A DNA stretch of 49,469 nt from Gluconobacter sphaericus NBRC 12467 (GTDB taxonomy: Bacteria; Pseudomonadota; Alphaproteobacteria; Acetobacterales; Acetobacteraceae), in NCBI RefSeq assembly GCF_006539125.1, contig NZ_BJMK01000014.1:1-49469 (forward strand), given 5' to 3'. Every line of letters starts with the position of its first letter. Position 1 is the first letter of the stretch. Below are positions 1 to 49,469 of the stretch, in pieces. Made by a program: the position numbers and the translations under genes. The notes beneath the pieces were generated by a model. The model ran no database searches, was not told the origin of the DNA, and was given only the letters and a program-made list of their open reading frames with translations.

Positions 1-84
1 GGCTTCGGCTTCGGCTTCGGCTTCGGCTTCGGCTTCGGCTTCGGCTTCGGCTTCGGCTTCGGCTTCGGCTTCGGCTTCGGCTTC
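1..84. repeat. Hexanucleotide tandem repeat (GGCTTC), at least 14 copies
   Basis: Fourteen perfect, uninterrupted GGCTTC units start at base 1 and stop at 84, so the array probably continues left of the window. On the minus strand each unit is GAA GCC, in frame with the merR gene, giving a Glu-Ala dipeptide repeat. Because the unit is six bases, slippage would change protein length without shifting the frame. Confidence 0.97.
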
Positions 85-702
85 GGGGATCCCATTTTCT
101 GCCGTACTGTCAACCGTTTCCGTCAGCATGACCTCGTGGGCCATGGCAGGAACTTCTGGAAAAACAATATCGTCAACGCTGACCTCTGTCGGCGTCACCG
201 GAATGTCTTCATTTTCGACAGGCTCGGCTACCGGCGGTGCGTCCACAACAGATGCAGAACTCGCTTCAGTCACCTCAACCGTGACAACCGGAACTTGAAC
301 CACTTCCGCAGATGCTGCCGAAACCTCTTGAACCGTTTCAGACACAGTCTCCGGAACAGCCTTCTGGGCGGCTGCACGCGTCTTCTCGGCACGGCGCTCC
401 CTCAGAACCCGTAGAACCCCTTGCCCCTTGTATCCCTGCACATAAAGAAGATCCGAAATCAGTCGAAGTGTCTCGATATGCTCGGGGCTGTAATAACGAC
501 GGCCACTTTCCCCGCGAAAAGGCTTTACGCCTGGATAAATGGTTTCCCAGGATCGCAAACGGTGCTGGGGAATATGCAACTCTTCAGCGACTTCGCTGAT
601 AGTGCGGTATGCCTCAGGCGCCTTCCTGACCTTCTCCGGAGCGGAAGCAAGATCGTCGCTCGGTGAAACCATGACGGTCTGGGATATGAAATTATCTGTC
701 AT
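1..702 (-). CDS. MerR-family regulator, partial (runs off left edge)
   Basis: Transcription regulator with a MerR-type winged helix-turn-helix. It reads without a stop from ATG at 702 to base 1, so 234 codons are visible and the C-terminus is missing. Residues 32-100 hold the DNA-binding domain: YRTISEVAEELHIPQHRLRSW, then a GRRYY wing and a helix ending in GYKGQGVLRVLRERR. Residues 110-205 are a low-complexity Val/Glu/Ala/Thr linker, and residues 207-234 are a pure Glu-Ala repeat. The start overlaps the end of ihfA by 11 bases, which implies translational coupling. A MerR gene after ihfA at the end of a plsX-fabH operon is a common alphaproteobacterial arrangement. The target genes are unknown. 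The family call is secure; the C-terminal extension is unusual. Confidence 0.85.
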   Translation of the reverse strand, partial: MTDNFISQTVMVSPSDDLASAPEKVRKAPEAYRTISEVAEELHIPQHRLRSWETIYPGVKPFRGESGRRYYSPEHIETLRLISDLLYVQGYKGQGVLRVLRERRAEKTRAAAQKAVPETVSETVQEVSAASAEVVQVPVVTVEVTEASSASVVDAPPVAEPVENEDIPVTPTEVSVDDIVFPEVPAMAHEVMLTETVDSTAENGIPEAEAEAEAEAEAEAEAEAEAEAEAEAEA

Positions 703-1018
703 GGGAGGAAGCCTCGGCCGCTGCGCCATTCTCGGAACCGTTCATGCGATCCCTCAGCAGTTGGGAAGGTCTGAACACCAGCACTGCTCGCGGCAAGATG
801 GGAACTTCCACACCCGTCTTGGGATTGCGGCCGATACGCTCGCCCTTCTGGCGGACAGAGAATGTTCCGAATCCGCTTAGTTTTACGGATTCGCCTGCTT
901 CAAGACGGTCTGAGATCACACCCAGCAGGCTTTCAAGAATCATGGAGGAGTCATGCCGGGAAAGACCGACACGACTGTAGAGATGCTCGACAAGATTCGC
1001 GCGCGTGACTGTGCTCAT
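692..1018 (-). CDS. ihfA: Integration host factor subunit alpha
   Basis: DNA-bending nucleoid protein of the HU/IHF family, 108 aa, expected to pair with the beta subunit encoded at 18057-18362. The family body spans residues 1-95: an N-terminal helical part (TRANLVEHLYSRVGLSR), then KLSGFGTFSVRQKGERIGRNPKTG, which carries the beta-arm with the conserved Arg-Asn-Pro that inserts into the DNA minor groove. A short acidic/Ala tail follows. The ATG at 1018 fits the family N-terminus. It lies 74 bases after fabH and its end overlaps merR, so it is likely the penultimate gene of the plsX-fabH operon. Confidence 0.95.
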   Translation of the reverse strand: MSTVTRANLVEHLYSRVGLSRHDSSMILESLLGVISDRLEAGESVKLSGFGTFSVRQKGERIGRNPKTGVEVPILPRAVLVFRPSQLLRDRMNGSENGAAAEASSHDR

Positions 1019-1092
1019 GTCACTTGCGTATCATGACGTTCAGAACAGTCAAAGGAATCAATCATTAACCTGCGCACTGTCAGGCCACAGGC

Positions 1093-2067
1093 TTACATCC
1101 GGATAAGAGCAGATCCCCAGGTCAGACCGCCACCCAGCGCTTCCATCAGCACCAGATCGCCTTTCCTGACCCGTCCATCCCGCACGGCTTCGTTCAGAGC
1201 AAGCGGAATCGATGCCGCAGACGTATTGGCATGACGATCTACGGTCACGACCACCCGATCCGCCGGAAGCGCCAGTTTCTTAGCCATCCCGTCAATGATG
1301 CGCAGATTCGCCTGATGGGGGACCATCCACTGGATATCCTGCCCGGTCAGACCATTGACTTCGAGGGCCTCATCGACAGCCTGCGAAAGCTTAACGACAG
1401 CATGACGGAAAACTTCACGCCCCTGCATCCGCAGATGCTGCGATGTTGACGGGCAACCCGCAGCACCATCCACATACAGGATATCGCCGGTCCGGCCGTC
1501 CGAGTGCAGATGCGTGGACAGAACGCCCTCGCCTTCTCCAGCGCCGGTTTCCAGAAGAACCGCCCCTGCACCATCGCCAAACAGGACGCAGGTAGACCGA
1601 TCGGTCCAGTCCAGCAGGCGCGAGAAAACTTCGCTGCCGATCACCAGGACCTTTTTGGCCTGTCCTGACTGCATTAGGGCCGTTGCCGTCGCGAGGGCAT
1701 AGACAAAACCCGAGCAAGCCGCGCTGATGTCAAAGCCAAACCCGGCAGTCATGCCAAGACGAGCCTGCACCTGCACAGCCACGGCCGGAAAGACCTGATC
1801 CGGCGTCGCAGTGGCGACCAGAACGGCATCGACCTGTGACGCATCTACGTCAGCATATTCCAGCGCCTGACGCGCGGCCTCAGCCGCCATGCTGGACGTC
1901 GTCTCGTCATCGGAAGCGATATGCCTCTGGCCGATACCGGTTCGGGTTTTGATCCATTCGTCCGAAGTCTCGATACCGAATTTCCGGGCAAGATCGTCGT
2001 TGGTTACAACCTCACGCGGAAGATAACCCCCGACACCCGTCAGGCGGACACGAATGGGATCGGACAT
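1093..2067 (-). CDS. fabH: Beta-ketoacyl-ACP synthase III
   Basis: Condenses acetyl-CoA with malonyl-ACP to start type II fatty acid synthesis in the cytosol. The protein is 324 aa, the normal family length. The catalytic triad is visible: Cys118 in AACSGF, His251 in VPHQAN and Asn281 in HANTSAA. The C-terminal GGGLTWGSALIRM is also typical. It starts 5 bases after plsX ends, so the two are cotranscribed, as in the classical yceD-rpmF-plsX-fabH cluster of Gram-negative bacteria. Confidence 0.97.
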   Translation of the reverse strand: MSDPIRVRLTGVGGYLPREVVTNDDLARKFGIETSDEWIKTRTGIGQRHIASDDETTSSMAAEAARQALEYADVDASQVDAVLVATATPDQVFPAVAVQVQARLGMTAGFGFDISAACSGFVYALATATALMQSGQAKKVLVIGSEVFSRLLDWTDRSTCVLFGDGAGAVLLETGAGEGEGVLSTHLHSDGRTGDILYVDGAAGCPSTSQHLRMQGREVFRHAVVKLSQAVDEALEVNGLTGQDIQWMVPHQANLRIIDGMAKKLALPADRVVVTVDRHANTSAASIPLALNEAVRDGRVRKGDLVLMEALGGGLTWGSALIRM

Positions 2068-2072
2068 GTTTT

Positions 2073-3173
2073 TCAGCTCACAGGTTCAGGCGCGACCTTG
2101 GCAGCGACAGGAGCGACAGGCTCGGGAGCCCCCATTCCAAGCTGCTCCAGGCGATCGCGGATCTTGTCGTTCAAATGGTGTGTGACGGCATCCATGGCAA
2201 CATCTACAGCCGCGGCAAAGCTCTCACCATCTGCACCGCCATGCGACTTCACGACAATACCGTTCAGGCCAACAAACAGGGCGCCGTTATAGCGACGCGG
2301 ATCGATCCATTCCCGCATCCGCTCCAGACCTGGCTTGACCAGAAGATACCCCAGGCGGGTCAGAAGATTGGTCTGGAAGACGCGCCTCAGAAGGCTGAAG
2401 GCCAACTTGAGAGCCCCTTCACCGGTTTTCAGGGCAACATTTCCCGTAAAGCCATCCGTCACCACCACATCGGTCGTCCCAGCGGTGATGTCATGACCTT
2501 CCACAAAGCCGTGGAACTGGGGAGCCAGAGGACTGGCACGCAAGCGTTCAGACGCCTGACGCAGACGGTCATCACCCTTCAGCTCTTCCGAACCAACGTT
2601 GAGAAGACCAATCGTAGGAGACGGAAGACCTAGGGCGGCCTGCGCAAAGGCTTCACCCATGATAGCAAATTCGACCAGATTGCGAGCATCGCAGGCGATG
2701 TTCGCCCCGAGATCCAGCATCACGATATCACCGCGTGCGGAAGGCTCGACAGCAATCATGGCGGGACGGGAAATACCCGGCAGAGCTTTGACGATAATTT
2801 TGGCCAGAGCCAGCATGGCGCCGCTGTTACCCGCCGACACGACACCGCAGGCTTCTCCGGCAGCGACGGCTTCCATGGCCATGCGCATGGACGAGCCCCG
2901 CACACGAAGCGCCGCAGTCGGCTTCATGTCCATGGAAATACTTGCCGCAGCATGACGGATATCACACAGACGCGCAGCTTTAGGATATTTTGCCAGAGCC
3001 GGCCTGAGAAGGACCTCGTCTCCGATCAGGAGAATACGAGCCTTCGGGTGCCGGTCGGCGGCCAGTTCGAGGCCGGCAAGGACAATATCCGGGGCTCTGT
3101 CACCACCCATTGCATCGACGGCGAGGGCGTAAGGCCCGGAGGCCGCGGTGCCACGGTCAGGCGCTTTGGTCAT
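2073..3173 (-). CDS. plsX: Phosphate acyltransferase PlsX
   Basis: Makes acyl-phosphate from acyl-ACP for phosphatidic acid synthesis; a peripheral membrane enzyme. The protein is 366 aa. Family signatures seen are AVDAMGGDRAPDIVLAGLELA near the N-terminus, SAGNSGAMLALAKI around residues 113-126, and VVVTDGFTGNVALKTGEG around 236-253. The C-terminus has an extra Pro/Val/Ala tail of about 20 residues. It lies between rpmF and fabH in one operon. Confidence 0.96.
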   Translation of the reverse strand: MTKAPDRGTAASGPYALAVDAMGGDRAPDIVLAGLELAADRHPKARILLIGDEVLLRPALAKYPKAARLCDIRHAAASISMDMKPTAALRVRGSSMRMAMEAVAAGEACGVVSAGNSGAMLALAKIIVKALPGISRPAMIAVEPSARGDIVMLDLGANIACDARNLVEFAIMGEAFAQAALGLPSPTIGLLNVGSEELKGDDRLRQASERLRASPLAPQFHGFVEGHDITAGTTDVVVTDGFTGNVALKTGEGALKLAFSLLRRVFQTNLLTRLGYLLVKPGLERMREWIDPRRYNGALFVGLNGIVVKSHGGADGESFAAAVDVAMDAVTHHLNDKIRDRLEQLGMGAPEPVAPVAAKVAPEPVS

Positions 3174-3245
3174 TGAGACAGTTTCCCGGACAGCATCACA
3201 GATGCGGGCCGCGCTTTCTGGAAGCTACGGACCCGCAGGTAGGGA

Positions 3246-3458
3246 TCAGGCGCGGACGGCGGTCTTCAGGCCCTTGCCGCTGTTTCCAGCGGCGACCACT
3301 TCGCGGCCGTCATAATGGCCACAGTGGCTGCAAACGTGATGCGGACGCTTCATCTCACCACAGTTCGAGCACTCTGCATGTGCCTCAACACCCAGGGCTT
3401 GGTGGCTGCGACGCATGCCACGACGGGACGGCGTAGTCTTTCTTTTAGGGACGGCCAT
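3246..3458 (-). CDS. rpmF: 50S ribosomal protein L32
   Basis: Large-subunit ribosomal protein, 70 aa. The start [20 protein letters not shown] is the canonical L32 N-terminus. A zinc-ribbon follows with all four cysteines intact (CSNCG and CSHCG), so this is the zinc-binding form. It sits between the DUF177 gene and plsX, as in many proteobacteria. Confidence 0.97.
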
Positions 3459-3612
3459 GGCTTTTATGCCTCTTTCTGCTTCAGTGTCGGCACCCCTGCT
3501 CCGCTCCCCGCGGCATCCGGTGCCCTGGTTGTTCGTCGTCTCGTAATTACGTCGAGTTCAGGCGGGCGGCTCTAGCAGAGCTCGTAACATCCCGCAAGTC
3601 AGACGTGGGATT

Positions 3613-4194
3613 TTATTCTTTCCTGCCCCGGTTTTTCAGCGCCGAAAGCGCCGAAAACGGATTGGGACGACGCAGACCATCCGGCTCCTCGCCAGACAGA
3701 TGTTCCCCTTCTTCCCCTTCTGCAGGCGCCACGTCAACTGCATTTTCCAAACCGGCACCAGGTTTGCGCGGATAGGGGTCCAGCATCAGGGCCAGCTGTT
3801 CAGCCGCTGCCTCACCGATATCGACGGCTTTTCCATCATGCGGAACTTCGTCCGGTCCATCCAGGTCGATGGAATCGATATCGAATTCGTCTTCCGGCAT
3901 GTCGGATTCAGGAATGAACTTCAGAAAAAAAGTCTCAGCCAGAACATCTTCGAAAGGCTCGGACGTAATAACACAGATCTGCGTAATCTTCGCCGAAAGA
4001 TGCCCTTCCGCCAGAACGCTCCGGCTCTCCGAAGGCATCAGGCGGAACCGGCAGACCAAGGTTTCGATCTCAGGGATTCCAAGCCGGGCGGCGAGAGCCC
4101 TGCGCTCGGCGGGCGAGGCCTCGATCGTCTCGTCCAGCCCCGATCCCAGCCGATTGAAGGGGATGCGTCGGGAAAATTCGGGTGAATGGGACAT
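3613..4194 (-). CDS. YceD/DUF177 family protein, large-subunit rRNA accumulation factor
   Basis: Protein of 193 aa of the DUF177 (YceD) family, which is associated with 23S rRNA accumulation and is almost always encoded next to rpmF. The core matches the family: an N-terminal FSRRIPFNRLG segment, a central CVITSEPFEDVLAETFFLKF strand region, then an acidic segment (DIDSIDLDGPDE) and DIGEAAAEQLALMLDPYPRKPGA. The C-terminal NPFSALSALKNR motif is also seen in DUF177 proteins. It is the first gene of the yceD-rpmF-plsX-fabH-ihfA-merR unit and is divergent from bamE. The molecular mechanism is not established. Confidence 0.88.
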   Translation of the reverse strand: MSHSPEFSRRIPFNRLGSGLDETIEASPAERRALAARLGIPEIETLVCRFRLMPSESRSVLAEGHLSAKITQICVITSEPFEDVLAETFFLKFIPESDMPEDEFDIDSIDLDGPDEVPHDGKAVDIGEAAAEQLALMLDPYPRKPGAGLENAVDVAPAEGEEGEHLSGEEPDGLRRPNPFSALSALKNRGRKE

Positions 4195-4300
4195 TCAGGC
4201 ACTCCACCCCCGGAATATGGGGGAAATCGTTGACATGCAGGCGCCGTTCGGGCACGCGCTCATTTGAGCGGTTCTCTTGCACAGGATAGTTTCCGGATCC

Positions 4301-4873
4301 ATGAATAACGCATCTTCCCCGACGCCCCAAAGCAGAACACGCCTCCTTCGCCGCTTCGCACAGGCCGGAGTGGCATGTGTTCCGCTGCTGCTCGGCGGAT
4401 GCTCGTTCTTTTCCCCGATTCCCGAGCCGCGCGGCTCCCTGATCGAAAAGACCGACTACGCACAGCTTGTTCCCGGAACGAGCACACGCACCGATGTTCT
4501 GGATCTGCTAGGGTCACCGACCGCTCACGCAACCTTCGACGACAACACATGGATCTACGTGTCCATGATCACGTCCCCGACGCCGCTGACGTTCCCGAGC
4601 GTGAAGAAGCAGCAGGTCGTAGTCCTGAACTTCGATAACGGCGGCGTCCTACGCAAGATGGACACGCTGAACAAGAAGAACGCAATGTATGTCGGCATGG
4701 TAGGCGCAAAAACTCCGACACCGGGCACCAGTTCGTCCATCCTGCAGGAACTGCTGGGCAATGTCGGCCGCTACAACCCGATGAGCGGCATGAGCAGCCA
4801 GTTCGGTGGCAGCACCGGCCCGATGGGCGGTCAGGGCACCGGCAATGGCGGCGCTGGCAATACGCTGCCCTGA
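4301..4873 (+). CDS. bamE: BamE/SmpA-OmlA family outer-membrane lipoprotein
   Basis: Lipoprotein subunit of the BAM outer-membrane protein assembly complex. I chose ATG 4301 (190 aa) over an in-frame TTG eight codons upstream. The signal ends in a lipobox, LLLGGC, with the lipidated Cys at residue 34. The SmpA/OmlA domain follows: GSLIEKTDYAQLVPGTSTRTDVLDLLGSPT, then TWIYVSM and VVVLNFDNGGVLRKMD. The last 40 residues are Gly/Ser/Met-rich and probably disordered. It is divergent from yceD and converges with the histidine kinase, 6 bases from its stop. Confidence 0.9.
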   Translation: MNNASSPTPQSRTRLLRRFAQAGVACVPLLLGGCSFFSPIPEPRGSLIEKTDYAQLVPGTSTRTDVLDLLGSPTAHATFDDNTWIYVSMITSPTPLTFPSVKKQQVVVLNFDNGGVLRKMDTLNKKNAMYVGMVGAKTPTPGTSSSILQELLGNVGRYNPMSGMSSQFGGSTGPMGGQGTGNGGAGNTLP

Positions 4874-4879
4874 GCCTGA

Positions 4880-6274
4880 CTATTTCGGGAGGCTGAGCAC
4901 CACACCCAGCCCTCCCAGTGGGCTTTCCACCAAACGGATCGATCCGCCATGGGCATGAATGATGTCGCGCACGATCGTTAAACCCAGCCCGCTGCTGTTC
5001 CCATTTTGACTGGCCATCGTGCCATTAAGTTCTGAAATTACCGCCCGGCGACTGGCCGACAAACCAGGGCCGTTGTCCTCAACCGTAATTTCAACGTTCC
5101 GCTCTCCCTCACGCAGAGAAAAACGCATCGCCCCCCCGTGGCGGCGGGCGTTTTCCGCAAGGTTTGTCAGCACACGCCGCAAGGCATCGGGGCGCACCGT
5201 AGATTCCACGCCCTCACGCCCTTCCACACCCAGAACCTGTCCCCCAGCCCTTACGGTGGCCGCTGCGACATCAGCAAGCATACCCCTCAGATCAGTCAGA
5301 ACAGGCTCTTCGGCGCCCTCTCCTCGGGCAAAGGACAGATAACTACCAATCAGGCGCTCCATATCTTCAATATCCGCAACCATATCCGCAAGATCCGGCT
5401 TCAAGGCCTCGGCACGGATAGGGCCACAAACCGGGATCATAGCGACGGTCAGACGCAGCCTGGTCAAAGGCGTCCGCAGATCATGCGACACCCCGGCGAG
5501 AACCGCCGTCCTCTGAGCCACGAAACGATTAACGCGCGCCTGCATACGGTTGAAAGCAATGGCAGCCTGACGGACTTCCCGCGCGCCCTGCGGGCGGATC
5601 GGTCCCTGGTCCCTTCCCATACCAAACAGTTCGGCCGCATGACCCAGCCTGCGAATGGCCCGAACCTGATTGCGCATAAACAGACCTGCGATCAGGAACA
5701 GTACGATCGAACTACTGACAGCCCAGACGACGAACAACCAGATCGGACCGATATTCAGGCGCTTCACCGGCACCATGACCACCATCACACCCTGCTGAAG
5801 CTGGATGGACGCCCGGACGGTCTGCGGAGACTCCGACCAGTCCACATCATAGGGCCGTCCAAGATTTTGCCGGATGGATCGCGCGAAATCATCATCCATC
5901 GGACCAAGGACATGATTGGTGCCATACCGGGAAAGCATTTCACCGGGCTGGAATGAAAATCCGAGCTGGGTCCGGGACGACGCGTCCTGAAGCACGAGTG
6001 TCCGCTCGGCGTCTGAAGAGGTGTGCTCGATCATAGCAATAACGAGCGAGACTTCACCCGTAACACCATCCGAAAGGCGCCTGGAGACCACATTCAGGTA
6101 GGTGCCATAAAACAGGCCCAGCGCAATGGCCTGCGTGACCAGCAGCGGAATGAGAACGATCAGCATGGATCGTCCCATCAGGGAGCGCGGCAGGATGCGC
6201 CTCAGCGGGCGGTCCAGCTTCTGCCAGGCGTCGTCTCGCTCCCCCACAGGGTCAGCGTCCCGGCTTGAGAACAT
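4880..6274 (-). CDS. EnvZ-type sensor histidine kinase
   Basis: Inner-membrane sensor kinase, 464 aa from ATG 6274; the longer open frame to 6412 lies inside the response regulator gene and is not a credible start. Layout: transmembrane helix near residues 37-58, a periplasmic domain of about 120 residues, a second helix near 177-200, a HAMP-like linker, a HisKA domain with phospho-acceptor His264 in AGVSHDLRTPLTR, and an HATPase domain with N box (LTNLAENARRHG), G1 (VEDNGPGL) and G2 (SSGLGLTIV). It overlaps the response regulator by 23 bases. The domain order matches EnvZ/PetS-like kinases. The signal is unknown. Confidence 0.92.
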   Translation of the reverse strand: MFSSRDADPVGERDDAWQKLDRPLRRILPRSLMGRSMLIVLIPLLVTQAIALGLFYGTYLNVVSRRLSDGVTGEVSLVIAMIEHTSSDAERTLVLQDASSRTQLGFSFQPGEMLSRYGTNHVLGPMDDDFARSIRQNLGRPYDVDWSESPQTVRASIQLQQGVMVVMVPVKRLNIGPIWLFVVWAVSSSIVLFLIAGLFMRNQVRAIRRLGHAAELFGMGRDQGPIRPQGAREVRQAAIAFNRMQARVNRFVAQRTAVLAGVSHDLRTPLTRLRLTVAMIPVCGPIRAEALKPDLADMVADIEDMERLIGSYLSFARGEGAEEPVLTDLRGMLADVAAATVRAGGQVLGVEGREGVESTVRPDALRRVLTNLAENARRHGGAMRFSLREGERNVEITVEDNGPGLSASRRAVISELNGTMASQNGNSSGLGLTIVRDIIHAHGGSIRLVESPLGGLGVVLSLPK

Positions 6275-6950
6275 AGCCTTTTCCTCGGACGGTATGAAGA
6301 AAACGCGGCTCCTTGGGGTCGACCTCAATCCGACGACGCAGGCGCGTGACCTGCACATCGACGGCCCGCTCACCGATCTCGTCCATTTCAAGGGCGCGGG
6401 CAATGGCTTCACGCGATAGCACTGTCCCGGGCTGACGGGTCAGCACCCCAAGAAGTGCAGACTCTCCGCCCGTCAGATGGACCGCTCCCTGTGGTCCACT
6501 GAGAAGACCTCGTTTGACGTCAAATTCCAGATCTCCCAAACGCAGGACATCCGGGACCTCATCTACAGCCTGCAGGGACGGCACCACCCTGCGCAGATGC
6601 GCGCGCAGACGGAGCAGAAGTTCACGCGGCTCGAAGGGCTTGCCCAAATAATCGTCCGCCCCCGCTTCCAGCCCATCAATCCGGTCCGCCGGCTCACCAC
6701 GCGCCGTCAGCAGTAAGATCGGCAGCGACAGGCCGTCTCTGCGCAGACTGTTCGTCAGCGATAGCCCATCTTCGCCTGGCATCGTCACATCAAGGACAAG
6801 AGCATCCGGCTGAATGCGCTGCAAGACATCCCGTGCCGTCTGCGCATCAAGCGCCGTACTGACACGATAGCCGTTTTCCGACAGATAACGCTGAAGCAGA
6901 CGCAGCAGACGCGGATCGTCATCGACCACAAGGATATGTTCATCACTCAT
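6252..6950 (-). CDS. OmpR-family response regulator
   Basis: Two-component regulator, 232 aa. The receiver domain carries the acidic pair in VVDDDPR, phospho-acceptor Asp54 in LVLDVTMPGEDG, and Lys in YLGKPFEPREL. An OmpR-type winged helix follows, with LTGGESALLGVLTRQPG and VDVQVTRLRRRIEVDP...VRGKGYVL. I chose ATG 6950 because it makes an exact ATGA overlap with the marR stop; an ATG three codons upstream also exists. Its partner kinase overlaps its 3' end. A MarR gene directly before such a regulator recalls petP-petR of Rhodobacter capsulatus, which controls respiratory genes there; the same role here is only an inference. Confidence 0.93.
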   Translation of the reverse strand: MSDEHILVVDDDPRLLRLLQRYLSENGYRVSTALDAQTARDVLQRIQPDALVLDVTMPGEDGLSLTNSLRRDGLSLPILLLTARGEPADRIDGLEAGADDYLGKPFEPRELLLRLRAHLRRVVPSLQAVDEVPDVLRLGDLEFDVKRGLLSGPQGAVHLTGGESALLGVLTRQPGTVLSREAIARALEMDEIGERAVDVQVTRLRRRIEVDPKEPRFLHTVRGKGYVLKPGR

Positions 6951-7435
6951 CGCGCGCAACTTTCCGACGGAGCCTGAAGAGACGCCAGAACCCGCCGGAA
7001 CCCCTCGACAGCTGTCATGCCGGCTTCTCGATACGCCCGGGTCATGACTTCGCGAATCATAAGAAAGAGTTCCCGCTCAAGTGCTTCTCCATTCGCCGTC
7101 AACCGTAGCGGCCGTTTGCGGCGGTCATGACGGTCTTCTTCCTGAATAAGCAGTTTACGCTCCCGCAGATCTCCCAAAGCACGCCCTAGAGACTGCTTGG
7201 TAATGCCCAGACTATTCAGAAGAACCCCGGGCGTAATCCCCGGATGAGCGGCCGTCAGGAACAGGATGCGATGATGCGCAGGCCCCAGCCCCTTTTCACG
7301 CAGAAGCGCCTCACAATCGGCATTCAAAGTCCGCCAGGCCAGCATCATGGCTTCGTAGGACTGACGGATACGATCTTCGCGCAGATAGAGATGCGCCGTG
7401 GCAGATGACGAAACGTCCATAAGACGGGAGCTCAC
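6947..7435 (-). CDS. MarR-family transcriptional regulator (PetP-like)
   Basis: Winged-helix regulator of 162 aa. The recognition region is TPGVLLNSLGITKQSLGRALGDLRERKLL, followed by the beta-wing EEDRHDRRKRPLRLTANG, which is typical of MarR. I chose GTG 7435 because it overlaps the def stop as GTGA; an ATG five codons later is possible. It overlaps the response regulator start by ATGA. The order def-marR-regulator-kinase, all overlapping, suggests one transcript with translational coupling. Ligand and targets are unknown. Confidence 0.88.
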   Translation of the reverse strand: MSSRLMDVSSSATAHLYLREDRIRQSYEAMMLAWRTLNADCEALLREKGLGPAHHRILFLTAAHPGITPGVLLNSLGITKQSLGRALGDLRERKLLIQEEDRHDRRKRPLRLTANGEALERELFLMIREVMTRAYREAGMTAVEGFRRVLASLQAPSESCAR

Positions 7436-7944
7436 CGGAGAATTTCTTCCACATATCCGAATCGTTCGAAATCGGTAATGCGCTGCGGATAGAGAATGCC
7501 GTTCAGATGGTCGTTCTCGTGTTGCAGAACATTGGCATGAAAACCGGTCGCCTCACCTTCGAGCAACTCACCATTCTCATCCAACCCGGAATACCGGACC
7601 CTCGCATGGCGTGGCACATCGGCCCGGAGGCCCGGAATCGACAGACACCCCTCGCTACAGATCATCATCTCATCACCGACAGGGTTGATTTCGGGGTTGA
7701 TAAAAACGCGGGGCAGCAATGCCTCTTCGGGATTCGCCACGCGGTTCGTGGGAACGTGATAGACGAAAATCCGCAAGGGTTGATGAACCTGCGGCGCGGC
7801 CAATCCGGCACCCCGGGCATCGGCCATCGTTTCCAGCATATCTGCGATGAGCGACTGAATTTCCGGGGCTTTCGGGTCGGAAACGGCCTGTGCTACCTGA
7901 TGCAGGACGGGGTTGCCCATACGGGCAATCTTAAGCAGGGCCAT
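7432..7944 (-). CDS. def: Peptide deformylase
   Basis: Removes the N-terminal formyl group from new proteins; a cytosolic metalloenzyme. The protein is 170 aa, standard for the family. All three signatures are present: GAGLAAPQV (residues about 46-54), EGCLSIPG with the metal-binding Cys, and HENDHLNG with the two metal-binding His and the catalytic Glu. It is first in an operon with marR and a two-component pair rather than beside fmt, the more common neighbour. Confidence 0.96.
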   Translation of the reverse strand: MALLKIARMGNPVLHQVAQAVSDPKAPEIQSLIADMLETMADARGAGLAAPQVHQPLRIFVYHVPTNRVANPEEALLPRVFINPEINPVGDEMMICSEGCLSIPGLRADVPRHARVRYSGLDENGELLEGEATGFHANVLQHENDHLNGILYPQRITDFERFGYVEEILR

Positions 7945-8132
7945 GAAAACGTCTGTCCTTTAAACGGGAGTAGCATCCGAGTGTCCCAGAGTGCGCGTTG
8001 GGAATAATCCATTCAAGCGTTCCTGAATGAATTGCGTTCCCCGCAAAAGATGTGTTAAGGGCACCATCCTTAGTTGGAATGCCATATCACGGGTGGCGCT
8101 TAAGAGCGGGCCCATAAGGAGTTGACGGCACC

Positions 8133-8336
8133 GTGCAGGTTCTCGTTCGTGACAACAATGTTGACCAGGCGCTTAAGGCGCTCAAGAAGAAGATGCAGCG
8201 CGAAGGCGTGTTTCGTGAGATGAAGCTGCGTCGCCACTTCGAAAAGCCCTCCGAGAAGCGTGCCCGCGAAGCAGCCGAAGCTGTTCGTCGCGCTCGCAAG
8301 ATGGAGCGTAAGCGTCTGGAGCGTGAAGGCTTCTAA
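8133..8336 (+). CDS. rpsU: 30S ribosomal protein S21
   Basis: Small-subunit ribosomal protein, 67 aa, basic throughout. [25 protein letters not shown] is the S21 signature. The start codon is GTG, preceded by AAGGAG about 11 bases upstream. The gene stands alone and is followed by a strong rho-independent terminator at 8364-8394. A 24-base inverted repeat overlaps its stop codon. Confidence 0.96.
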
Positions 8337-8345
8337 GCCTTCACG
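8322..8345 (+). repeat. Inverted repeat spanning the rpsU stop codon
   Basis: The arms CGTGAAGGCT and AGCCTTCACG pair perfectly over 10 bases around a TCTA loop. The TAA stop of rpsU lies at the apex. It has no T tract of its own and precedes the canonical terminator. It may stabilise the 3' end of the rpsU message or act in feedback control; this is inference. Confidence 0.6.
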
Positions 8346-8363
8346 TCCTCCGAACGGAAAAGG

Positions 8364-8394
8364 AGCCGCGTCCTTCGGGACAGCGGCTTTTTTT
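8364..8394 (+). terminator. Rho-independent terminator of rpsU
   Basis: A stem of AGCCGC-GTCC pairs with GGAC-(A)-GCGGCT around a TTCG tetraloop and is followed directly by a run of seven T. It ends the rpsU transcript 28 bases after the stop codon. Confidence 0.93.
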
Positions 8395-8455
8395 GTGCCT
8401 AAAACCCTGCCTCTCCCCTACCCGTTCCTTTGAACGGACAGGGGCGCGGCGTGAC

Positions 8456-10573
8456 TTATTGTACGTCCATCAGCTTGTGGCTGAGGTAAATCGCTTCAAG
8501 AGCCCGCTCATGCGCGATCTCAGCTGCATTGACCGTACCGGCATGACCACCTTCCACATCCTCATAATATAGGAAAGGCAGCTTTAGGCTTTCCAACCGG
8601 GCTGCAAACCGGCGTGCATGGATCGGACCAACGCGATCATCCCGCGTGGACGTGAAGATGAACGGCTCAGGATAGGACACTCCGGCCTTCAGGTTCTGCA
8701 GGGGCGACATCTTTTTCCAGAAGGTGCGCGGCCCCGGCTCGGAGATGCTCCCATACTCCGCAGCCCAAGACGCCCCAGCGGCCATCTGCTCGTAATTCAT
8801 CATGTCCAGAAGCGGGACACCAATGATCGCCGCATTCCACAGGTCAGGATGCTGAGTGAACTCCACACCCGCCAGAAGACCGCCATTGGAGCGCCCCCGC
8901 AGCCCCAGATGCTTCGGCGACGTAATATGCCTGGCGATCAGATCGCGAGCCACAGCCGCAAAGTCGTCATAAGCCTTCTGCCGTCCTTCCCGCCGGGCGA
9001 CATCATGCCAGGCCGGGCCGAATTCTCCGCCACCACGGATATTGGCCATGACATACACGCCACCACGGTCAAACCACGTAATCCCCAGATCCGGATGATA
9101 GACGGGCAGATACGAAAGTCCGAACCCGCCATAAGCCGTCATCAGGGTCGGACGGGCGTCATCCTTCTGCCAGTCTCGGGCATGAACGATGAAGTAGGGA
9201 ATAGCCGTGTCATCCGTGCTGGTCGCCGACATCTGCTCCACGACCAGACCGGACGCATCGAACAGGTCCGGCTGACGATACAGCGGCTGCGCGGTCTGTG
9301 ACGTCGTATTTAGGCTCCATAGCTGCGGCGGCTGAATGAACCCTTCAAGCTGAAGATAGGCCTGCGCAAGCTTCGGATCTGACGAGACGATTTCCGCCGC
9401 CATGTTTTTAGGCAGCGCAATGGAACGCGCGGTCCATGCACCATCCGCCTCATGGCGGAAAAGCTTCAGGACAGGCTGGACATCGTCATACACAACAACA
9501 ACCAGACCATCCTTGGTCACCGCCACAGCGTCCCCCATACCATCCCCGATGGTCTGATGGGACGTCGGCGACAGAATAAGCCGGGGTTCAGACGGCTTTT
9601 CCGGATCCAGGGCAATAATACTGTCCGCACGGAATATCCGTCCGTGCAAGACCCAGTCCTGAAGCAGATGCAGGACCAGCTGACCATCCAGATAGGAGAG
9701 GCTGTCGTATTTCTCCGGAAGGGACAGCCGACTCAGTTGATGCGTGACAGGATTGAAAAGACTGACTTCCGTGTGAAAGAAATCCCGGTGACGGCTGATA
9801 AAGAAAAGCTGCCGCCCCTTCTCATCGCGCAGCCTCTCCGGCGAAACATCCATGTCCGTGGTCTGCCCACGATAGATTTCGACAGCCTGAGCCAGTGACT
9901 GACCGCGGTGGAGCAGCCGGACCGAATAAGGATAACCTGACTTGGTCAGCCCCGCATTGCCCGCTCCCCAGTCCCGCGAAACCAGAAGTGTATCGGCATC
10001 CACCCAGATGACGGTCTGTTTTCCGGACGGCAGAACGAAACCGTCTTTTACAAAACTACCCGTCTGCGTGTCGTATTCCCGGACCACATGCGCATCTTCC
10101 CCTGCCTGAGACAGGGACATGAGGCAGAAGCGATCCTGCGGCGCAAGACACTCAAGACCCTCCATGACCCAGTTGGCGTGTTCTGTGCGGGCCAGAGCAT
10201 CAAGATCGAAGCGCGTTTTCCATTCCGGATGACCGGAATTAAAGGATGCGACCGAAGCACTGCGCCAGATCCCGCGGACATGAACATCGTCCTGCCAGAA
10301 GTTCCAGATTTCCCCACCCTGCTGCGTGGGAACGGCAAGACGGACCGGAGACTGCTGGGCTGTCAGGATTTTCTGATACAGGGGTTTGTAGCGTGGATCA
10401 GATGTGAGGACCGCCTCTGTATGGGCATTCTGTGCCCTCACCCAGTCCAGCGCCTTCGCACCGTCCGTCTGGCTCAGTTCGGCAGGCGACGGGAGAGAGG
10501 GCGAACCCGCATAAGCTGCCAGAGGCAGGATGGAGAGAGACAGGCACAGTGCTCTCGCAAGAACAGGAAACAT
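8456..10573 (-). CDS. Exported prolyl oligopeptidase family serine peptidase (S9A)
   Basis: Periplasmic peptidase of the prolyl oligopeptidase family, 705 aa. Residues 1-23 form a Sec signal peptide ending AYA. The N-terminal two thirds should be the seven-bladed propeller that gates access. The C-terminal alpha/beta hydrolase domain has the catalytic Ser near residue 562 (GRSNGG), the Asp in DDRVGP near 645, and His near 677 (EGGHAG). The sequence YGGFGLSYLP before the nucleophile is also typical. It stands alone between rpsU and motA. Natural substrates are likely short proline-containing peptides; specificity is not readable. Confidence 0.9.
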   Translation of the reverse strand: MFPVLARALCLSLSILPLAAYAGSPSLPSPAELSQTDGAKALDWVRAQNAHTEAVLTSDPRYKPLYQKILTAQQSPVRLAVPTQQGGEIWNFWQDDVHVRGIWRSASVASFNSGHPEWKTRFDLDALARTEHANWVMEGLECLAPQDRFCLMSLSQAGEDAHVVREYDTQTGSFVKDGFVLPSGKQTVIWVDADTLLVSRDWGAGNAGLTKSGYPYSVRLLHRGQSLAQAVEIYRGQTTDMDVSPERLRDEKGRQLFFISRHRDFFHTEVSLFNPVTHQLSRLSLPEKYDSLSYLDGQLVLHLLQDWVLHGRIFRADSIIALDPEKPSEPRLILSPTSHQTIGDGMGDAVAVTKDGLVVVVYDDVQPVLKLFRHEADGAWTARSIALPKNMAAEIVSSDPKLAQAYLQLEGFIQPPQLWSLNTTSQTAQPLYRQPDLFDASGLVVEQMSATSTDDTAIPYFIVHARDWQKDDARPTLMTAYGGFGLSYLPVYHPDLGITWFDRGGVYVMANIRGGGEFGPAWHDVARREGRQKAYDDFAAVARDLIARHITSPKHLGLRGRSNGGLLAGVEFTQHPDLWNAAIIGVPLLDMMNYEQMAAGASWAAEYGSISEPGPRTFWKKMSPLQNLKAGVSYPEPFIFTSTRDDRVGPIHARRFAARLESLKLPFLYYEDVEGGHAGTVNAAEIAHERALEAIYLSHKLMDVQ

Positions 10574-10625
10574 GGAAAGCCTTTACGATACCAACAATAT
10601 CGACATCGTAAAGACATCCGACCGA

Positions 10626-11492
10626 TCAGGCCACAGCCGCTGCGCTGACCGCTTCTTCGACTTCCTGAAAGCTCGGCATCAAGTCGGAAGGGATGCTTTT
10701 ACGCCCGATCTCAACACTGACCTGTGGCGCATTTCCCTGAAGATGAGCAACAATAACGGAGCGAACGAGATCAAGATAAGACGACTCTTCCTCAACCACG
10801 CCCCCAAGTCGGCTCGCGATCGGAGCCACAATTCCATAGGCCAAAAGAATACCCAAAAATGTTCCCACCAGCGCGCCCGCAATCATTTCGCCAAGAACGA
10901 TCGGCGGCTTGCTGATGGACGCCATGGTCTTGATAACGCCCAGAACCGCCGCCACAATTCCCAGAGCAGGCAACGCGTCGGAGACAGACTGAAGTGCATG
11001 GGGAAGATGCATTTCCTCGCGCATGTTCTTCTTGAGTTCGTTCCCCATCACTTCATCCATCTGGTACGGATCAGTCGCATTCATGCCCGCCATGCGCAGA
11101 TAGTCGCAGATGAACGAGCAGACATGGGGATTGTCCCGAATCTTCGGAAAGGCACCAAAAACCGTACTGCCCTGCGGATCCTCGATATGAGTTTCCAGCG
11201 CCATGAACCCCTTGGAAGACGCCAGTTTCGCAATGTGGAACAGCAAGCTCAGAAGATCGACGTAATCCGTCCGGCCGTACTGGGAGCCTTTCATGGCCTT
11301 CTTGATACCGGCAGGAAGATGTTTGACGGCGCCTAGGGAGTTAGCCATCAGAAAGGTTCCGACTGCGGCTCCCAGAATGGTCAGAAGCTCGAACGGCATT
11401 GACGAGACAAGCGGGCCGATAGCACCGCCGGATGCTACGAACGATCCGAAAACACAACCCAGAACAACGACCAGACCGATAATGATGAACAT
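10626..11492 (-). CDS. motA: Flagellar motor stator protein MotA
   Basis: Inner-membrane proton-channel subunit of the flagellar stator, 288 aa. It has two N-terminal transmembrane helices (MFIIIGLVVVLGCVFGSFVA and the 33-50 region), the cytoplasmic domain with the FPKIRDNPHVCSFICDYLRM segment, and two further helices with the family hallmark LPALGIVAAVLGVIKTM and GEMIAGALVGTFLGILLAYG. It lies 26 bases downstream of motB in the same operon, so the order is motB-motA, the reverse of the common arrangement. Confidence 0.95.
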   Translation of the reverse strand: MFIIIGLVVVLGCVFGSFVASGGAIGPLVSSMPFELLTILGAAVGTFLMANSLGAVKHLPAGIKKAMKGSQYGRTDYVDLLSLLFHIAKLASSKGFMALETHIEDPQGSTVFGAFPKIRDNPHVCSFICDYLRMAGMNATDPYQMDEVMGNELKKNMREEMHLPHALQSVSDALPALGIVAAVLGVIKTMASISKPPIVLGEMIAGALVGTFLGILLAYGIVAPIASRLGGVVEEESSYLDLVRSVIVAHLQGNAPQVSVEIGRKSIPSDLMPSFQEVEEAVSAAAVA

Positions 11493-11518
11493 CCGAAAAT
11501 TTCCTGACTAACTTGAAT

Positions 11519-12454
11519 TTATTGAGAAATATCGGGCGACAGCACCAGGACGATGCGACGGTTCCCGGGATTGAGCGGCTGGGTGGGGTCAAAAAGATTG
11601 CGGTCGGCATATCCGCTGACGGATCTCAAACGCCGGTCCGGAAAGCCGCTCTGGACAACGAGATCCCGTACTGCGACCGCACGCGCACTCGACAGACTCC
11701 AGTTACTCAGCTGACCAGGGCGATAGGGAGCAGCGTCGGTGTATCCGGCAATGGAGAGCTTGCCGTGGAGCTTCTCAAGATACGGCACAATTGCCTTGAT
11801 CAACTGGACGGCATGAGGATTGGGCGAGGACTGCCCCATAGCGAACATCGGCTGATGATCGGAATCCGCGATCTGGACATGCAGCCCGTCATCACCGACC
11901 GTGACCGAGACCTGGGAACGGACATCCGCCAGTTCGGGCGTATTGCTAATGAGCGCCTGGATCTTCTGGGCCGCGGCAGCCCTGGCCTCCTGCTCAGCCT
12001 TCTGGACAGAAGGCGTAACGGGGGGCTCACCGGGCTGGATCTGGCTGTCATGCAGAACGACGATCTGCGCTGTATGCACGCCCGGCGCGGTCTGGCCCTT
12101 CCCCTGCTGGGAGCCTCCGGCTTCTTGGGACACCTTGCCGTACTGGTCCTTTCCCGGCTTCAGGGCAACCGGTTTCGTCTCCAGAGACACTGGCTCCGGT
12201 GCCGCGGGCAGGACATTCTCCACCGGTGGCGGCACATCCTTCCAGACCGCCATCGGATTGAAGAAATTGGCGATACCCTTGCGCTGCTCTTCCGTCGTGG
12301 CATTGATGAGCCACATGACAAGGAAGAACGCCATCATGGCCGTTACGAAATCGGCATAGGCAATTTTCCACGCCCCGCCATGATGACCACCCTCGACCAC
12401 ATCAAAACGCTTGATGATGATTTTTCGAGCTTCTTTACCGTTCTGGTTGGACAT
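11519..12454 (-). CDS. motB: Flagellar motor stator protein MotB
   Basis: Stator subunit that anchors the motor to peptidoglycan, 311 aa from ATG 12454. That start has AGGAGG five bases upstream; the longer open frame to 12595 is rejected. The single transmembrane helix follows the signature WKIAYADFVTAMMAFFLVMW, with the proton-carrying Asp at residue 35. A linker rich in Pro/Gln/Glu leads to the OmpA-like peptidoglycan-binding domain (LSIAGYTDAAPY...NWSLSSARAVAVRDLV). motA follows after 26 bases. No other flagellar gene is in the window. Confidence 0.95.
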   Translation of the reverse strand: MSNQNGKEARKIIIKRFDVVEGGHHGGAWKIAYADFVTAMMAFFLVMWLINATTEEQRKGIANFFNPMAVWKDVPPPVENVLPAAPEPVSLETKPVALKPGKDQYGKVSQEAGGSQQGKGQTAPGVHTAQIVVLHDSQIQPGEPPVTPSVQKAEQEARAAAAQKIQALISNTPELADVRSQVSVTVGDDGLHVQIADSDHQPMFAMGQSSPNPHAVQLIKAIVPYLEKLHGKLSIAGYTDAAPYRPGQLSNWSLSSARAVAVRDLVVQSGFPDRRLRSVSGYADRNLFDPTQPLNPGNRRIVLVLSPDISQ

Positions 12455-12481
12455 CCCGCCTCCTGAGTGTTCCCAGTATGA

Positions 12482-12517
12482 CGGGCGAGTTCTTAAGGAG
12501 AGGTTTAAGAACGCCCG
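12482..12517 (-). terminator. Strong hairpin at the end of the GT39 gene, terminator-like
   Basis: CGGGCG + TTCTTAA pairs with TTAAGAA + CGCCCG across an 8-base loop, with a 2-base bulge on one side. The stop codon of the glycosyltransferase (12505-12507) is inside one arm, and the motB start is 28 bases further on. There is no clear T tract, so it may attenuate or process the transcript rather than fully terminate it. Confidence 0.5.
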
Positions 12518-13905
12518 GGAAGCTGCACACCTATCGTGAAACTTGGCGGGCTGACGGTGAAGCAGCGGATGGGTTGAGCGCGGACTTCCCGGCACAGTGT
12601 TGCGGATTTTTCTGGAACCGTGCCATGCCGCTGCTCCTCGACCATGACGGCTTTTGCGCTCATTGCTGGAGAAAGGCGGAAAAGCTGCCAGCGCGTATCC
12701 GTCCCGATCACGGGTAGGATATCCTGAGTGAACGCCAACCTTGAGGCGAGAGCGTAATCCTCAGCGGCAAGCGCGGTTGCGCCTTCGGCTTTGGCCTTCA
12801 GAGCGAGCTGTCGGGAAAAGGTTTCCCAGCCGCCGGTCAGACGCAAAACCGGATCCCGATGGGGCACAAGGTGCAGCGGCGAAAAAACCGCCTGAATACA
12901 GACAATGAGCGTCAGCGCCAGCCCGCTGATGACGGGCCAGCGGACGCGCCAGCCTGTTTCAAGAGCAGCCAGGGCAAAGACAGGATAGATCACTGCCGGC
13001 CAGTTTGGCTGGACCCGGTCCCCGAAGGCATGCGTGACGAACACGACCATCGGCACAAGAGCCAGCCAGGCCAGAAGGCGATTGCGTTTGAGACAGACCC
13101 AGAGCCCGACCGCGAACAGAACGAAAATGAGCGGCGTGGCGAGGCCAATCTGCCCCCCGATCAGCTCGCCCATGAACTGGACGGCACGAGCCGGATGCCA
13201 GTCTCCCGCCCTGCCTCCCTGTCTGATGAAGCTGGCCCAGTGGTGATACGCATTCCACAGGATGACAGGTGACATCGCCAAAAACAGGACCGGAATGGCC
13301 AACCACGGACCAAACTGACGGCGCAAGCGTCCCGTCGCAAGGACAGCGCCCCCCAGTCCGGCACAGATCAGGACGGCGGTGTATTTTGAATCAAAAGCCA
13401 GCCCCAGAAGAACAGCCGAACCGATCCACCACGGAAGAGTAGCACGCGGTTTCAACTCTGGATCGACAGCACGGCTGAGCGTGTAAAGAAATAGCGTGAT
13501 GAAGAACAGAAGCGGGGTGTCTGGCGTCATGGTGACGGCGCCCAGACCCAGCATGAGCGTAGCATTGAGCAGCAGCACAGCCCCGAAGCCGGACTTTGGC
13601 CATGAGCAGGACGGCAGCAGACGCCGTGCTGCGTGATAAAGCGCCCAGCTTCCGGGCAGAACGGAGAGCGGACCCAGCAGACGGACACCCAGCGGTGTCT
13701 CCCCGGCGATCCATGTCCCGACACGGATCCAGAGGGCAACCATGAAGGGATGATCCAGATAGCCTGGCTGAAGATTGCGGGACCAGACCCAGTAGTAGGC
13801 CTCGTCGGGCGTCAACGGGACATTGGCCGCCAGACACAGCCGGATAACGGTCAGAAGGACAAGAAACGCCCAGAACAGCCGAAGTTGGCGCGGGGTATCA
13901 CTCAC
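12505..13905 (-). CDS. GT39/GT83-type integral membrane glycosyltransferase
   Basis: Polytopic inner-membrane glycosyltransferase of the ArnT/PMT-like group, which uses polyprenyl-phosphate sugars to glycosylate periplasmic acceptors. The N-terminal signature is intact: the first helix, then NVPLTPDEAYYWVWSRNLQPGY and LDHPFMVALWIR with the acidic residue after the first helix. About ten hydrophobic helices follow, and a soluble tail of about 120 residues. The start is uncertain: GTG 13905 (466 aa) lies 4 bases after the upstream gene ends, while ATG 13998 would overlap it by 89 bases. The partner upstream is a polyprenyl-phosphate sugar synthase. Sugar and acceptor are unknown. Confidence 0.82.
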   Translation of the reverse strand: MSDTPRQLRLFWAFLVLLTVIRLCLAANVPLTPDEAYYWVWSRNLQPGYLDHPFMVALWIRVGTWIAGETPLGVRLLGPLSVLPGSWALYHAARRLLPSCSWPKSGFGAVLLLNATLMLGLGAVTMTPDTPLLFFITLFLYTLSRAVDPELKPRATLPWWIGSAVLLGLAFDSKYTAVLICAGLGGAVLATGRLRRQFGPWLAIPVLFLAMSPVILWNAYHHWASFIRQGGRAGDWHPARAVQFMGELIGGQIGLATPLIFVLFAVGLWVCLKRNRLLAWLALVPMVVFVTHAFGDRVQPNWPAVIYPVFALAALETGWRVRWPVISGLALTLIVCIQAVFSPLHLVPHRDPVLRLTGGWETFSRQLALKAKAEGATALAAEDYALASRLAFTQDILPVIGTDTRWQLFRLSPAMSAKAVMVEEQRHGTVPEKSATLCREVRAQPIRCFTVSPPSFTIGVQLPGRS

Positions 13906-13909
13906 AATG

Positions 13910-15016
13910 TCAGCGCCAGACAAGCGTGGAAGAGACCGCGTAGTTCCAGACAACGCCGACGACAGCTCCGGCAGCGGAGGAACGGTCCCAATGGCCATGG
14001 CCGGCGCTGTCCAGCATCATGCGGGCAATACCAATATTGGCGATCGCACCCAGCGAGCAAACGGCAATGAAAATGACCAGTCCGCGCCAGAGCTTCATCC
14101 CTTTCAGACGACGGTCATGATAGGTGAATCGGTTGTTGAGCATGAAATTCGTCAGGATGGCGACGGCTGTTCCGGCCAGCTGGGCCCAAGAAAAACTCAG
14201 ACCGCAGGCGCCTGCCAGATTCAGGACGGCCACATTGACGGCCACGCCAATCAGCCCGACCAGCGCAAAAGCCATGAAACGCGTCGGCAGCCAGCCTCGA
14301 GCCAGCTTGTCGAGCAGCATGGTCGCAAACTGGATCAGGACCACGATATCGAGCTTGCTCTCGCCGGCCTGCCGCGGGCGGAATACAAAAGGCACCTCGA
14401 CGATACGCACGGTCCGGGGTGCTGACATCACCAGATCGAGTAGAATCTTGAAGCCTGTTCCCGATAGTCGGTGTAGCAGGGTGTCAAAGAGATCGCGACG
14501 CATGGCGAAAAAACCGCTCATCGGATCACTGAGCGGATGCGGCATGATGGCCTGCGCGGCTCGGATGCCCGCATCTGAGAGCATGTGTCGCCAGTGCCCC
14601 GCCAGTCCGGCGCTATCTCCGCCTTCGACATGTCGACTCGCCACGACGATATCCGCGCCGGATTGCAGTTCGGCCAGCATGGTGCGCAGGACGGATTCAT
14701 CATGCTGCAGATCACCGTCCATAACCGCGACCCACGGGGCACTTGATGAGAGAATTCCTTCAATCACGGCGGATGACAGGCCACGGCGCCCGACCCGGCA
14801 CAGCACCCGGACCCGCGGGTCCAGACGTGCAATGCGGGACACCTCGGCCGCCGTGCCGTCCGGAGAGCTGTCATCGACGAAGATGACTTCCCATTTCCGG
14901 CCTTCAAGCGCGCTGTCCAACGCGGCGACCATGGGCCTCACATTGGCGACCTCGTTGTAACACGGGACGATGACACTCATTTCGGCCGGAAGCGGCAGCA
15001 GCCGCGAGGCGGTCAT
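13910..15016 (-). CDS. Polyprenyl-phosphate glycosyltransferase (GT2) fused to a GtrA domain
   Basis: Transfers a sugar from a nucleotide donor to polyprenyl phosphate at the cytoplasmic membrane face. The protein is 368 aa. Residues 13-225 are a GT2 domain of the dolichol-phosphate mannose synthase type: MSVIVPCYNEVANVRPM, the DDSSPDGT donor motif and the VMDGDLQHDE DxD motif. Residues 240-365 are a four-helix GtrA domain (MAFALVGLIGVAVNVAVLN, AILTNFMLNNRFTYHDR). Synthase and flippase-like functions are thus in one chain. The next gene is the expected acceptor-side transferase, so together they resemble an ArnC/ArnT or GtrA-GtrB-Gtr module. Confidence 0.9.
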   Translation of the reverse strand: MTASRLLPLPAEMSVIVPCYNEVANVRPMVAALDSALEGRKWEVIFVDDSSPDGTAAEVSRIARLDPRVRVLCRVGRRGLSSAVIEGILSSSAPWVAVMDGDLQHDESVLRTMLAELQSGADIVVASRHVEGGDSAGLAGHWRHMLSDAGIRAAQAIMPHPLSDPMSGFFAMRRDLFDTLLHRLSGTGFKILLDLVMSAPRTVRIVEVPFVFRPRQAGESKLDIVVLIQFATMLLDKLARGWLPTRFMAFALVGLIGVAVNVAVLNLAGACGLSFSWAQLAGTAVAILTNFMLNNRFTYHDRRLKGMKLWRGLVIFIAVCSLGAIANIGIARMMLDSAGHGHWDRSSAAGAVVGVVWNYAVSSTLVWR

Positions 15017-15027
15017 GGGATCAGCCG

Positions 15028-15510
15028 TCAGATCGGCACGCCGGCAAGATCACGGCTTGTATGGATGGTCTGGAGAGTTTGGACGCGGACGACATGCGGG
15101 CTGTCGGTCAACAGGCGCGTCAGGGCATTCTGGTGGGCGGCGTCGCGGGCAACAAGGCGCACGAGGAAATCGCCGCCACCACGAATCATATGGCATTCCC
15201 GCGTTTCGGGCCAGGCGCCGACCTGTGCCTCAAAGGCTTCCAACACGCTGCCTTTCTGGCTCTCGAGACCAATCAGGGCATAGAAATTCAGGGACCAGCC
15301 CAGCAGGGCCGCATCCACTTCTGCATGGTAGCCCTTGATGATCCCCATTTCTTCAAGCCGCCGGACACGTCGCAGACAGGGGGGCGCGGAAATGCCGGTC
15401 CGACGGGCGAGTTCCACGTTGGTCATGCGTCCATCGACCTGAAGTTCGGCAATGATCTGCCGGTCGATGGCGTCCAGTTCAATCGGTGCGGGGTGTGGCG
15501 GTACGTTCAT
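15028..15510 (-). CDS. Lrp/AsnC-family transcriptional regulator
   Basis: Protein of 160 aa. The N-terminal helix-turn-helix is LDAIDRQIIAELQVDGRMTNVELARRTGISAPPCLRRVRRLEEMGII, followed by the KGYHAEVDAALLG hinge and a C-terminal RAM ligand-binding domain (residues about 75-150, with CHMIRGGGDFLVRLVARD). It diverges from trxB across a 98-base gap and ends 12 bases before the GT2 gene starts, so these three may be one unit. The effector, probably an amino acid, is not predictable. Confidence 0.93.
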   Translation of the reverse strand: MNVPPHPAPIELDAIDRQIIAELQVDGRMTNVELARRTGISAPPCLRRVRRLEEMGIIKGYHAEVDAALLGWSLNFYALIGLESQKGSVLEAFEAQVGAWPETRECHMIRGGGDFLVRLVARDAAHQNALTRLLTDSPHVVRVQTLQTIHTSRDLAGVPI

Positions 15511-15608
15511 TTCACTCTGACATATATGGCAGGTGACATGATCCGCAAAGATGGCAGATGCGTCGGAAGTCTTTATATGGGGGACCAGATACCCATTGAG
15601 GACCCATC

Positions 15609-16583
15609 ATGCCTGAAATCCATCATACGGATCTGCTGGTCGTTGGCGCCGGCCCTGCTGGTTACACCGCTGCGATCTACGCGGCCCGCGCGAGCCTCAA
15701 GCCGATTCTCGTCACCGGGATGCAGCCCGGCGGTCAGCTCACCATCACGACTGATGTTGAAAACTATCCCGGCTTTGCGAATCCTGTGCAGGGCCCCTGG
15801 CTGATGGAGCAGATGCGCGCGCAGGCCGAGCACGTCGGGACGCAACTGGTTTATGACCTGATCGTAAAGGCCGACCTAAAGAACGGTCCGGGGCCGGACG
15901 GATATTTCCGGCTAGTCGGAGATTCTGGAGACGAATTCCGGGCACGCACAGTTGTGATCGCCACGGGAGCCCAGGCCAAGTGGCTCGGCCTCGAATCGGA
16001 AAAGCGCCTCCAACGTGGTGGCGTTTCAGCCTGCGCGACCTGCGACGGCTTCTTCTATCGCGGCAAGACGGTCGCCGTTATCGGCGGCGGCAATACGGCG
16101 GTCGAGGAAGCGCTGTACCTGACGCATCATGCGGACAAGGTGCATCTGATCCATCGCCGTGACAGCCTGCGGGCCGAGCGCATACTGCAGGAGCGCCTGT
16201 TCTCCAACCCAAAGGTCGAAGTTCACTGGAACCAAGCTGTCGAGGAAATCCTGGGCGCGGGTGACCCGGAAGTCGTCTGCGGCGTGGCCCTGAAGGACAC
16301 GCAGACGGGCGCACTCTCTAAGCTGGACGTGGATGGCGTGTTCGTGGCCATCGGTCATACGCCCAATGCCGGTCCGTTCCGGCATGAAGTCGCTTGTGAC
16401 AGCGATGGATATATCCTGACGGAAAACGATGGCACAGGCACGTCAGTCAAAGGAGTATTCGCAGCCGGTGATATCCAGGACCGGATTTTCCGGCAAGCCG
16501 TGACGGCAGCCGGAACGGGCTGCATGGCGGCGCTTGAGGCAGAACGATATCTTTCTGGCATACCTGCCATGACAAAAACTTGA
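15609..16583 (+). CDS. trxB: Thioredoxin-disulfide reductase
   Basis: NADPH-dependent flavoenzyme that reduces thioredoxin; 324 aa, normal length. It shows the FAD Rossmann motif VVGAGPAGYTAAIYAAR, redox-active Cys142 and Cys145 in ACATCDG, the NADPH motif VIGGGNTAVEEALYL, and the C-terminal FAD motif VFAAGDIQDRIFRQ. The LysR gene next to it corresponds to the trxB-lsrB neighbourhood of rhizobia, which supports a redox role for both. Confidence 0.97.
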   Translation: MPEIHHTDLLVVGAGPAGYTAAIYAARASLKPILVTGMQPGGQLTITTDVENYPGFANPVQGPWLMEQMRAQAEHVGTQLVYDLIVKADLKNGPGPDGYFRLVGDSGDEFRARTVVIATGAQAKWLGLESEKRLQRGGVSACATCDGFFYRGKTVAVIGGGNTAVEEALYLTHHADKVHLIHRRDSLRAERILQERLFSNPKVEVHWNQAVEEILGAGDPEVVCGVALKDTQTGALSKLDVDGVFVAIGHTPNAGPFRHEVACDSDGYILTENDGTGTSVKGVFAAGDIQDRIFRQAVTAAGTGCMAALEAERYLSGIPAMTKT

Positions 16584-16701
16584 CCCTCGCCTGCGCTTCA
16601 GACAGTTTCGTCCATTCAACGACATATCTTGACGGATAACGCCGGGACGTATGGGTAAGAAGGACGAAGACCGTCGCATCGGCGAACGGGGAGAAAACCA
16701 G

Positions 16702-17601
16702 ATGGACTGGGACAAGCTGCGGATTTTTCACGCCGTGGCAGAAGCCGGTTCCTTCACTCATGCCGGCGACCGGCTGGGACTGAGTCAGTCGGCAGTTTCG
16801 CGCCAGATTTCCGCGCTTGAAGATGTCCTGCGTGTGCCTCTGTTCCATCGGCATGCGCGTGGGCTGATCCTGACGGAACAGGGCGATGTCCTGAATCGTA
16901 CCGTGCGGGAAGTCTTCTCGAAACTCGCCCTCACCCAGGCCTTCCTGAGCGAGAGCAAGGAACGGGCGGCTGGCAAGATCAAGATCACCACGACGACCGG
17001 CTTTGGCCTGTCCTGGCTTTCTCCGCGCCTGAACCGGTTTCTAGAGCTGCATCCCGATATCGAAGTCACGCTTCTGCTCGAAGATGCAGATCTGGATCTG
17101 GGCATGCGGGAGGCCGATGTTGCGATCAGGCTCCATCCGCCGACCCAGCCGGATCTGGTTCAACGTCATCTCGCGAATTTTCCCATGCCAATTTATGCCA
17201 GCGCCGAATATCTTGAGCGCAACGGCACACCACACTCTCTGGAAGACCTTGCCAATCACCAGATCATAAGCTTCGCAGGCTGGCATCTGCCACTTCCCAA
17301 CGTGAACTGGTTGCTGGATCTGCTGCGGCAGGAAGGCGTTGCACGCCAAGGGAGCCGGCGACTAGCGATCAATAATATTTCTGCGGTTGCAAACGCCATT
17401 GCGGCTGGAACCGGGATCGGCTCACTGCCCCTTTATGCCGCCACGGGCTATCCCGGACTCGTCCGGATCCTGCCGAACCAGCAGGTCCCGCTGGTGGAGG
17501 CCTATTTCGTCTATCCAGAAGAATTGCGGACATCTAAACGGATCGCAGTGTTCCGGGATTTTCTTCTTTCAGAAATCAGCAACCTCAAGGGCCACGACTA
17601 G
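16702..17601 (+). CDS. LysR-family regulator, LsrB/VtlR-like
   Basis: Regulator of 299 aa from ATG 16702; a longer frame begins at 16651. The first residues, MDWDKLRIFHAVAEAGSFTHAG, are characteristic of LsrB (Sinorhizobium) and VtlR (Brucella, Agrobacterium). The helix-turn-helix is DRLGLSQSAVSRQISALEDVL. The remainder is a periplasmic-binding-like effector domain. The location directly after trxB matches rhizobial lsrB. The protein contains no cysteine at all, so the thiol-based sensing reported for rhizobial LsrB cannot operate here. Targets could be redox or envelope genes. Confidence 0.88.
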   Translation: MDWDKLRIFHAVAEAGSFTHAGDRLGLSQSAVSRQISALEDVLRVPLFHRHARGLILTEQGDVLNRTVREVFSKLALTQAFLSESKERAAGKIKITTTTGFGLSWLSPRLNRFLELHPDIEVTLLLEDADLDLGMREADVAIRLHPPTQPDLVQRHLANFPMPIYASAEYLERNGTPHSLEDLANHQIISFAGWHLPLPNVNWLLDLLRQEGVARQGSRRLAINNISAVANAIAAGTGIGSLPLYAATGYPGLVRILPNQQVPLVEAYFVYPEELRTSKRIAVFRDFLLSEISNLKGHD

Positions 17602-17610
17602 GGCAAATAC

Positions 17611-17657
17611 GGGAGACGGTCCCGTCTCCCTATCCCCGGCGCCCGTGCGCCCCGGGA
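17611..17657. terminator. Two tandem hairpins between convergent genes
   Basis: The first hairpin (17611-17630) has GGGAGACG pairing perfectly with CGTCTCCC around GTCC. The second (about 17633-17657) pairs GGCGC with GCGCC around CCGT, with flanking C/G pairing. They follow the LysR stop and meet the end of a candidate minus-strand gene. No long T tract is present. A bidirectional termination role is likely. Confidence 0.5.
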
Positions 17658-17959
17658 CACGCATGAAGCCGGTTGCTGGAACGGAAGACCGCTTCCCCAA
17701 CCGGGGCAAACCCGCTTCCACGTCCAAGACGTCGGCCGCTGTTGGGCATCTGCTCCAGCACAATAACGCCGGATGCTATTCGGTAACAGATTTTCGCCTG
17801 CGTCGAACGCGATCTGGCCGTGTGATGCAGCGATGTCCTGGCCGGAGTTTTCAATACTCCATGAGCTAGAGCGCCTGACGGAGCCAGAACAGATCCTCCC
17901 ACCAGACACAGGCTGCCGACCCAGGCAGACACAACCAGAAAATGTGGGACAGGTTTCAT
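17630..17959 (-). CDS. Candidate small exported protein, unknown family
   Basis: Open frame of 109 aa beginning MKPVPHFLVVSAWVGSLCLVG and ending its leader at GALA, a convincing Sec signal peptide with cleavage near residue 32. The mature 77 residues are basic, with Arg, Ser and one His-His pair, and I recognise no domain. It follows ihfB by 97 bases on the same strand and ends in the hairpin pair at 17611-17657. Competing open frames overlap it on both strands, so it may be a decayed or spurious gene. Confidence 0.4.
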   Translation of the reverse strand: MKPVPHFLVVSAWVGSLCLVGGSVLAPSGALAHGVLKTPARTSLHHTARSRSTQAKICYRIASGVIVLEQMPNSGRRLGRGSGFAPVGEAVFRSSNRLHACPGAHGRRG

Positions 17960-18056
17960 GGCCTTACAATACTGCAGAACTGGCCCTTCGAACCAGCCCC
18001 AGGCCTGACGCAGGGTGTTCCTCGCACGCGCTTGATGCAACACGGACACAGCCCGT

Positions 18057-18362
18057 TCAGTCAGCGTTTTTGCGAGTAGACAGACGTTGGTTGACGCGTT
18101 CCCTAAGTTCCTTGCCCACCTTGAAGAAGGGAACGCTTTTTTCCTCGACCGGCACGACATCACCGGTCCGGGGATTACGCCCCGTCCTGGCTGCCCGTTC
18201 GCGGGGAAGAAAAGCTCCGAAGCCCCGCAGTTCGACCCGGTCTCCCCGCGCAAGCGCCGCCCCGATCTCGTCAAAGACCGCATGAACGATACGTTCGATA
18301 TCGCGGGTAAGAAGATGTGGGTACGCGGCCGACAGTTCGGCGATAAGTTCGGATCGGGTCAT
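18057..18362 (-). CDS. ihfB: Integration host factor subunit beta
   Basis: DNA-bending protein of 101 aa, partner of the alpha subunit at 692-1018. [17 protein letters not shown] is the standard IhfB start, so ATG 18362 is preferred over the longer frame to 18434, which would overlap sppA. The body contains [28 protein letters not shown] with the intercalating Pro region, and [15 protein letters not shown]. It lies 40 bases after sppA, a conserved sppA-ihfB order. Confidence 0.95.
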
Positions 18363-18402
18363 GACAGCTGTTCCACCTGACTCCGCCTTCTGAAACGGGT
18401 CA

Positions 18403-19347
18403 TCAGAGTTGCAAAATCGCAACGGCTCCGTCAAGGCCCTCGCGATCGATCACACTTGAGAAAGTTCCACCCAACAGGCCCTTCAGAAGTGCCTTTTTAT
18501 CAGGCCATTGATACCAGTACCTTGAATGCTCGGGGATTAGTGGCACTACGGGATAAGATGCATTACCGATCTTCAGCTGTTTCCTGAGCCAGAGCCGGGC
18601 CACATCTTCATCTCCAAGCTCGTCCACCAGCCCCAGGGCAATCGCCTGGCGGCCCGTATAGGCCCGGCCGTCCGCAAGGGATCGGACCTTTTCCTCGGTC
18701 AGATGGCGACCTTCGGCGACCATCGAAACAAACTGGCCAAACAAGTCATTCACGAGTTCCTGAAGCATCTGCCGACCTTCGGGCGTCAGAGCACTGGTGG
18801 GATCGGTCTGATTCTTCATGGCGCCGGACGTGATGGCATCCATGCCGATACCGAGACGCTCCAACCCAGCCGAGACATCGGGGCGCTGTAAAAGAACGCC
18901 GATTGAACCGGTCAGCGTAGAGGGTAACGCCACGATATGCTGGGCGGGCACGGATAGCATATAAGCGGCAGAGGCGCCCATATCCCCCATGGAAACAGAG
19001 ACGGGCTTGACGGCGGCAAAGCGCTTGACGGCTTCGTGCAGGCGCTCTCCTCCTGTCACACCACCGCCAGGGCTATCCACCACAAGCAGAAGTCCAGTCA
19101 CATCGGACGAATTCCGCGCCTGTTTCAGTGCCCGCACAGTCTGGGAGACGTCATTTTTTATGATGCCGCTGATGACTAGCCGGACGATGTGCGGTCGCTG
19201 AATGGAGCTCGTACTGACGGCACCGCCATGACCGGCCATCGAAATGACCACGGCACCAACAAATGCAACAAGAGCCCCTACCCGCCAGAGCAACAATTGC
19301 CTGCGTTTGACCTGCCCCGCCAAAAAAGCACTCAGTTCAGCGTTAAT
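18403..19347 (-). CDS. sppA: Signal peptide peptidase SppA (S49), apparent ATT start
   Basis: Membrane-bound serine protease that degrades cleaved signal peptides. One transmembrane helix ([21 protein letters not shown]) anchors it. Catalytic Ser126 (DMGASAAYM) and Lys178 (GAMKNQTDP) form the S49 dyad, and [12 protein letters not shown] is the family oxyanion motif. About 314 aa is the short, single-domain form. There is no ATG in frame before the conserved part. The best initiation site is ATT at 19347, with AGGAG seven bases upstream; the TTG at 19323 has no ribosome-binding site. ihfB follows on the same strand. Confidence 0.9.
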
Positions 19348-19437
19348 GGAACCGCTCCTGTCCTTGTCGTCTCAAAAGAACCGGCTGGCGATACCACTCC
19401 TCTTTGGAAAAATCCCACCAGCCAGCCCTGACGATAC

Positions 19438-19905
19438 TCAGTTCTCCTTCTTGGTACGACGTCCGCGGGCACCATCTTTCTTGCCTTCGCCGGTTGCGGC
19501 ACTGATCTTGCGTCCAAGGCCGATCTCGCGCGCCAGAGCAGAACGACGCTGGGCATAGTTGGGAGCGACCAGCGGATAATCCGAGGGAAGACCCCACCGC
19601 TCACGATACTGTTCCGGTGTCATATCATAAGCGCTCTGAAGATGGCGCTTGAGCATTTTCAGCTTCTTGCCGTCTTCGAGACAGATGATATAGTCCGGAA
19701 AAACAGAGCGTTTGATGGGAACTGCCGGCTGCGGGCGCTCGGATTGCGGCTCTTCCTCGGGAGTTCCTGCCTTAGCGAGGGCGTCATATACTTGGCGGAT
19801 CAGGGCGGGCAGTGTTTCTGCTTCAAGTGTTCCACGGGAGGCCTGAGCAGCAACGATCTTGGCAGTAAGTTCCAGGAGACCTGTACTGGAAGTGTTCTCG
19901 GACAT
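19438..19905 (-). CDS. MucR/Ros-family transcriptional regulator with altered zinc-finger ligands
   Basis: Alphaproteobacterial nucleoid-type regulator, 155 aa. The N-terminal dimerisation part is LLELTAKIVAAQASRGTL...ALIRQVYDAL. The DNA-binding segment is DYIICLEDGKKLKMLKRHL with YDMTPEQYRERWGLPSDYPLVAPNYAQRRSALAREIGLG. In Ros the zinc ligands are Cys-x2-Cys-x9-His-x4-His; here they read Cys, Asp, His, Tyr, so two ligands are changed. A basic tail follows. MucR proteins usually control exopolysaccharide, motility and surface genes. A 1.27-kb gene-poor stretch lies upstream. Confidence 0.9.
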   Translation of the reverse strand: MSENTSSTGLLELTAKIVAAQASRGTLEAETLPALIRQVYDALAKAGTPEEEPQSERPQPAVPIKRSVFPDYIICLEDGKKLKMLKRHLQSAYDMTPEQYRERWGLPSDYPLVAPNYAQRRSALAREIGLGRKISAATGEGKKDGARGRRTKKEN

Positions 19906-21175
19906 AATATTTCACCCCTCTGCTCTAATGTTTTTTAGTTCCATAACGCCTATAACAGGCTAGGTAAATGCGGAATAGAAATATTTAGCGAACGCCTTTT
20001 CCGGATCAAAAATATCATCATATCAAAATAACCCGCAAACAAAAAAAGCAAGCACCTATCCCGTAGTATTCAATCTTGCAGACCATATCTGGAATGGTAA
20101 CATGAACCACGAAACTGTTGTGCTCTCAAAGACAAACAATTTTTCCAGCTGACGCCCTCGTTCACGGAAATTTCGTCAATATAGAGTAGAAACCGAGTCT
20201 ATTACAGTTCACCATAAAGGTTCTATCCGACCTTTACGTCCCTTCTACCACGCGTACTCTTCCTAGCACCCCTTTGACAACCAGCCCTTTCCGGTCTTTC
20301 GTGAAAATATTCCCGTCTGCTTTCGTATCAGAGGCGCCTCAGTGGTTTTAGTTACTTTGTTTTACACTTTAGACACTGCGTAATAACCTAACCGCCCCTA
20401 ATGAACTTGTAGAACAGCTCAAAGAGCCTCGCAATCGAGAGCCGAAAACGTATGCTTGACCTACATTGCCAGATGCCGGGCGACCGCAGTCCTGACTGGC
20501 AGGTCATCCGTAACTGCCATGCTTCCACTCTTATCAACAGTCAGGCGGCCGCACTTGCAGACGCCCTGAGTCACGATGCCTCCAGAGCGGGCATTCTGCT
20601 AGGATAGTCAGAAATACCGTTTTGCCCCGGAACTGGAAGGAGGTATTGTCGATCCTGCCAAAGTCGTCTCGGATGCAGGCAATCTTGCATACAGCTGCCG
20701 GCAATGAGTGGTGGAACGGAATTGCTCCGGTGCGCTGCATCCTGACGCCGCCGATATTGACCCTCTCCTTCCTTGGCCAACCTGCGCGGAAAACGATCAT
20801 CGACTACCAAAGCCCACTATCGGCATGCAACACGGAGCTTGTTGCAGGAGAAGACCCGACGCGGCAGAGATAACCGTCTACTCTCCGTGGCTGGCAACCG
20901 AGCGCGAGGCTCTAGCTTCCAAAGTGACAATGATGCTGGGCGTTACAGGTGCGAGTGCTATTTTGGTGCGTCAGGCAAAAGTGTCGCGTGAGCGTTCAAA
21001 ACCTACTCCACTCGTAAATGGAAGTATCGGACGGGTAACCATACACCCGTCTTAACTGTTGTGCCTCCCCGATGAGGAGTCGAAGACACGCGAATATACA
21101 AAATTTATAACAGATATCAGAATGGAAATTTCCTCTCTCGCCGGATAATGTTGTTAGGGCTAAGACACTCACGCA
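19906..21175. other. Gene-poor region of about 1.27 kb
   Basis: The first half (to about 20450) is AT-rich and has no open frame worth calling; it presumably contains the mucR promoter. A small hairpin, TAAAGG/CCTTTA, sits at 20215-20236. From 20451 to 21055 the base composition returns to that of the flanking genes and short open frames appear (for example 20451-20608 and 20708-21055 on the plus strand), but they are broken by stops and match no family I recognise. This looks like the decayed remains of one or two genes. Confidence 0.55.
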
Positions 21176-23419
21176 ATGAGTGGCAGCACTATATCCTCGG
21201 GGCAACCGACTCCGGATAATACGACCACACGGCCTGCACCTCTGCGGCCGCGCGCGCGTCCCTTTCTCTCGTGGCTGTATGCACCCAGCCCCTCTTCCGT
21301 CACCTTTGCCCTGCGCAACACCGTTGCAGCCTGTCTGGCCGTCGGAATCGCGTTCTGGATGGAGCTGGACGATCCGGCCTGGGCTGCCATGACCGTCTGG
21401 GCTGTTGCACAAACCAGCCGTGGCGAAAGCCAGTCCAAGGCAAAATGGCGTATCGTCGGCACCATCAGTGGCGCCATCGCCGCCATCACCATCATGGCAG
21501 CCGCCCCCCAGGCTCCATGGATGTTCTTTCCCATGGTCGCCTTATGGATCGGTCTGTGCAGCGGATTTGCAACATTCGTCAGTAACTTCCGCTCTTATGC
21601 CCTTGTTCTTGCGGGATATACCTGTTCGATCATCTGTATGGGTGCCGCGTCCAATCCGGACAATATCTTCATGGTCGCGATGTCGCGTGGCACATACATC
21701 GTGCTTGGTGTGCTGTGCGAAGCTTTCATGGGTCTCATTTTCGCGACGAGCCAAGAAAGACATGCCAGGGCACAGCTTCGACAGAAACTTGAATCCGCTC
21801 TAGTCCTCGTCACCACCACCTTATGCAGTCTTCTGGGCGAAGAGCGCGGCGCGCTGAATGCCGCACGGAGACAATTCGGGACGATTTTGACAATCAATGA
21901 CCAGATCGAGTTCGCTGAAGTCGAGATGGGACCGCACGGCCATGAAGGCGATCACGCACGCGCGGCGCTCGCAGCGGTTTCAGCTCTTCTATCCCGCGGC
22001 TTCGGCATGGCCATGCGCCTTCAGGTGCTCAACCACAATCATCCGGCGTTCACGAAAACCGCTGACGAGATCCTCGCCTTCCTCAAGCAGTTCCCGCAGC
22101 GCCTGCCGGACCAGAATGCCGTTCCTGCCCTGCTTGCGGACCTTCAGCACTTTCGCGACATCTGCCGCCTTTATGCCGCGCCACATCGCGAAAGCGACAT
22201 CCGCTCGAACCTTGAACCCATCCCCGGCCTCGAACCCTTTGACCAAACTGACGAAGGTCAGGAAATGCAGGAAGACAGGCTGGATGAACGTATCCTGTTC
22301 GTCTCCCTGGGCGAACTTCTGGGAGATCTGGAGCAGGCCATCAAGGAATACGAGGCCAGTACACATCGCATCAAAGGCGATCATTTCCATTTCCAGCTTG
22401 AAACCCATCGCGACACCCGTGAAGCGGTGCATAACGGTTTGCGCGGCGCGTGCGCTGTTCTGATAACGGCCTATATCTATGAAGTAACTGCTTGGCCGAA
22501 CGGGCTTGGTTTTATTGCTATTACGACGCTGGTCTGTGGTCTGTTTGCGACCAAGGAAAACCCCGTCCTTGGCACAACCGAATTCCTCAAAGGAGCCGTC
22601 GCGGCTTATTTCATGGCATGGATTCTGGTTTTCGTACTCATGCCGAAAGTCACGACCTTCGAGACTCTCACGCTCTTTCTAGGGCCAGCAATGTTTCTGG
22701 GCGGCCTGGCGAAGGGTAATCCATCCACGGCTGGTGGCTCAGCGGCCTACGGGCTTCTGCTGCCAGCAATGCTGGGGCTTGAGAACCATCACGTCATGAA
22801 CGAAATCGCCTTCTACAATGGGAATATGGCGACTGTTCTGGCGGTGGCTGTCAGTGTCATCGTGTTCCGGAGCGTCCTGCCGTTCAGCAGCGATGCCGAG
22901 CGCTTCCGTCTGCGTCGAATCATGCTCAGAGAACTGCAGCATCTGGCACATCCGGGCTTCACGCCACGCATCAGCGTCTGGATCGGTCGCAATACGGATC
23001 GCTTTGCCCGGCTGATCCGCCATGCTGGCCCCACCCCGGCCCCGCTGATCGAAGCGTGTATTCTGGGCACGCTGGCAACGTTGACGCTAGGCCTGAACGT
23101 CATCAGGCTCCGCGCACTTCTGGACCGTGAATACTTGCCCGAAAGCGCGCGACGTCCGATCCTTCTGGTTCTGCATTATGTGGAACAATCCACGAAGCGG
23201 CATGACAAGGCGGCCCGTATTGCGGAAGCGGCGGTTAGGCGCCTGCGTGTTCTGGACGCCCAGGAAACAGATCTGGTGACACGCCTCGAACTGACACGTG
23301 CCATCACCTATCTCGTCGTCATTGCCTACACGATGCGGACGAACGAGGATTTCCTCGATGCCAGCAAACCTTTCCGGGGCGAGAGAAACAGCCGCCTGCT
23401 CAATTCCGGTCAAGGCTGA
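21176..23419 (+). CDS. FUSC-family membrane protein (aromatic acid exporter/YccS type)
   Basis: Large inner-membrane protein, 747 aa, of the fusaric acid resistance/AaeB superfamily. Two sets of about five to six helices are visible: the first near residues 45-190 (VTFALRNTVAACLAVGIAFWMELDDPAWAAMTVW...) and the second near 425-570 (FIAITTLVCGLFATKENPVLG..., LFLGPAMFLGGLAKGNPS). Each is followed by a cytosolic helical region. The Pro-Ala-Trp-Ala motif in the first set is typical. In Gram-negatives these work with a membrane-fusion protein to export aromatic acids or drugs; no such partner is adjacent. It stands alone. Confidence 0.85.
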   Translation: MSGSTISSGQPTPDNTTTRPAPLRPRARPFLSWLYAPSPSSVTFALRNTVAACLAVGIAFWMELDDPAWAAMTVWAVAQTSRGESQSKAKWRIVGTISGAIAAITIMAAAPQAPWMFFPMVALWIGLCSGFATFVSNFRSYALVLAGYTCSIICMGAASNPDNIFMVAMSRGTYIVLGVLCEAFMGLIFATSQERHARAQLRQKLESALVLVTTTLCSLLGEERGALNAARRQFGTILTINDQIEFAEVEMGPHGHEGDHARAALAAVSALLSRGFGMAMRLQVLNHNHPAFTKTADEILAFLKQFPQRLPDQNAVPALLADLQHFRDICRLYAAPHRESDIRSNLEPIPGLEPFDQTDEGQEMQEDRLDERILFVSLGELLGDLEQAIKEYEASTHRIKGDHFHFQLETHRDTREAVHNGLRGACAVLITAYIYEVTAWPNGLGFIAITTLVCGLFATKENPVLGTTEFLKGAVAAYFMAWILVFVLMPKVTTFETLTLFLGPAMFLGGLAKGNPSTAGGSAAYGLLLPAMLGLENHHVMNEIAFYNGNMATVLAVAVSVIVFRSVLPFSSDAERFRLRRIMLRELQHLAHPGFTPRISVWIGRNTDRFARLIRHAGPTPAPLIEACILGTLATLTLGLNVIRLRALLDREYLPESARRPILLVLHYVEQSTKRHDKAARIAEAAVRRLRVLDAQETDLVTRLELTRAITYLVVIAYTMRTNEDFLDASKPFRGERNSRLLNSGQG

Positions 23420-23480
23420 TCCGAGCATCTCAGGGACTTGCTACCGCCAGACTCTGGAACGGATGCTCTGCCGGAGTGAC

Positions 23481-24278
23481 CTAAGGCGTTTCTGCGGTAG
23501 CTCCTCGCCATGGACTTAACCAGTCCAGACCTTCGGAGGTCGAAGCCCGCGGGTTGTATTCGCATCCAATCCAGCCCCGATAACCAAGACGATCCAGCAG
23601 AGCGAAGAGATAGGGGTAATTGATCTCTCCCTCATCTGGTTCGTGCCGCTCCGGGACGCTGGCTACCTGAATGTGACCGATTGATCCAAACAGAGTTTCC
23701 AGTCGAACCGCGAGGTCACCCTGCATGATCTGCGCATGATAAACATCGAACTGGATCTGGACGTTATCTGCCCTAACCAGATCACAGACCGCTTTTGTCT
23801 CCTCCTGATAATTCAGGAAATAACCCGGCATGTTGCGCGTGTTAATGGCCTCCAGAACAATGGTCAGTCCTATGGATTGCGCCTGAGACGCCGCGTATTC
23901 GATATTCCGAAGGTAAGTCTCCATCTGCTTCTCATGCGGGATTCCGACATCGCGCAAACCAGCCATGACATGCAGGCGACTGTTTCCGAGAGCCTGGGAA
24001 TACTCCAGTGCGGCCCCGATCGTACGGCGGAACTCCTCCTCACGGCCAGGCAGCGCCGCCAGTCCACGCTCACCTCGATCCCAGTCTCCTGGTGGTGCGT
24101 TGAACAACGCGACATGCAGATCATTTCCCCTGACCCGGGCGCACAGATCCTGCCTGTCAAAAGCGTAAGGGAACAGAAATTCGACTCCCTTGAAACCGTC
24201 ACGCGCGGCGGCATCGAAGCGCTCGAGGAACTCAAGTTCCGGGTAATTCATAGTCAGGTTTGCGGCAAAAGCAGGCAT
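23481..24278 (-). CDS. otnI: 2-oxo-tetronate isomerase (OtnI, hydroxypyruvate isomerase family)
   Basis: TIM-barrel sugar isomerase, 265 aa from ATG 24278; the longer frame overlaps the permease gene. It should convert 2-oxo-tetronate to 3-oxo-tetronate in four-carbon acid catabolism. Typical Hyi/OtnI blocks are PELEFLERFDAAARDGFKGVEFLFPY, HVMAGL, LEAINTRNMPGYFL (metal-binding Glu), QFDVYHAQIMQGDL and GWIGCEYNPRA with the second catalytic Glu. It is the last gene of the ltnD-otnK-otnC-permease-otnI operon, which fixes its role better than sequence alone. Confidence 0.9.
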   Translation of the reverse strand: MPAFAANLTMNYPELEFLERFDAAARDGFKGVEFLFPYAFDRQDLCARVRGNDLHVALFNAPPGDWDRGERGLAALPGREEEFRRTIGAALEYSQALGNSRLHVMAGLRDVGIPHEKQMETYLRNIEYAASQAQSIGLTIVLEAINTRNMPGYFLNYQEETKAVCDLVRADNVQIQFDVYHAQIMQGDLAVRLETLFGSIGHIQVASVPERHEPDEGEINYPYLFALLDRLGYRGWIGCEYNPRASTSEGLDWLSPWRGATAETP

Positions 24279-24303
24279 GACGAGAGACTTCCCTTGCAAT
24301 GAA

Positions 24304-25692
24304 CTACGAGACGAAAGGCCACAGCAGACAGGTGGCCAGAAACCCCAGGACACCGAGCGTGGTCGTCAGAACGGTCCAGGTCCGCAGGCCATCGGCAACG
24401 TCGATCCCCGACAGTTTCGTGAAGATCCAGAACCCTGCGTCGTTGACATGAGAAACCGACAGGCCCCCGCCCCCCATGGCGAGCGCAAGCAGGGCAAGCT
24501 GGTTGGGATTGGCATGCATCTCCGAGATCATGGGACCAAGAATCCCTGCGGTCGTCACAAGCGCCACCGTCGTCGATCCCTGCACTGCGCGCAGGATCAT
24601 GCTCAGGATAAAAGCCAGGGCAAGCGCAGGCAGTCCGGTCGTACGGAGTATATCAGAGATGACGTGGCCGATGCCGCTTTCTACCAAAATGTTCCCAAAC
24701 ACGCCGCCACAGCCGGCGATCAGGATCACAAGGGCGACACCGGGGACCGCAGATCCGATGACCGTCGAGACCTGCTCAAAGCTCCATCCCCGTCGCAGTC
24801 CCAACGTATAGCCGGCAAGGAGAGTGTCGAGGAGCAGCGCCGTTACCGGCGAGCCGACAAGATGGGCAGCTCCGGCATAGGAAGAGGCGGCCGGCAGAAA
24901 GATCGACAGCGTGGTGCCAAGCATGATCAGGACGATCGGAAGCAGGATCAGCCCGACAATCAGCCAGAATCCGGGTGATTCGGCTGAAGGCAGCGCATGG
25001 GCGGATACTTCCGGCTGGGCATTGAACGTTCCGTCCTCACATCCATTAATTGCTGCCTGGATGTCTGACGCATATGTGAACTCGCGATGCGTCATGCGCT
25101 GTGCAATCAGCGCCCCGGCCCCACAGACCATAAGGGTGATCGGCACCCCGAACACCAGAATACGTCCCATATTTGCGCCGATCTGTGCCGCAGCGGCGGC
25201 CGGACCGGGATGCGGCGGCAGAAACGAGTGCACTGTCAACATGGCCGCACACATCGGGAGTGCGAAAATCATGAGAGAGCGCCGGGTCACGTTCGCCACA
25301 CCGTAGAGCAACGGCATGACCATAATCACGCCGACCTCAAAAAAGACCGGAATGCCAATCAGAAAACCTGCAAGCATCAGGGCGAGCGGGACGCGCCGAC
25401 CTCCGAAACGCGCGATAAGATCGCGCGCGAGAACCTGGGCGCCCCCTGAAACCTCCACAATCTTTCCGATCATTGCCCCAAGAGCGATGATGATGGCGAT
25501 ATGGCCCAGTGTCTTGCCCATCCCCGCCTCGATCGCAGGAACAATCTTGACCGCAGGCATTCCGGCGAAAAGCGCGACAAACATGCTGACAATAAGGAGC
25601 GTCAGGATCGGATGCAGCTTAAAACGGATGATCAGCACCAGCATCAGCACGATACCGGCAATGGCGCTGGCCAAAAGAACCATCGGGGTCAT
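24304..25692 (-). CDS. GntP-family permease, probable threonate/four-carbon sugar acid uptake
   Basis: Proton-coupled sugar-acid symporter, 462 aa with about 12-14 helices. Family motifs include FKLHPILTLLIVSMFVALFAG, the GIPVFFEVGVIMVMPLL segment, HSFLPPHPGP, and near the C-terminus GGGGLSVSHVNDAGFWIFTKL. GntP proteins classically carry gluconate; the position between otnC and otnI makes L-threonate or a related tetronate the likely substrate. It is 33 bases downstream of otnC and 25 bases upstream of otnI. Confidence 0.9.
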   Translation of the reverse strand: MTPMVLLASAIAGIVLMLVLIIRFKLHPILTLLIVSMFVALFAGMPAVKIVPAIEAGMGKTLGHIAIIIALGAMIGKIVEVSGGAQVLARDLIARFGGRRVPLALMLAGFLIGIPVFFEVGVIMVMPLLYGVANVTRRSLMIFALPMCAAMLTVHSFLPPHPGPAAAAAQIGANMGRILVFGVPITLMVCGAGALIAQRMTHREFTYASDIQAAINGCEDGTFNAQPEVSAHALPSAESPGFWLIVGLILLPIVLIMLGTTLSIFLPAASSYAGAAHLVGSPVTALLLDTLLAGYTLGLRRGWSFEQVSTVIGSAVPGVALVILIAGCGGVFGNILVESGIGHVISDILRTTGLPALALAFILSMILRAVQGSTTVALVTTAGILGPMISEMHANPNQLALLALAMGGGGLSVSHVNDAGFWIFTKLSGIDVADGLRTWTVLTTTLGVLGFLATCLLWPFVS

Positions 25693-25725
25693 ATCAGGAC
25701 CTCTCCTGCTTTCGAAAAGGCCAAG

Positions 25726-26367
25726 TCAGTCCCATTTCACCCCGAACACAGCCGCAATTTCCGCAAGCGCGGCATCATCCAGCGGCGCGGGCCGTGGCGT
25801 GGTCATCAGCCACAGGCGCGCCGTTTCTTCGAGCTCCGCAAGCGCATCACTGGCACTTGTCACGCTACTGCCCCACACGACGGGTCCGAGCCGATCCAGC
25901 ATGACGCCGTTGACAGAGGAAGCCAGTTCGGCCACACGGGCTGCCGCTTTCGGCGATCCCGGACGTTCATAAGGGATCAGCGGGACACGCCCGATTTTCA
26001 TGACCTGATACGGCGTGATCGGCGGCAGAATGGCATCTTCGGCATCCACACCCGCTAAGGTCAGCGCAACAAGATGGGTGGAATGTGTGTGGATGATCCC
26101 GTTGCAGTCCGGTCTCTGCTCATAAATCCTGCGATGCAGAGTCACCGTTTTGGAGGCGCGTGGCCCGGAAACCTGATTGCCTTCAAAATCGGTTTTGGCG
26201 ATTCCCTCAGGTGTGAGGCGCCCCAAACAAACATCCGTCGGCGTGATCAGCCAGCCGTCAGAAAGACGGGCGCTGATGTTTCCCGCGCTTCCGCTTGTAT
26301 GCCCGCGCGCATACAGATCCTGCCCGATCGCGCAGATTTCTTCACGGCATGCTCTTTCATCAATCAT
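25726..26367 (-). CDS. otnC: 3-oxo-tetronate 4-phosphate decarboxylase (class II aldolase family)
   Basis: Zinc-dependent enzyme of the AraD/FucA family, 213 aa. It is expected to decarboxylate 3-oxo-tetronate 4-phosphate to dihydroxyacetone phosphate. Visible motifs are GHTSGSAGNISARL (phosphate binding), the conserved Asp/Glu region, and the zinc ligands in IIHTHSTHLVAL. The start overlaps the otnK stop as ATGA. The OtnK-OtnC pairing is the diagnostic combination for this pathway. Confidence 0.92.
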   Translation of the reverse strand: MIDERACREEICAIGQDLYARGHTSGSAGNISARLSDGWLITPTDVCLGRLTPEGIAKTDFEGNQVSGPRASKTVTLHRRIYEQRPDCNGIIHTHSTHLVALTLAGVDAEDAILPPITPYQVMKIGRVPLIPYERPGSPKAAARVAELASSVNGVMLDRLGPVVWGSSVTSASDALAELEETARLWLMTTPRPAPLDDAALAEIAAVFGVKWD

Positions 26368-27653
26368 GACTGATCTCCCGACAATGCCAGCAGCGCTTTT
26401 TCGAAGAAGTCAGCCTCACCGAAATTGCCTGATTTCAGGGCAAGTGCGAGCGGCTCGCTACCCGTTGATACGGTTGCAGGAACGCCCGGCGCAATCGGCG
26501 CGCCAATACGCAGACCTTTGACGTCAAGCGCCTGAACCACAGCGCCTGACGTTTCTCCGCCGGCAACGACGAAGCGCCTGACACCCCGGTTTTTCAACAA
26601 ATGCGCGATACGACCCAGAGCATGCTCGACCATCTCCCCCGCCTTTTGGGCTCCTATCGCTGCCTGCACCTGTCTGAGTTCATCAGCCGGGCTGGTTGCG
26701 TAGATGAGCACGGTCTGGCCGGCGTGAGCGTCGAAGAAGGCAACCGCCTCTTCCGCAACCGGTTCACCGGCAGCCAGCTTCATGACATCAATCCGGTAAG
26801 CTGGCCGCTCAGCCTCGATCCAGCGTGCTACCTGAAGATTTGTCCTCAGCGAACCACTGCCGGCAAGGACAACATCCTTTCCGGCCACGGCAGGCAGAAC
26901 TGCGGCATCCGCACCAGAGAGTTCGGTGCTCGCCCTAAAATTATCGGGTAGCCCCAGGGCAATTCCTGAACCTCCCGTGATCAGGACATGATCGCGGCAG
27001 GCCTGTCCGATCACTGTCAGATCAGCTTCGGAAATTGCGTCAACAATCAGAAGAGTGGCCCCCTCGGCCTTAGCCTTCCCGATCGCTGCTCTGATTTGCT
27101 CCGCCCCCTTGAAAACCGTCGAAAGGTCAATGAGCCCGACAGTTCCTGTGGACTGGGCCTGAAGCACGCGTACGAGATTGGCATCCTTCATTGGTGTCAG
27201 CGGATGGTTCTGCATCCCACTTTCATTGAGCAGCGCATGACCGACGAAGAGATGGCCATTATAGACCGTGCGCCCATTGGCCGGGAAAGAGGGTGCAGCA
27301 ATCGTCACCTCTTGTCCCAGAGCCTTGGCCAGTGCCTCTGCAACGGGACCGATATTGCCCTTTTCAGTGGAATCGAAAGTGGAGCAATATTTGAAGACAA
27401 TCTGTTGGCAGCCGGCAGACCGCAGGAAGTCCAGAGCGGCCAATGACTGAGCCACCGCCTCTTCCGCTGCAATAGTGCGTGACTTGAGGGCGACGACAAT
27501 AGCTTCGGCATCGGCGATCATCGGATCATCCGCCTCAGGAATACCGATGGTCTGCACCGTTTTCATGCCTGCACGGACCAGCGTGCTGGCAATGTCGGTC
27601 GCGCCCGTGAAATCATCCGCGATACAGCCGATAAAAGCACCAGCTCTGGTCAT
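26364..27653 (-). CDS. otnK: 3-oxo-tetronate kinase (OtnK, DUF1537 family)
   Basis: ATP-dependent four-carbon acid sugar kinase, 429 aa. The N-terminal substrate domain begins FIGCIADDFTGATDIASTLVRAGM, the family signature. The C-terminal nucleotide-binding domain ends with RRFVVAGGETSGAVVQALDVKGLRIG. It should phosphorylate 3-oxo-tetronate at C4. It overlaps both the upstream dehydrogenase and the downstream decarboxylase by ATGA, so the three are translated as a coupled set. Confidence 0.94.
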   Translation of the reverse strand: MTRAGAFIGCIADDFTGATDIASTLVRAGMKTVQTIGIPEADDPMIADAEAIVVALKSRTIAAEEAVAQSLAALDFLRSAGCQQIVFKYCSTFDSTEKGNIGPVAEALAKALGQEVTIAAPSFPANGRTVYNGHLFVGHALLNESGMQNHPLTPMKDANLVRVLQAQSTGTVGLIDLSTVFKGAEQIRAAIGKAKAEGATLLIVDAISEADLTVIGQACRDHVLITGGSGIALGLPDNFRASTELSGADAAVLPAVAGKDVVLAGSGSLRTNLQVARWIEAERPAYRIDVMKLAAGEPVAEEAVAFFDAHAGQTVLIYATSPADELRQVQAAIGAQKAGEMVEHALGRIAHLLKNRGVRRFVVAGGETSGAVVQALDVKGLRIGAPIAPGVPATVSTGSEPLALALKSGNFGEADFFEKALLALSGDQS

Positions 27654-28570
27654 GCTTCCTCTCCCTTGTCAGAAGATGGCAACGTAATCCCCGGGAAAAT
27701 CTTGATGACTGCGGAATCATCTTCCCGACCATGTCCGGCCGCAGACGCGTTGAGGAACATCTGATGCGCGGTCGCCGCCAGAGGCAGGGGAAATTTCGTC
27801 CGACGGGCCGTATCAAGCGCCAGACCAAGATCCTTGACGAAAATATCCACCGCTGACAGCGGCGTATAATCTCCCGCAAGAATATGAGGCACCCGGTTTT
27901 CGAACATCCAGGAATTGCCAGCGCTGTTGGTGATGACTTCGAACAGGGTCGCCGGATCAGCACCTTCCCGTAATCCTAACGCCATAGCTTCGGCAGCTGC
28001 GGCGATATGAATGCCGGCCAGGTGCTGGTTAACGATTTTCACACGGGTGCCGACACCTACTTTAGCTCCGAGCCGATAGACCTTTCCGGCCACGGCAGGC
28101 AGAACCGCTTCCGCGCGGGCATAGGCTTCTTCGGGACCGGAGGTCATCAGCGTCATCTCGCCGGAAGCAGCCTTGGCGGCGCCCCCGGACATCGGCGCAT
28201 CAAGCAGCCAAATGTCGCGCTTCCTCAGGCGTGTCTCAAGCCCTTCAATAAAGGCTGGTGCTACAGTTGCGCAGGAAATGACCAAAGAGCCAGGTTTCAG
28301 CGTGTCCACTGCCCCCTGTTCGCCGAAGAGGACCTGCTCTGTCTGCTCCGCATTCACCACCTGAATGATCAGGACATCACAGGATGCTGCGAGGGCAGCT
28401 GGTGACGTGTAAGCCTTGCCACCTTCAGTCTCGAACGCTGTCAGAACCTCTGCACGCACATCATAGGCGCCGACCGCAAAACCTGCACGCAACAATGATT
28501 TCGCAACACCAAGCCCCATCGCTCCAAGGCCGATCACACCGATCTGACCTGTCTGATCCTTACCCAGCAT
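27650..28570 (-). CDS. ltnD: L-threonate dehydrogenase (beta-hydroxyacid dehydrogenase family)
   Basis: NAD-dependent enzyme, 306 aa, that oxidises L-threonate to 2-oxo-tetronate. It has the Rossmann motif GVIGLGAMGLGVAKSLLRAG, the substrate motif DAPMSGGAAKA, and the catalytic Lys in RVKIVNQHLAG, followed by a helical C-terminal domain. LtnD rather than D-erythronate or D-threonate enzymes is favoured because those pathways use other dehydrogenase or isomerase partners. It is the first gene of the operon, divergent from a LysR regulator. Confidence 0.9.
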   Translation of the reverse strand: MLGKDQTGQIGVIGLGAMGLGVAKSLLRAGFAVGAYDVRAEVLTAFETEGGKAYTSPAALAASCDVLIIQVVNAEQTEQVLFGEQGAVDTLKPGSLVISCATVAPAFIEGLETRLRKRDIWLLDAPMSGGAAKAASGEMTLMTSGPEEAYARAEAVLPAVAGKVYRLGAKVGVGTRVKIVNQHLAGIHIAAAAEAMALGLREGADPATLFEVITNSAGNSWMFENRVPHILAGDYTPLSAVDIFVKDLGLALDTARRTKFPLPLAATAHQMFLNASAAGHGREDDSAVIKIFPGITLPSSDKGEEA

Positions 28571-28648
28571 CGTCGTCCTCCATCTAAAGCGCTAAAGTTC
28601 TTTTTGCACCTGCCGCACAAGACAGAGGTGATTGAAGAGGAATAATTC

Positions 28649-28666
28649 ACATATTTTATGATATGT
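28649..28666. promoter_or_regulatory. Candidate LysR binding site in the ltnD/LysR divergent promoter
   Basis: ACATAT-TTTATG-ATATGT is a perfect 6+6 palindrome with a 6-base spacer, 50 bases upstream of the LysR start and 79 bases upstream of ltnD. It fits the ATA-N-TAT, T-N11-A type of LysR box and lies in the only gap between the divergent genes. This is inference from position and symmetry. Confidence 0.55.
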
Positions 28667-28715
28667 CTAATGCACAAAGTGTTATGTTTCATCTTCCTCA
28701 TGTTATGTTGAGCCC

Positions 28716-29681
28716 ATGCAAGAGAAACAGCTGTTACCCCCCTCATGGTTCGTCGATATCCGGCTGAAGTTCCGGCATCTCCAGCTGTTGCAGGCTCTTT
28801 CACGCCACAACACGCTCCAGAGCGCTGCTGAAAGTCTCGGCCTGGCGCAGCCCGCCGCGTCACGGCTATTGGGAGATCTCGAAGATGTGATTGGTATCCC
28901 GCTCTTCCAGCGGGAAGGACGCCGTCTCGTCATCAACGCCTATGGCAGTGTTCTGACCCGGCATGCCAACAATCTGCTCGATGAACTTGATCGCACACGG
29001 GACGAGCTCAATGCGCTTCTCTCAGGTGGGGCGGGCACAGTATCAATCGGGGCCATCGACGGGCCCGTGGTTGATCTCTTGACGATGGCCGTCCTCAATA
29101 TCCAGCGTGACAGCCCGGATATATCGCTCGAAATCCGTACCGGATCGAGTGTTGGCCTTTTTCATGACCTGGTAAATGGCGACATCGACATTATGATCGG
29201 TCGAGCGCCGGAAGATGCGCGAAACATGATGTGTCATTACACCCCGATCGGCGAGGAACCCATGGTCATCGCAGCGCGTCAGAACCACCCTCTGTTCAGG
29301 AAGGCATCTACTGTCCGACTTGAGGATATGGCGCCTTTCCCATGGGTCCTGCAACGGAAAGGAGGAAAGTCGCGCAGCAAACTCGAAAGCATATTCCAAG
29401 ACAGGAACCTAGCTCTTCCGAAAGACATTATCGGAAGCGACTCCCTGCTAATGACACTTGCCTATCTAGAAAAAACGGACGCGCTGACAATTCTCTCTGC
29501 AGCAGTGGCCCATCAGCAGGCCAAATACAGGCAGATCCAGATTGTCTCATCCGATGTAAACATCGCGATCAGTTCGTACGGCATCCTAATGCTCAAATCC
29601 CGCAATCAGTCCCGCCCCACCATGAAGGTTCTCGACGAACTGGAAAAAACCCTACGACCGGTGACAAAACGTCAAGCCTAG
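28716..29681 (+). CDS. LysR-family regulator of the threonate operon (GbpR-like)
   Basis: Regulator of 321 aa. The N-terminal helix-turn-helix is LKFRHLQLLQALSRHNTLQSAAESLGLAQPAASRLLGDLE, which resembles the GbpR/PcaQ/CbbR-like branch acting on sugar-acid or aromatic operons. The effector domain covers residues 100-310 (GTVSIGAIDGPVVDLL...). It is divergent from ltnD, so control of the otn operon by a tetronate is the simple prediction. A hairpin-rich gap separates it from the AT-rich gene at 29829. Confidence 0.9.
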   Translation: MQEKQLLPPSWFVDIRLKFRHLQLLQALSRHNTLQSAAESLGLAQPAASRLLGDLEDVIGIPLFQREGRRLVINAYGSVLTRHANNLLDELDRTRDELNALLSGGAGTVSIGAIDGPVVDLLTMAVLNIQRDSPDISLEIRTGSSVGLFHDLVNGDIDIMIGRAPEDARNMMCHYTPIGEEPMVIAARQNHPLFRKASTVRLEDMAPFPWVLQRKGGKSRSKLESIFQDRNLALPKDIIGSDSLLMTLAYLEKTDALTILSAAVAHQQAKYRQIQIVSSDVNIAISSYGILMLKSRNQSRPTMKVLDELEKTLRPVTKRQA

Positions 29682-29782
29682 CGCCCTGTGTCTCAAGCCT
29701 TGGGACGGAATACCGGGCGGCTGGCGAAACACCCGGTCGGCAGCCTGAAACGCATATTTGAACAGTGGAGTCCGTCAAATGT

Positions 29783-29813
29783 GGAGGGATCCATAAACCT
29801 TCAAAATCCCTCC
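29783..29813. repeat. Inverted repeat between convergent genes
   Basis: GGAGGGAT and ATCCCTCC form a perfect 8-base stem around a 15-base loop, between the LysR stop and the end of the cupin-like gene. It may terminate transcription from either side, but there is no T tract. Confidence 0.4.
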
Positions 29814-29828
29814 AACCATTCAAAATAC

Positions 29829-30548
29829 TTATTTCAGCTCATATTCATTGAATACCAAGTCTTCTGAACCTCCATTCGTAATTATATACGTCCCGGGATC
29901 AATAAGAAATGCATCCGCATCCTGCGTTTTAATTTGCGTAACAGTTGAATTTTTCTTGGTAGAAATAATCCTATTCCCTTTAAATACTACACGAACACCA
30001 GGTCCTTTTACCGTGTAAACACCTGTACTTTCCCCCGGTTTCAGCTCAACGTGCCAGCCATAGACAGTGGGTTTGTCCAAAACCAATTTGAATCCTTTAA
30101 CATCAGATCGATCTCCTGCACCGAAGCCTTGGGGGCCGTTTTTCTTGATCTCAAAAGCAATCTGATGGTTGAGAGTTGTACCTGTATTGGTAATTCTATC
30201 CACTTCGGATTTGCCTTGATGAGGTCCGAAACGGATATGACCTGTTTCCATAACAGCATATTTCATCGGTTGACCAATATACTCAACTTTGACTGGACTG
30301 CCGCTAATGTGAGTATTCACGTAATCCAAATGCTGCTCATGCCACATTGTACGAACGCCTGGAAGCAACAGCACACGCATTACTCGAACGTCTTTGGTTT
30401 CATATATGACGTGATGTAATGGCTCATCTTTCGTTTCTACTACAGGCTCTCCATCTGGTCCTTTGGATGGAAAAGCATATCCATACCCCACAGATGAGAA
30501 ATACAGTACCGAAAAAAGAATAAACGAATAACGACCATTAATATTCAT
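29829..30548 (-). CDS. Exported cupin-like protein of unknown function, AT-rich
   Basis: Protein of 239 aa. ATG 30548 is preferred because GGAA lies seven bases upstream; an ATG six codons earlier is possible. Residues 1-25 are a signal peptide (FILFSVLYFSSVGYGYA). The mature part looks like two beta-barrel halves of a bicupin: LLLPGVRTMWHEQHLDYV in the first and YGWHVELKPGESTGVYTV in the second, each with His and Glu that could bind a metal, though the classical motif is incomplete. Base composition and codon use are clearly AT-rich compared with both neighbours, which suggests recent transfer. No partner gene is evident. Confidence 0.72.
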   Translation of the reverse strand: MNINGRYSFILFSVLYFSSVGYGYAFPSKGPDGEPVVETKDEPLHHVIYETKDVRVMRVLLLPGVRTMWHEQHLDYVNTHISGSPVKVEYIGQPMKYAVMETGHIRFGPHQGKSEVDRITNTGTTLNHQIAFEIKKNGPQGFGAGDRSDVKGFKLVLDKPTVYGWHVELKPGESTGVYTVKGPGVRVVFKGNRIISTKKNSTVTQIKTQDADAFLIDPGTYIITNGGSEDLVFNEYELK

Positions 30549-30693
30549 GACGCGATTCCTTTTCATAGTTCGATTATATTTGTTTCGTCACTTACATAAG
30601 GGGCCACTTTTGTAGATACCCCCTATAAACTATACCTGATATCCATTTACAAAAACTATCCAACTATGGTATATTCAGAACTGAATACCTGTT

Positions 30694-32019
30694 TCAATCA
30701 CCTGCAGGCCTCCTTTCATCCGTTGTTGCCTGCCGGATCTTCGCCACCTGTGGCGCCGTCATTGCCGCTCCGTGATTGCCCCAGCTCTGACCAAGAAAAG
30801 TGACAAGATCAGCAATCTGCTGATCATCCAGAACTTCCCGGTAGGAGCCCATCACCAGAGATGACGGCGCAGCCGAAACTCCGGGAAGCCGTCCGCCACT
30901 CAGAATGATATGAGCGGCGGAAGTTGCATCCGGTCCCTGAAGGACCGGGTTCCCGGCAAGAGGGGGAAATACGCCGGGATATCCCCGTCCGTCCGTCCGA
31001 TGGCAGGCCGCGCAGCGATCAACATAAATCTTCGCCCCTTCCGATGGCATCTTTCCGGCGAATAACTGGCGTGACACCGCATCATCATAACGGAACGTCT
31101 CGACCGAAACGCCTGGCGGCGGACCAAGCGTCTTCAGAAAGGCCGCGATCGCCGCCAAGTCATGGTCATTCGTCAGAGAGGTCGAGTGCGCGATAACGCC
31201 GTTCATCGCACCGAATGTCGCGCCATACCTGTTACGCCCCGTTTTCAGGAAAGCCACGATATCCTCGGAGGTCCAGCCCACAAGTCCACCGACGTCATCA
31301 CTCCGAAGACTAGGCGCAACCCAGTTGTCTACAATGAAGCCGCCGGACAGATATTTCGGCCCATCTGTTGCAGTCTGGGCCTTTTCGGCGAGTACGAGAT
31401 TGCGCGGCGTATGGCAGCTTCCACAATGCCCGGGACCTTCCACAAGATAACGGCCACGCTCGACCAGCGCATCGGGCGTCTCATCATAAGAGGCAGATGG
31501 TAATGGAGGCGCAGGTGAAGGCGCAAAAAGCAGACGCCAGATCGCCAGAGGCCAGCGCGCTGACAATAACCATGGAATATCCGGCGCCCGGTTCTTCAGG
31601 CTGACCGGTGCAACACCTTGCGTGAGGTAGGCATAAAGGGCCTGCAGATCCTCATCCGTCATTTTCGAATAAGACGGATACGGCATCGCCGGATAAACGC
31701 TTGACCCGTCTTTTCTGATCCCCCGACGCATGAGACGCACGAAATCATCGTAGCTCCAGGTTCCTATCCCGGTGTTACGATCAGGCGTGATGTTGGTGGA
31801 GTAAATTGCCCCGAGCGGCGACTGAAGGGCCAGTCCACCTGCCAGATACTTGCCATCATGAGCGGTATGACATGCTTCACAGTCGCCCAGAACAGCGACA
31901 TACGCTCCCCGTTTGATCAGATCCGCATTATCGGCATATGCCCCGGATGACTGCAGGACGCAGATCGCTCCCGCCAGTACCGGAAGAAGGCGCCGTTTCA
32001 TTGTTTTACGCCTCTTCAT
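30694..32019 (-). CDS. Triheme cytochrome c subunit of membrane dehydrogenase complex 1
   Basis: Membrane-anchored cytochrome that passes electrons from a GMC flavoprotein to ubiquinone, 441 aa. A signal peptide (LLPVLAGAICVLQSSGAYA) precedes three CxxCH heme sites: CEACH (Cys47-His51), CGSCH and CAACH. Other family blocks are the TNITPDRNTGIGTWSYDDFVR segment and YPAMPYPSYSKMTDEDLQALYAY. The start overlaps the flavoprotein stop by ATGA. It closes the small-large-cytochrome operon that probably begins with the racemase-like gene. The C-terminal amphipathic helix usual in this family is not obvious. Confidence 0.93.
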   Translation of the reverse strand: MKRRKTMKRRLLPVLAGAICVLQSSGAYADNADLIKRGAYVAVLGDCEACHTAHDGKYLAGGLALQSPLGAIYSTNITPDRNTGIGTWSYDDFVRLMRRGIRKDGSSVYPAMPYPSYSKMTDEDLQALYAYLTQGVAPVSLKNRAPDIPWLLSARWPLAIWRLLFAPSPAPPLPSASYDETPDALVERGRYLVEGPGHCGSCHTPRNLVLAEKAQTATDGPKYLSGGFIVDNWVAPSLRSDDVGGLVGWTSEDIVAFLKTGRNRYGATFGAMNGVIAHSTSLTNDHDLAAIAAFLKTLGPPPGVSVETFRYDDAVSRQLFAGKMPSEGAKIYVDRCAACHRTDGRGYPGVFPPLAGNPVLQGPDATSAAHIILSGGRLPGVSAAPSSLVMGSYREVLDDQQIADLVTFLGQSWGNHGAAMTAPQVAKIRQATTDERRPAGD

Positions 32020-33797
32020 GCCTGCACCATTGGTCCGGGAGACTTCAGATAACGCTCCCTGATTGCCTTTGCAGACCAGTAAGCCAGAGCGGCAACGGTA
32101 CCCGTGGGATTATATCCGATGCCCTGCGGAAACGCTGATGATCCGATGACAAAAAGATTGGGCACTTCCCAATGCTGGAGATAGCGGTTGACCACACTAT
32201 CCTTGGGGGACGTTCCCATGATCGCGCCACCCGCGATATGCGTCGTCTGATAATGGCGCAGGTCGAATTCTTCTCCGAACTCCTTCGTCTCGATCGACAT
32301 CGATTCAGGCTTCATGGCCCGACCGATATCCGCCATCCGGTCTGTCACGTAGCGGATCATCTTCACATCGTTGTCATGCCAGTTAAACGTAATCCGCAGC
32401 AGCGGGCGCCCGGCAGTGTCACTGTATGTCGGATCAAGAGATAGGTAGCAGTCGCGAAATGCCATGTTGGTACCGTGGGCATGGATCGATATCGTATGCT
32501 GGAAGTTGTCCTTGACGGCTTTCTTCCAGTGCGCACCCCATTGCGGTGTCCCTTTGGGTACCGTGGCACTGCTGATCGGCTTGCTTCCGGCCTGATTGAC
32601 CCAGATGGGCGCGCCACCAACAAACCCCAGCGGCCCATGATCAAAATTATCCGCATTGAAATCATCGATGGCAACACCGTTGCCACCGGCCCCGATGAAC
32701 GGATTAGTGAATTTGTCCTGCCCGAAGAATAGCGTTACGCCGGATTCATTCTGATAGACGAAATTACGCCCAACAGTCCCCTCGCCCGTCTTGGGATCGT
32801 AAGGCTGTCCGATCCTAGACAAAAGAAGCAGATAGGGGTTGTTGTAGGCAAAACTGGCCAGAATGACGATATCGGCAGTCTGGCGAACTTCCTCCCCCTT
32901 GGACGTCCGATAGATCACGCCCGTTGCTTTCTTGCCCGATGAGTCCGTCTCGACCTTCAGGACGTCACACTCAGCACGCAACTCGAAACGACTTTCGCGC
33001 TCAAGTGCGGGAAAAATGTTCACATTCGGGGATGCCTTTGAGTAGTTGTAGCAGGCATAGCCGCTACAAAACCCACAGAACGTACAGGCTCCCATCTGGC
33101 ATCCATAAGGATTGGTATAGGCCTGTGACGCATTGGCTGACGGTATGCGGAAGGGATGATACCCACATTCCGCCGCGGCCTTGCTGTAAAGTTCGGCGGA
33201 ATAGGTGTTCTTCATGGCAGGTAACGGAAAAGGCGTTGAGCGGTCTGCGTCGAACGGGTTTCCATCTCCCACGATCTTGCCATTGACCTTGTAGGCCTGC
33301 CCCGAAGTTCCGAACACGCTTTCAGCAAAAGCAAAATGAGGCTCCAGTTCCTCATAAGACACACCCCAGTCCTGAATGGTCATGTCCTGAGGAATAAAGT
33401 CCTTTCCGTATCGTTCCTCGTAATGACTGCGCAGACGGAGCTCGGCCGGCGAGATACGCCAGTGGCATCCGGACCAGTGCAAACCAGCCCCACCGACCCC
33501 CGTGCCAGGAAGAAATGCGGCAAGCTGACGATAGGGCGCGGCCACGTCGCTTTCGCGGTGACGTACAGTCACCGTTGACTGCGAGGGCTGGAGAAAAAGG
33601 GCGTGCCGGGTGTTGTGCGTGAGTTCGTCGATTGACGACGGATAGGCGCCCTGGGGCCAAGTATCGCGACGTGGGCCGCGTTCGAGCGCCACCACGTTCA
33701 GCCCCGCCTGCGTCAGTTCCCGCGCCATAATGGCACCGACCCAGCCAAAACCCACAATCACCACATCCGTATGTTTCTCGCTACGGGAAACCATCAT
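32016..33797 (-). CDS. GMC flavoprotein subunit of dehydrogenase complex 1 (gluconate 2-dehydrogenase type)
   Basis: FAD-containing catalytic subunit, 593 aa, expected in the periplasm and carried across by its Tat-exported small partner, since it has no signal peptide itself. The FAD motif is VVIVGFGWVGAIMAREL; the C-terminal block HIAGGAIMG...VVNRYLQHW...FVIGSSAFPQG...NPTGTVAALAYW holds the catalytic His/Asn region. A cysteine-rich segment, CQMGACTFCGFCSGYAC, is typical of the gluconate 2-dehydrogenase branch and may hold an iron-sulfur cluster. It overlaps the genes on both sides by ATGA. Substrate is probably a sugar acid or polyol. Confidence 0.93.
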   Translation of the reverse strand: MMVSRSEKHTDVVIVGFGWVGAIMARELTQAGLNVVALERGPRRDTWPQGAYPSSIDELTHNTRHALFLQPSQSTVTVRHRESDVAAPYRQLAAFLPGTGVGGAGLHWSGCHWRISPAELRLRSHYEERYGKDFIPQDMTIQDWGVSYEELEPHFAFAESVFGTSGQAYKVNGKIVGDGNPFDADRSTPFPLPAMKNTYSAELYSKAAAECGYHPFRIPSANASQAYTNPYGCQMGACTFCGFCSGYACYNYSKASPNVNIFPALERESRFELRAECDVLKVETDSSGKKATGVIYRTSKGEEVRQTADIVILASFAYNNPYLLLLSRIGQPYDPKTGEGTVGRNFVYQNESGVTLFFGQDKFTNPFIGAGGNGVAIDDFNADNFDHGPLGFVGGAPIWVNQAGSKPISSATVPKGTPQWGAHWKKAVKDNFQHTISIHAHGTNMAFRDCYLSLDPTYSDTAGRPLLRITFNWHDNDVKMIRYVTDRMADIGRAMKPESMSIETKEFGEEFDLRHYQTTHIAGGAIMGTSPKDSVVNRYLQHWEVPNLFVIGSSAFPQGIGYNPTGTVAALAYWSAKAIRERYLKSPGPMVQA

Positions 33798-34522
33798 ACG
33801 CCTCCCTGCACGGCGTGACCGCCAACCGAGACGGGCGGAAGGGGATAGCGCGCACCATAACGATCGACCCAGTCGGTAAAATCCGCACGCGCACCGGGAA
33901 ACCCGATCATCTTCCAGGCTTCCATTTTGTAGTTCCCGCCATGTATCGGATCGGCGAAATAGCCTTCCTTACAGTTTTTCAGAATTTGCCCGAACAGCAG
34001 TTTCGACGATATCGGCGACAAAGTGAGCGTCCCCTTCTCCATCTGCCCGATGACCTGATCGCGCTCGCTGGCATCAAGCTGATGAAACAGCCTGCCATAA
34101 CGTTGCATTATCGCACCATTTAACGCCGGAAGCCCCTGTTTGTAGATATCTCTTGGCGTGAAAAGGAGCTGGTAGCCCAGCGTCGCCGATGTTTTCATCA
34201 AAGGCGGTCGCAAATACCATTCGCTGCCATGGCCGTAAGGCGTATTCATCTGACGATCAATGAATTCCGGCACGTGCGCCTCAATCGCTCCAGGCCCTTC
34301 CGCATCGGCCGGAATCAACCTGTCTACGAAGCTACTCAGCGTTCGCCATTCATCACTGGAAAAAAACACGGGCCGATAGACATATTCCGCATCGGCAGCC
34401 TCTGATACGCTGGCTGCGGGAAAATGGAAGAAAGCTGTCGTAACAAGGCCCAGCGCTGTTCCCTGAAGCATGGCACGACGACCACAGACCAGGGATCCGC
34501 CGCTTCGCGATTTGTCGCTCAT
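33794..34522 (-). CDS. Tat-exported small subunit of dehydrogenase complex 1
   Basis: Gluconate 2-dehydrogenase subunit 3 family, 242 aa from ATG 34522; the longer frame to 34594 is rejected. A twin-arginine signal (GRRAMLQGTALGLVTTAFF) precedes the mature domain with WRTLSSFVDRLIPADAEGPG, EFIDRQMNTPYG and YFADPIHGGNYKMEAWKMIGFPGAR, all family hallmarks. It is thought to chaperone and export the folded flavoprotein. It is the first of the three complex genes and lies 143 bases downstream of the racemase-like gene. Confidence 0.92.
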   Translation of the reverse strand: MSDKSRSGGSLVCGRRAMLQGTALGLVTTAFFHFPAASVSEAADAEYVYRPVFFSSDEWRTLSSFVDRLIPADAEGPGAIEAHVPEFIDRQMNTPYGHGSEWYLRPPLMKTSATLGYQLLFTPRDIYKQGLPALNGAIMQRYGRLFHQLDASERDQVIGQMEKGTLTLSPISSKLLFGQILKNCKEGYFADPIHGGNYKMEAWKMIGFPGARADFTDWVDRYGARYPLPPVSVGGHAVQGGV

Positions 34523-34665
34523 TCTCCAAACACCTTGTGAAATTCGACAACAGTGTCGTCCGAAAAATAACTGACAGAATGCCCATCGGGGCAAGTTCCC
34601 AAGGCACTGCCTCGCGCGCAGCTAAAATCATCCACAATGACGCCGATCAGCATCGTTTTCGGCAC

Positions 34666-35322
34666 TCAGGCATGCAGCAGCGAGCGCATCCGCTGAACGG
34701 CTGCTTCCGGAGCAGCCAGCACCGGAACATCAACAACAGCTTCCACGGCTTTAAGCGCCTGGGACGTCGAGAAATGGGCGAGCATGATCACATCACAATG
34801 CTTCAGACGCGGCGCGTATTCAGCAACGAGCCGGTTGTGTGTTTCAACATCACCACCTCTCAACGCCTCGATGGCATCGGGCACAATGATCGTTTCCAGC
34901 GTGGCCTCTGACGAGGCCTGTGCGCGGAAAGTCTCAAATTCCTTTTCCATAGTCACCACAGAAGGGGCGAATGTCGCCAACATGCCAATATGCATCCCTT
35001 TCTCCAGCGCTGCGCGGAACATGGCCTCATTGGGACGAAGCAACGGGATGGTCAGTTCGTTTTCCAGCAAGTCGATCGCCGGGCCAAATGCCGAACAGGT
35101 AACCAGCAGACCCTGTGCCTGCATGGACGCCCCATATTTCCCGAGCGTGACAAATCTCTGGGAGAGTTCCGGCGACAGATCGACGCTCTTCTTGCGATCA
35201 ATCGTCAATCCGTCATCAAGGAGATTGACAATCTCCGCCTCAGGCCAGAGGCGACGAAATGCGTCCTGAATAGGCACCATCGCCACCGGGGTCGCATGAA
35301 GAAGGACAATACGCTGGCTCAT
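34666..35322 (-). CDS. Asp/Glu/hydantoin racemase superfamily protein with one catalytic Cys
   Basis: Protein of 218 aa with the fold of aspartate/glutamate racemases, hydantoin racemases, maleate isomerases and arylmalonate decarboxylase. The first active-site Cys is present in GLLVTCSAFGPAID near residue 76. The second site, normally Cys in an L-G/A-C motif, reads VIMLAHFSTSQA, so there is no Cys there. A one-Cys enzyme cannot do a classical two-base racemisation, so decarboxylation, isomerisation or lysis is possible. A LacI-type operator lies 50 bases upstream, and the dehydrogenase complex follows on the same strand. Confidence 0.8.
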   Translation of the reverse strand: MSQRIVLLHATPVAMVPIQDAFRRLWPEAEIVNLLDDGLTIDRKKSVDLSPELSQRFVTLGKYGASMQAQGLLVTCSAFGPAIDLLENELTIPLLRPNEAMFRAALEKGMHIGMLATFAPSVVTMEKEFETFRAQASSEATLETIIVPDAIEALRGGDVETHNRLVAEYAPRLKHCDVIMLAHFSTSQALKAVEAVVDVPVLAAPEAAVQRMRSLLHA

Positions 35323-35371
35323 TCCGTCATTCCTTGAAAGGCTGTCACGACAATACGAAAGTCGACATTAA

Positions 35372-35385
35372 TGTAAGCGTTTTCA
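35372..35385. promoter_or_regulatory. LacI-type operator 1 (racemase/dehydrogenase 1 operon)
   Basis: TGTAAGCGTTTTCA, a near-palindrome with the central CG typical of LacI/GalR sites, 50 bases upstream of the racemase-like gene. One of six similar sites in this block. Confidence 0.75.
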
Positions 35386-35488
35386 TATACTGGCGCTTTT
35401 GGGCTTGCAAACTCATACCGAGCTTCTCACGAGAACGTAACTTTCTGGAAAAGAGGAATTACTCTCACAGGAAGCAACGCCCCGTCCC

Positions 35489-36517
35489 TTAGCTAATCTG
35501 TGGCACACCCTGCGTCGCGAGCGTCAGGCGGTATATGGAGGTATGGCACGCCATGAAAAGCTGGTTCCGGTGAACACCGCCGAAACACACATTTGGACAA
35601 CGTTCAGGCAAGTCGATATGCCCGATCTTCTTGGCTTGCGGGCTGAATATTGCCACCCCGTCCAGCCCCTCGCCCGAACCCCAGCCACACCAGAGATTTC
35701 CGTTGATATCTGCACGGAGACCGTCCGCCGCCCCCTCGGCACAATCCAGAAAAACGCGCCTGTTGGAGACTGTACCGTTCATGGCAACATCATACGCCCA
35801 TATTTGCCGATGAGGGGTATGACGGGAGGCGATCAGATACAGGATCTTTTCATCGGGAGAGAAGCAAAGACCGTTCGGTCCCGGCACATCATCGAGCACA
35901 GCCTCTGTCTTCCGTGTCCGCGGATCAATACGATAGACACGCGCAATCTGAACCGGTGACAGATCCCCTTCGGAAAAATTCGGCCCGAAAGCCGGATCGG
36001 TAAACCAAATGGCCCCATCAGTGGTGCAGACGATATCATTGGGAGAATTGAAAGGCTTGCCGTCGAAGCCGTCCGCAAGAACTGTAATATGACCATCGGC
36101 TTCCGTACGGGTGATGCGCCGGGTCGCACATTCGCAGGTCAGAAGCCGTCCCTGACGGTCCACCGTATTGCCATTCGAAAAATTCGATGGAGCCCGGAAT
36201 ACGGACGTTTCTCCCGTCGCCTCATCCCATTTCATGATACGATTACCCCTGATATCGCTGAACAGAAGAAGATTGGCTTCTCCCAGCCAAACCGGCCCTT
36301 CTGTCCACTCAAATCCGGTAGCGACCCGCTCTACAACAGACAGGTTGTTAACGCAGGCTTTGAACGCGGGGTCGAGGATCCTGATCGCGGGATCCGGCAA
36401 ACGCAGAGATGGCTGCCACATGCTCGCATGAGCGGCATGCCACGATGAAAGATACGTAGCTGCTGCCGCCAAGGACGCAGAACCAAGAAACGATCGACGC
36501 TTCAATGTGATGCTCAT
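35489..36517 (-). CDS. Tat-exported SMP-30/gluconolactonase family lactonase
   Basis: Six-bladed propeller hydrolase, 342 aa, that should open sugar lactones in the periplasm. The Tat signal is KRRSFLGSASLAAAATYLSS. Metal-site blocks of the SMP-30 family are present: FEWTEGPVWLGEANLLLFSDI (Glu ligand), NGNTVDRQGRLLTCEC, FNSPNDIVCTTDGAIWFTDP (Asn ligand) and GPNGLCFSPDEKILYLI (Asn-Gly). It diverges from another propeller gene, with a LacI-type operator 33 bases before its start. It would act on the lactone product of a periplasmic aldose dehydrogenase. Confidence 0.92.
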   Translation of the reverse strand: MSITLKRRSFLGSASLAAAATYLSSWHAAHASMWQPSLRLPDPAIRILDPAFKACVNNLSVVERVATGFEWTEGPVWLGEANLLLFSDIRGNRIMKWDEATGETSVFRAPSNFSNGNTVDRQGRLLTCECATRRITRTEADGHITVLADGFDGKPFNSPNDIVCTTDGAIWFTDPAFGPNFSEGDLSPVQIARVYRIDPRTRKTEAVLDDVPGPNGLCFSPDEKILYLIASRHTPHRQIWAYDVAMNGTVSNRRVFLDCAEGAADGLRADINGNLWCGWGSGEGLDGVAIFSPQAKKIGHIDLPERCPNVCFGGVHRNQLFMACHTSIYRLTLATQGVPQIS

Positions 36518-36549
36518 CTCACCCCCGCAGAGTGTCTTTCAACATGAGT

Positions 36550-36563
36550 TGAAAGCGTTTACA
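36550..36563. promoter_or_regulatory. LacI-type operator 2 (divergent lactonase/propeller promoter)
   Basis: TGAAAGCGTTTACA between the divergent genes at 36517 and 36641. It could control both, and through the second gene the LacI regulator itself, which follows 41 bases downstream. Confidence 0.75.
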
Positions 36564-36640
36564 TAGACAACCCCTGTATGCCACTATTCATTTTGTTATT
36601 TTCTTATCACTTTGTTGTTATTTATGGATAATAAATCACA

Positions 36641-37816
36641 ATGATATACTTCTCCTGCCAACACGCCAAACAGTCCCGAAAGCAGAAAACCCGATGCCTG
36701 ACGTCTGCCGCAGGAGCTATTTTGGGCGTATTTCTCGCGCATGGTGTTCATGCAGCAGACCACTGGGCTATTTCGGCAAATGACGGCCATACAACGACCA
36801 GTGCGACCGGAAAAATGGTCACTGCCGCGACGATAATTCCGGATAGCCTTTCCCTGATCCGGTTCGAACATGGCATGCCAGTGCTGGGAAAAACTCTCGT
36901 CCTGCCCACCTCAGTTGAGGGCCCACCGACAACAGCCTGGATCGCCCCGACTTCAAACTGGGCCATCGTCACAGCCGGCTCACACGCAGGGTCGCATGCG
37001 GGAGATCCCGTCATTGAGGACGATATCGTATCGGTGGTAAGCATCGAGCATGCCGTCCCCCGCCTCGTCCAGACAATTCATGCAGGCTTGGGCGCCAGTC
37101 AGGTCAGCGTGTCACCCGACCAGAAATGGGTGCTCATCGGGAACCGCAAAAGCGGAACAGTCTCAGTCTTTGCGGTCGCGAACAGACAGCTACACCCTGT
37201 CCAGACCTTGAACACGGGCGCGGACAGCAACCCCGCCTCAGTCCTCTTCTTGCCGGATGGGCAGCATGCGGTCGTCGTGCTGCGCGGCTTTCATCAACTT
37301 GCCCTCCTCCACAGGGTCGGGGACAGTTTCACAATAGAAGAAAAACGCCTCGACCTGGGCCGTTCCCCCAATACAATGGACATCACCAAAGCGGGCCTCC
37401 TCGCCATAGGAGATCAGGACCCTGCACGTCCTGCGGTGCATCTGGTGCGATTGGAAAACGGAATACTGAACCTGCTCGGTACGATACCGGTCGCACCAGG
37501 CCCTGAACCTCTCCGGTTTTCTCCAGACGGACGCTACCTCGCGGTGGGAGCGGTCAATAACTCCAACAAAGATGCTGCGAGACACGGGTCTCTCACACTC
37601 TATCGTGTTGACGGAAGCGACCTGACGCCTGTTGCACATGAAAACGTTGGACGCTGGCCACAGGGCATCATATTTTCTCCGGATGGTCGTACGCTTCTCG
37701 TACAAAACACGACCGACAAGACAATGACTGTTCTGAAATGGGACGGTATAAGACTGCATCCGACCGACACTCTTGCCATGACATCCGGACCGGCAGCGGC
37801 CGCAACGTCATGGTAG
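36641..37816 (+). CDS. Exported seven-bladed beta-propeller, lactonase-like
   Basis: Protein of 391 aa. A long basic leader and hydrophobic stretch (SAAGAILGVFLAHGVHA) form a Sec signal ending near residue 38. The mature part repeats propeller blades of the YVTN/Pgl lactonase type: VSVSPDQKWVLIGNRKSGTVSVF, ASVLFLPDGQHAVVVL, PLRFSPDGRYLAVGA and GIIFSPDGRTLLVQN. A short SHAG-SHAG duplication lies near residue 111. Enzymatic activity is not certain, since propellers of this type can also be binding proteins. It precedes the LacI gene, likely on the same transcript, and diverges from the Tat lactonase. Confidence 0.8.
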   Translation: MIYFSCQHAKQSRKQKTRCLTSAAGAILGVFLAHGVHAADHWAISANDGHTTTSATGKMVTAATIIPDSLSLIRFEHGMPVLGKTLVLPTSVEGPPTTAWIAPTSNWAIVTAGSHAGSHAGDPVIEDDIVSVVSIEHAVPRLVQTIHAGLGASQVSVSPDQKWVLIGNRKSGTVSVFAVANRQLHPVQTLNTGADSNPASVLFLPDGQHAVVVLRGFHQLALLHRVGDSFTIEEKRLDLGRSPNTMDITKAGLLAIGDQDPARPAVHLVRLENGILNLLGTIPVAPGPEPLRFSPDGRYLAVGAVNNSNKDAARHGSLTLYRVDGSDLTPVAHENVGRWPQGIIFSPDGRTLLVQNTTDKTMTVLKWDGIRLHPTDTLAMTSGPAAAATSW

Positions 37817-37857
37817 AGCCCTCTGGTCCGGCGACGGAAACATAAACGTTGAGCAGC

Positions 37858-38928
37858 ATGAACCCGGACCAGCCTTTGCCCAGAAAAAGCAGGAGTTCCA
37901 ACATCGATCGCCGTACGCGTCTTCCGGTCGCACAGGATGTCGCCCGGCTCGCCGGCGTTTCCATCGCCACCGTATCGCGTGCCCTGAACGAGCCTGAAAA
38001 AGTGCGACCGGCCACACGTGAAGCCGTCATGAAAGCAGCTGCAGAACTCGGATTCGTACTAAACAGCGCTGCCCGCGCGCTCAGCACGCGACGCTCCTCG
38101 ACAGTTGGCGTGATAGTCCCAAGCTATGGGAACGAGGTATTCGTACGAGCGCTCTCAAGTTTTCAACGGACGATGCGCGCCGCGAACTATCAGGTTCTGG
38201 CGGCCAGTTCGGAATACGATCTCGCGACAGAAATGCAGGAGGTTTCCTTTCTCTTGCAGCGCAGCGTTGATGGGCTGATGCTGGTCGGCGGCATTCATGA
38301 CCCTGACCTCTATACACGTGCGGAACGCAGTCAGGTGCCAATCATCCAGAGCTTCAGCCTCTCGGATCGTCACTACTGTGTCGGCTTCGATAACAGAGAA
38401 GCCACGTTCCGCGCTGCAAACTACCTGCTTGACCTCGGACACAAGCGGGTTGCAGTCGTCACTGGCACCCGTGAGAACAACGACCGTGCCGGACCACGTG
38501 CCGAAGGCGTTCGTCTGGCCATGGCAGAGCGCGGACTGGAGCTGATCCCGGCGCACGACCTGACTGTCTCGTCAGGGATTGTGGCAGGGCGGGATGCATT
38601 CGGTCAGCTGATGGGCGGTCCGGAAGAGCAGCGCCCAACAGCTATCATCTGCGGCACGGACGAGATTGCACTCGGCATCATGAGCGAGGCATCAGAGAGA
38701 GGCGTCGATATACCCCGATCCCTTTCCGTGATCGGCTTCAACGATTCAAGCTTCTCCGCTGTTCTCTCCCCCCCTCTGACGACCATTCGCGTCGACGCTG
38801 ACGAGATCGGAAAAATATCGGCCCTCGCCCTGCTCAATCTCATGAATGACAGAACAATGGTACAAATGACGCGGATTACACCAGAGCTCGTCCTGCGGGG
38901 CACCGTGGCGCCCCCGGCCAAGCTCTGA
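37858..38928 (+). CDS. LacI-family transcriptional regulator, probable master of this block
   Basis: Regulator of 356 aa from ATG 37858; a TTG three codons upstream is less likely. The helix-turn-helix is VAQDVARLAGVSIATVSRALNEPEKVRPATREAVMKAA, including the hinge region that inserts into a central CG step. Residues 80-350 are a periplasmic-binding-protein-like effector domain (TVGVIVPSYGNEVFVRAL, FDNREATFRAANYLLDLGHKRVAVV, IICGTDEIALGIMSEASERG, VIGFNDSSFSAVLSPPLTTI). It is the only LacI protein in the window and is surrounded by six matching operators between 35372 and 44149. The ligand is probably a sugar acid or lactone. Confidence 0.93.
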   Translation: MNPDQPLPRKSRSSNIDRRTRLPVAQDVARLAGVSIATVSRALNEPEKVRPATREAVMKAAAELGFVLNSAARALSTRRSSTVGVIVPSYGNEVFVRALSSFQRTMRAANYQVLAASSEYDLATEMQEVSFLLQRSVDGLMLVGGIHDPDLYTRAERSQVPIIQSFSLSDRHYCVGFDNREATFRAANYLLDLGHKRVAVVTGTRENNDRAGPRAEGVRLAMAERGLELIPAHDLTVSSGIVAGRDAFGQLMGGPEEQRPTAIICGTDEIALGIMSEASERGVDIPRSLSVIGFNDSSFSAVLSPPLTTIRVDADEIGKISALALLNLMNDRTMVQMTRITPELVLRGTVAPPAKL

Positions 38929-38953
38929 AAAACTGACTCAACGCAGATCCCAT

Positions 38954-40207
38954 TCAGACCATGATGGCCCCTGCCCTCCTGACGAAGCTTTCGTCCAACT
39001 CTTCGACTGAATTGACGCCCAGCATCGCCATGTCGCGCAGGATTTCATCGCGCATGATCGTGTAAGCATGTTCTACGCCCCGCTGACCGTCATAGGCTGC
39101 TGCGAAAAGAAAAGGCCGCCCCATCAGCGTAAAATCAGCTCCCAACGCCAAAGCCTTCAGGACGTCAGAGCCGCGGCGAATACCGCCATCGATGATAACT
39201 TTCATCTCTCCCTTTCTCGATGCGACCTCTGGCAGAACACGCAGAGGGGCCATCGCGTGATCGAGCTGACGACCACCGTGGTTGGAAAGAATAATGCCAT
39301 CCGCACCATGATCCCGCGCCATAAAAGCATCATGCGGCGAGATGATGCCCTTGATGACCAGCGGCCCTTTCCAGCGCTTGCGAATAAACGCGATATGCTC
39401 CCAGGTCAGCTTGTCCCGGGCAACGGTGTTACGCACTTTGCGTGACATCATCGGCGGACCACGATCCGCCTCCGTATTTTCAAAATGCGGCGCGCCATGT
39501 TTCAGGAACGTTCTGGCTACAGTCCCTAGAAGCCAACGTGGGTGGGTTGCGCTCTGCACCATCACCCTGGGTGTAATCCGGATCGGCATCGAGAACCCCG
39601 ACCGGATATTATGTTCGCGATTACCGAGTATCGGCGTATCGACCGTAACGACGAGATTTCTGTAACCAGCGGCTTCAACCCGATCGAGCATACGCGCAAT
39701 ACGGTCGAAATCCCCCGCCAGATATCCCTGAAACCATGCGTCAGGATTGACGGCGATGACGTCCTCCAACCGGATCAATGAAGATGCGCTCAGAATCATA
39801 GGGATGTTGCATGACCGTGCCGCAGCCGCCAGAGCAAGATCCGCGCGATAGGCCACGAACGCCGCTCCGCCCAGCGGACCAATCGAAAATGGCGCAGAGT
39901 ACGTTTTTCCGAACAGATTCGTCTGCGTCGAGCGAGCAGATGTATCGACCAGTGCACGCGGTGTAAAACCATAATCCTGATAGGCTTGGCGACCATTACG
40001 CATGGCACTTTCTGTTTCCACGCCGCCAGCCACATACTGATAAATCATACGCGGCAGGAACGGCTTGCAGTGCCGCTCAAAGTCATCCAGCGCCAAAATG
40101 TCCCGCAAACGAGCAGGCAAAACCCGAGAAGTTGCCTTGAACGCAGTAGGAAGAGAGGGAGCAATAGCCTGTGGAAGGCCATCAGTCGTCTTCATAATGT
40201 CACCCAT
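38954..40207 (-). CDS. FMN-dependent alpha-hydroxy-acid oxidase/dehydrogenase
   Basis: Cytosolic or membrane-associated flavoenzyme of the L-lactate dehydrogenase/glycolate oxidase family, 417 aa. Family signatures are FLPRMIYQYVAGGVETESAMR, the VVTVDTPILGNREHNIRSGF block, and the active-site ILSNHGGRQLDHA with the catalytic His and Arg, then VIIDGGIRRGSDVLKALALGADFTLMGRP for FMN phosphate. ATG 40207 has GGAG 11 bases upstream; ATG 40195 is an alternative. A LacI-type operator lies 33 bases upstream. The likely role is oxidation of an alpha-hydroxy acid made by the surrounding pathway. It converges with the LacI gene. Confidence 0.92.
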   Translation of the reverse strand: MGDIMKTTDGLPQAIAPSLPTAFKATSRVLPARLRDILALDDFERHCKPFLPRMIYQYVAGGVETESAMRNGRQAYQDYGFTPRALVDTSARSTQTNLFGKTYSAPFSIGPLGGAAFVAYRADLALAAAARSCNIPMILSASSLIRLEDVIAVNPDAWFQGYLAGDFDRIARMLDRVEAAGYRNLVVTVDTPILGNREHNIRSGFSMPIRITPRVMVQSATHPRWLLGTVARTFLKHGAPHFENTEADRGPPMMSRKVRNTVARDKLTWEHIAFIRKRWKGPLVIKGIISPHDAFMARDHGADGIILSNHGGRQLDHAMAPLRVLPEVASRKGEMKVIIDGGIRRGSDVLKALALGADFTLMGRPFLFAAAYDGQRGVEHAYTIMRDEILRDMAMLGVNSVEELDESFVRRAGAIMV

Positions 40208-40239
40208 TTACAGACATGCTCCTGCATTCAAAATAATTA

Positions 40240-40253
40240 TGTAAACCCTTACA
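40240..40253. promoter_or_regulatory. LacI-type operator 3 (hydroxy-acid oxidase promoter)
   Basis: TGTAAACCCTTACA, a near-perfect palindrome, 33 bases upstream of the oxidase start. The centre is CC rather than CG, but the arms match the other sites. Confidence 0.65.
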
Positions 40254-40502
40254 TTGATCTTACGTCTCCCTCTTACCCACTTGCAAGAGAGGCGGAGCTT
40301 GTCCACGGATTGGCACCTGACCGCAGATACGGCATTCCCACCCCAAAGATATGGCATTAAACTATTGTTTTTGCATATTTTTTTATAATTATTCTTATTT
40401 TAAAGCGTAACTGTTCGCGTAGAATCACTCTTCAAGCATTCCAGAATCACGCAAAAATGAGCAATGTTTTACAGAGCAGCATTAGCGATCCCGAAAAATG
40501 CA

Positions 40503-40516
40503 TGTAATCGTTTCCA
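40503..40516. promoter_or_regulatory. LacI-type operator 4 (cytosolic lactonase promoter)
   Basis: TGTAATCGTTTCCA, 44 bases upstream of the lactonase ATG at 40560. It is the most degenerate of the six in the left arm but keeps TGTAA-TCG-TTT-CA. Confidence 0.6.
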
Positions 40517-40559
40517 AAATCTGTCACGGACTTCCATTTATCGCACGACAGGAGAGCCT

Positions 40560-41648
40560 ATGCCTTCCGGATTTCTAGCCTATGTTGGCTGCTACACGAC
40601 GGCGGAGCGACACGCGCATGGCGACGGCATCAACGTCTATCATGTGGACGAGACACTAACGACGTGGCGGCATCTTCAGAATATGCCGACACACGATAAT
40701 CCCTCGTTTCTGTCACTTGATCGGAGCGGGCACTATCTCTGCGCCGTTCATGGAGATCGCAACCATATCTCGTCTTATGCCATTGATCCCCGTACCGGTC
40801 TGATCGAACACAGATCTGGCGTCGAATGCGGCGGACAGAATCCCGTACACCTCGCCTTCGATACCGCCAACCGCTTCATCGTCATCCCGAACTATGCAGA
40901 TGGCACTCTCACATCCGTGTCTTTCGATGCAGCGACCGGCATACTCAGCACAGTCACCTCTTCCGAAACACTCCCCGGCGAGCGCGGCCCCCACCGACTT
41001 GAACAGCATTGCTCCCATCCTCATGGTGTAACGTTCGATCCGGCAGAACGCTTTGTGTACGTCCCGGATAAAGGTCTGGACCGTATTTTCGTGTTCAGGT
41101 TCCACGAAGGTCATTTGCAATGTGTTAGCAACGTGCCGACACGCGAAGGAGCAGGCCCCAGGCATATCGCCTTTCATCCCGCCAAGCCCTACGCCTATGT
41201 CATCAACGAACTTGACTGTACGGTAACGTACTATCGCCATAACCGGGAAACGGGTGAGCTAACCCCCCAACAGACTGTTCTGGCCCTTCCGGAGCACTAC
41301 ACCGGAAACGGCAGAGGAGCAGAAATCGCACTTTCTCCGGACGAAACCTCCGTCCTCGTTTCCCTTAGGGGTGCTGATATACTGAGTGTCCTTTCCATCG
41401 ACGACGATACTGGAACGCTCTTGCTTACCCAATCGATCGACAGCGGAGGCAAAACGCCGCGTTTCTTTTCTGTTGTCGCATCCGCATCAACGATTCTGGT
41501 CGCACACGAAACCTCGGACACAATAGGGCGCGTCGCCCTGACGGCGCAGGGGCTGGACATCGCGGGTATTCAGCACTGCGTAAAAGTTGCCAGCCCGAGC
41601 TGCATTGTGCTCAAGCCAGCGCCGGACGAACCAGACCGCAACATCTGA
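40560..41648 (+). CDS. Cytosolic lactonase, 6-phosphogluconolactonase (Pgl) beta-propeller family
   Basis: Seven-bladed propeller enzyme, 362 aa. ATG 40560 is chosen because AGGAG lies just upstream and MPSGFLAYVGCYTTAERHAHGDGINVY is the usual start; the longer frame to 40464 would cover the operator. Blades show SFLSLDRSGHYLCAVHGD, VHLAFDTANRFIVIPNYADGTLTS, HCSHPHGVTFDPAERFVYVPDKGLDRIFVF, GPRHIAFHPAKPYAYVINELDCTVTYY and EIALSPDETSVLVSLRG, all typical of the family. There is no signal peptide. It likely opens a lactone inside the cell. It faces the OprB gene across a terminator-like hairpin. Confidence 0.9.
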   Translation: MPSGFLAYVGCYTTAERHAHGDGINVYHVDETLTTWRHLQNMPTHDNPSFLSLDRSGHYLCAVHGDRNHISSYAIDPRTGLIEHRSGVECGGQNPVHLAFDTANRFIVIPNYADGTLTSVSFDAATGILSTVTSSETLPGERGPHRLEQHCSHPHGVTFDPAERFVYVPDKGLDRIFVFRFHEGHLQCVSNVPTREGAGPRHIAFHPAKPYAYVINELDCTVTYYRHNRETGELTPQQTVLALPEHYTGNGRGAEIALSPDETSVLVSLRGADILSVLSIDDDTGTLLLTQSIDSGGKTPRFFSVVASASTILVAHETSDTIGRVALTAQGLDIAGIQHCVKVASPSCIVLKPAPDEPDRNI

Positions 41649-41652
41649 AAAC

Positions 41653-41674
41653 TGTTGCCTGCCACAGGCAAACA
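41653..41674 (-). terminator. Probable terminator of the ModA-like/OprB unit
   Basis: TTGCCTG and CAGGCAA form a 7-base stem around CCA, extended by flanking TG/CA. On the minus strand it is followed by a short GTTTTC tract. It lies between the convergent lactonase and OprB genes. Confidence 0.5.
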
Positions 41675-41684
41675 ACACCCTTAC

Positions 41685-43145
41685 CTAGAAAATCTGGACT
41701 GTCGATTTGAAGCCCAAAACATGTGCAGTCCGCAGGTTTTTTTGTCCGTTCGGGTTGAAGAAGATCTGGTAATCCGGGGCGATAGCGACGCCGCGGGTCA
41801 CCTGAATCTGATAATTAACTTCGAAAACAGCGGCATTTTTCTGTACACCCGTTGCATGATTAGGCAGCAGCCGGGCGGCACCCTCATCAAGATAATTCGC
41901 CTCCGTAGCGCTCACGCCACCAGCAATTTTTTCGTACATACCGATGAAATTCAGAGCATCATGAGGACGCGAGCGGATAAACCCACGATTGATAAAACCG
42001 AAATAAGTCTCCCAGCGCCGCAGGGCGACACGTGGATCATTGAGAATAAATCCGCCAATCAGCGTGGTGCCCGAAGAAGCGGGCGCTCCCTGCGGTTGCC
42101 ATATTTTCTGATCCGTTTCAAACCACGCGCTCCAGCTCCGGCTATGCTGCATGGCCTTTTTGCGCGTCACGCTCAGGGGTAGACCGTTGATATCGTAATA
42201 GTTGTCCGAGAGCGGAACAGTCAGGAGACGCGCACCAATCTTATAGTGCCCAGCAAGCTTGTGCTTTGCACCAAACTCGGGCTCCCACCCCAGTTCGATC
42301 GGTATGGACTGCCCCATGATGGCCGACCCACCACTGAATTTGAAGCCGCTCCGGTTATAGGCATTGGCGAACATGCTTTTCTCGGGGAAATAGACAGCCG
42401 CCTGAATGTAGGTGTAGCGCGAGGGGCGACCACGAACGCGGGTTCCCCAGACACCAGCAGGATAGCGACCAATATAGTCATTATCACTCACCGCACGGGG
42501 ACGGCCGCACAGGCTGTTGTTGATGAAATTGCAGAACAAGGGCGAGTTGGAAAAATCTGACATTTCAGTCATACGGCCGCCCGCAATCGCCAACCGGCCA
42601 CCAAAGAGATTTTCCTCGCCATAAGCCATGACCAGGTGAACAACGACATTGCCACCACCGCCATAGATTTCCGATGCGTGCCCCAACCAGTCACCGAACA
42701 TCCGGTTAGCAGTCGTACCATACCGGCTCGTAAAAACCGCATGTGTCGCAAAACCCCGCAAGCCGATCAGCTTATCCCAGTTCATATGCAAAACCGTACT
42801 GATCTGCCCGGCATTGCTTGCTCCCTGGCGATAGTTTCTGAAGCCTGGCGTGGGCCTGGTGACGGCTCCCGTAAATTCATTGGTGTTGGATACCAGCAAT
42901 GCAATGCCGTGCGCCCGCAGCCATGCCCGCACACCGAAAAAATCGGGCACAAACGCGGGAGGATTTTCAAACGGCGGCACCACCGGCCCGCTCAGCGGGG
43001 TCGCGGGAAGAGGCTTTGCGACCCGAACGCTGGCATCATAGGTCGGCTCGGCCTCCTGAATCGTCTGTGCATACGCGGAACCACAGGATAGGGCAGCAAT
43101 ACCGATCAGCAACGCTGCCGGACGCCTCACCAAACCAGAAGTCAT
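41685..43145 (-). CDS. OprB-family carbohydrate-selective porin
   Basis: Outer-membrane beta-barrel for sugar entry, 486 aa from ATG 43145; the upstream extension overlaps the preceding gene. The signal peptide is PAALLIGIAALSCGSAYAQ. OprB features include WLRAHGIALLVSNTNEFTGAV, NMNWDKLIGLRGFATHAVF-type segments, a short SLCGRPRAVSD loop, VALRRWETYFGFINRGFI and the terminal aromatic VLGFKSTVQIF with C-terminal Phe required for BAM recognition. It lies 19 bases downstream of the ModA-like gene and shares its LacI-type operator. Confidence 0.92.
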   Translation of the reverse strand: MTSGLVRRPAALLIGIAALSCGSAYAQTIQEAEPTYDASVRVAKPLPATPLSGPVVPPFENPPAFVPDFFGVRAWLRAHGIALLVSNTNEFTGAVTRPTPGFRNYRQGASNAGQISTVLHMNWDKLIGLRGFATHAVFTSRYGTTANRMFGDWLGHASEIYGGGGNVVVHLVMAYGEENLFGGRLAIAGGRMTEMSDFSNSPLFCNFINNSLCGRPRAVSDNDYIGRYPAGVWGTRVRGRPSRYTYIQAAVYFPEKSMFANAYNRSGFKFSGGSAIMGQSIPIELGWEPEFGAKHKLAGHYKIGARLLTVPLSDNYYDINGLPLSVTRKKAMQHSRSWSAWFETDQKIWQPQGAPASSGTTLIGGFILNDPRVALRRWETYFGFINRGFIRSRPHDALNFIGMYEKIAGGVSATEANYLDEGAARLLPNHATGVQKNAAVFEVNYQIQVTRGVAIAPDYQIFFNPNGQKNLRTAHVLGFKSTVQIF

Positions 43146-43164
43146 GATTCTTGCTTCCCACGTT

Positions 43165-43860
43165 TCACTGGGGCTCAAGACCGGATTTCCTGAATCGCTC
43201 CGTGGACTTTGGCTGCCGCAGGAATGAGAGAAATGCCTCGACCTTTTCCCTCTGCGGACTGTCAACCAGAGGTGCTCCCGAGAAAAGCGTGACCTTCTGA
43301 ATTTCTTCAGGGAACGTCCCTACAATCTCGGTCCCTTCTATCGCCAGGAGTTCACTGACCTGCTGCACCGCGATATCCGCCTCACCCGTTCGCAGCTTCT
43401 CCGCGGAAAATCCGCTAGGAATACGCGTCGCCCGGGCATTGACCGCTTCTGCAATGCCGAGCCGTTCAAGCAGGGGAGCAAAGTACACACCGCTCTGGCC
43501 GCCCAAGGAATAGGCAACAGAGCGGGCGTTCAGCAACGTGTTCTTGAAAGCCTTGACCGTTGCTATATCCGGATGCTCAGCTCCACTGGAAACACCGATA
43601 CCGATTTTTGAGGCCACGAGCGGTATCAAAGCGTCAGACGCAACGATCCCCTCCCTCACGAGTCCTGCCAACGCATCATCTGTAACGATGACACCATCAG
43701 GCCTACTTCCCTTTTCGAGGGAGGCAAGAATAACTGTTGTAGGCGCCCATTCGATAACCGGCTCAAAGCCTGTTTTTTCCATAAAATCATGGAGAATTCC
43801 GTCATCGAACGCCCCTTTAACAACCAGGGCGACACTCAGCGAAAACTGTTCCCGTGACAT
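43165..43860 (-). CDS. ModA-like substrate-binding-fold protein without signal peptide
   Basis: Protein of 231 aa with the type II periplasmic-binding-protein fold seen in molybdate-binding ModA. Segments such as FMEKTGFEPVIEWAPTTVILASLEKG, DGVIVTDDALAGLV, LLNARSVAYSLGGQSGVYFAPLLERLGIAEAVNARAT and GEADIAVQQVSELLAIEGTEIVGTFPEEIQ fit that family. It begins MSREQFSLSVALVV with no export signal, and no ABC permease or ATPase genes are near. It probably acts in the cytosol as an enzyme accessory or sensor. It leads the operon with OprB, with a LacI-type operator 79 bases upstream. Confidence 0.82.
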   Translation of the reverse strand: MSREQFSLSVALVVKGAFDDGILHDFMEKTGFEPVIEWAPTTVILASLEKGSRPDGVIVTDDALAGLVREGIVASDALIPLVASKIGIGVSSGAEHPDIATVKAFKNTLLNARSVAYSLGGQSGVYFAPLLERLGIAEAVNARATRIPSGFSAEKLRTGEADIAVQQVSELLAIEGTEIVGTFPEEIQKVTLFSGAPLVDSPQREKVEAFLSFLRQPKSTERFRKSGLEPQ

Positions 43861-43939
43861 AAGCGTTTATCTCCTGTGCGCAGATGAAAAATGTGAATCA
43901 CGTCGGCCTTTTGAAAATTCCAGGCTGCTCGCCACTCAA

Positions 43940-43953
43940 TGAAAACGCTTACA
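43940..43953. promoter_or_regulatory. LacI-type operator 5 (ModA-like/OprB promoter)
   Basis: TGAAAACGCTTACA, 79 bases upstream of the ModA-like gene. The arms and central CG match the other sites. Confidence 0.75.
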
Positions 43954-44135
43954 CCCACTATTTTCTTTTGCGGTAAACACGTGTATGTTACGTTTATAAC
44001 AATAAAATGGAATTTCCAGCTAAATATCTAAAATATGGTGCTATTTTTGTTTCCAGCGATCGCAGAAATCCTCTCATGCCTACATCCCTTCCCCTGATTC
44101 ACGCTTTTGCGATTGTTAGAACAGCATTCATGTGA

Positions 44136-44149
44136 TGTAAGCGCTTTCT
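44136..44149. promoter_or_regulatory. LacI-type operator 6 (MFS/dehydrogenase 2 promoter)
   Basis: TGTAAGCGCTTTCT, 74 bases upstream of the MFS GTG start. The AAGCGCTT core is a perfect palindrome. Confidence 0.75.
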
Positions 44150-44223
44150 AATATGGCGTTATGTGTTTTGGATTTCGACGCGAAACAGGCTGCTAAAATC
44201 AATGCCAGCCACTGAGGTGTATA

Positions 44224-45528
44224 GTGACAAAAGGCCGCTACAGACTTGTAATTGCCGCTCTACTTTTTGCTCTGGGAATGATCAATTATACTGATCGTGC
44301 CGCTGTCGGAATTCTAGCACCTCAAATACAGCGCGATCTACACATTACACCCTCACAGCTTGGTTGGGTGTTTAGTGCTTTCTTCTTCAGCTACGCGATA
44401 TTCTCGTTTCTAGGTGGATACCTGTCTGACAAATTCGGACCAAAACGCACCTTTGGTGTTGCCGTCGTAAGTTGGTCGATTTTCTGCTCGCTGACAGGGG
44501 CCGTCGCAACCCTCGCCCCCCTCATCCTCGTACGTCTGTTCTTTGGTGCTTCTGAGGGGCCTATGAATTCCACCACGAACCGAACGGTCACGAACTGGTT
44601 TCCCAGAAAGGAAACGGCTCGCGCCCTAGGTTTCACGCTCTCGGGGCAGAATCTCGGAAGTGCGGTGGCTGCGCCACTGGTGATTTCTCTGGGTTATTTC
44701 TTTGGTTGGCGCCTGGCATTCGTCGCTCTCGGCGCCATCGGTGTTCTTTGGTGCGTTCTGTGGCTCAGATTTGCATCCGATCGCCCGGCGGAAAGCCGAC
44801 ATGTTACCCCCGAAGAACTGGCGCATATCACGTCTGACCGCTCGGAAGCCGTCCTCCCCAAAGGCAGTGCGCCCCTGAAGAATTATATTTTGCGGAGATC
44901 CACCTGGGGTCTGGCTCTGGGGCTGTTTGCCCTTCTTTACCCCCTCTATATTTTTGTCTCGTGGATGCCCAGTTACTTCACAAATGTCATGCACGTCACA
45001 CCGACAGGCCTTTCCGTTGCAGCTGGCGTTCCATGGGTTGGTGGGTTTCTGGGATATTTTCTTGGTGGATTCATTTCTGACCTATTTTTCAAACGTAGCG
45101 AAAATGGTCTGAAAGCGCGCAAAACAACCACAATCGCGCCTCTTCTTCTGGCCACGGTCACACTCTCCGCCATCCCGAGCATTCAGTCTGTTAGTGCAGC
45201 AGTGATACTTTTCACCTTATCGCTCTTCGCACTGTCGATGGCGACCCAGTCGCTCTGGGCGATGATCCATGAAGTAACGCCGGTCATCTATATGGGGACC
45301 GTCGGCGGCTTCATCCATTTCCTGGCCAACATGTCCGGTGTCGTTGCTCCTGCACTGACCGGCTACGTCATCGAACATGCAGCCAGCGGATATGCATCCG
45401 CTTTCTGGATTGCTGCTGGCATCGGAGTTTGTGGGGCGCTGAGCATGCTGCTGCTGGTGCAGAACAAGAGAATTCCATCGCATGAGCACACCTCGTCCAC
45501 CGCTCCTCTGACGACGGGACATCCATGA
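44224..45528 (+). CDS. MFS transporter, anion:cation symporter (ACS) family, sugar-acid permease
   Basis: Inner-membrane permease of 434 aa with 12 helices, like the glucarate/galactonate carriers GudP and DgoT. Motifs: INYTDRAAVGILAPQIQRDLHI in helix 1, SYAIFSFLGGYLSDKFGPKR between helices 2 and 3, and LFFGASEGPMNSTTNRTVTNWFPRKETARALG in helix 4 and its loop. The start codon is GTG with GAGGTG upstream. The stop overlaps the cytochrome start by ATGA, which ties uptake to dehydrogenase complex 2. Its promoter carries a LacI-type operator. Confidence 0.92.
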   Translation: MTKGRYRLVIAALLFALGMINYTDRAAVGILAPQIQRDLHITPSQLGWVFSAFFFSYAIFSFLGGYLSDKFGPKRTFGVAVVSWSIFCSLTGAVATLAPLILVRLFFGASEGPMNSTTNRTVTNWFPRKETARALGFTLSGQNLGSAVAAPLVISLGYFFGWRLAFVALGAIGVLWCVLWLRFASDRPAESRHVTPEELAHITSDRSEAVLPKGSAPLKNYILRRSTWGLALGLFALLYPLYIFVSWMPSYFTNVMHVTPTGLSVAAGVPWVGGFLGYFLGGFISDLFFKRSENGLKARKTTTIAPLLLATVTLSAIPSIQSVSAAVILFTLSLFALSMATQSLWAMIHEVTPVIYMGTVGGFIHFLANMSGVVAPALTGYVIEHAASGYASAFWIAAGIGVCGALSMLLLVQNKRIPSHEHTSSTAPLTTGHP

Positions 45529-46832
45529 TGCGAAAGACATCCTTCCCCCGCTCTACCAGAGCCACCCTCTACCTTGTGGCATACTCAGGTGTTGCCGCAC
45601 TGATGGCCACTCTGCCCGATGCACGAGCGGAAGATGCAGGGCTGGTTGAAAAAGGGCGCTACATCGCGACCGCCGCTGACTGCTTTGCCTGCCATACTTC
45701 GCCTGGAGGCAAACCCTTTGCAGGCGGTTATCCGATCACGACACCGGTTGGGACAATCTATTCGACCAATATCACCCCTGCCCCCAGAACAGGCATTGGC
45801 AACTACACGAAGGCAGAGTTCTTCGATGCTGTGCGCCGAGGTGTCGGGCACGGCAACAAGCGCCTCTACCCGGCCATGCCCTATACATCCTACGCAGGCG
45901 TGACGGATAGCGACATGGAGGCACTTTACGCTTTCTTTAATTCGGCGGTTGCACCTGTCGAACAAGAAAACAAGCCCGATACCGTACGGTTCCCATTCAA
46001 CATCCGCTCGGGGCTTGTGCTATGGAACTGGCTTTATCTTGATACACGTCCGTTCCAGGCGCAGCCGCGGGAAACGCCACAGATTACGCACGGCCGTTAT
46101 CTGGTCAATCACCTCGAACATTGCGGCACATGCCACACACCGCGCACCATATTCATGGGACCGGCGAGTATGCGTTATCTGGCAGGCTCGTCTGTGGGCG
46201 CATGGTATGCCCCCAATATCACCACAGACAAGGTCGCCGGCATCGCCGATTGGACGGACGACGATCTCAGGAATTATCTAAAGACCGGCCATGCGCTGAA
46301 CAAAGGTCAAGCGGCTGGCCCCATGGCGGAAGTCGTCACGAACAGCACCCAGTTTCTTACTTCCAATGACGTTAATGCCATGATTGCCTATCTGCGAGAG
46401 GTTCCAGCGGTCGCAAGCGACGAAAAACGTTCACGGACGTCTTACGGCACTGCAGATCGACCGGAAGACGCGGCACGCGGGCAGGCCAGTCCTGAAGACA
46501 GGGGCTGGAAAATTTTCAGCGGCTCCTGCGCATCCTGTCATCAGGCGGAAGGACAGGGCATCAACGCCTACCCCTCCCTGACGCACAACTCCACCACTGG
46601 AAGCCCCAATGCACGTAACCTCGTGGCAACCATCCTGACGGGCGTCGAACGGCGGAGCGGTGACAATTCGGTCTTCATGCCTGCCTTCGGATCCGGCGCA
46701 CTTTGGGTCAATCGTCTTTCGGATCAGGATATCGCGGATCTCAGCAATTTCATTCTGAAGACCTTCGGCAACCCATCGGTCCAGGTCGACGCCAGTTATG
46801 TCGCGAAACAACGCGCGGCACTTACGCCATGA
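45525..46832 (+). CDS. Triheme cytochrome c subunit of dehydrogenase complex 2
   Basis: Membrane cytochrome of 435 aa, homologous in layout to the one at 30694-32019. A signal peptide (YLVAYSGVAALMATLPDARA) is followed by three heme sites: CFACH, CGTCH and CASCH. The STNITPAPRTGIGNYTKAEFFDAVRRGV and YPAMPYTSYAGVTDSDMEALYAFF blocks are typical. It should pass electrons from the flavoprotein to ubiquinone. It is first among the complex genes here (cytochrome-small-large), unlike complex 1 (small-large-cytochrome). The small-subunit gene follows after 35 bases. Confidence 0.93.
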   Translation: MMRKTSFPRSTRATLYLVAYSGVAALMATLPDARAEDAGLVEKGRYIATAADCFACHTSPGGKPFAGGYPITTPVGTIYSTNITPAPRTGIGNYTKAEFFDAVRRGVGHGNKRLYPAMPYTSYAGVTDSDMEALYAFFNSAVAPVEQENKPDTVRFPFNIRSGLVLWNWLYLDTRPFQAQPRETPQITHGRYLVNHLEHCGTCHTPRTIFMGPASMRYLAGSSVGAWYAPNITTDKVAGIADWTDDDLRNYLKTGHALNKGQAAGPMAEVVTNSTQFLTSNDVNAMIAYLREVPAVASDEKRSRTSYGTADRPEDAARGQASPEDRGWKIFSGSCASCHQAEGQGINAYPSLTHNSTTGSPNARNLVATILTGVERRSGDNSVFMPAFGSGALWVNRLSDQDIADLSNFILKTFGNPSVQVDASYVAKQRAALTP

Positions 46833-46867
46833 TTCCATGCTCTTGCCCCCATGTGGAGCACTAAACC

Positions 46868-47413
46868 ATGATCCCACACTCCATCGTTCCCACAGCTCTA
46901 AGTCAGGTGTCCAGACGCAGGTTTCTGCTTGGCGGCCTTGCGTTCGGAAGTATGGGTGCTCTTGCATCCCACGGGCTAACCAACACGCCCAAAGCCTCTG
47001 ACGTAACGGACTTTCTCATACTTTCCGAGTTTCTAACGGGCAGGAAAAACCTGAACTTCACTCTGGCGCGGCGATATTATCTGGGCTTGCGTGATCAATT
47101 CCCTGACCTGCCGGACAGAATCACCAATCTGTCCAACGACATTCATGCCTCAGGGACCCAGACCATGGACGATTATCTGAGCCATGGGCCCACACCCGAC
47201 GCCCGCAGTACCGCAACAACAATCGTCTCCGCATGGTATCTCGGCGTGGTCGGCGAGGATCCGAAAAAGAAGATGATCGCGTATTCCGACGCACTGATGT
47301 TCCAGGCTGTCGCAGGAGCTCTGGTCGTTCCCTCTTACGGCGCTGGCCCCCTCGCATGGGGCAGCCGCCCCGAACCCTACATGACGTTCAAGGAAGCGCC
47401 CGATGAGCACTGA
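46868..47413 (+). CDS. Tat-exported small subunit of dehydrogenase complex 2 (sorbitol dehydrogenase small-subunit type)
   Basis: Protein of 181 aa of the FAD-sorbitol/2-ketogluconate dehydrogenase small-subunit family, which differs from the gluconate 2-dehydrogenase subunit 3 of complex 1. The Tat signal is SRRRFLLGGLAFGSMGALA. The mature domain has FLILSEFLTGRKNLNFTLARRYYLGL, TIVSAWYLGVVG and YSDALMFQAVAGALVVPSYGAGPLAWGSRP, the family hallmarks. It exports and stabilises the flavoprotein. It overlaps the large subunit by 11 bases. Confidence 0.92.
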   Translation: MIPHSIVPTALSQVSRRRFLLGGLAFGSMGALASHGLTNTPKASDVTDFLILSEFLTGRKNLNFTLARRYYLGLRDQFPDLPDRITNLSNDIHASGTQTMDDYLSHGPTPDARSTATTIVSAWYLGVVGEDPKKKMIAYSDALMFQAVAGALVVPSYGAGPLAWGSRPEPYMTFKEAPDEH

Positions 47414-49034
47414 AAATTTGCATGCAGACGTTGTGATTGTCGGTTCCGGTGTCTGCGGTGCCCTGATTGGTGCCCAACTGGCAAAAGCAGGCAAATCCGT
47501 CCTCATTCTCGAGGCCGGGCCGCGGGTAAAGCGTCGCGACATCGTCGAAACCTACCGTGACGCACCCGTCAAACTGTCTCTGGCAAACATGAAGCTGCAG
47601 GGCGCCGGATCACCGTTTCCGAGCCTTCCTCATGCGCCCTCCACCTATGGCGACTATCTGGAGCAGAAAGGACCGGTCAAATACAATACGAGCTATCTCC
47701 GCGTCGTCGGCGGTACGACATGGCATTTCGGCTCGGCCCTCTGGCGCCTCCTACCCAGCGAATTCAAGCTTAACTCGCTATATGGTCGCGGTCGAGACTG
47801 GCCGATCGGCTATGACGATCTCGAAAAATACTACGGCCTGGCTGAGATGGAGCTTGGCGTCAGCGGGACGGACGATCAAGACGAAAGCGGGGCCGGCGGC
47901 AGCCCCTCGCCTGCACGCGCGGCTCCTTACCCGATGAAACAGGTTCCTCTGACTTACATGTTCAGGACGCTGGCCGAAAAGCTGTCCGCGGGGGGATACA
48001 ATCCCGTCTGGGAACCCCACGGACGGGCAACACGCCCCTATAATCAGAGGCCGGTCTGCGCGGGGAACAACAATTGCAACCCGGTCTGCCCTATTGGTGC
48101 CAAATATGATGGTTCTATGCATTGCGACATCGCCGAGAACCGAGGCGCCGTCATCATGCCAAACGCTGTCGTCTATAAACTTGAAGACGATGATACCGGA
48201 CGCATTCAGGCCTTGTGGTTCAAACGTCCTGACGGTTCAGAACACAAGGTTACGGCCAAGGTTTTCGTTGTGGCCGCACATACGATTGAAACACCCAAGC
48301 TCCTTCTAATGTCCAAAACCCGACATTCTCCTAACGGAATTGCAAACAGTTCGGACATGGTCGGGCGAAACCTCATGGATACCACCGGTATCAGCGTTAC
48401 GATGAAAACGCGCGACCCCGTATGGCCCGGCCAGGGACCGACAGAACTGCTGGTCTTCAATAAGCGCGAAGGCGATTTTCGCCGTAACGCTGCCCAGTAC
48501 AAGATCAAGGTCCGCAATACGACACCGGTCTCGCAATATGCGGCCACCCTGCTGGAACAGGGCGTTCTCGGCACGGAACTCGACCGACGAATACAGGAGC
48601 TTTCCGCTCACACCCTTGCGTGGGCCGTAGACTTTGAAGTCCTCCCCGATCCCGCCAATCGTGTGACACTGAGCAAGACTAAATTCGATGCCCTTGGTCT
48701 GCCCGTCCCCTCACTCTATTACGATCTTAATGATTACTGGCATGCAGGCACTGAACTCGCCATGCAGGATCTCAACAGATTCTCGCAGCTTCTCGATGCG
48801 GAAATCACCAAAAAAAACATGAAATTCGAAAATCGCCAACATCCGTCGGGCACGACAATCATGGGCGACAATCCCAGGGATTCCGTCGTAAACCGCGACT
48901 GTCGCGCCCACGATCATCCCAATCTGTATATCGCGGGCACAAGCGTCATGTCCGCAAGCACCTGCATGAACCCAACCCTCACCGCTGCGGCGCTGTCCAT
49001 ACGGATTGCAGAAAGAATACAACGCGAAATCTAG
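47403..49034 (+). CDS. GMC flavoprotein subunit of dehydrogenase complex 2
   Basis: FAD catalytic subunit of 543 aa, close in length and motifs to the sorbitol, 2-ketogluconate and fructose dehydrogenase branch. The FAD motif is DVVIVGSGVCGALIGAQLAKAG, and YLRVVGGTTWHFGSALWRLLPSEF is the FAD-contact loop. The cysteine cluster CAGNNNCNPVCPIGAKY probably holds a [3Fe-4S] centre, as in related FAD glucose and fructose dehydrogenases. The active-site region is NRQHPSGTTIMG with catalytic His, and MNPTLTAAALSIR with Asn. It has no signal peptide of its own and relies on the Tat partner. It is the last gene of the MFS-cytochrome-small-large unit. Confidence 0.93.
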   Translation: MSTENLHADVVIVGSGVCGALIGAQLAKAGKSVLILEAGPRVKRRDIVETYRDAPVKLSLANMKLQGAGSPFPSLPHAPSTYGDYLEQKGPVKYNTSYLRVVGGTTWHFGSALWRLLPSEFKLNSLYGRGRDWPIGYDDLEKYYGLAEMELGVSGTDDQDESGAGGSPSPARAAPYPMKQVPLTYMFRTLAEKLSAGGYNPVWEPHGRATRPYNQRPVCAGNNNCNPVCPIGAKYDGSMHCDIAENRGAVIMPNAVVYKLEDDDTGRIQALWFKRPDGSEHKVTAKVFVVAAHTIETPKLLLMSKTRHSPNGIANSSDMVGRNLMDTTGISVTMKTRDPVWPGQGPTELLVFNKREGDFRRNAAQYKIKVRNTTPVSQYAATLLEQGVLGTELDRRIQELSAHTLAWAVDFEVLPDPANRVTLSKTKFDALGLPVPSLYYDLNDYWHAGTELAMQDLNRFSQLLDAEITKKNMKFENRQHPSGTTIMGDNPRDSVVNRDCRAHDHPNLYIAGTSVMSASTCMNPTLTAAALSIRIAERIQREI

Positions 49035-49168
49035 GTCTCGTGGGCAAGGTGTATCCATTGGACTGATGAGACGAGATTGACAAAGCCAGGACATAATTCC
49101 TTGCCTTTGTCATATCGGGTAGAGATACGTCACCAATTCCTAATTTTATGAAAATTATCTCAACAATA

Positions 49169-49469
49169 TTACACAGCCGATATTTTAACCCATGTCTTTA
49201 GTACTTTAATTTGATGGTTTGGATTGGTGATGAATTTTTCTGGCTCTGAAGTCCAGATTTTGTAGACGTATTCGTAAGGAGTGAGGCCGTTCAGGGTCTT
49301 GAGTCTTCGCCCGAAGTTATAGGCTGCCATGAAGTCATTGAAGCGTGTCCTTAACTACTCATGACTGTCGTAATGGAAGCGCTTGACGGTTGCTTCCCTG
49401 ATCGTCCGGTTCATCCGTTCAACCTGGCCATTGCTCTAGAGATGGTTGGGTTTCGTCAGACGATGTTCG
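49169..49469 (-). pseudogene. IS481-type transposase, decayed 3' part, continues off right edge
   Basis: The minus strand reads the C-terminal part of an IS481-family DDE transposase: SNGQVERMNRTIREATVKRF, then FMAAYNFGRRLKTLNGLTPY and EYVYKIWTSEPEKF, ending at a stop at 49169-49171. Two in-frame TAG codons, at 49436-49438 (before SNGQ) and 49355-49357 (after FHYDSHE), interrupt the frame, so the element is dead. The Glu of the DDE triad would be the E in QVERMNR. No terminal inverted repeat could be identified with confidence in 49035-49168. It closes the sugar-oxidation block. Confidence 0.85.

Follow-up and report, generated by a model that had tools for sequence, protein, structure and literature searches.

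The window, that is, the whole analysed stretch of 49,469 nucleotides from Gluconobacter sphaericus NBRC 12467, contains a block of genes in which two putative flavin-cytochrome dehydrogenases, several lactonase-like proteins, an FMN-dependent 2-hydroxyacid dehydrogenase, proteins with racemase and ModA folds, and transport genes are grouped around a LacI-family gene; a tetronate operon adjoins the block (Table 1). An earlier note, made from the sequence alone, had described a single LacI gene in the middle of the block and six 14-mer operators in its promoter regions. Both are confirmed: the gene is where it had been placed, and all six sites are present at their claimed positions.

Table 1. 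Features of the window; for operators, conservation is given as invariant alignment columns and number of species compared
Feature	Position	Strand	Context or basis
Tetronate operon (OtnI, GntP permease, OtnC, OtnK, LtnD)	23481..28570	-	Adjoins block; NCBIfam cut-offs passed: LtnD, OtnK, OtnC, OtnI
Two-domain cupin-like protein, probably secreted	29829..30566	-	AlphaFold model pLDDT 86
Dehydrogenase-1 cytochrome c subunit	30694..32019	-	PF00034
Dehydrogenase-1 flavoprotein, gluconate-2-dehydrogenase lineage	32016..33797	-	PF05199, PF00732 (GMC flavoprotein)
Dehydrogenase-1 small subunit	33794..34594	-	PF13618 Gluconate_2-dh3
Asp/Glu-racemase-fold protein	34666..35322	-	PF01177; model pLDDT 91.7
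Operator 1	35372..35385		50 bases upstream of racemase-fold gene/dehydrogenase-1 operon; 12/14, 4 species
SMP-30/gluconolactonase-type lactonase, probably exported	35489..36517	-	PF08450; closest solved 3dr2, 3e5z
Operator 2	36550..36563		Between divergent SMP-30 lactonase and propeller-lacI genes; 13/14, 4 species
Beta-propeller, lactonase-like	36641..37816	+	PF10282
LacI-family repressor	37849..38928	+	PF00356 and PF13377 over cut-off (HTH and periplasmic-binding-protein-like domain)
FMN-dependent 2-hydroxyacid dehydrogenase	38954..40207	-	PF01070; closest solved lactate oxidase, mandelate dehydrogenase
Operator 3	40240..40253		Upstream of FMN 2-hydroxyacid dehydrogenase gene; CC centre; 12/14, 4 species
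Operator 4	40503..40516		Upstream of second lactonase (likely start 40560); 13/14, 4 species
7-bladed lactonase (6-phosphogluconolactonase type)	40560..41648	+	PF10282
OprB porin	41685..43145	-	PF04966; start 43145 set by inspection
ModA-fold protein, apparently without signal peptide	43165..43860	-	PF13531 from residue 17
Operator 5	43940..43953		Upstream of ModA-fold protein/OprB operon; 14/14, 3 species
Operator 6	44136..44149		Upstream of MFS/dehydrogenase-2 operon; 11/14, 3 species
MFS transporter, galactonate-transporter type	44224..45528	+	PF07690; TIGR00893 best but below cut-off
Dehydrogenase-2 cytochrome c subunit	45525..46832	+	PF00034
Dehydrogenase-2 small subunit	46868..47413	+	PF12318 FAD-SLDH
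Dehydrogenase-2 flavoprotein, glucose/fructose/ketogluconate dehydrogenase lineage	47403..49034	+	Closest solved 8hdd, 6a2u, 7w2j

Operators 1, 2 and 5 match the pattern TGWAANCGNTTWCA without mismatch, and operators 3, 4 and 6 match it with one mismatch. When the genome (3,059,744 bases in 97 contigs) was scanned for this pattern, a check of the kind that the earlier note had proposed, the sites proved to be concentrated in the block rather than randomly placed: all three exact matches in the 3.06 Mb fall within it, as do 6 of the 16 places with at most one mismatch. The binomial probability of the latter enrichment is about 4e-12, a value obtained partly by construction because the pattern was taken from the same six sites. 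At this threshold, no further regulon member was found in the genome; the other 10 places all lie within ORFs, which were mechanically called at a length of at least 80 codons and are not all surely genes. Loosening the centre to TGWAANCSNTTWCA gives five exact places, four in the block and one on contig C45; the ORF containing this off-block site looks doubtful as a gene.

Five of the operators (1, 2, 3, 5 and 6) lie in intergenic gaps. Operator 4 is within the longest ORF, which starts at ATG 40464, yet it ends 44 bases upstream of ATG 40560. The latter is the likelier start of the second lactonase, because, when related species are aligned, the stretch in between shows gaps of a single base. 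In promoter alignments with three related species, 75 of 84 columns are invariant in the sites compared with 490 of 921 elsewhere. The operators are thus kept as footprints across four Gluconobacter species, although two of the relatives carry an extra base in operator 6. The earlier note's description of the sites as having a central CG does not hold for operator 3, the CC centre of which is kept in the three other species. Note that consensus scans for promoters (8 versus a shuffle mean of 5.7) and terminators (11 versus 9.0) gave little above shuffles.

Within the genus, five genomes bearing the LacI gene contain 15 exact sites, 13 of them in the block, and 21 genomes lacking it contain 19 sites in all. 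The block of G. kondonii is rearranged, yet an exact operator precedes its row of MFS, lactonase and dehydrogenase-2 genes, and another exact one the row that includes the racemase-fold gene. Across the family, only 29 of 299 genomes have LacI at E <= 1e-60. Outside Gluconobacter, 41 of 43 LacI-bearing loci have sites (117 in total, whereas permuted matrices give 1.05 on average). Overall, sites occur in 43 of 45 LacI-bearing loci, with two lacking a site. Among the loci scored as LacI-less, 7 of 35 hold 15 sites, 10 of which belong to three loci where LacI is split or lies elsewhere, or where the contig is cut. In Pantoea, Erwinia, Tatumella, Methylobacterium, and others, the sites adjoin the LacI, FMN dehydrogenase and racemase-fold genes. 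Comparison of genomes thus establishes the sites, their conservation and their co-occurrence with LacI at the sequence level. The wider core beyond Gluconobacter is LacI, the FMN 2-hydroxyacid dehydrogenase, the Asp/Glu-racemase-fold protein and the ModA-fold protein. Within 10-kb flanks, the SGL lactonase, the propeller and the dehydrogenase-1 flavoprotein were found at none of 76 loci outside Gluconobacter, and the dehydrogenase-2 flavoprotein at three.

The best reading of these comparisons is that the six operators form one LacI regulon. The lacI gene starts 32 bases after the propeller gene, and hence is itself probably autoregulated through operator 2. The earlier note had proposed such a one-regulator unit for periplasmic oxidation; conservation of the sites in the genus and across genera gives strong support to the regulon, whereas the pathway reading was incomplete, having missed the cytosolic end. 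Judging from their family membership, the two flavin-cytochrome dehydrogenases and the lactonase at 35489 are likely to work in the periplasm. Dehydrogenase-1 has the make-up of a gluconate 2-dehydrogenase, with a PF13618 small subunit, a GMC flavoprotein and a cytochrome c encoded side by side. No substrate could be read from the genes around its relatives in Klebsiella and Azotobacter. The flavoproteins of dehydrogenases 1 and 2 are 60% and 43% identical, respectively, to second copies on contig C23, and the substrate assignment of the block enzymes is putative.

For several other proteins, comparison with solved structures yields folds only. The model of the racemase-fold protein matches 2gzm, 2zsk and 2eq5 with a Foldseek probability of 1.00. 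Asp/Glu racemases have two catalytic Cys, and one-Cys relatives exist as well. In an alignment of 28 sequences (one partial), Cys76 is the sole invariant Cys and His183 is nearly invariant; the fold behind the name "racemase" given in the earlier note is therefore borne out but the catalytic Cys pair is not, and the name serves here as a fold label. In the ModA-fold protein, the domain match begins at residue 17 of 231, no export signal was apparent by eye in 18 aligned N-termini, and Pfam revealed no ABC partner among the block proteins. An aconitate isomerase was considered for this protein and not adopted; a literature search on that reading returned nothing useful. Most of the Foldseek matches listed for the cupin-like model have a cupin fold (TM about 0.4-0.6); seed storage vicilin ranks top, and oxalate decarboxylase and BacB come soon after (TM about 0.5-0.6, large rmsd). 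The cupin-like gene occurs at 22 of 80 loci, each of these 22 bearing LacI; its membership in the dehydrogenase-1 operon is unproven because a 127-base gap follows dehydrogenase-1.

The adjoining tetronate operon is possibly the end of the pathway. Catabolism of L-threonate and D-erythronate ends in dihydroxyacetone phosphate, according to the available part of the source (PMC12540250), and the likeness to that pathway lies in LtnD, OtnK, OtnC and OtnI, which exceed their cut-offs in the window. OtnK and OtnC are adjacent there, without a LacI site. We considered extending the regulon to this operon through an operator of its own and rejected this, as the best site in it reaches 11.6 bits and lies inside the LtnD gene. 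Elsewhere the genes are linked: a 3-oxo-tetronate-kinase-like gene immediately follows the racemase-fold gene at 36 of 76 loci outside Gluconobacter, and in G. kondonii an operator heads one row that comprises the kinase and decarboxylase genes, the racemase-fold gene and dehydrogenase-1. Kinases and decarboxylases from three other clusters (Pantoea, G. kondonii and Hyphomicrobiales) pass the OtnK and OtnC cut-offs. From these two arrangements, the block probably ends at dihydroxyacetone phosphate. By homology, both genes are present at 33 of the 76 loci and at least one of them at 38; the count for any of OtnK, OtnC and OtnI, 57, leans on OtnI-like genes (the OtnI profile gives 384 bits for the window protein and 261 bits for the Hyphomicrobiales protein, against a cut-off of 325). 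The linkage is equally frequent whether LacI is present (22 of 44 loci) or absent (16 of 32), which ties the kinase and decarboxylase to the racemase-fold protein rather than to LacI as such. An LtnD-like gene was found at only one of the 76 loci, so LtnD does not appear as the entry dehydrogenase there; with the FMN dehydrogenase, racemase-fold and ModA-fold genes near the kinase at many of these loci, the entry steps would differ from those of the LtnD pathway.

Taken as a whole, we consider it probable that the block is a LacI-repressed regulon with the following course, in which the repression, the inducer and the order of steps are what we infer. LacI would bind sites resembling TGWAARCGYTTWCA a short distance upstream of the block genes and repress their promoters until released by a sugar-acid inducer. 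The lactonases, the two membrane-bound flavin-cytochrome dehydrogenases, the porin and the MFS importer would then be made, a sugar acid or its lactone would be oxidised in the periplasm, and the product would be imported. In the cytosol, the FMN dehydrogenase, racemase-fold and ModA-fold proteins may turn this product into a keto acid of four carbons, from which OtnK and OtnC would make dihydroxyacetone phosphate. The insertion in operator 6 and the lack of a strong site in the tetronate operon count against this explanation. So do the exceptions to the pairing of sites with LacI, the equal frequency of the kinase/decarboxylase linkage at loci without LacI, the Hyphomicrobiales OtnI-like score below the cut-off, the small share of family genomes with this LacI, and the absence or rarity outside Gluconobacter of the SGL lactonase, the propeller and the two dehydrogenase flavoproteins. 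More tentatively, and with somewhat less than even confidence, we suggest that this is an undescribed catabolic pathway spread through Alpha-, Gamma- and Betaproteobacteria. In it, periplasmic sugar-acid oxidation would be connected to the C4 keto acid and OtnK/OtnC by three proteins with new activities: the two-domain cupin, which would be secreted, the racemase-fold protein with its one Cys, and the ModA-fold protein, which would be cytosolic. A literature search, with sources available in part, brought up no account of either the regulon or the gene set. If the reading is true, it defines a regulator, an operator and a gene set for a pathway in plant-associated bacteria and in a genus used for vitamin C precursors, provides Gluconobacter with a native repressor-operator pair, and makes it likely that three conserved proteins of no known function are enzymes of a single pathway, the substrate of which could be approached by growth tests.

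Alternatively, there may be one LacI regulon with the tetronate genes as mere neighbours, the block being a second-copy set for oxidation of gluconate via ketogluconate to diketogluconate and the cytosolic genes serving something else. This would fit the lineages of the two dehydrogenases and the half of the 76 loci that have neither a kinase nor a decarboxylase gene. It would also fit G. sphaericus SJF2-1, for which the available text reports a second, divergent dehydrogenase set, described as gluconate/ketogluconate dehydrogenase homologues, in one cluster of which the cytochrome gene comes ahead of that for the small subunit (PMC9692623). We nevertheless regard it as unlikely, given the kinase position behind the racemase-fold gene, the G. 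kondonii row, and a canonical-looking pair that is already present on C23 near another LacI.

It is far less likely that another regulator binds the sites and that the block LacI acts on no more than its own gene and a few others. Many LacI proteins bind sites of this shape, and in G. kondonii the block sites are on a different contig from lacI; however, only three LacI-family genes, including that of the block, were found in the genome, the C23 gluconate/ketogluconate-type cluster with its own LacI has no site above 12.6 bits within 17 kb around, and nearly all LacI-bearing loci have sites. As for chance or shared base composition, two-mismatch matching does give 252 places in the genome against 152 for the reversed control pattern, mostly noise, and 24 matches in the window, where 13.8 are expected and the matching is too noisy. 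This explanation has a negligible probability, being already contradicted by exact matches that are confined to the block, conserved as footprints and recurrent across genera.

The proposed regulon resembles that of PtxS, a LacI-family repressor of Pseudomonas that, according to the accessible text, acts through one 14-bp palindrome, TGAAACCGGTTTCA, on the promoter of its own gene and on the gad and kgu operons for gluconate and 2-ketogluconate use, with 2-ketogluconate as effector (PMC3402500). The block would work similarly with other genes and another operator: its sites do not match that of PtxS, it has two dehydrogenase lineages, lactonases, the FMN dehydrogenase, and the racemase-fold and ModA-fold proteins, and general family scans recognised no kgu genes in it. 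In the L-ascorbate pathway of Cupriavidus necator, a sugar-acid lactone is likewise handled by a gluconolactonase-family protein and a WD40-like protein; that pathway runs via lyxonate rather than OtnK/OtnC. In Gluconobacter sp. CHM43, two LacI genes, a transporter gene and a porin gene lie near the 2-ketogluconate reductase gene, and the authors liken them to PtxS in the portion of the article available (PMC11837542); compared by that description, this is a reductase system for 2-ketogluconate assimilation, unlike the block. The three-subunit make-up of the gluconate 2-dehydrogenase and 2-ketogluconate dehydrogenase of Gluconobacter is common to the block dehydrogenases.

All six of the 14-bp sites that an earlier note had proposed as operators of one LacI-type regulator were found in place (see the table). 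The note had put them in promoter gaps; operators 1, 2, 3, 5 and 6 are indeed intergenic, but for operator 4 this depends on the choice of start, as its end lies 44 bases upstream of the likelier start of the second lactonase. The pattern TGWAANCGNTTWCA matches exactly in three places in the genome (3,059,744 bases in 97 contigs), all in the block. With at most one mismatch, it matches in 16 places, six of them in the block. The probability that six of 16 places fall within 8,778 bases by chance is about 4e-12, a value that is partly by construction because the pattern was derived from the six sites themselves. The remaining ten places all lie within open reading frames (ORFs), defined by a length of at least 80 codons, some of which are doubtful as genes. 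A pattern with a looser centre has five exact matches genome-wide, four in the block. When two mismatches are allowed, matching becomes mostly noise, with 252 places versus 152 for the reversed control.

Coordinates of the block, its putative operators and neighbouring genes
Feature	Position	Strand
Block	~30.7-49.0 kb	
Operator 1	35372	
Operator 2	36550	
Operator 3	40240	
Operator 4	40503	
Operator 5	43940	
Operator 6	44136	
Tetronate operon (OtnI, GntP permease, OtnC, OtnK, LtnD)	23481-28570	
Cupin-like protein	29829-30566	
Dehydrogenase-1 (predicted flavin-cytochrome, three subunits)	30694-34594	-
Racemase-fold protein	34666-35322	
LacI	37849-38928	
FMN 2-hydroxyacid dehydrogenase	38954-40207	
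Second lactonase (likelier start)	40560	
ModA-fold protein	43165-43860	
Dehydrogenase-2 (predicted flavin-cytochrome, three subunits)	45525-49034	+

Of the 26 Gluconobacter genomes examined, the LacI gene was detected in five (E <= 1e-40): the window's genome, Gluconobacter kanchanaburiensis, G. cerevisiae, G. japonicus and G. kondonii. Block gene order is the same in the first three of these relatives (in G. cerevisiae a contig end falls inside the block). The sites are conserved beyond their surroundings: in the promoter alignment, 75 of 84 site columns are invariant versus 490 of 921 others (Fisher P 1e-11, taking columns as independent; three promoter regions were aligned with four species and the fourth with three). 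The weakest case is operator 6: in two relatives it contains one extra base, with its left half intact. The centre of operator 3 is CC in all four species, so the central CG that the note ascribed to such palindromes is not needed. In the five LacI-bearing genomes, the block accounts for 13 of the 15 exact sites, and 19 such sites in total were counted across the 21 genomes without LacI. In G. japonicus, where block and operators are present, the LacI gene appears as two overlapping pieces (L064/L065, contig C30, 14961-16038), which would reflect a frameshift or a sequencing error.

G. kondonii is informative as a test because its block is rearranged. Behind one exact operator stands a row of MFS, lactonase, cytochrome, small-subunit and flavoprotein genes; the site lies 57 bases upstream of the longest ORF and some 108 from the likelier start codon. 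Behind another exact site is a second row, consisting of the racemase-fold gene, OtnK, OtnC, small subunit, flavoprotein and cytochrome. LacI is on a small contig together with the genes for the FMN dehydrogenase and the cupin-like protein, and one site lies between LacI and the FMN dehydrogenase. A transposase-like ORF adjoining these three genes (L066, 3320-4027 of the short contig C42) is in keeping with the rearranged block.

For comparison across genera, an alignment of the racemase-fold protein was scanned against named genomes, and the best 80 of 409 confirmed relatives were kept. A matrix made from the six operators (cut-off 14.5 bits) finds 117 sites in 41 of 43 LacI-bearing loci outside Gluconobacter; over 200 palindrome-preserving permutations, the matrix finds on average 1.05 sites in these loci and at most 16. 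The 43 loci are not independent, since many of them are closely related (Pantoea and Methylobacterium groups). The sites lie beside the LacI, FMN dehydrogenase and racemase-fold genes. Loci scored as LacI-less have 15 sites in 7 of 35 (permuted mean 0.93, maximum 8). Three loci account for ten of these 15: L076, where LacI is split, L079 (G. kondonii), whose LacI is on a different contig, and L080, at a truncated contig. The other five are spread over L111, L114, L121 and L134, of which L121 has a gene resembling LacI that falls under the identity threshold used for scoring. In many Pantoea/Erwinia loci, including L081 and L082, two operator-like sites 32 bases apart (~6716 and ~6748) lie upstream of lacI.

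The predicted fold of the racemase-fold protein belongs to the racemase superfamily, at 13 to 19% identity among the 50 matches listed. Its sole invariant Cys is Cys76; the nearly invariant His183, in an AHFS motif, occupies what we take to be the place of the second Cys of racemases. No export signal was seen by eye in 18 aligned sequences of the ModA-fold protein. The cupin-like protein has no Pfam match itself, and 8 of 23 aligned family members match Cupin_2 (best E 3.7e-5); its model suggests a two-domain cupin-like fold, with a vicilin as top match and oxalate decarboxylase and BacB ranked soon after (TM ~0.5-0.6). It occurs in 22 of the 80 loci, all 22 with LacI.

By homology to window proteins within 10-kb flanks, some shortened by contig ends, the 76 loci outside Gluconobacter contain ModA-fold (66), FMN dehydrogenase (50), LacI (44, by a looser rule than in the 43-locus operator count), OtnK-like kinase (38), OtnI-like isomerase (34) and OtnC-like decarboxylase (33) genes. 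Kinase or decarboxylase is present in 38 loci and both in 33, and in 36 the kinase gene immediately follows the racemase-fold gene. Since their share is equal with LacI (22/44) and without it (16/32), kinase and decarboxylase are tied to the racemase-fold gene. In three compared clusters outside the window (Pantoea, G. kondonii and Hyphomicrobiales), kinases and decarboxylases score above the curated cut-offs for OtnK and OtnC, whereas the single OtnI-like protein scored from these clusters falls short of its own. LtnD, the usual entry enzyme of the threonate pathway, is found in one of the 76 loci, and the FMN dehydrogenase may therefore stand in for it. In the known pathway for threonate, OtnK and OtnC lead to dihydroxyacetone phosphate (PMC12540250). 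The window's tetronate genes form a separate operon adjoining the block, for which the matrix scan found no strong LacI site. On a Pantoea agglomerans plasmid (L159), another racemase-fold subfamily (51% identical) lies near OtnK, aldolase, aconitase, isocitrate-dehydrogenase-like and lactonase genes, perhaps a sister pathway.

What is observed is limited to the operator sites, how well they are conserved and which genes are linked; the direction of control, the inducer, the substrate and the middle steps are at most inferred. LacI most likely represses the block promoters, and the inducer that releases it would be a sugar acid or a compound formed from it. Both dehydrogenases and one lactonase would be at work in the periplasm, with transport of the oxidised product by the porin and MFS, and cytosolic proteins would convert it to a C4 keto acid, the substrate for OtnK and OtnC.

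In the open-access literature, as far as its text was available, neither this regulon nor its set of genes was found described. According to PMC3402500, the LacI repressor PtxS controls the gad and kgu operons of Pseudomonas; the block regulon would work alike, with one LacI repressor over sugar-acid genes, but the PtxS operator is unlike that of the block, in which family scans recognised no kgu genes. In another Gluconobacter, two LacI genes are reported in the neighbourhood of a gene for 2-ketogluconate reductase (PMC11837542).

Dehydrogenase-1 belongs to the gluconate-2-dehydrogenase lineage (small subunit PF13618) and dehydrogenase-2 to the glucose/fructose/ketogluconate lineage (small subunit PF12318; solved relatives 8hdd, 6a2u, 7w2j). 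The excerpts of PMC9692623 describe six G. sphaericus enzymes of these types in two lineages, one cluster having its cytochrome gene first, the same order as in dehydrogenase-2, and mention no regulator. Relatives of dehydrogenase-1 and -2 on contig C23 of the same genome are 60% and 43% identical; the ORFs there (222 + 552 and 592 + 442 codons) have lengths near those given in these excerpts for ketogluconate and gluconate dehydrogenase subunits. Between the ketogluconate- and gluconate-type clusters on C23 (G000; L180, L184), a second LacI gene adjoins an OprB-like ORF, and a scan of the 17-kb stretch around it gave no block-type operator (top score 12.6 bits). In Klebsiella pneumoniae (L156), a dehydrogenase-1-like three-gene set lies near cytochrome c maturation genes.
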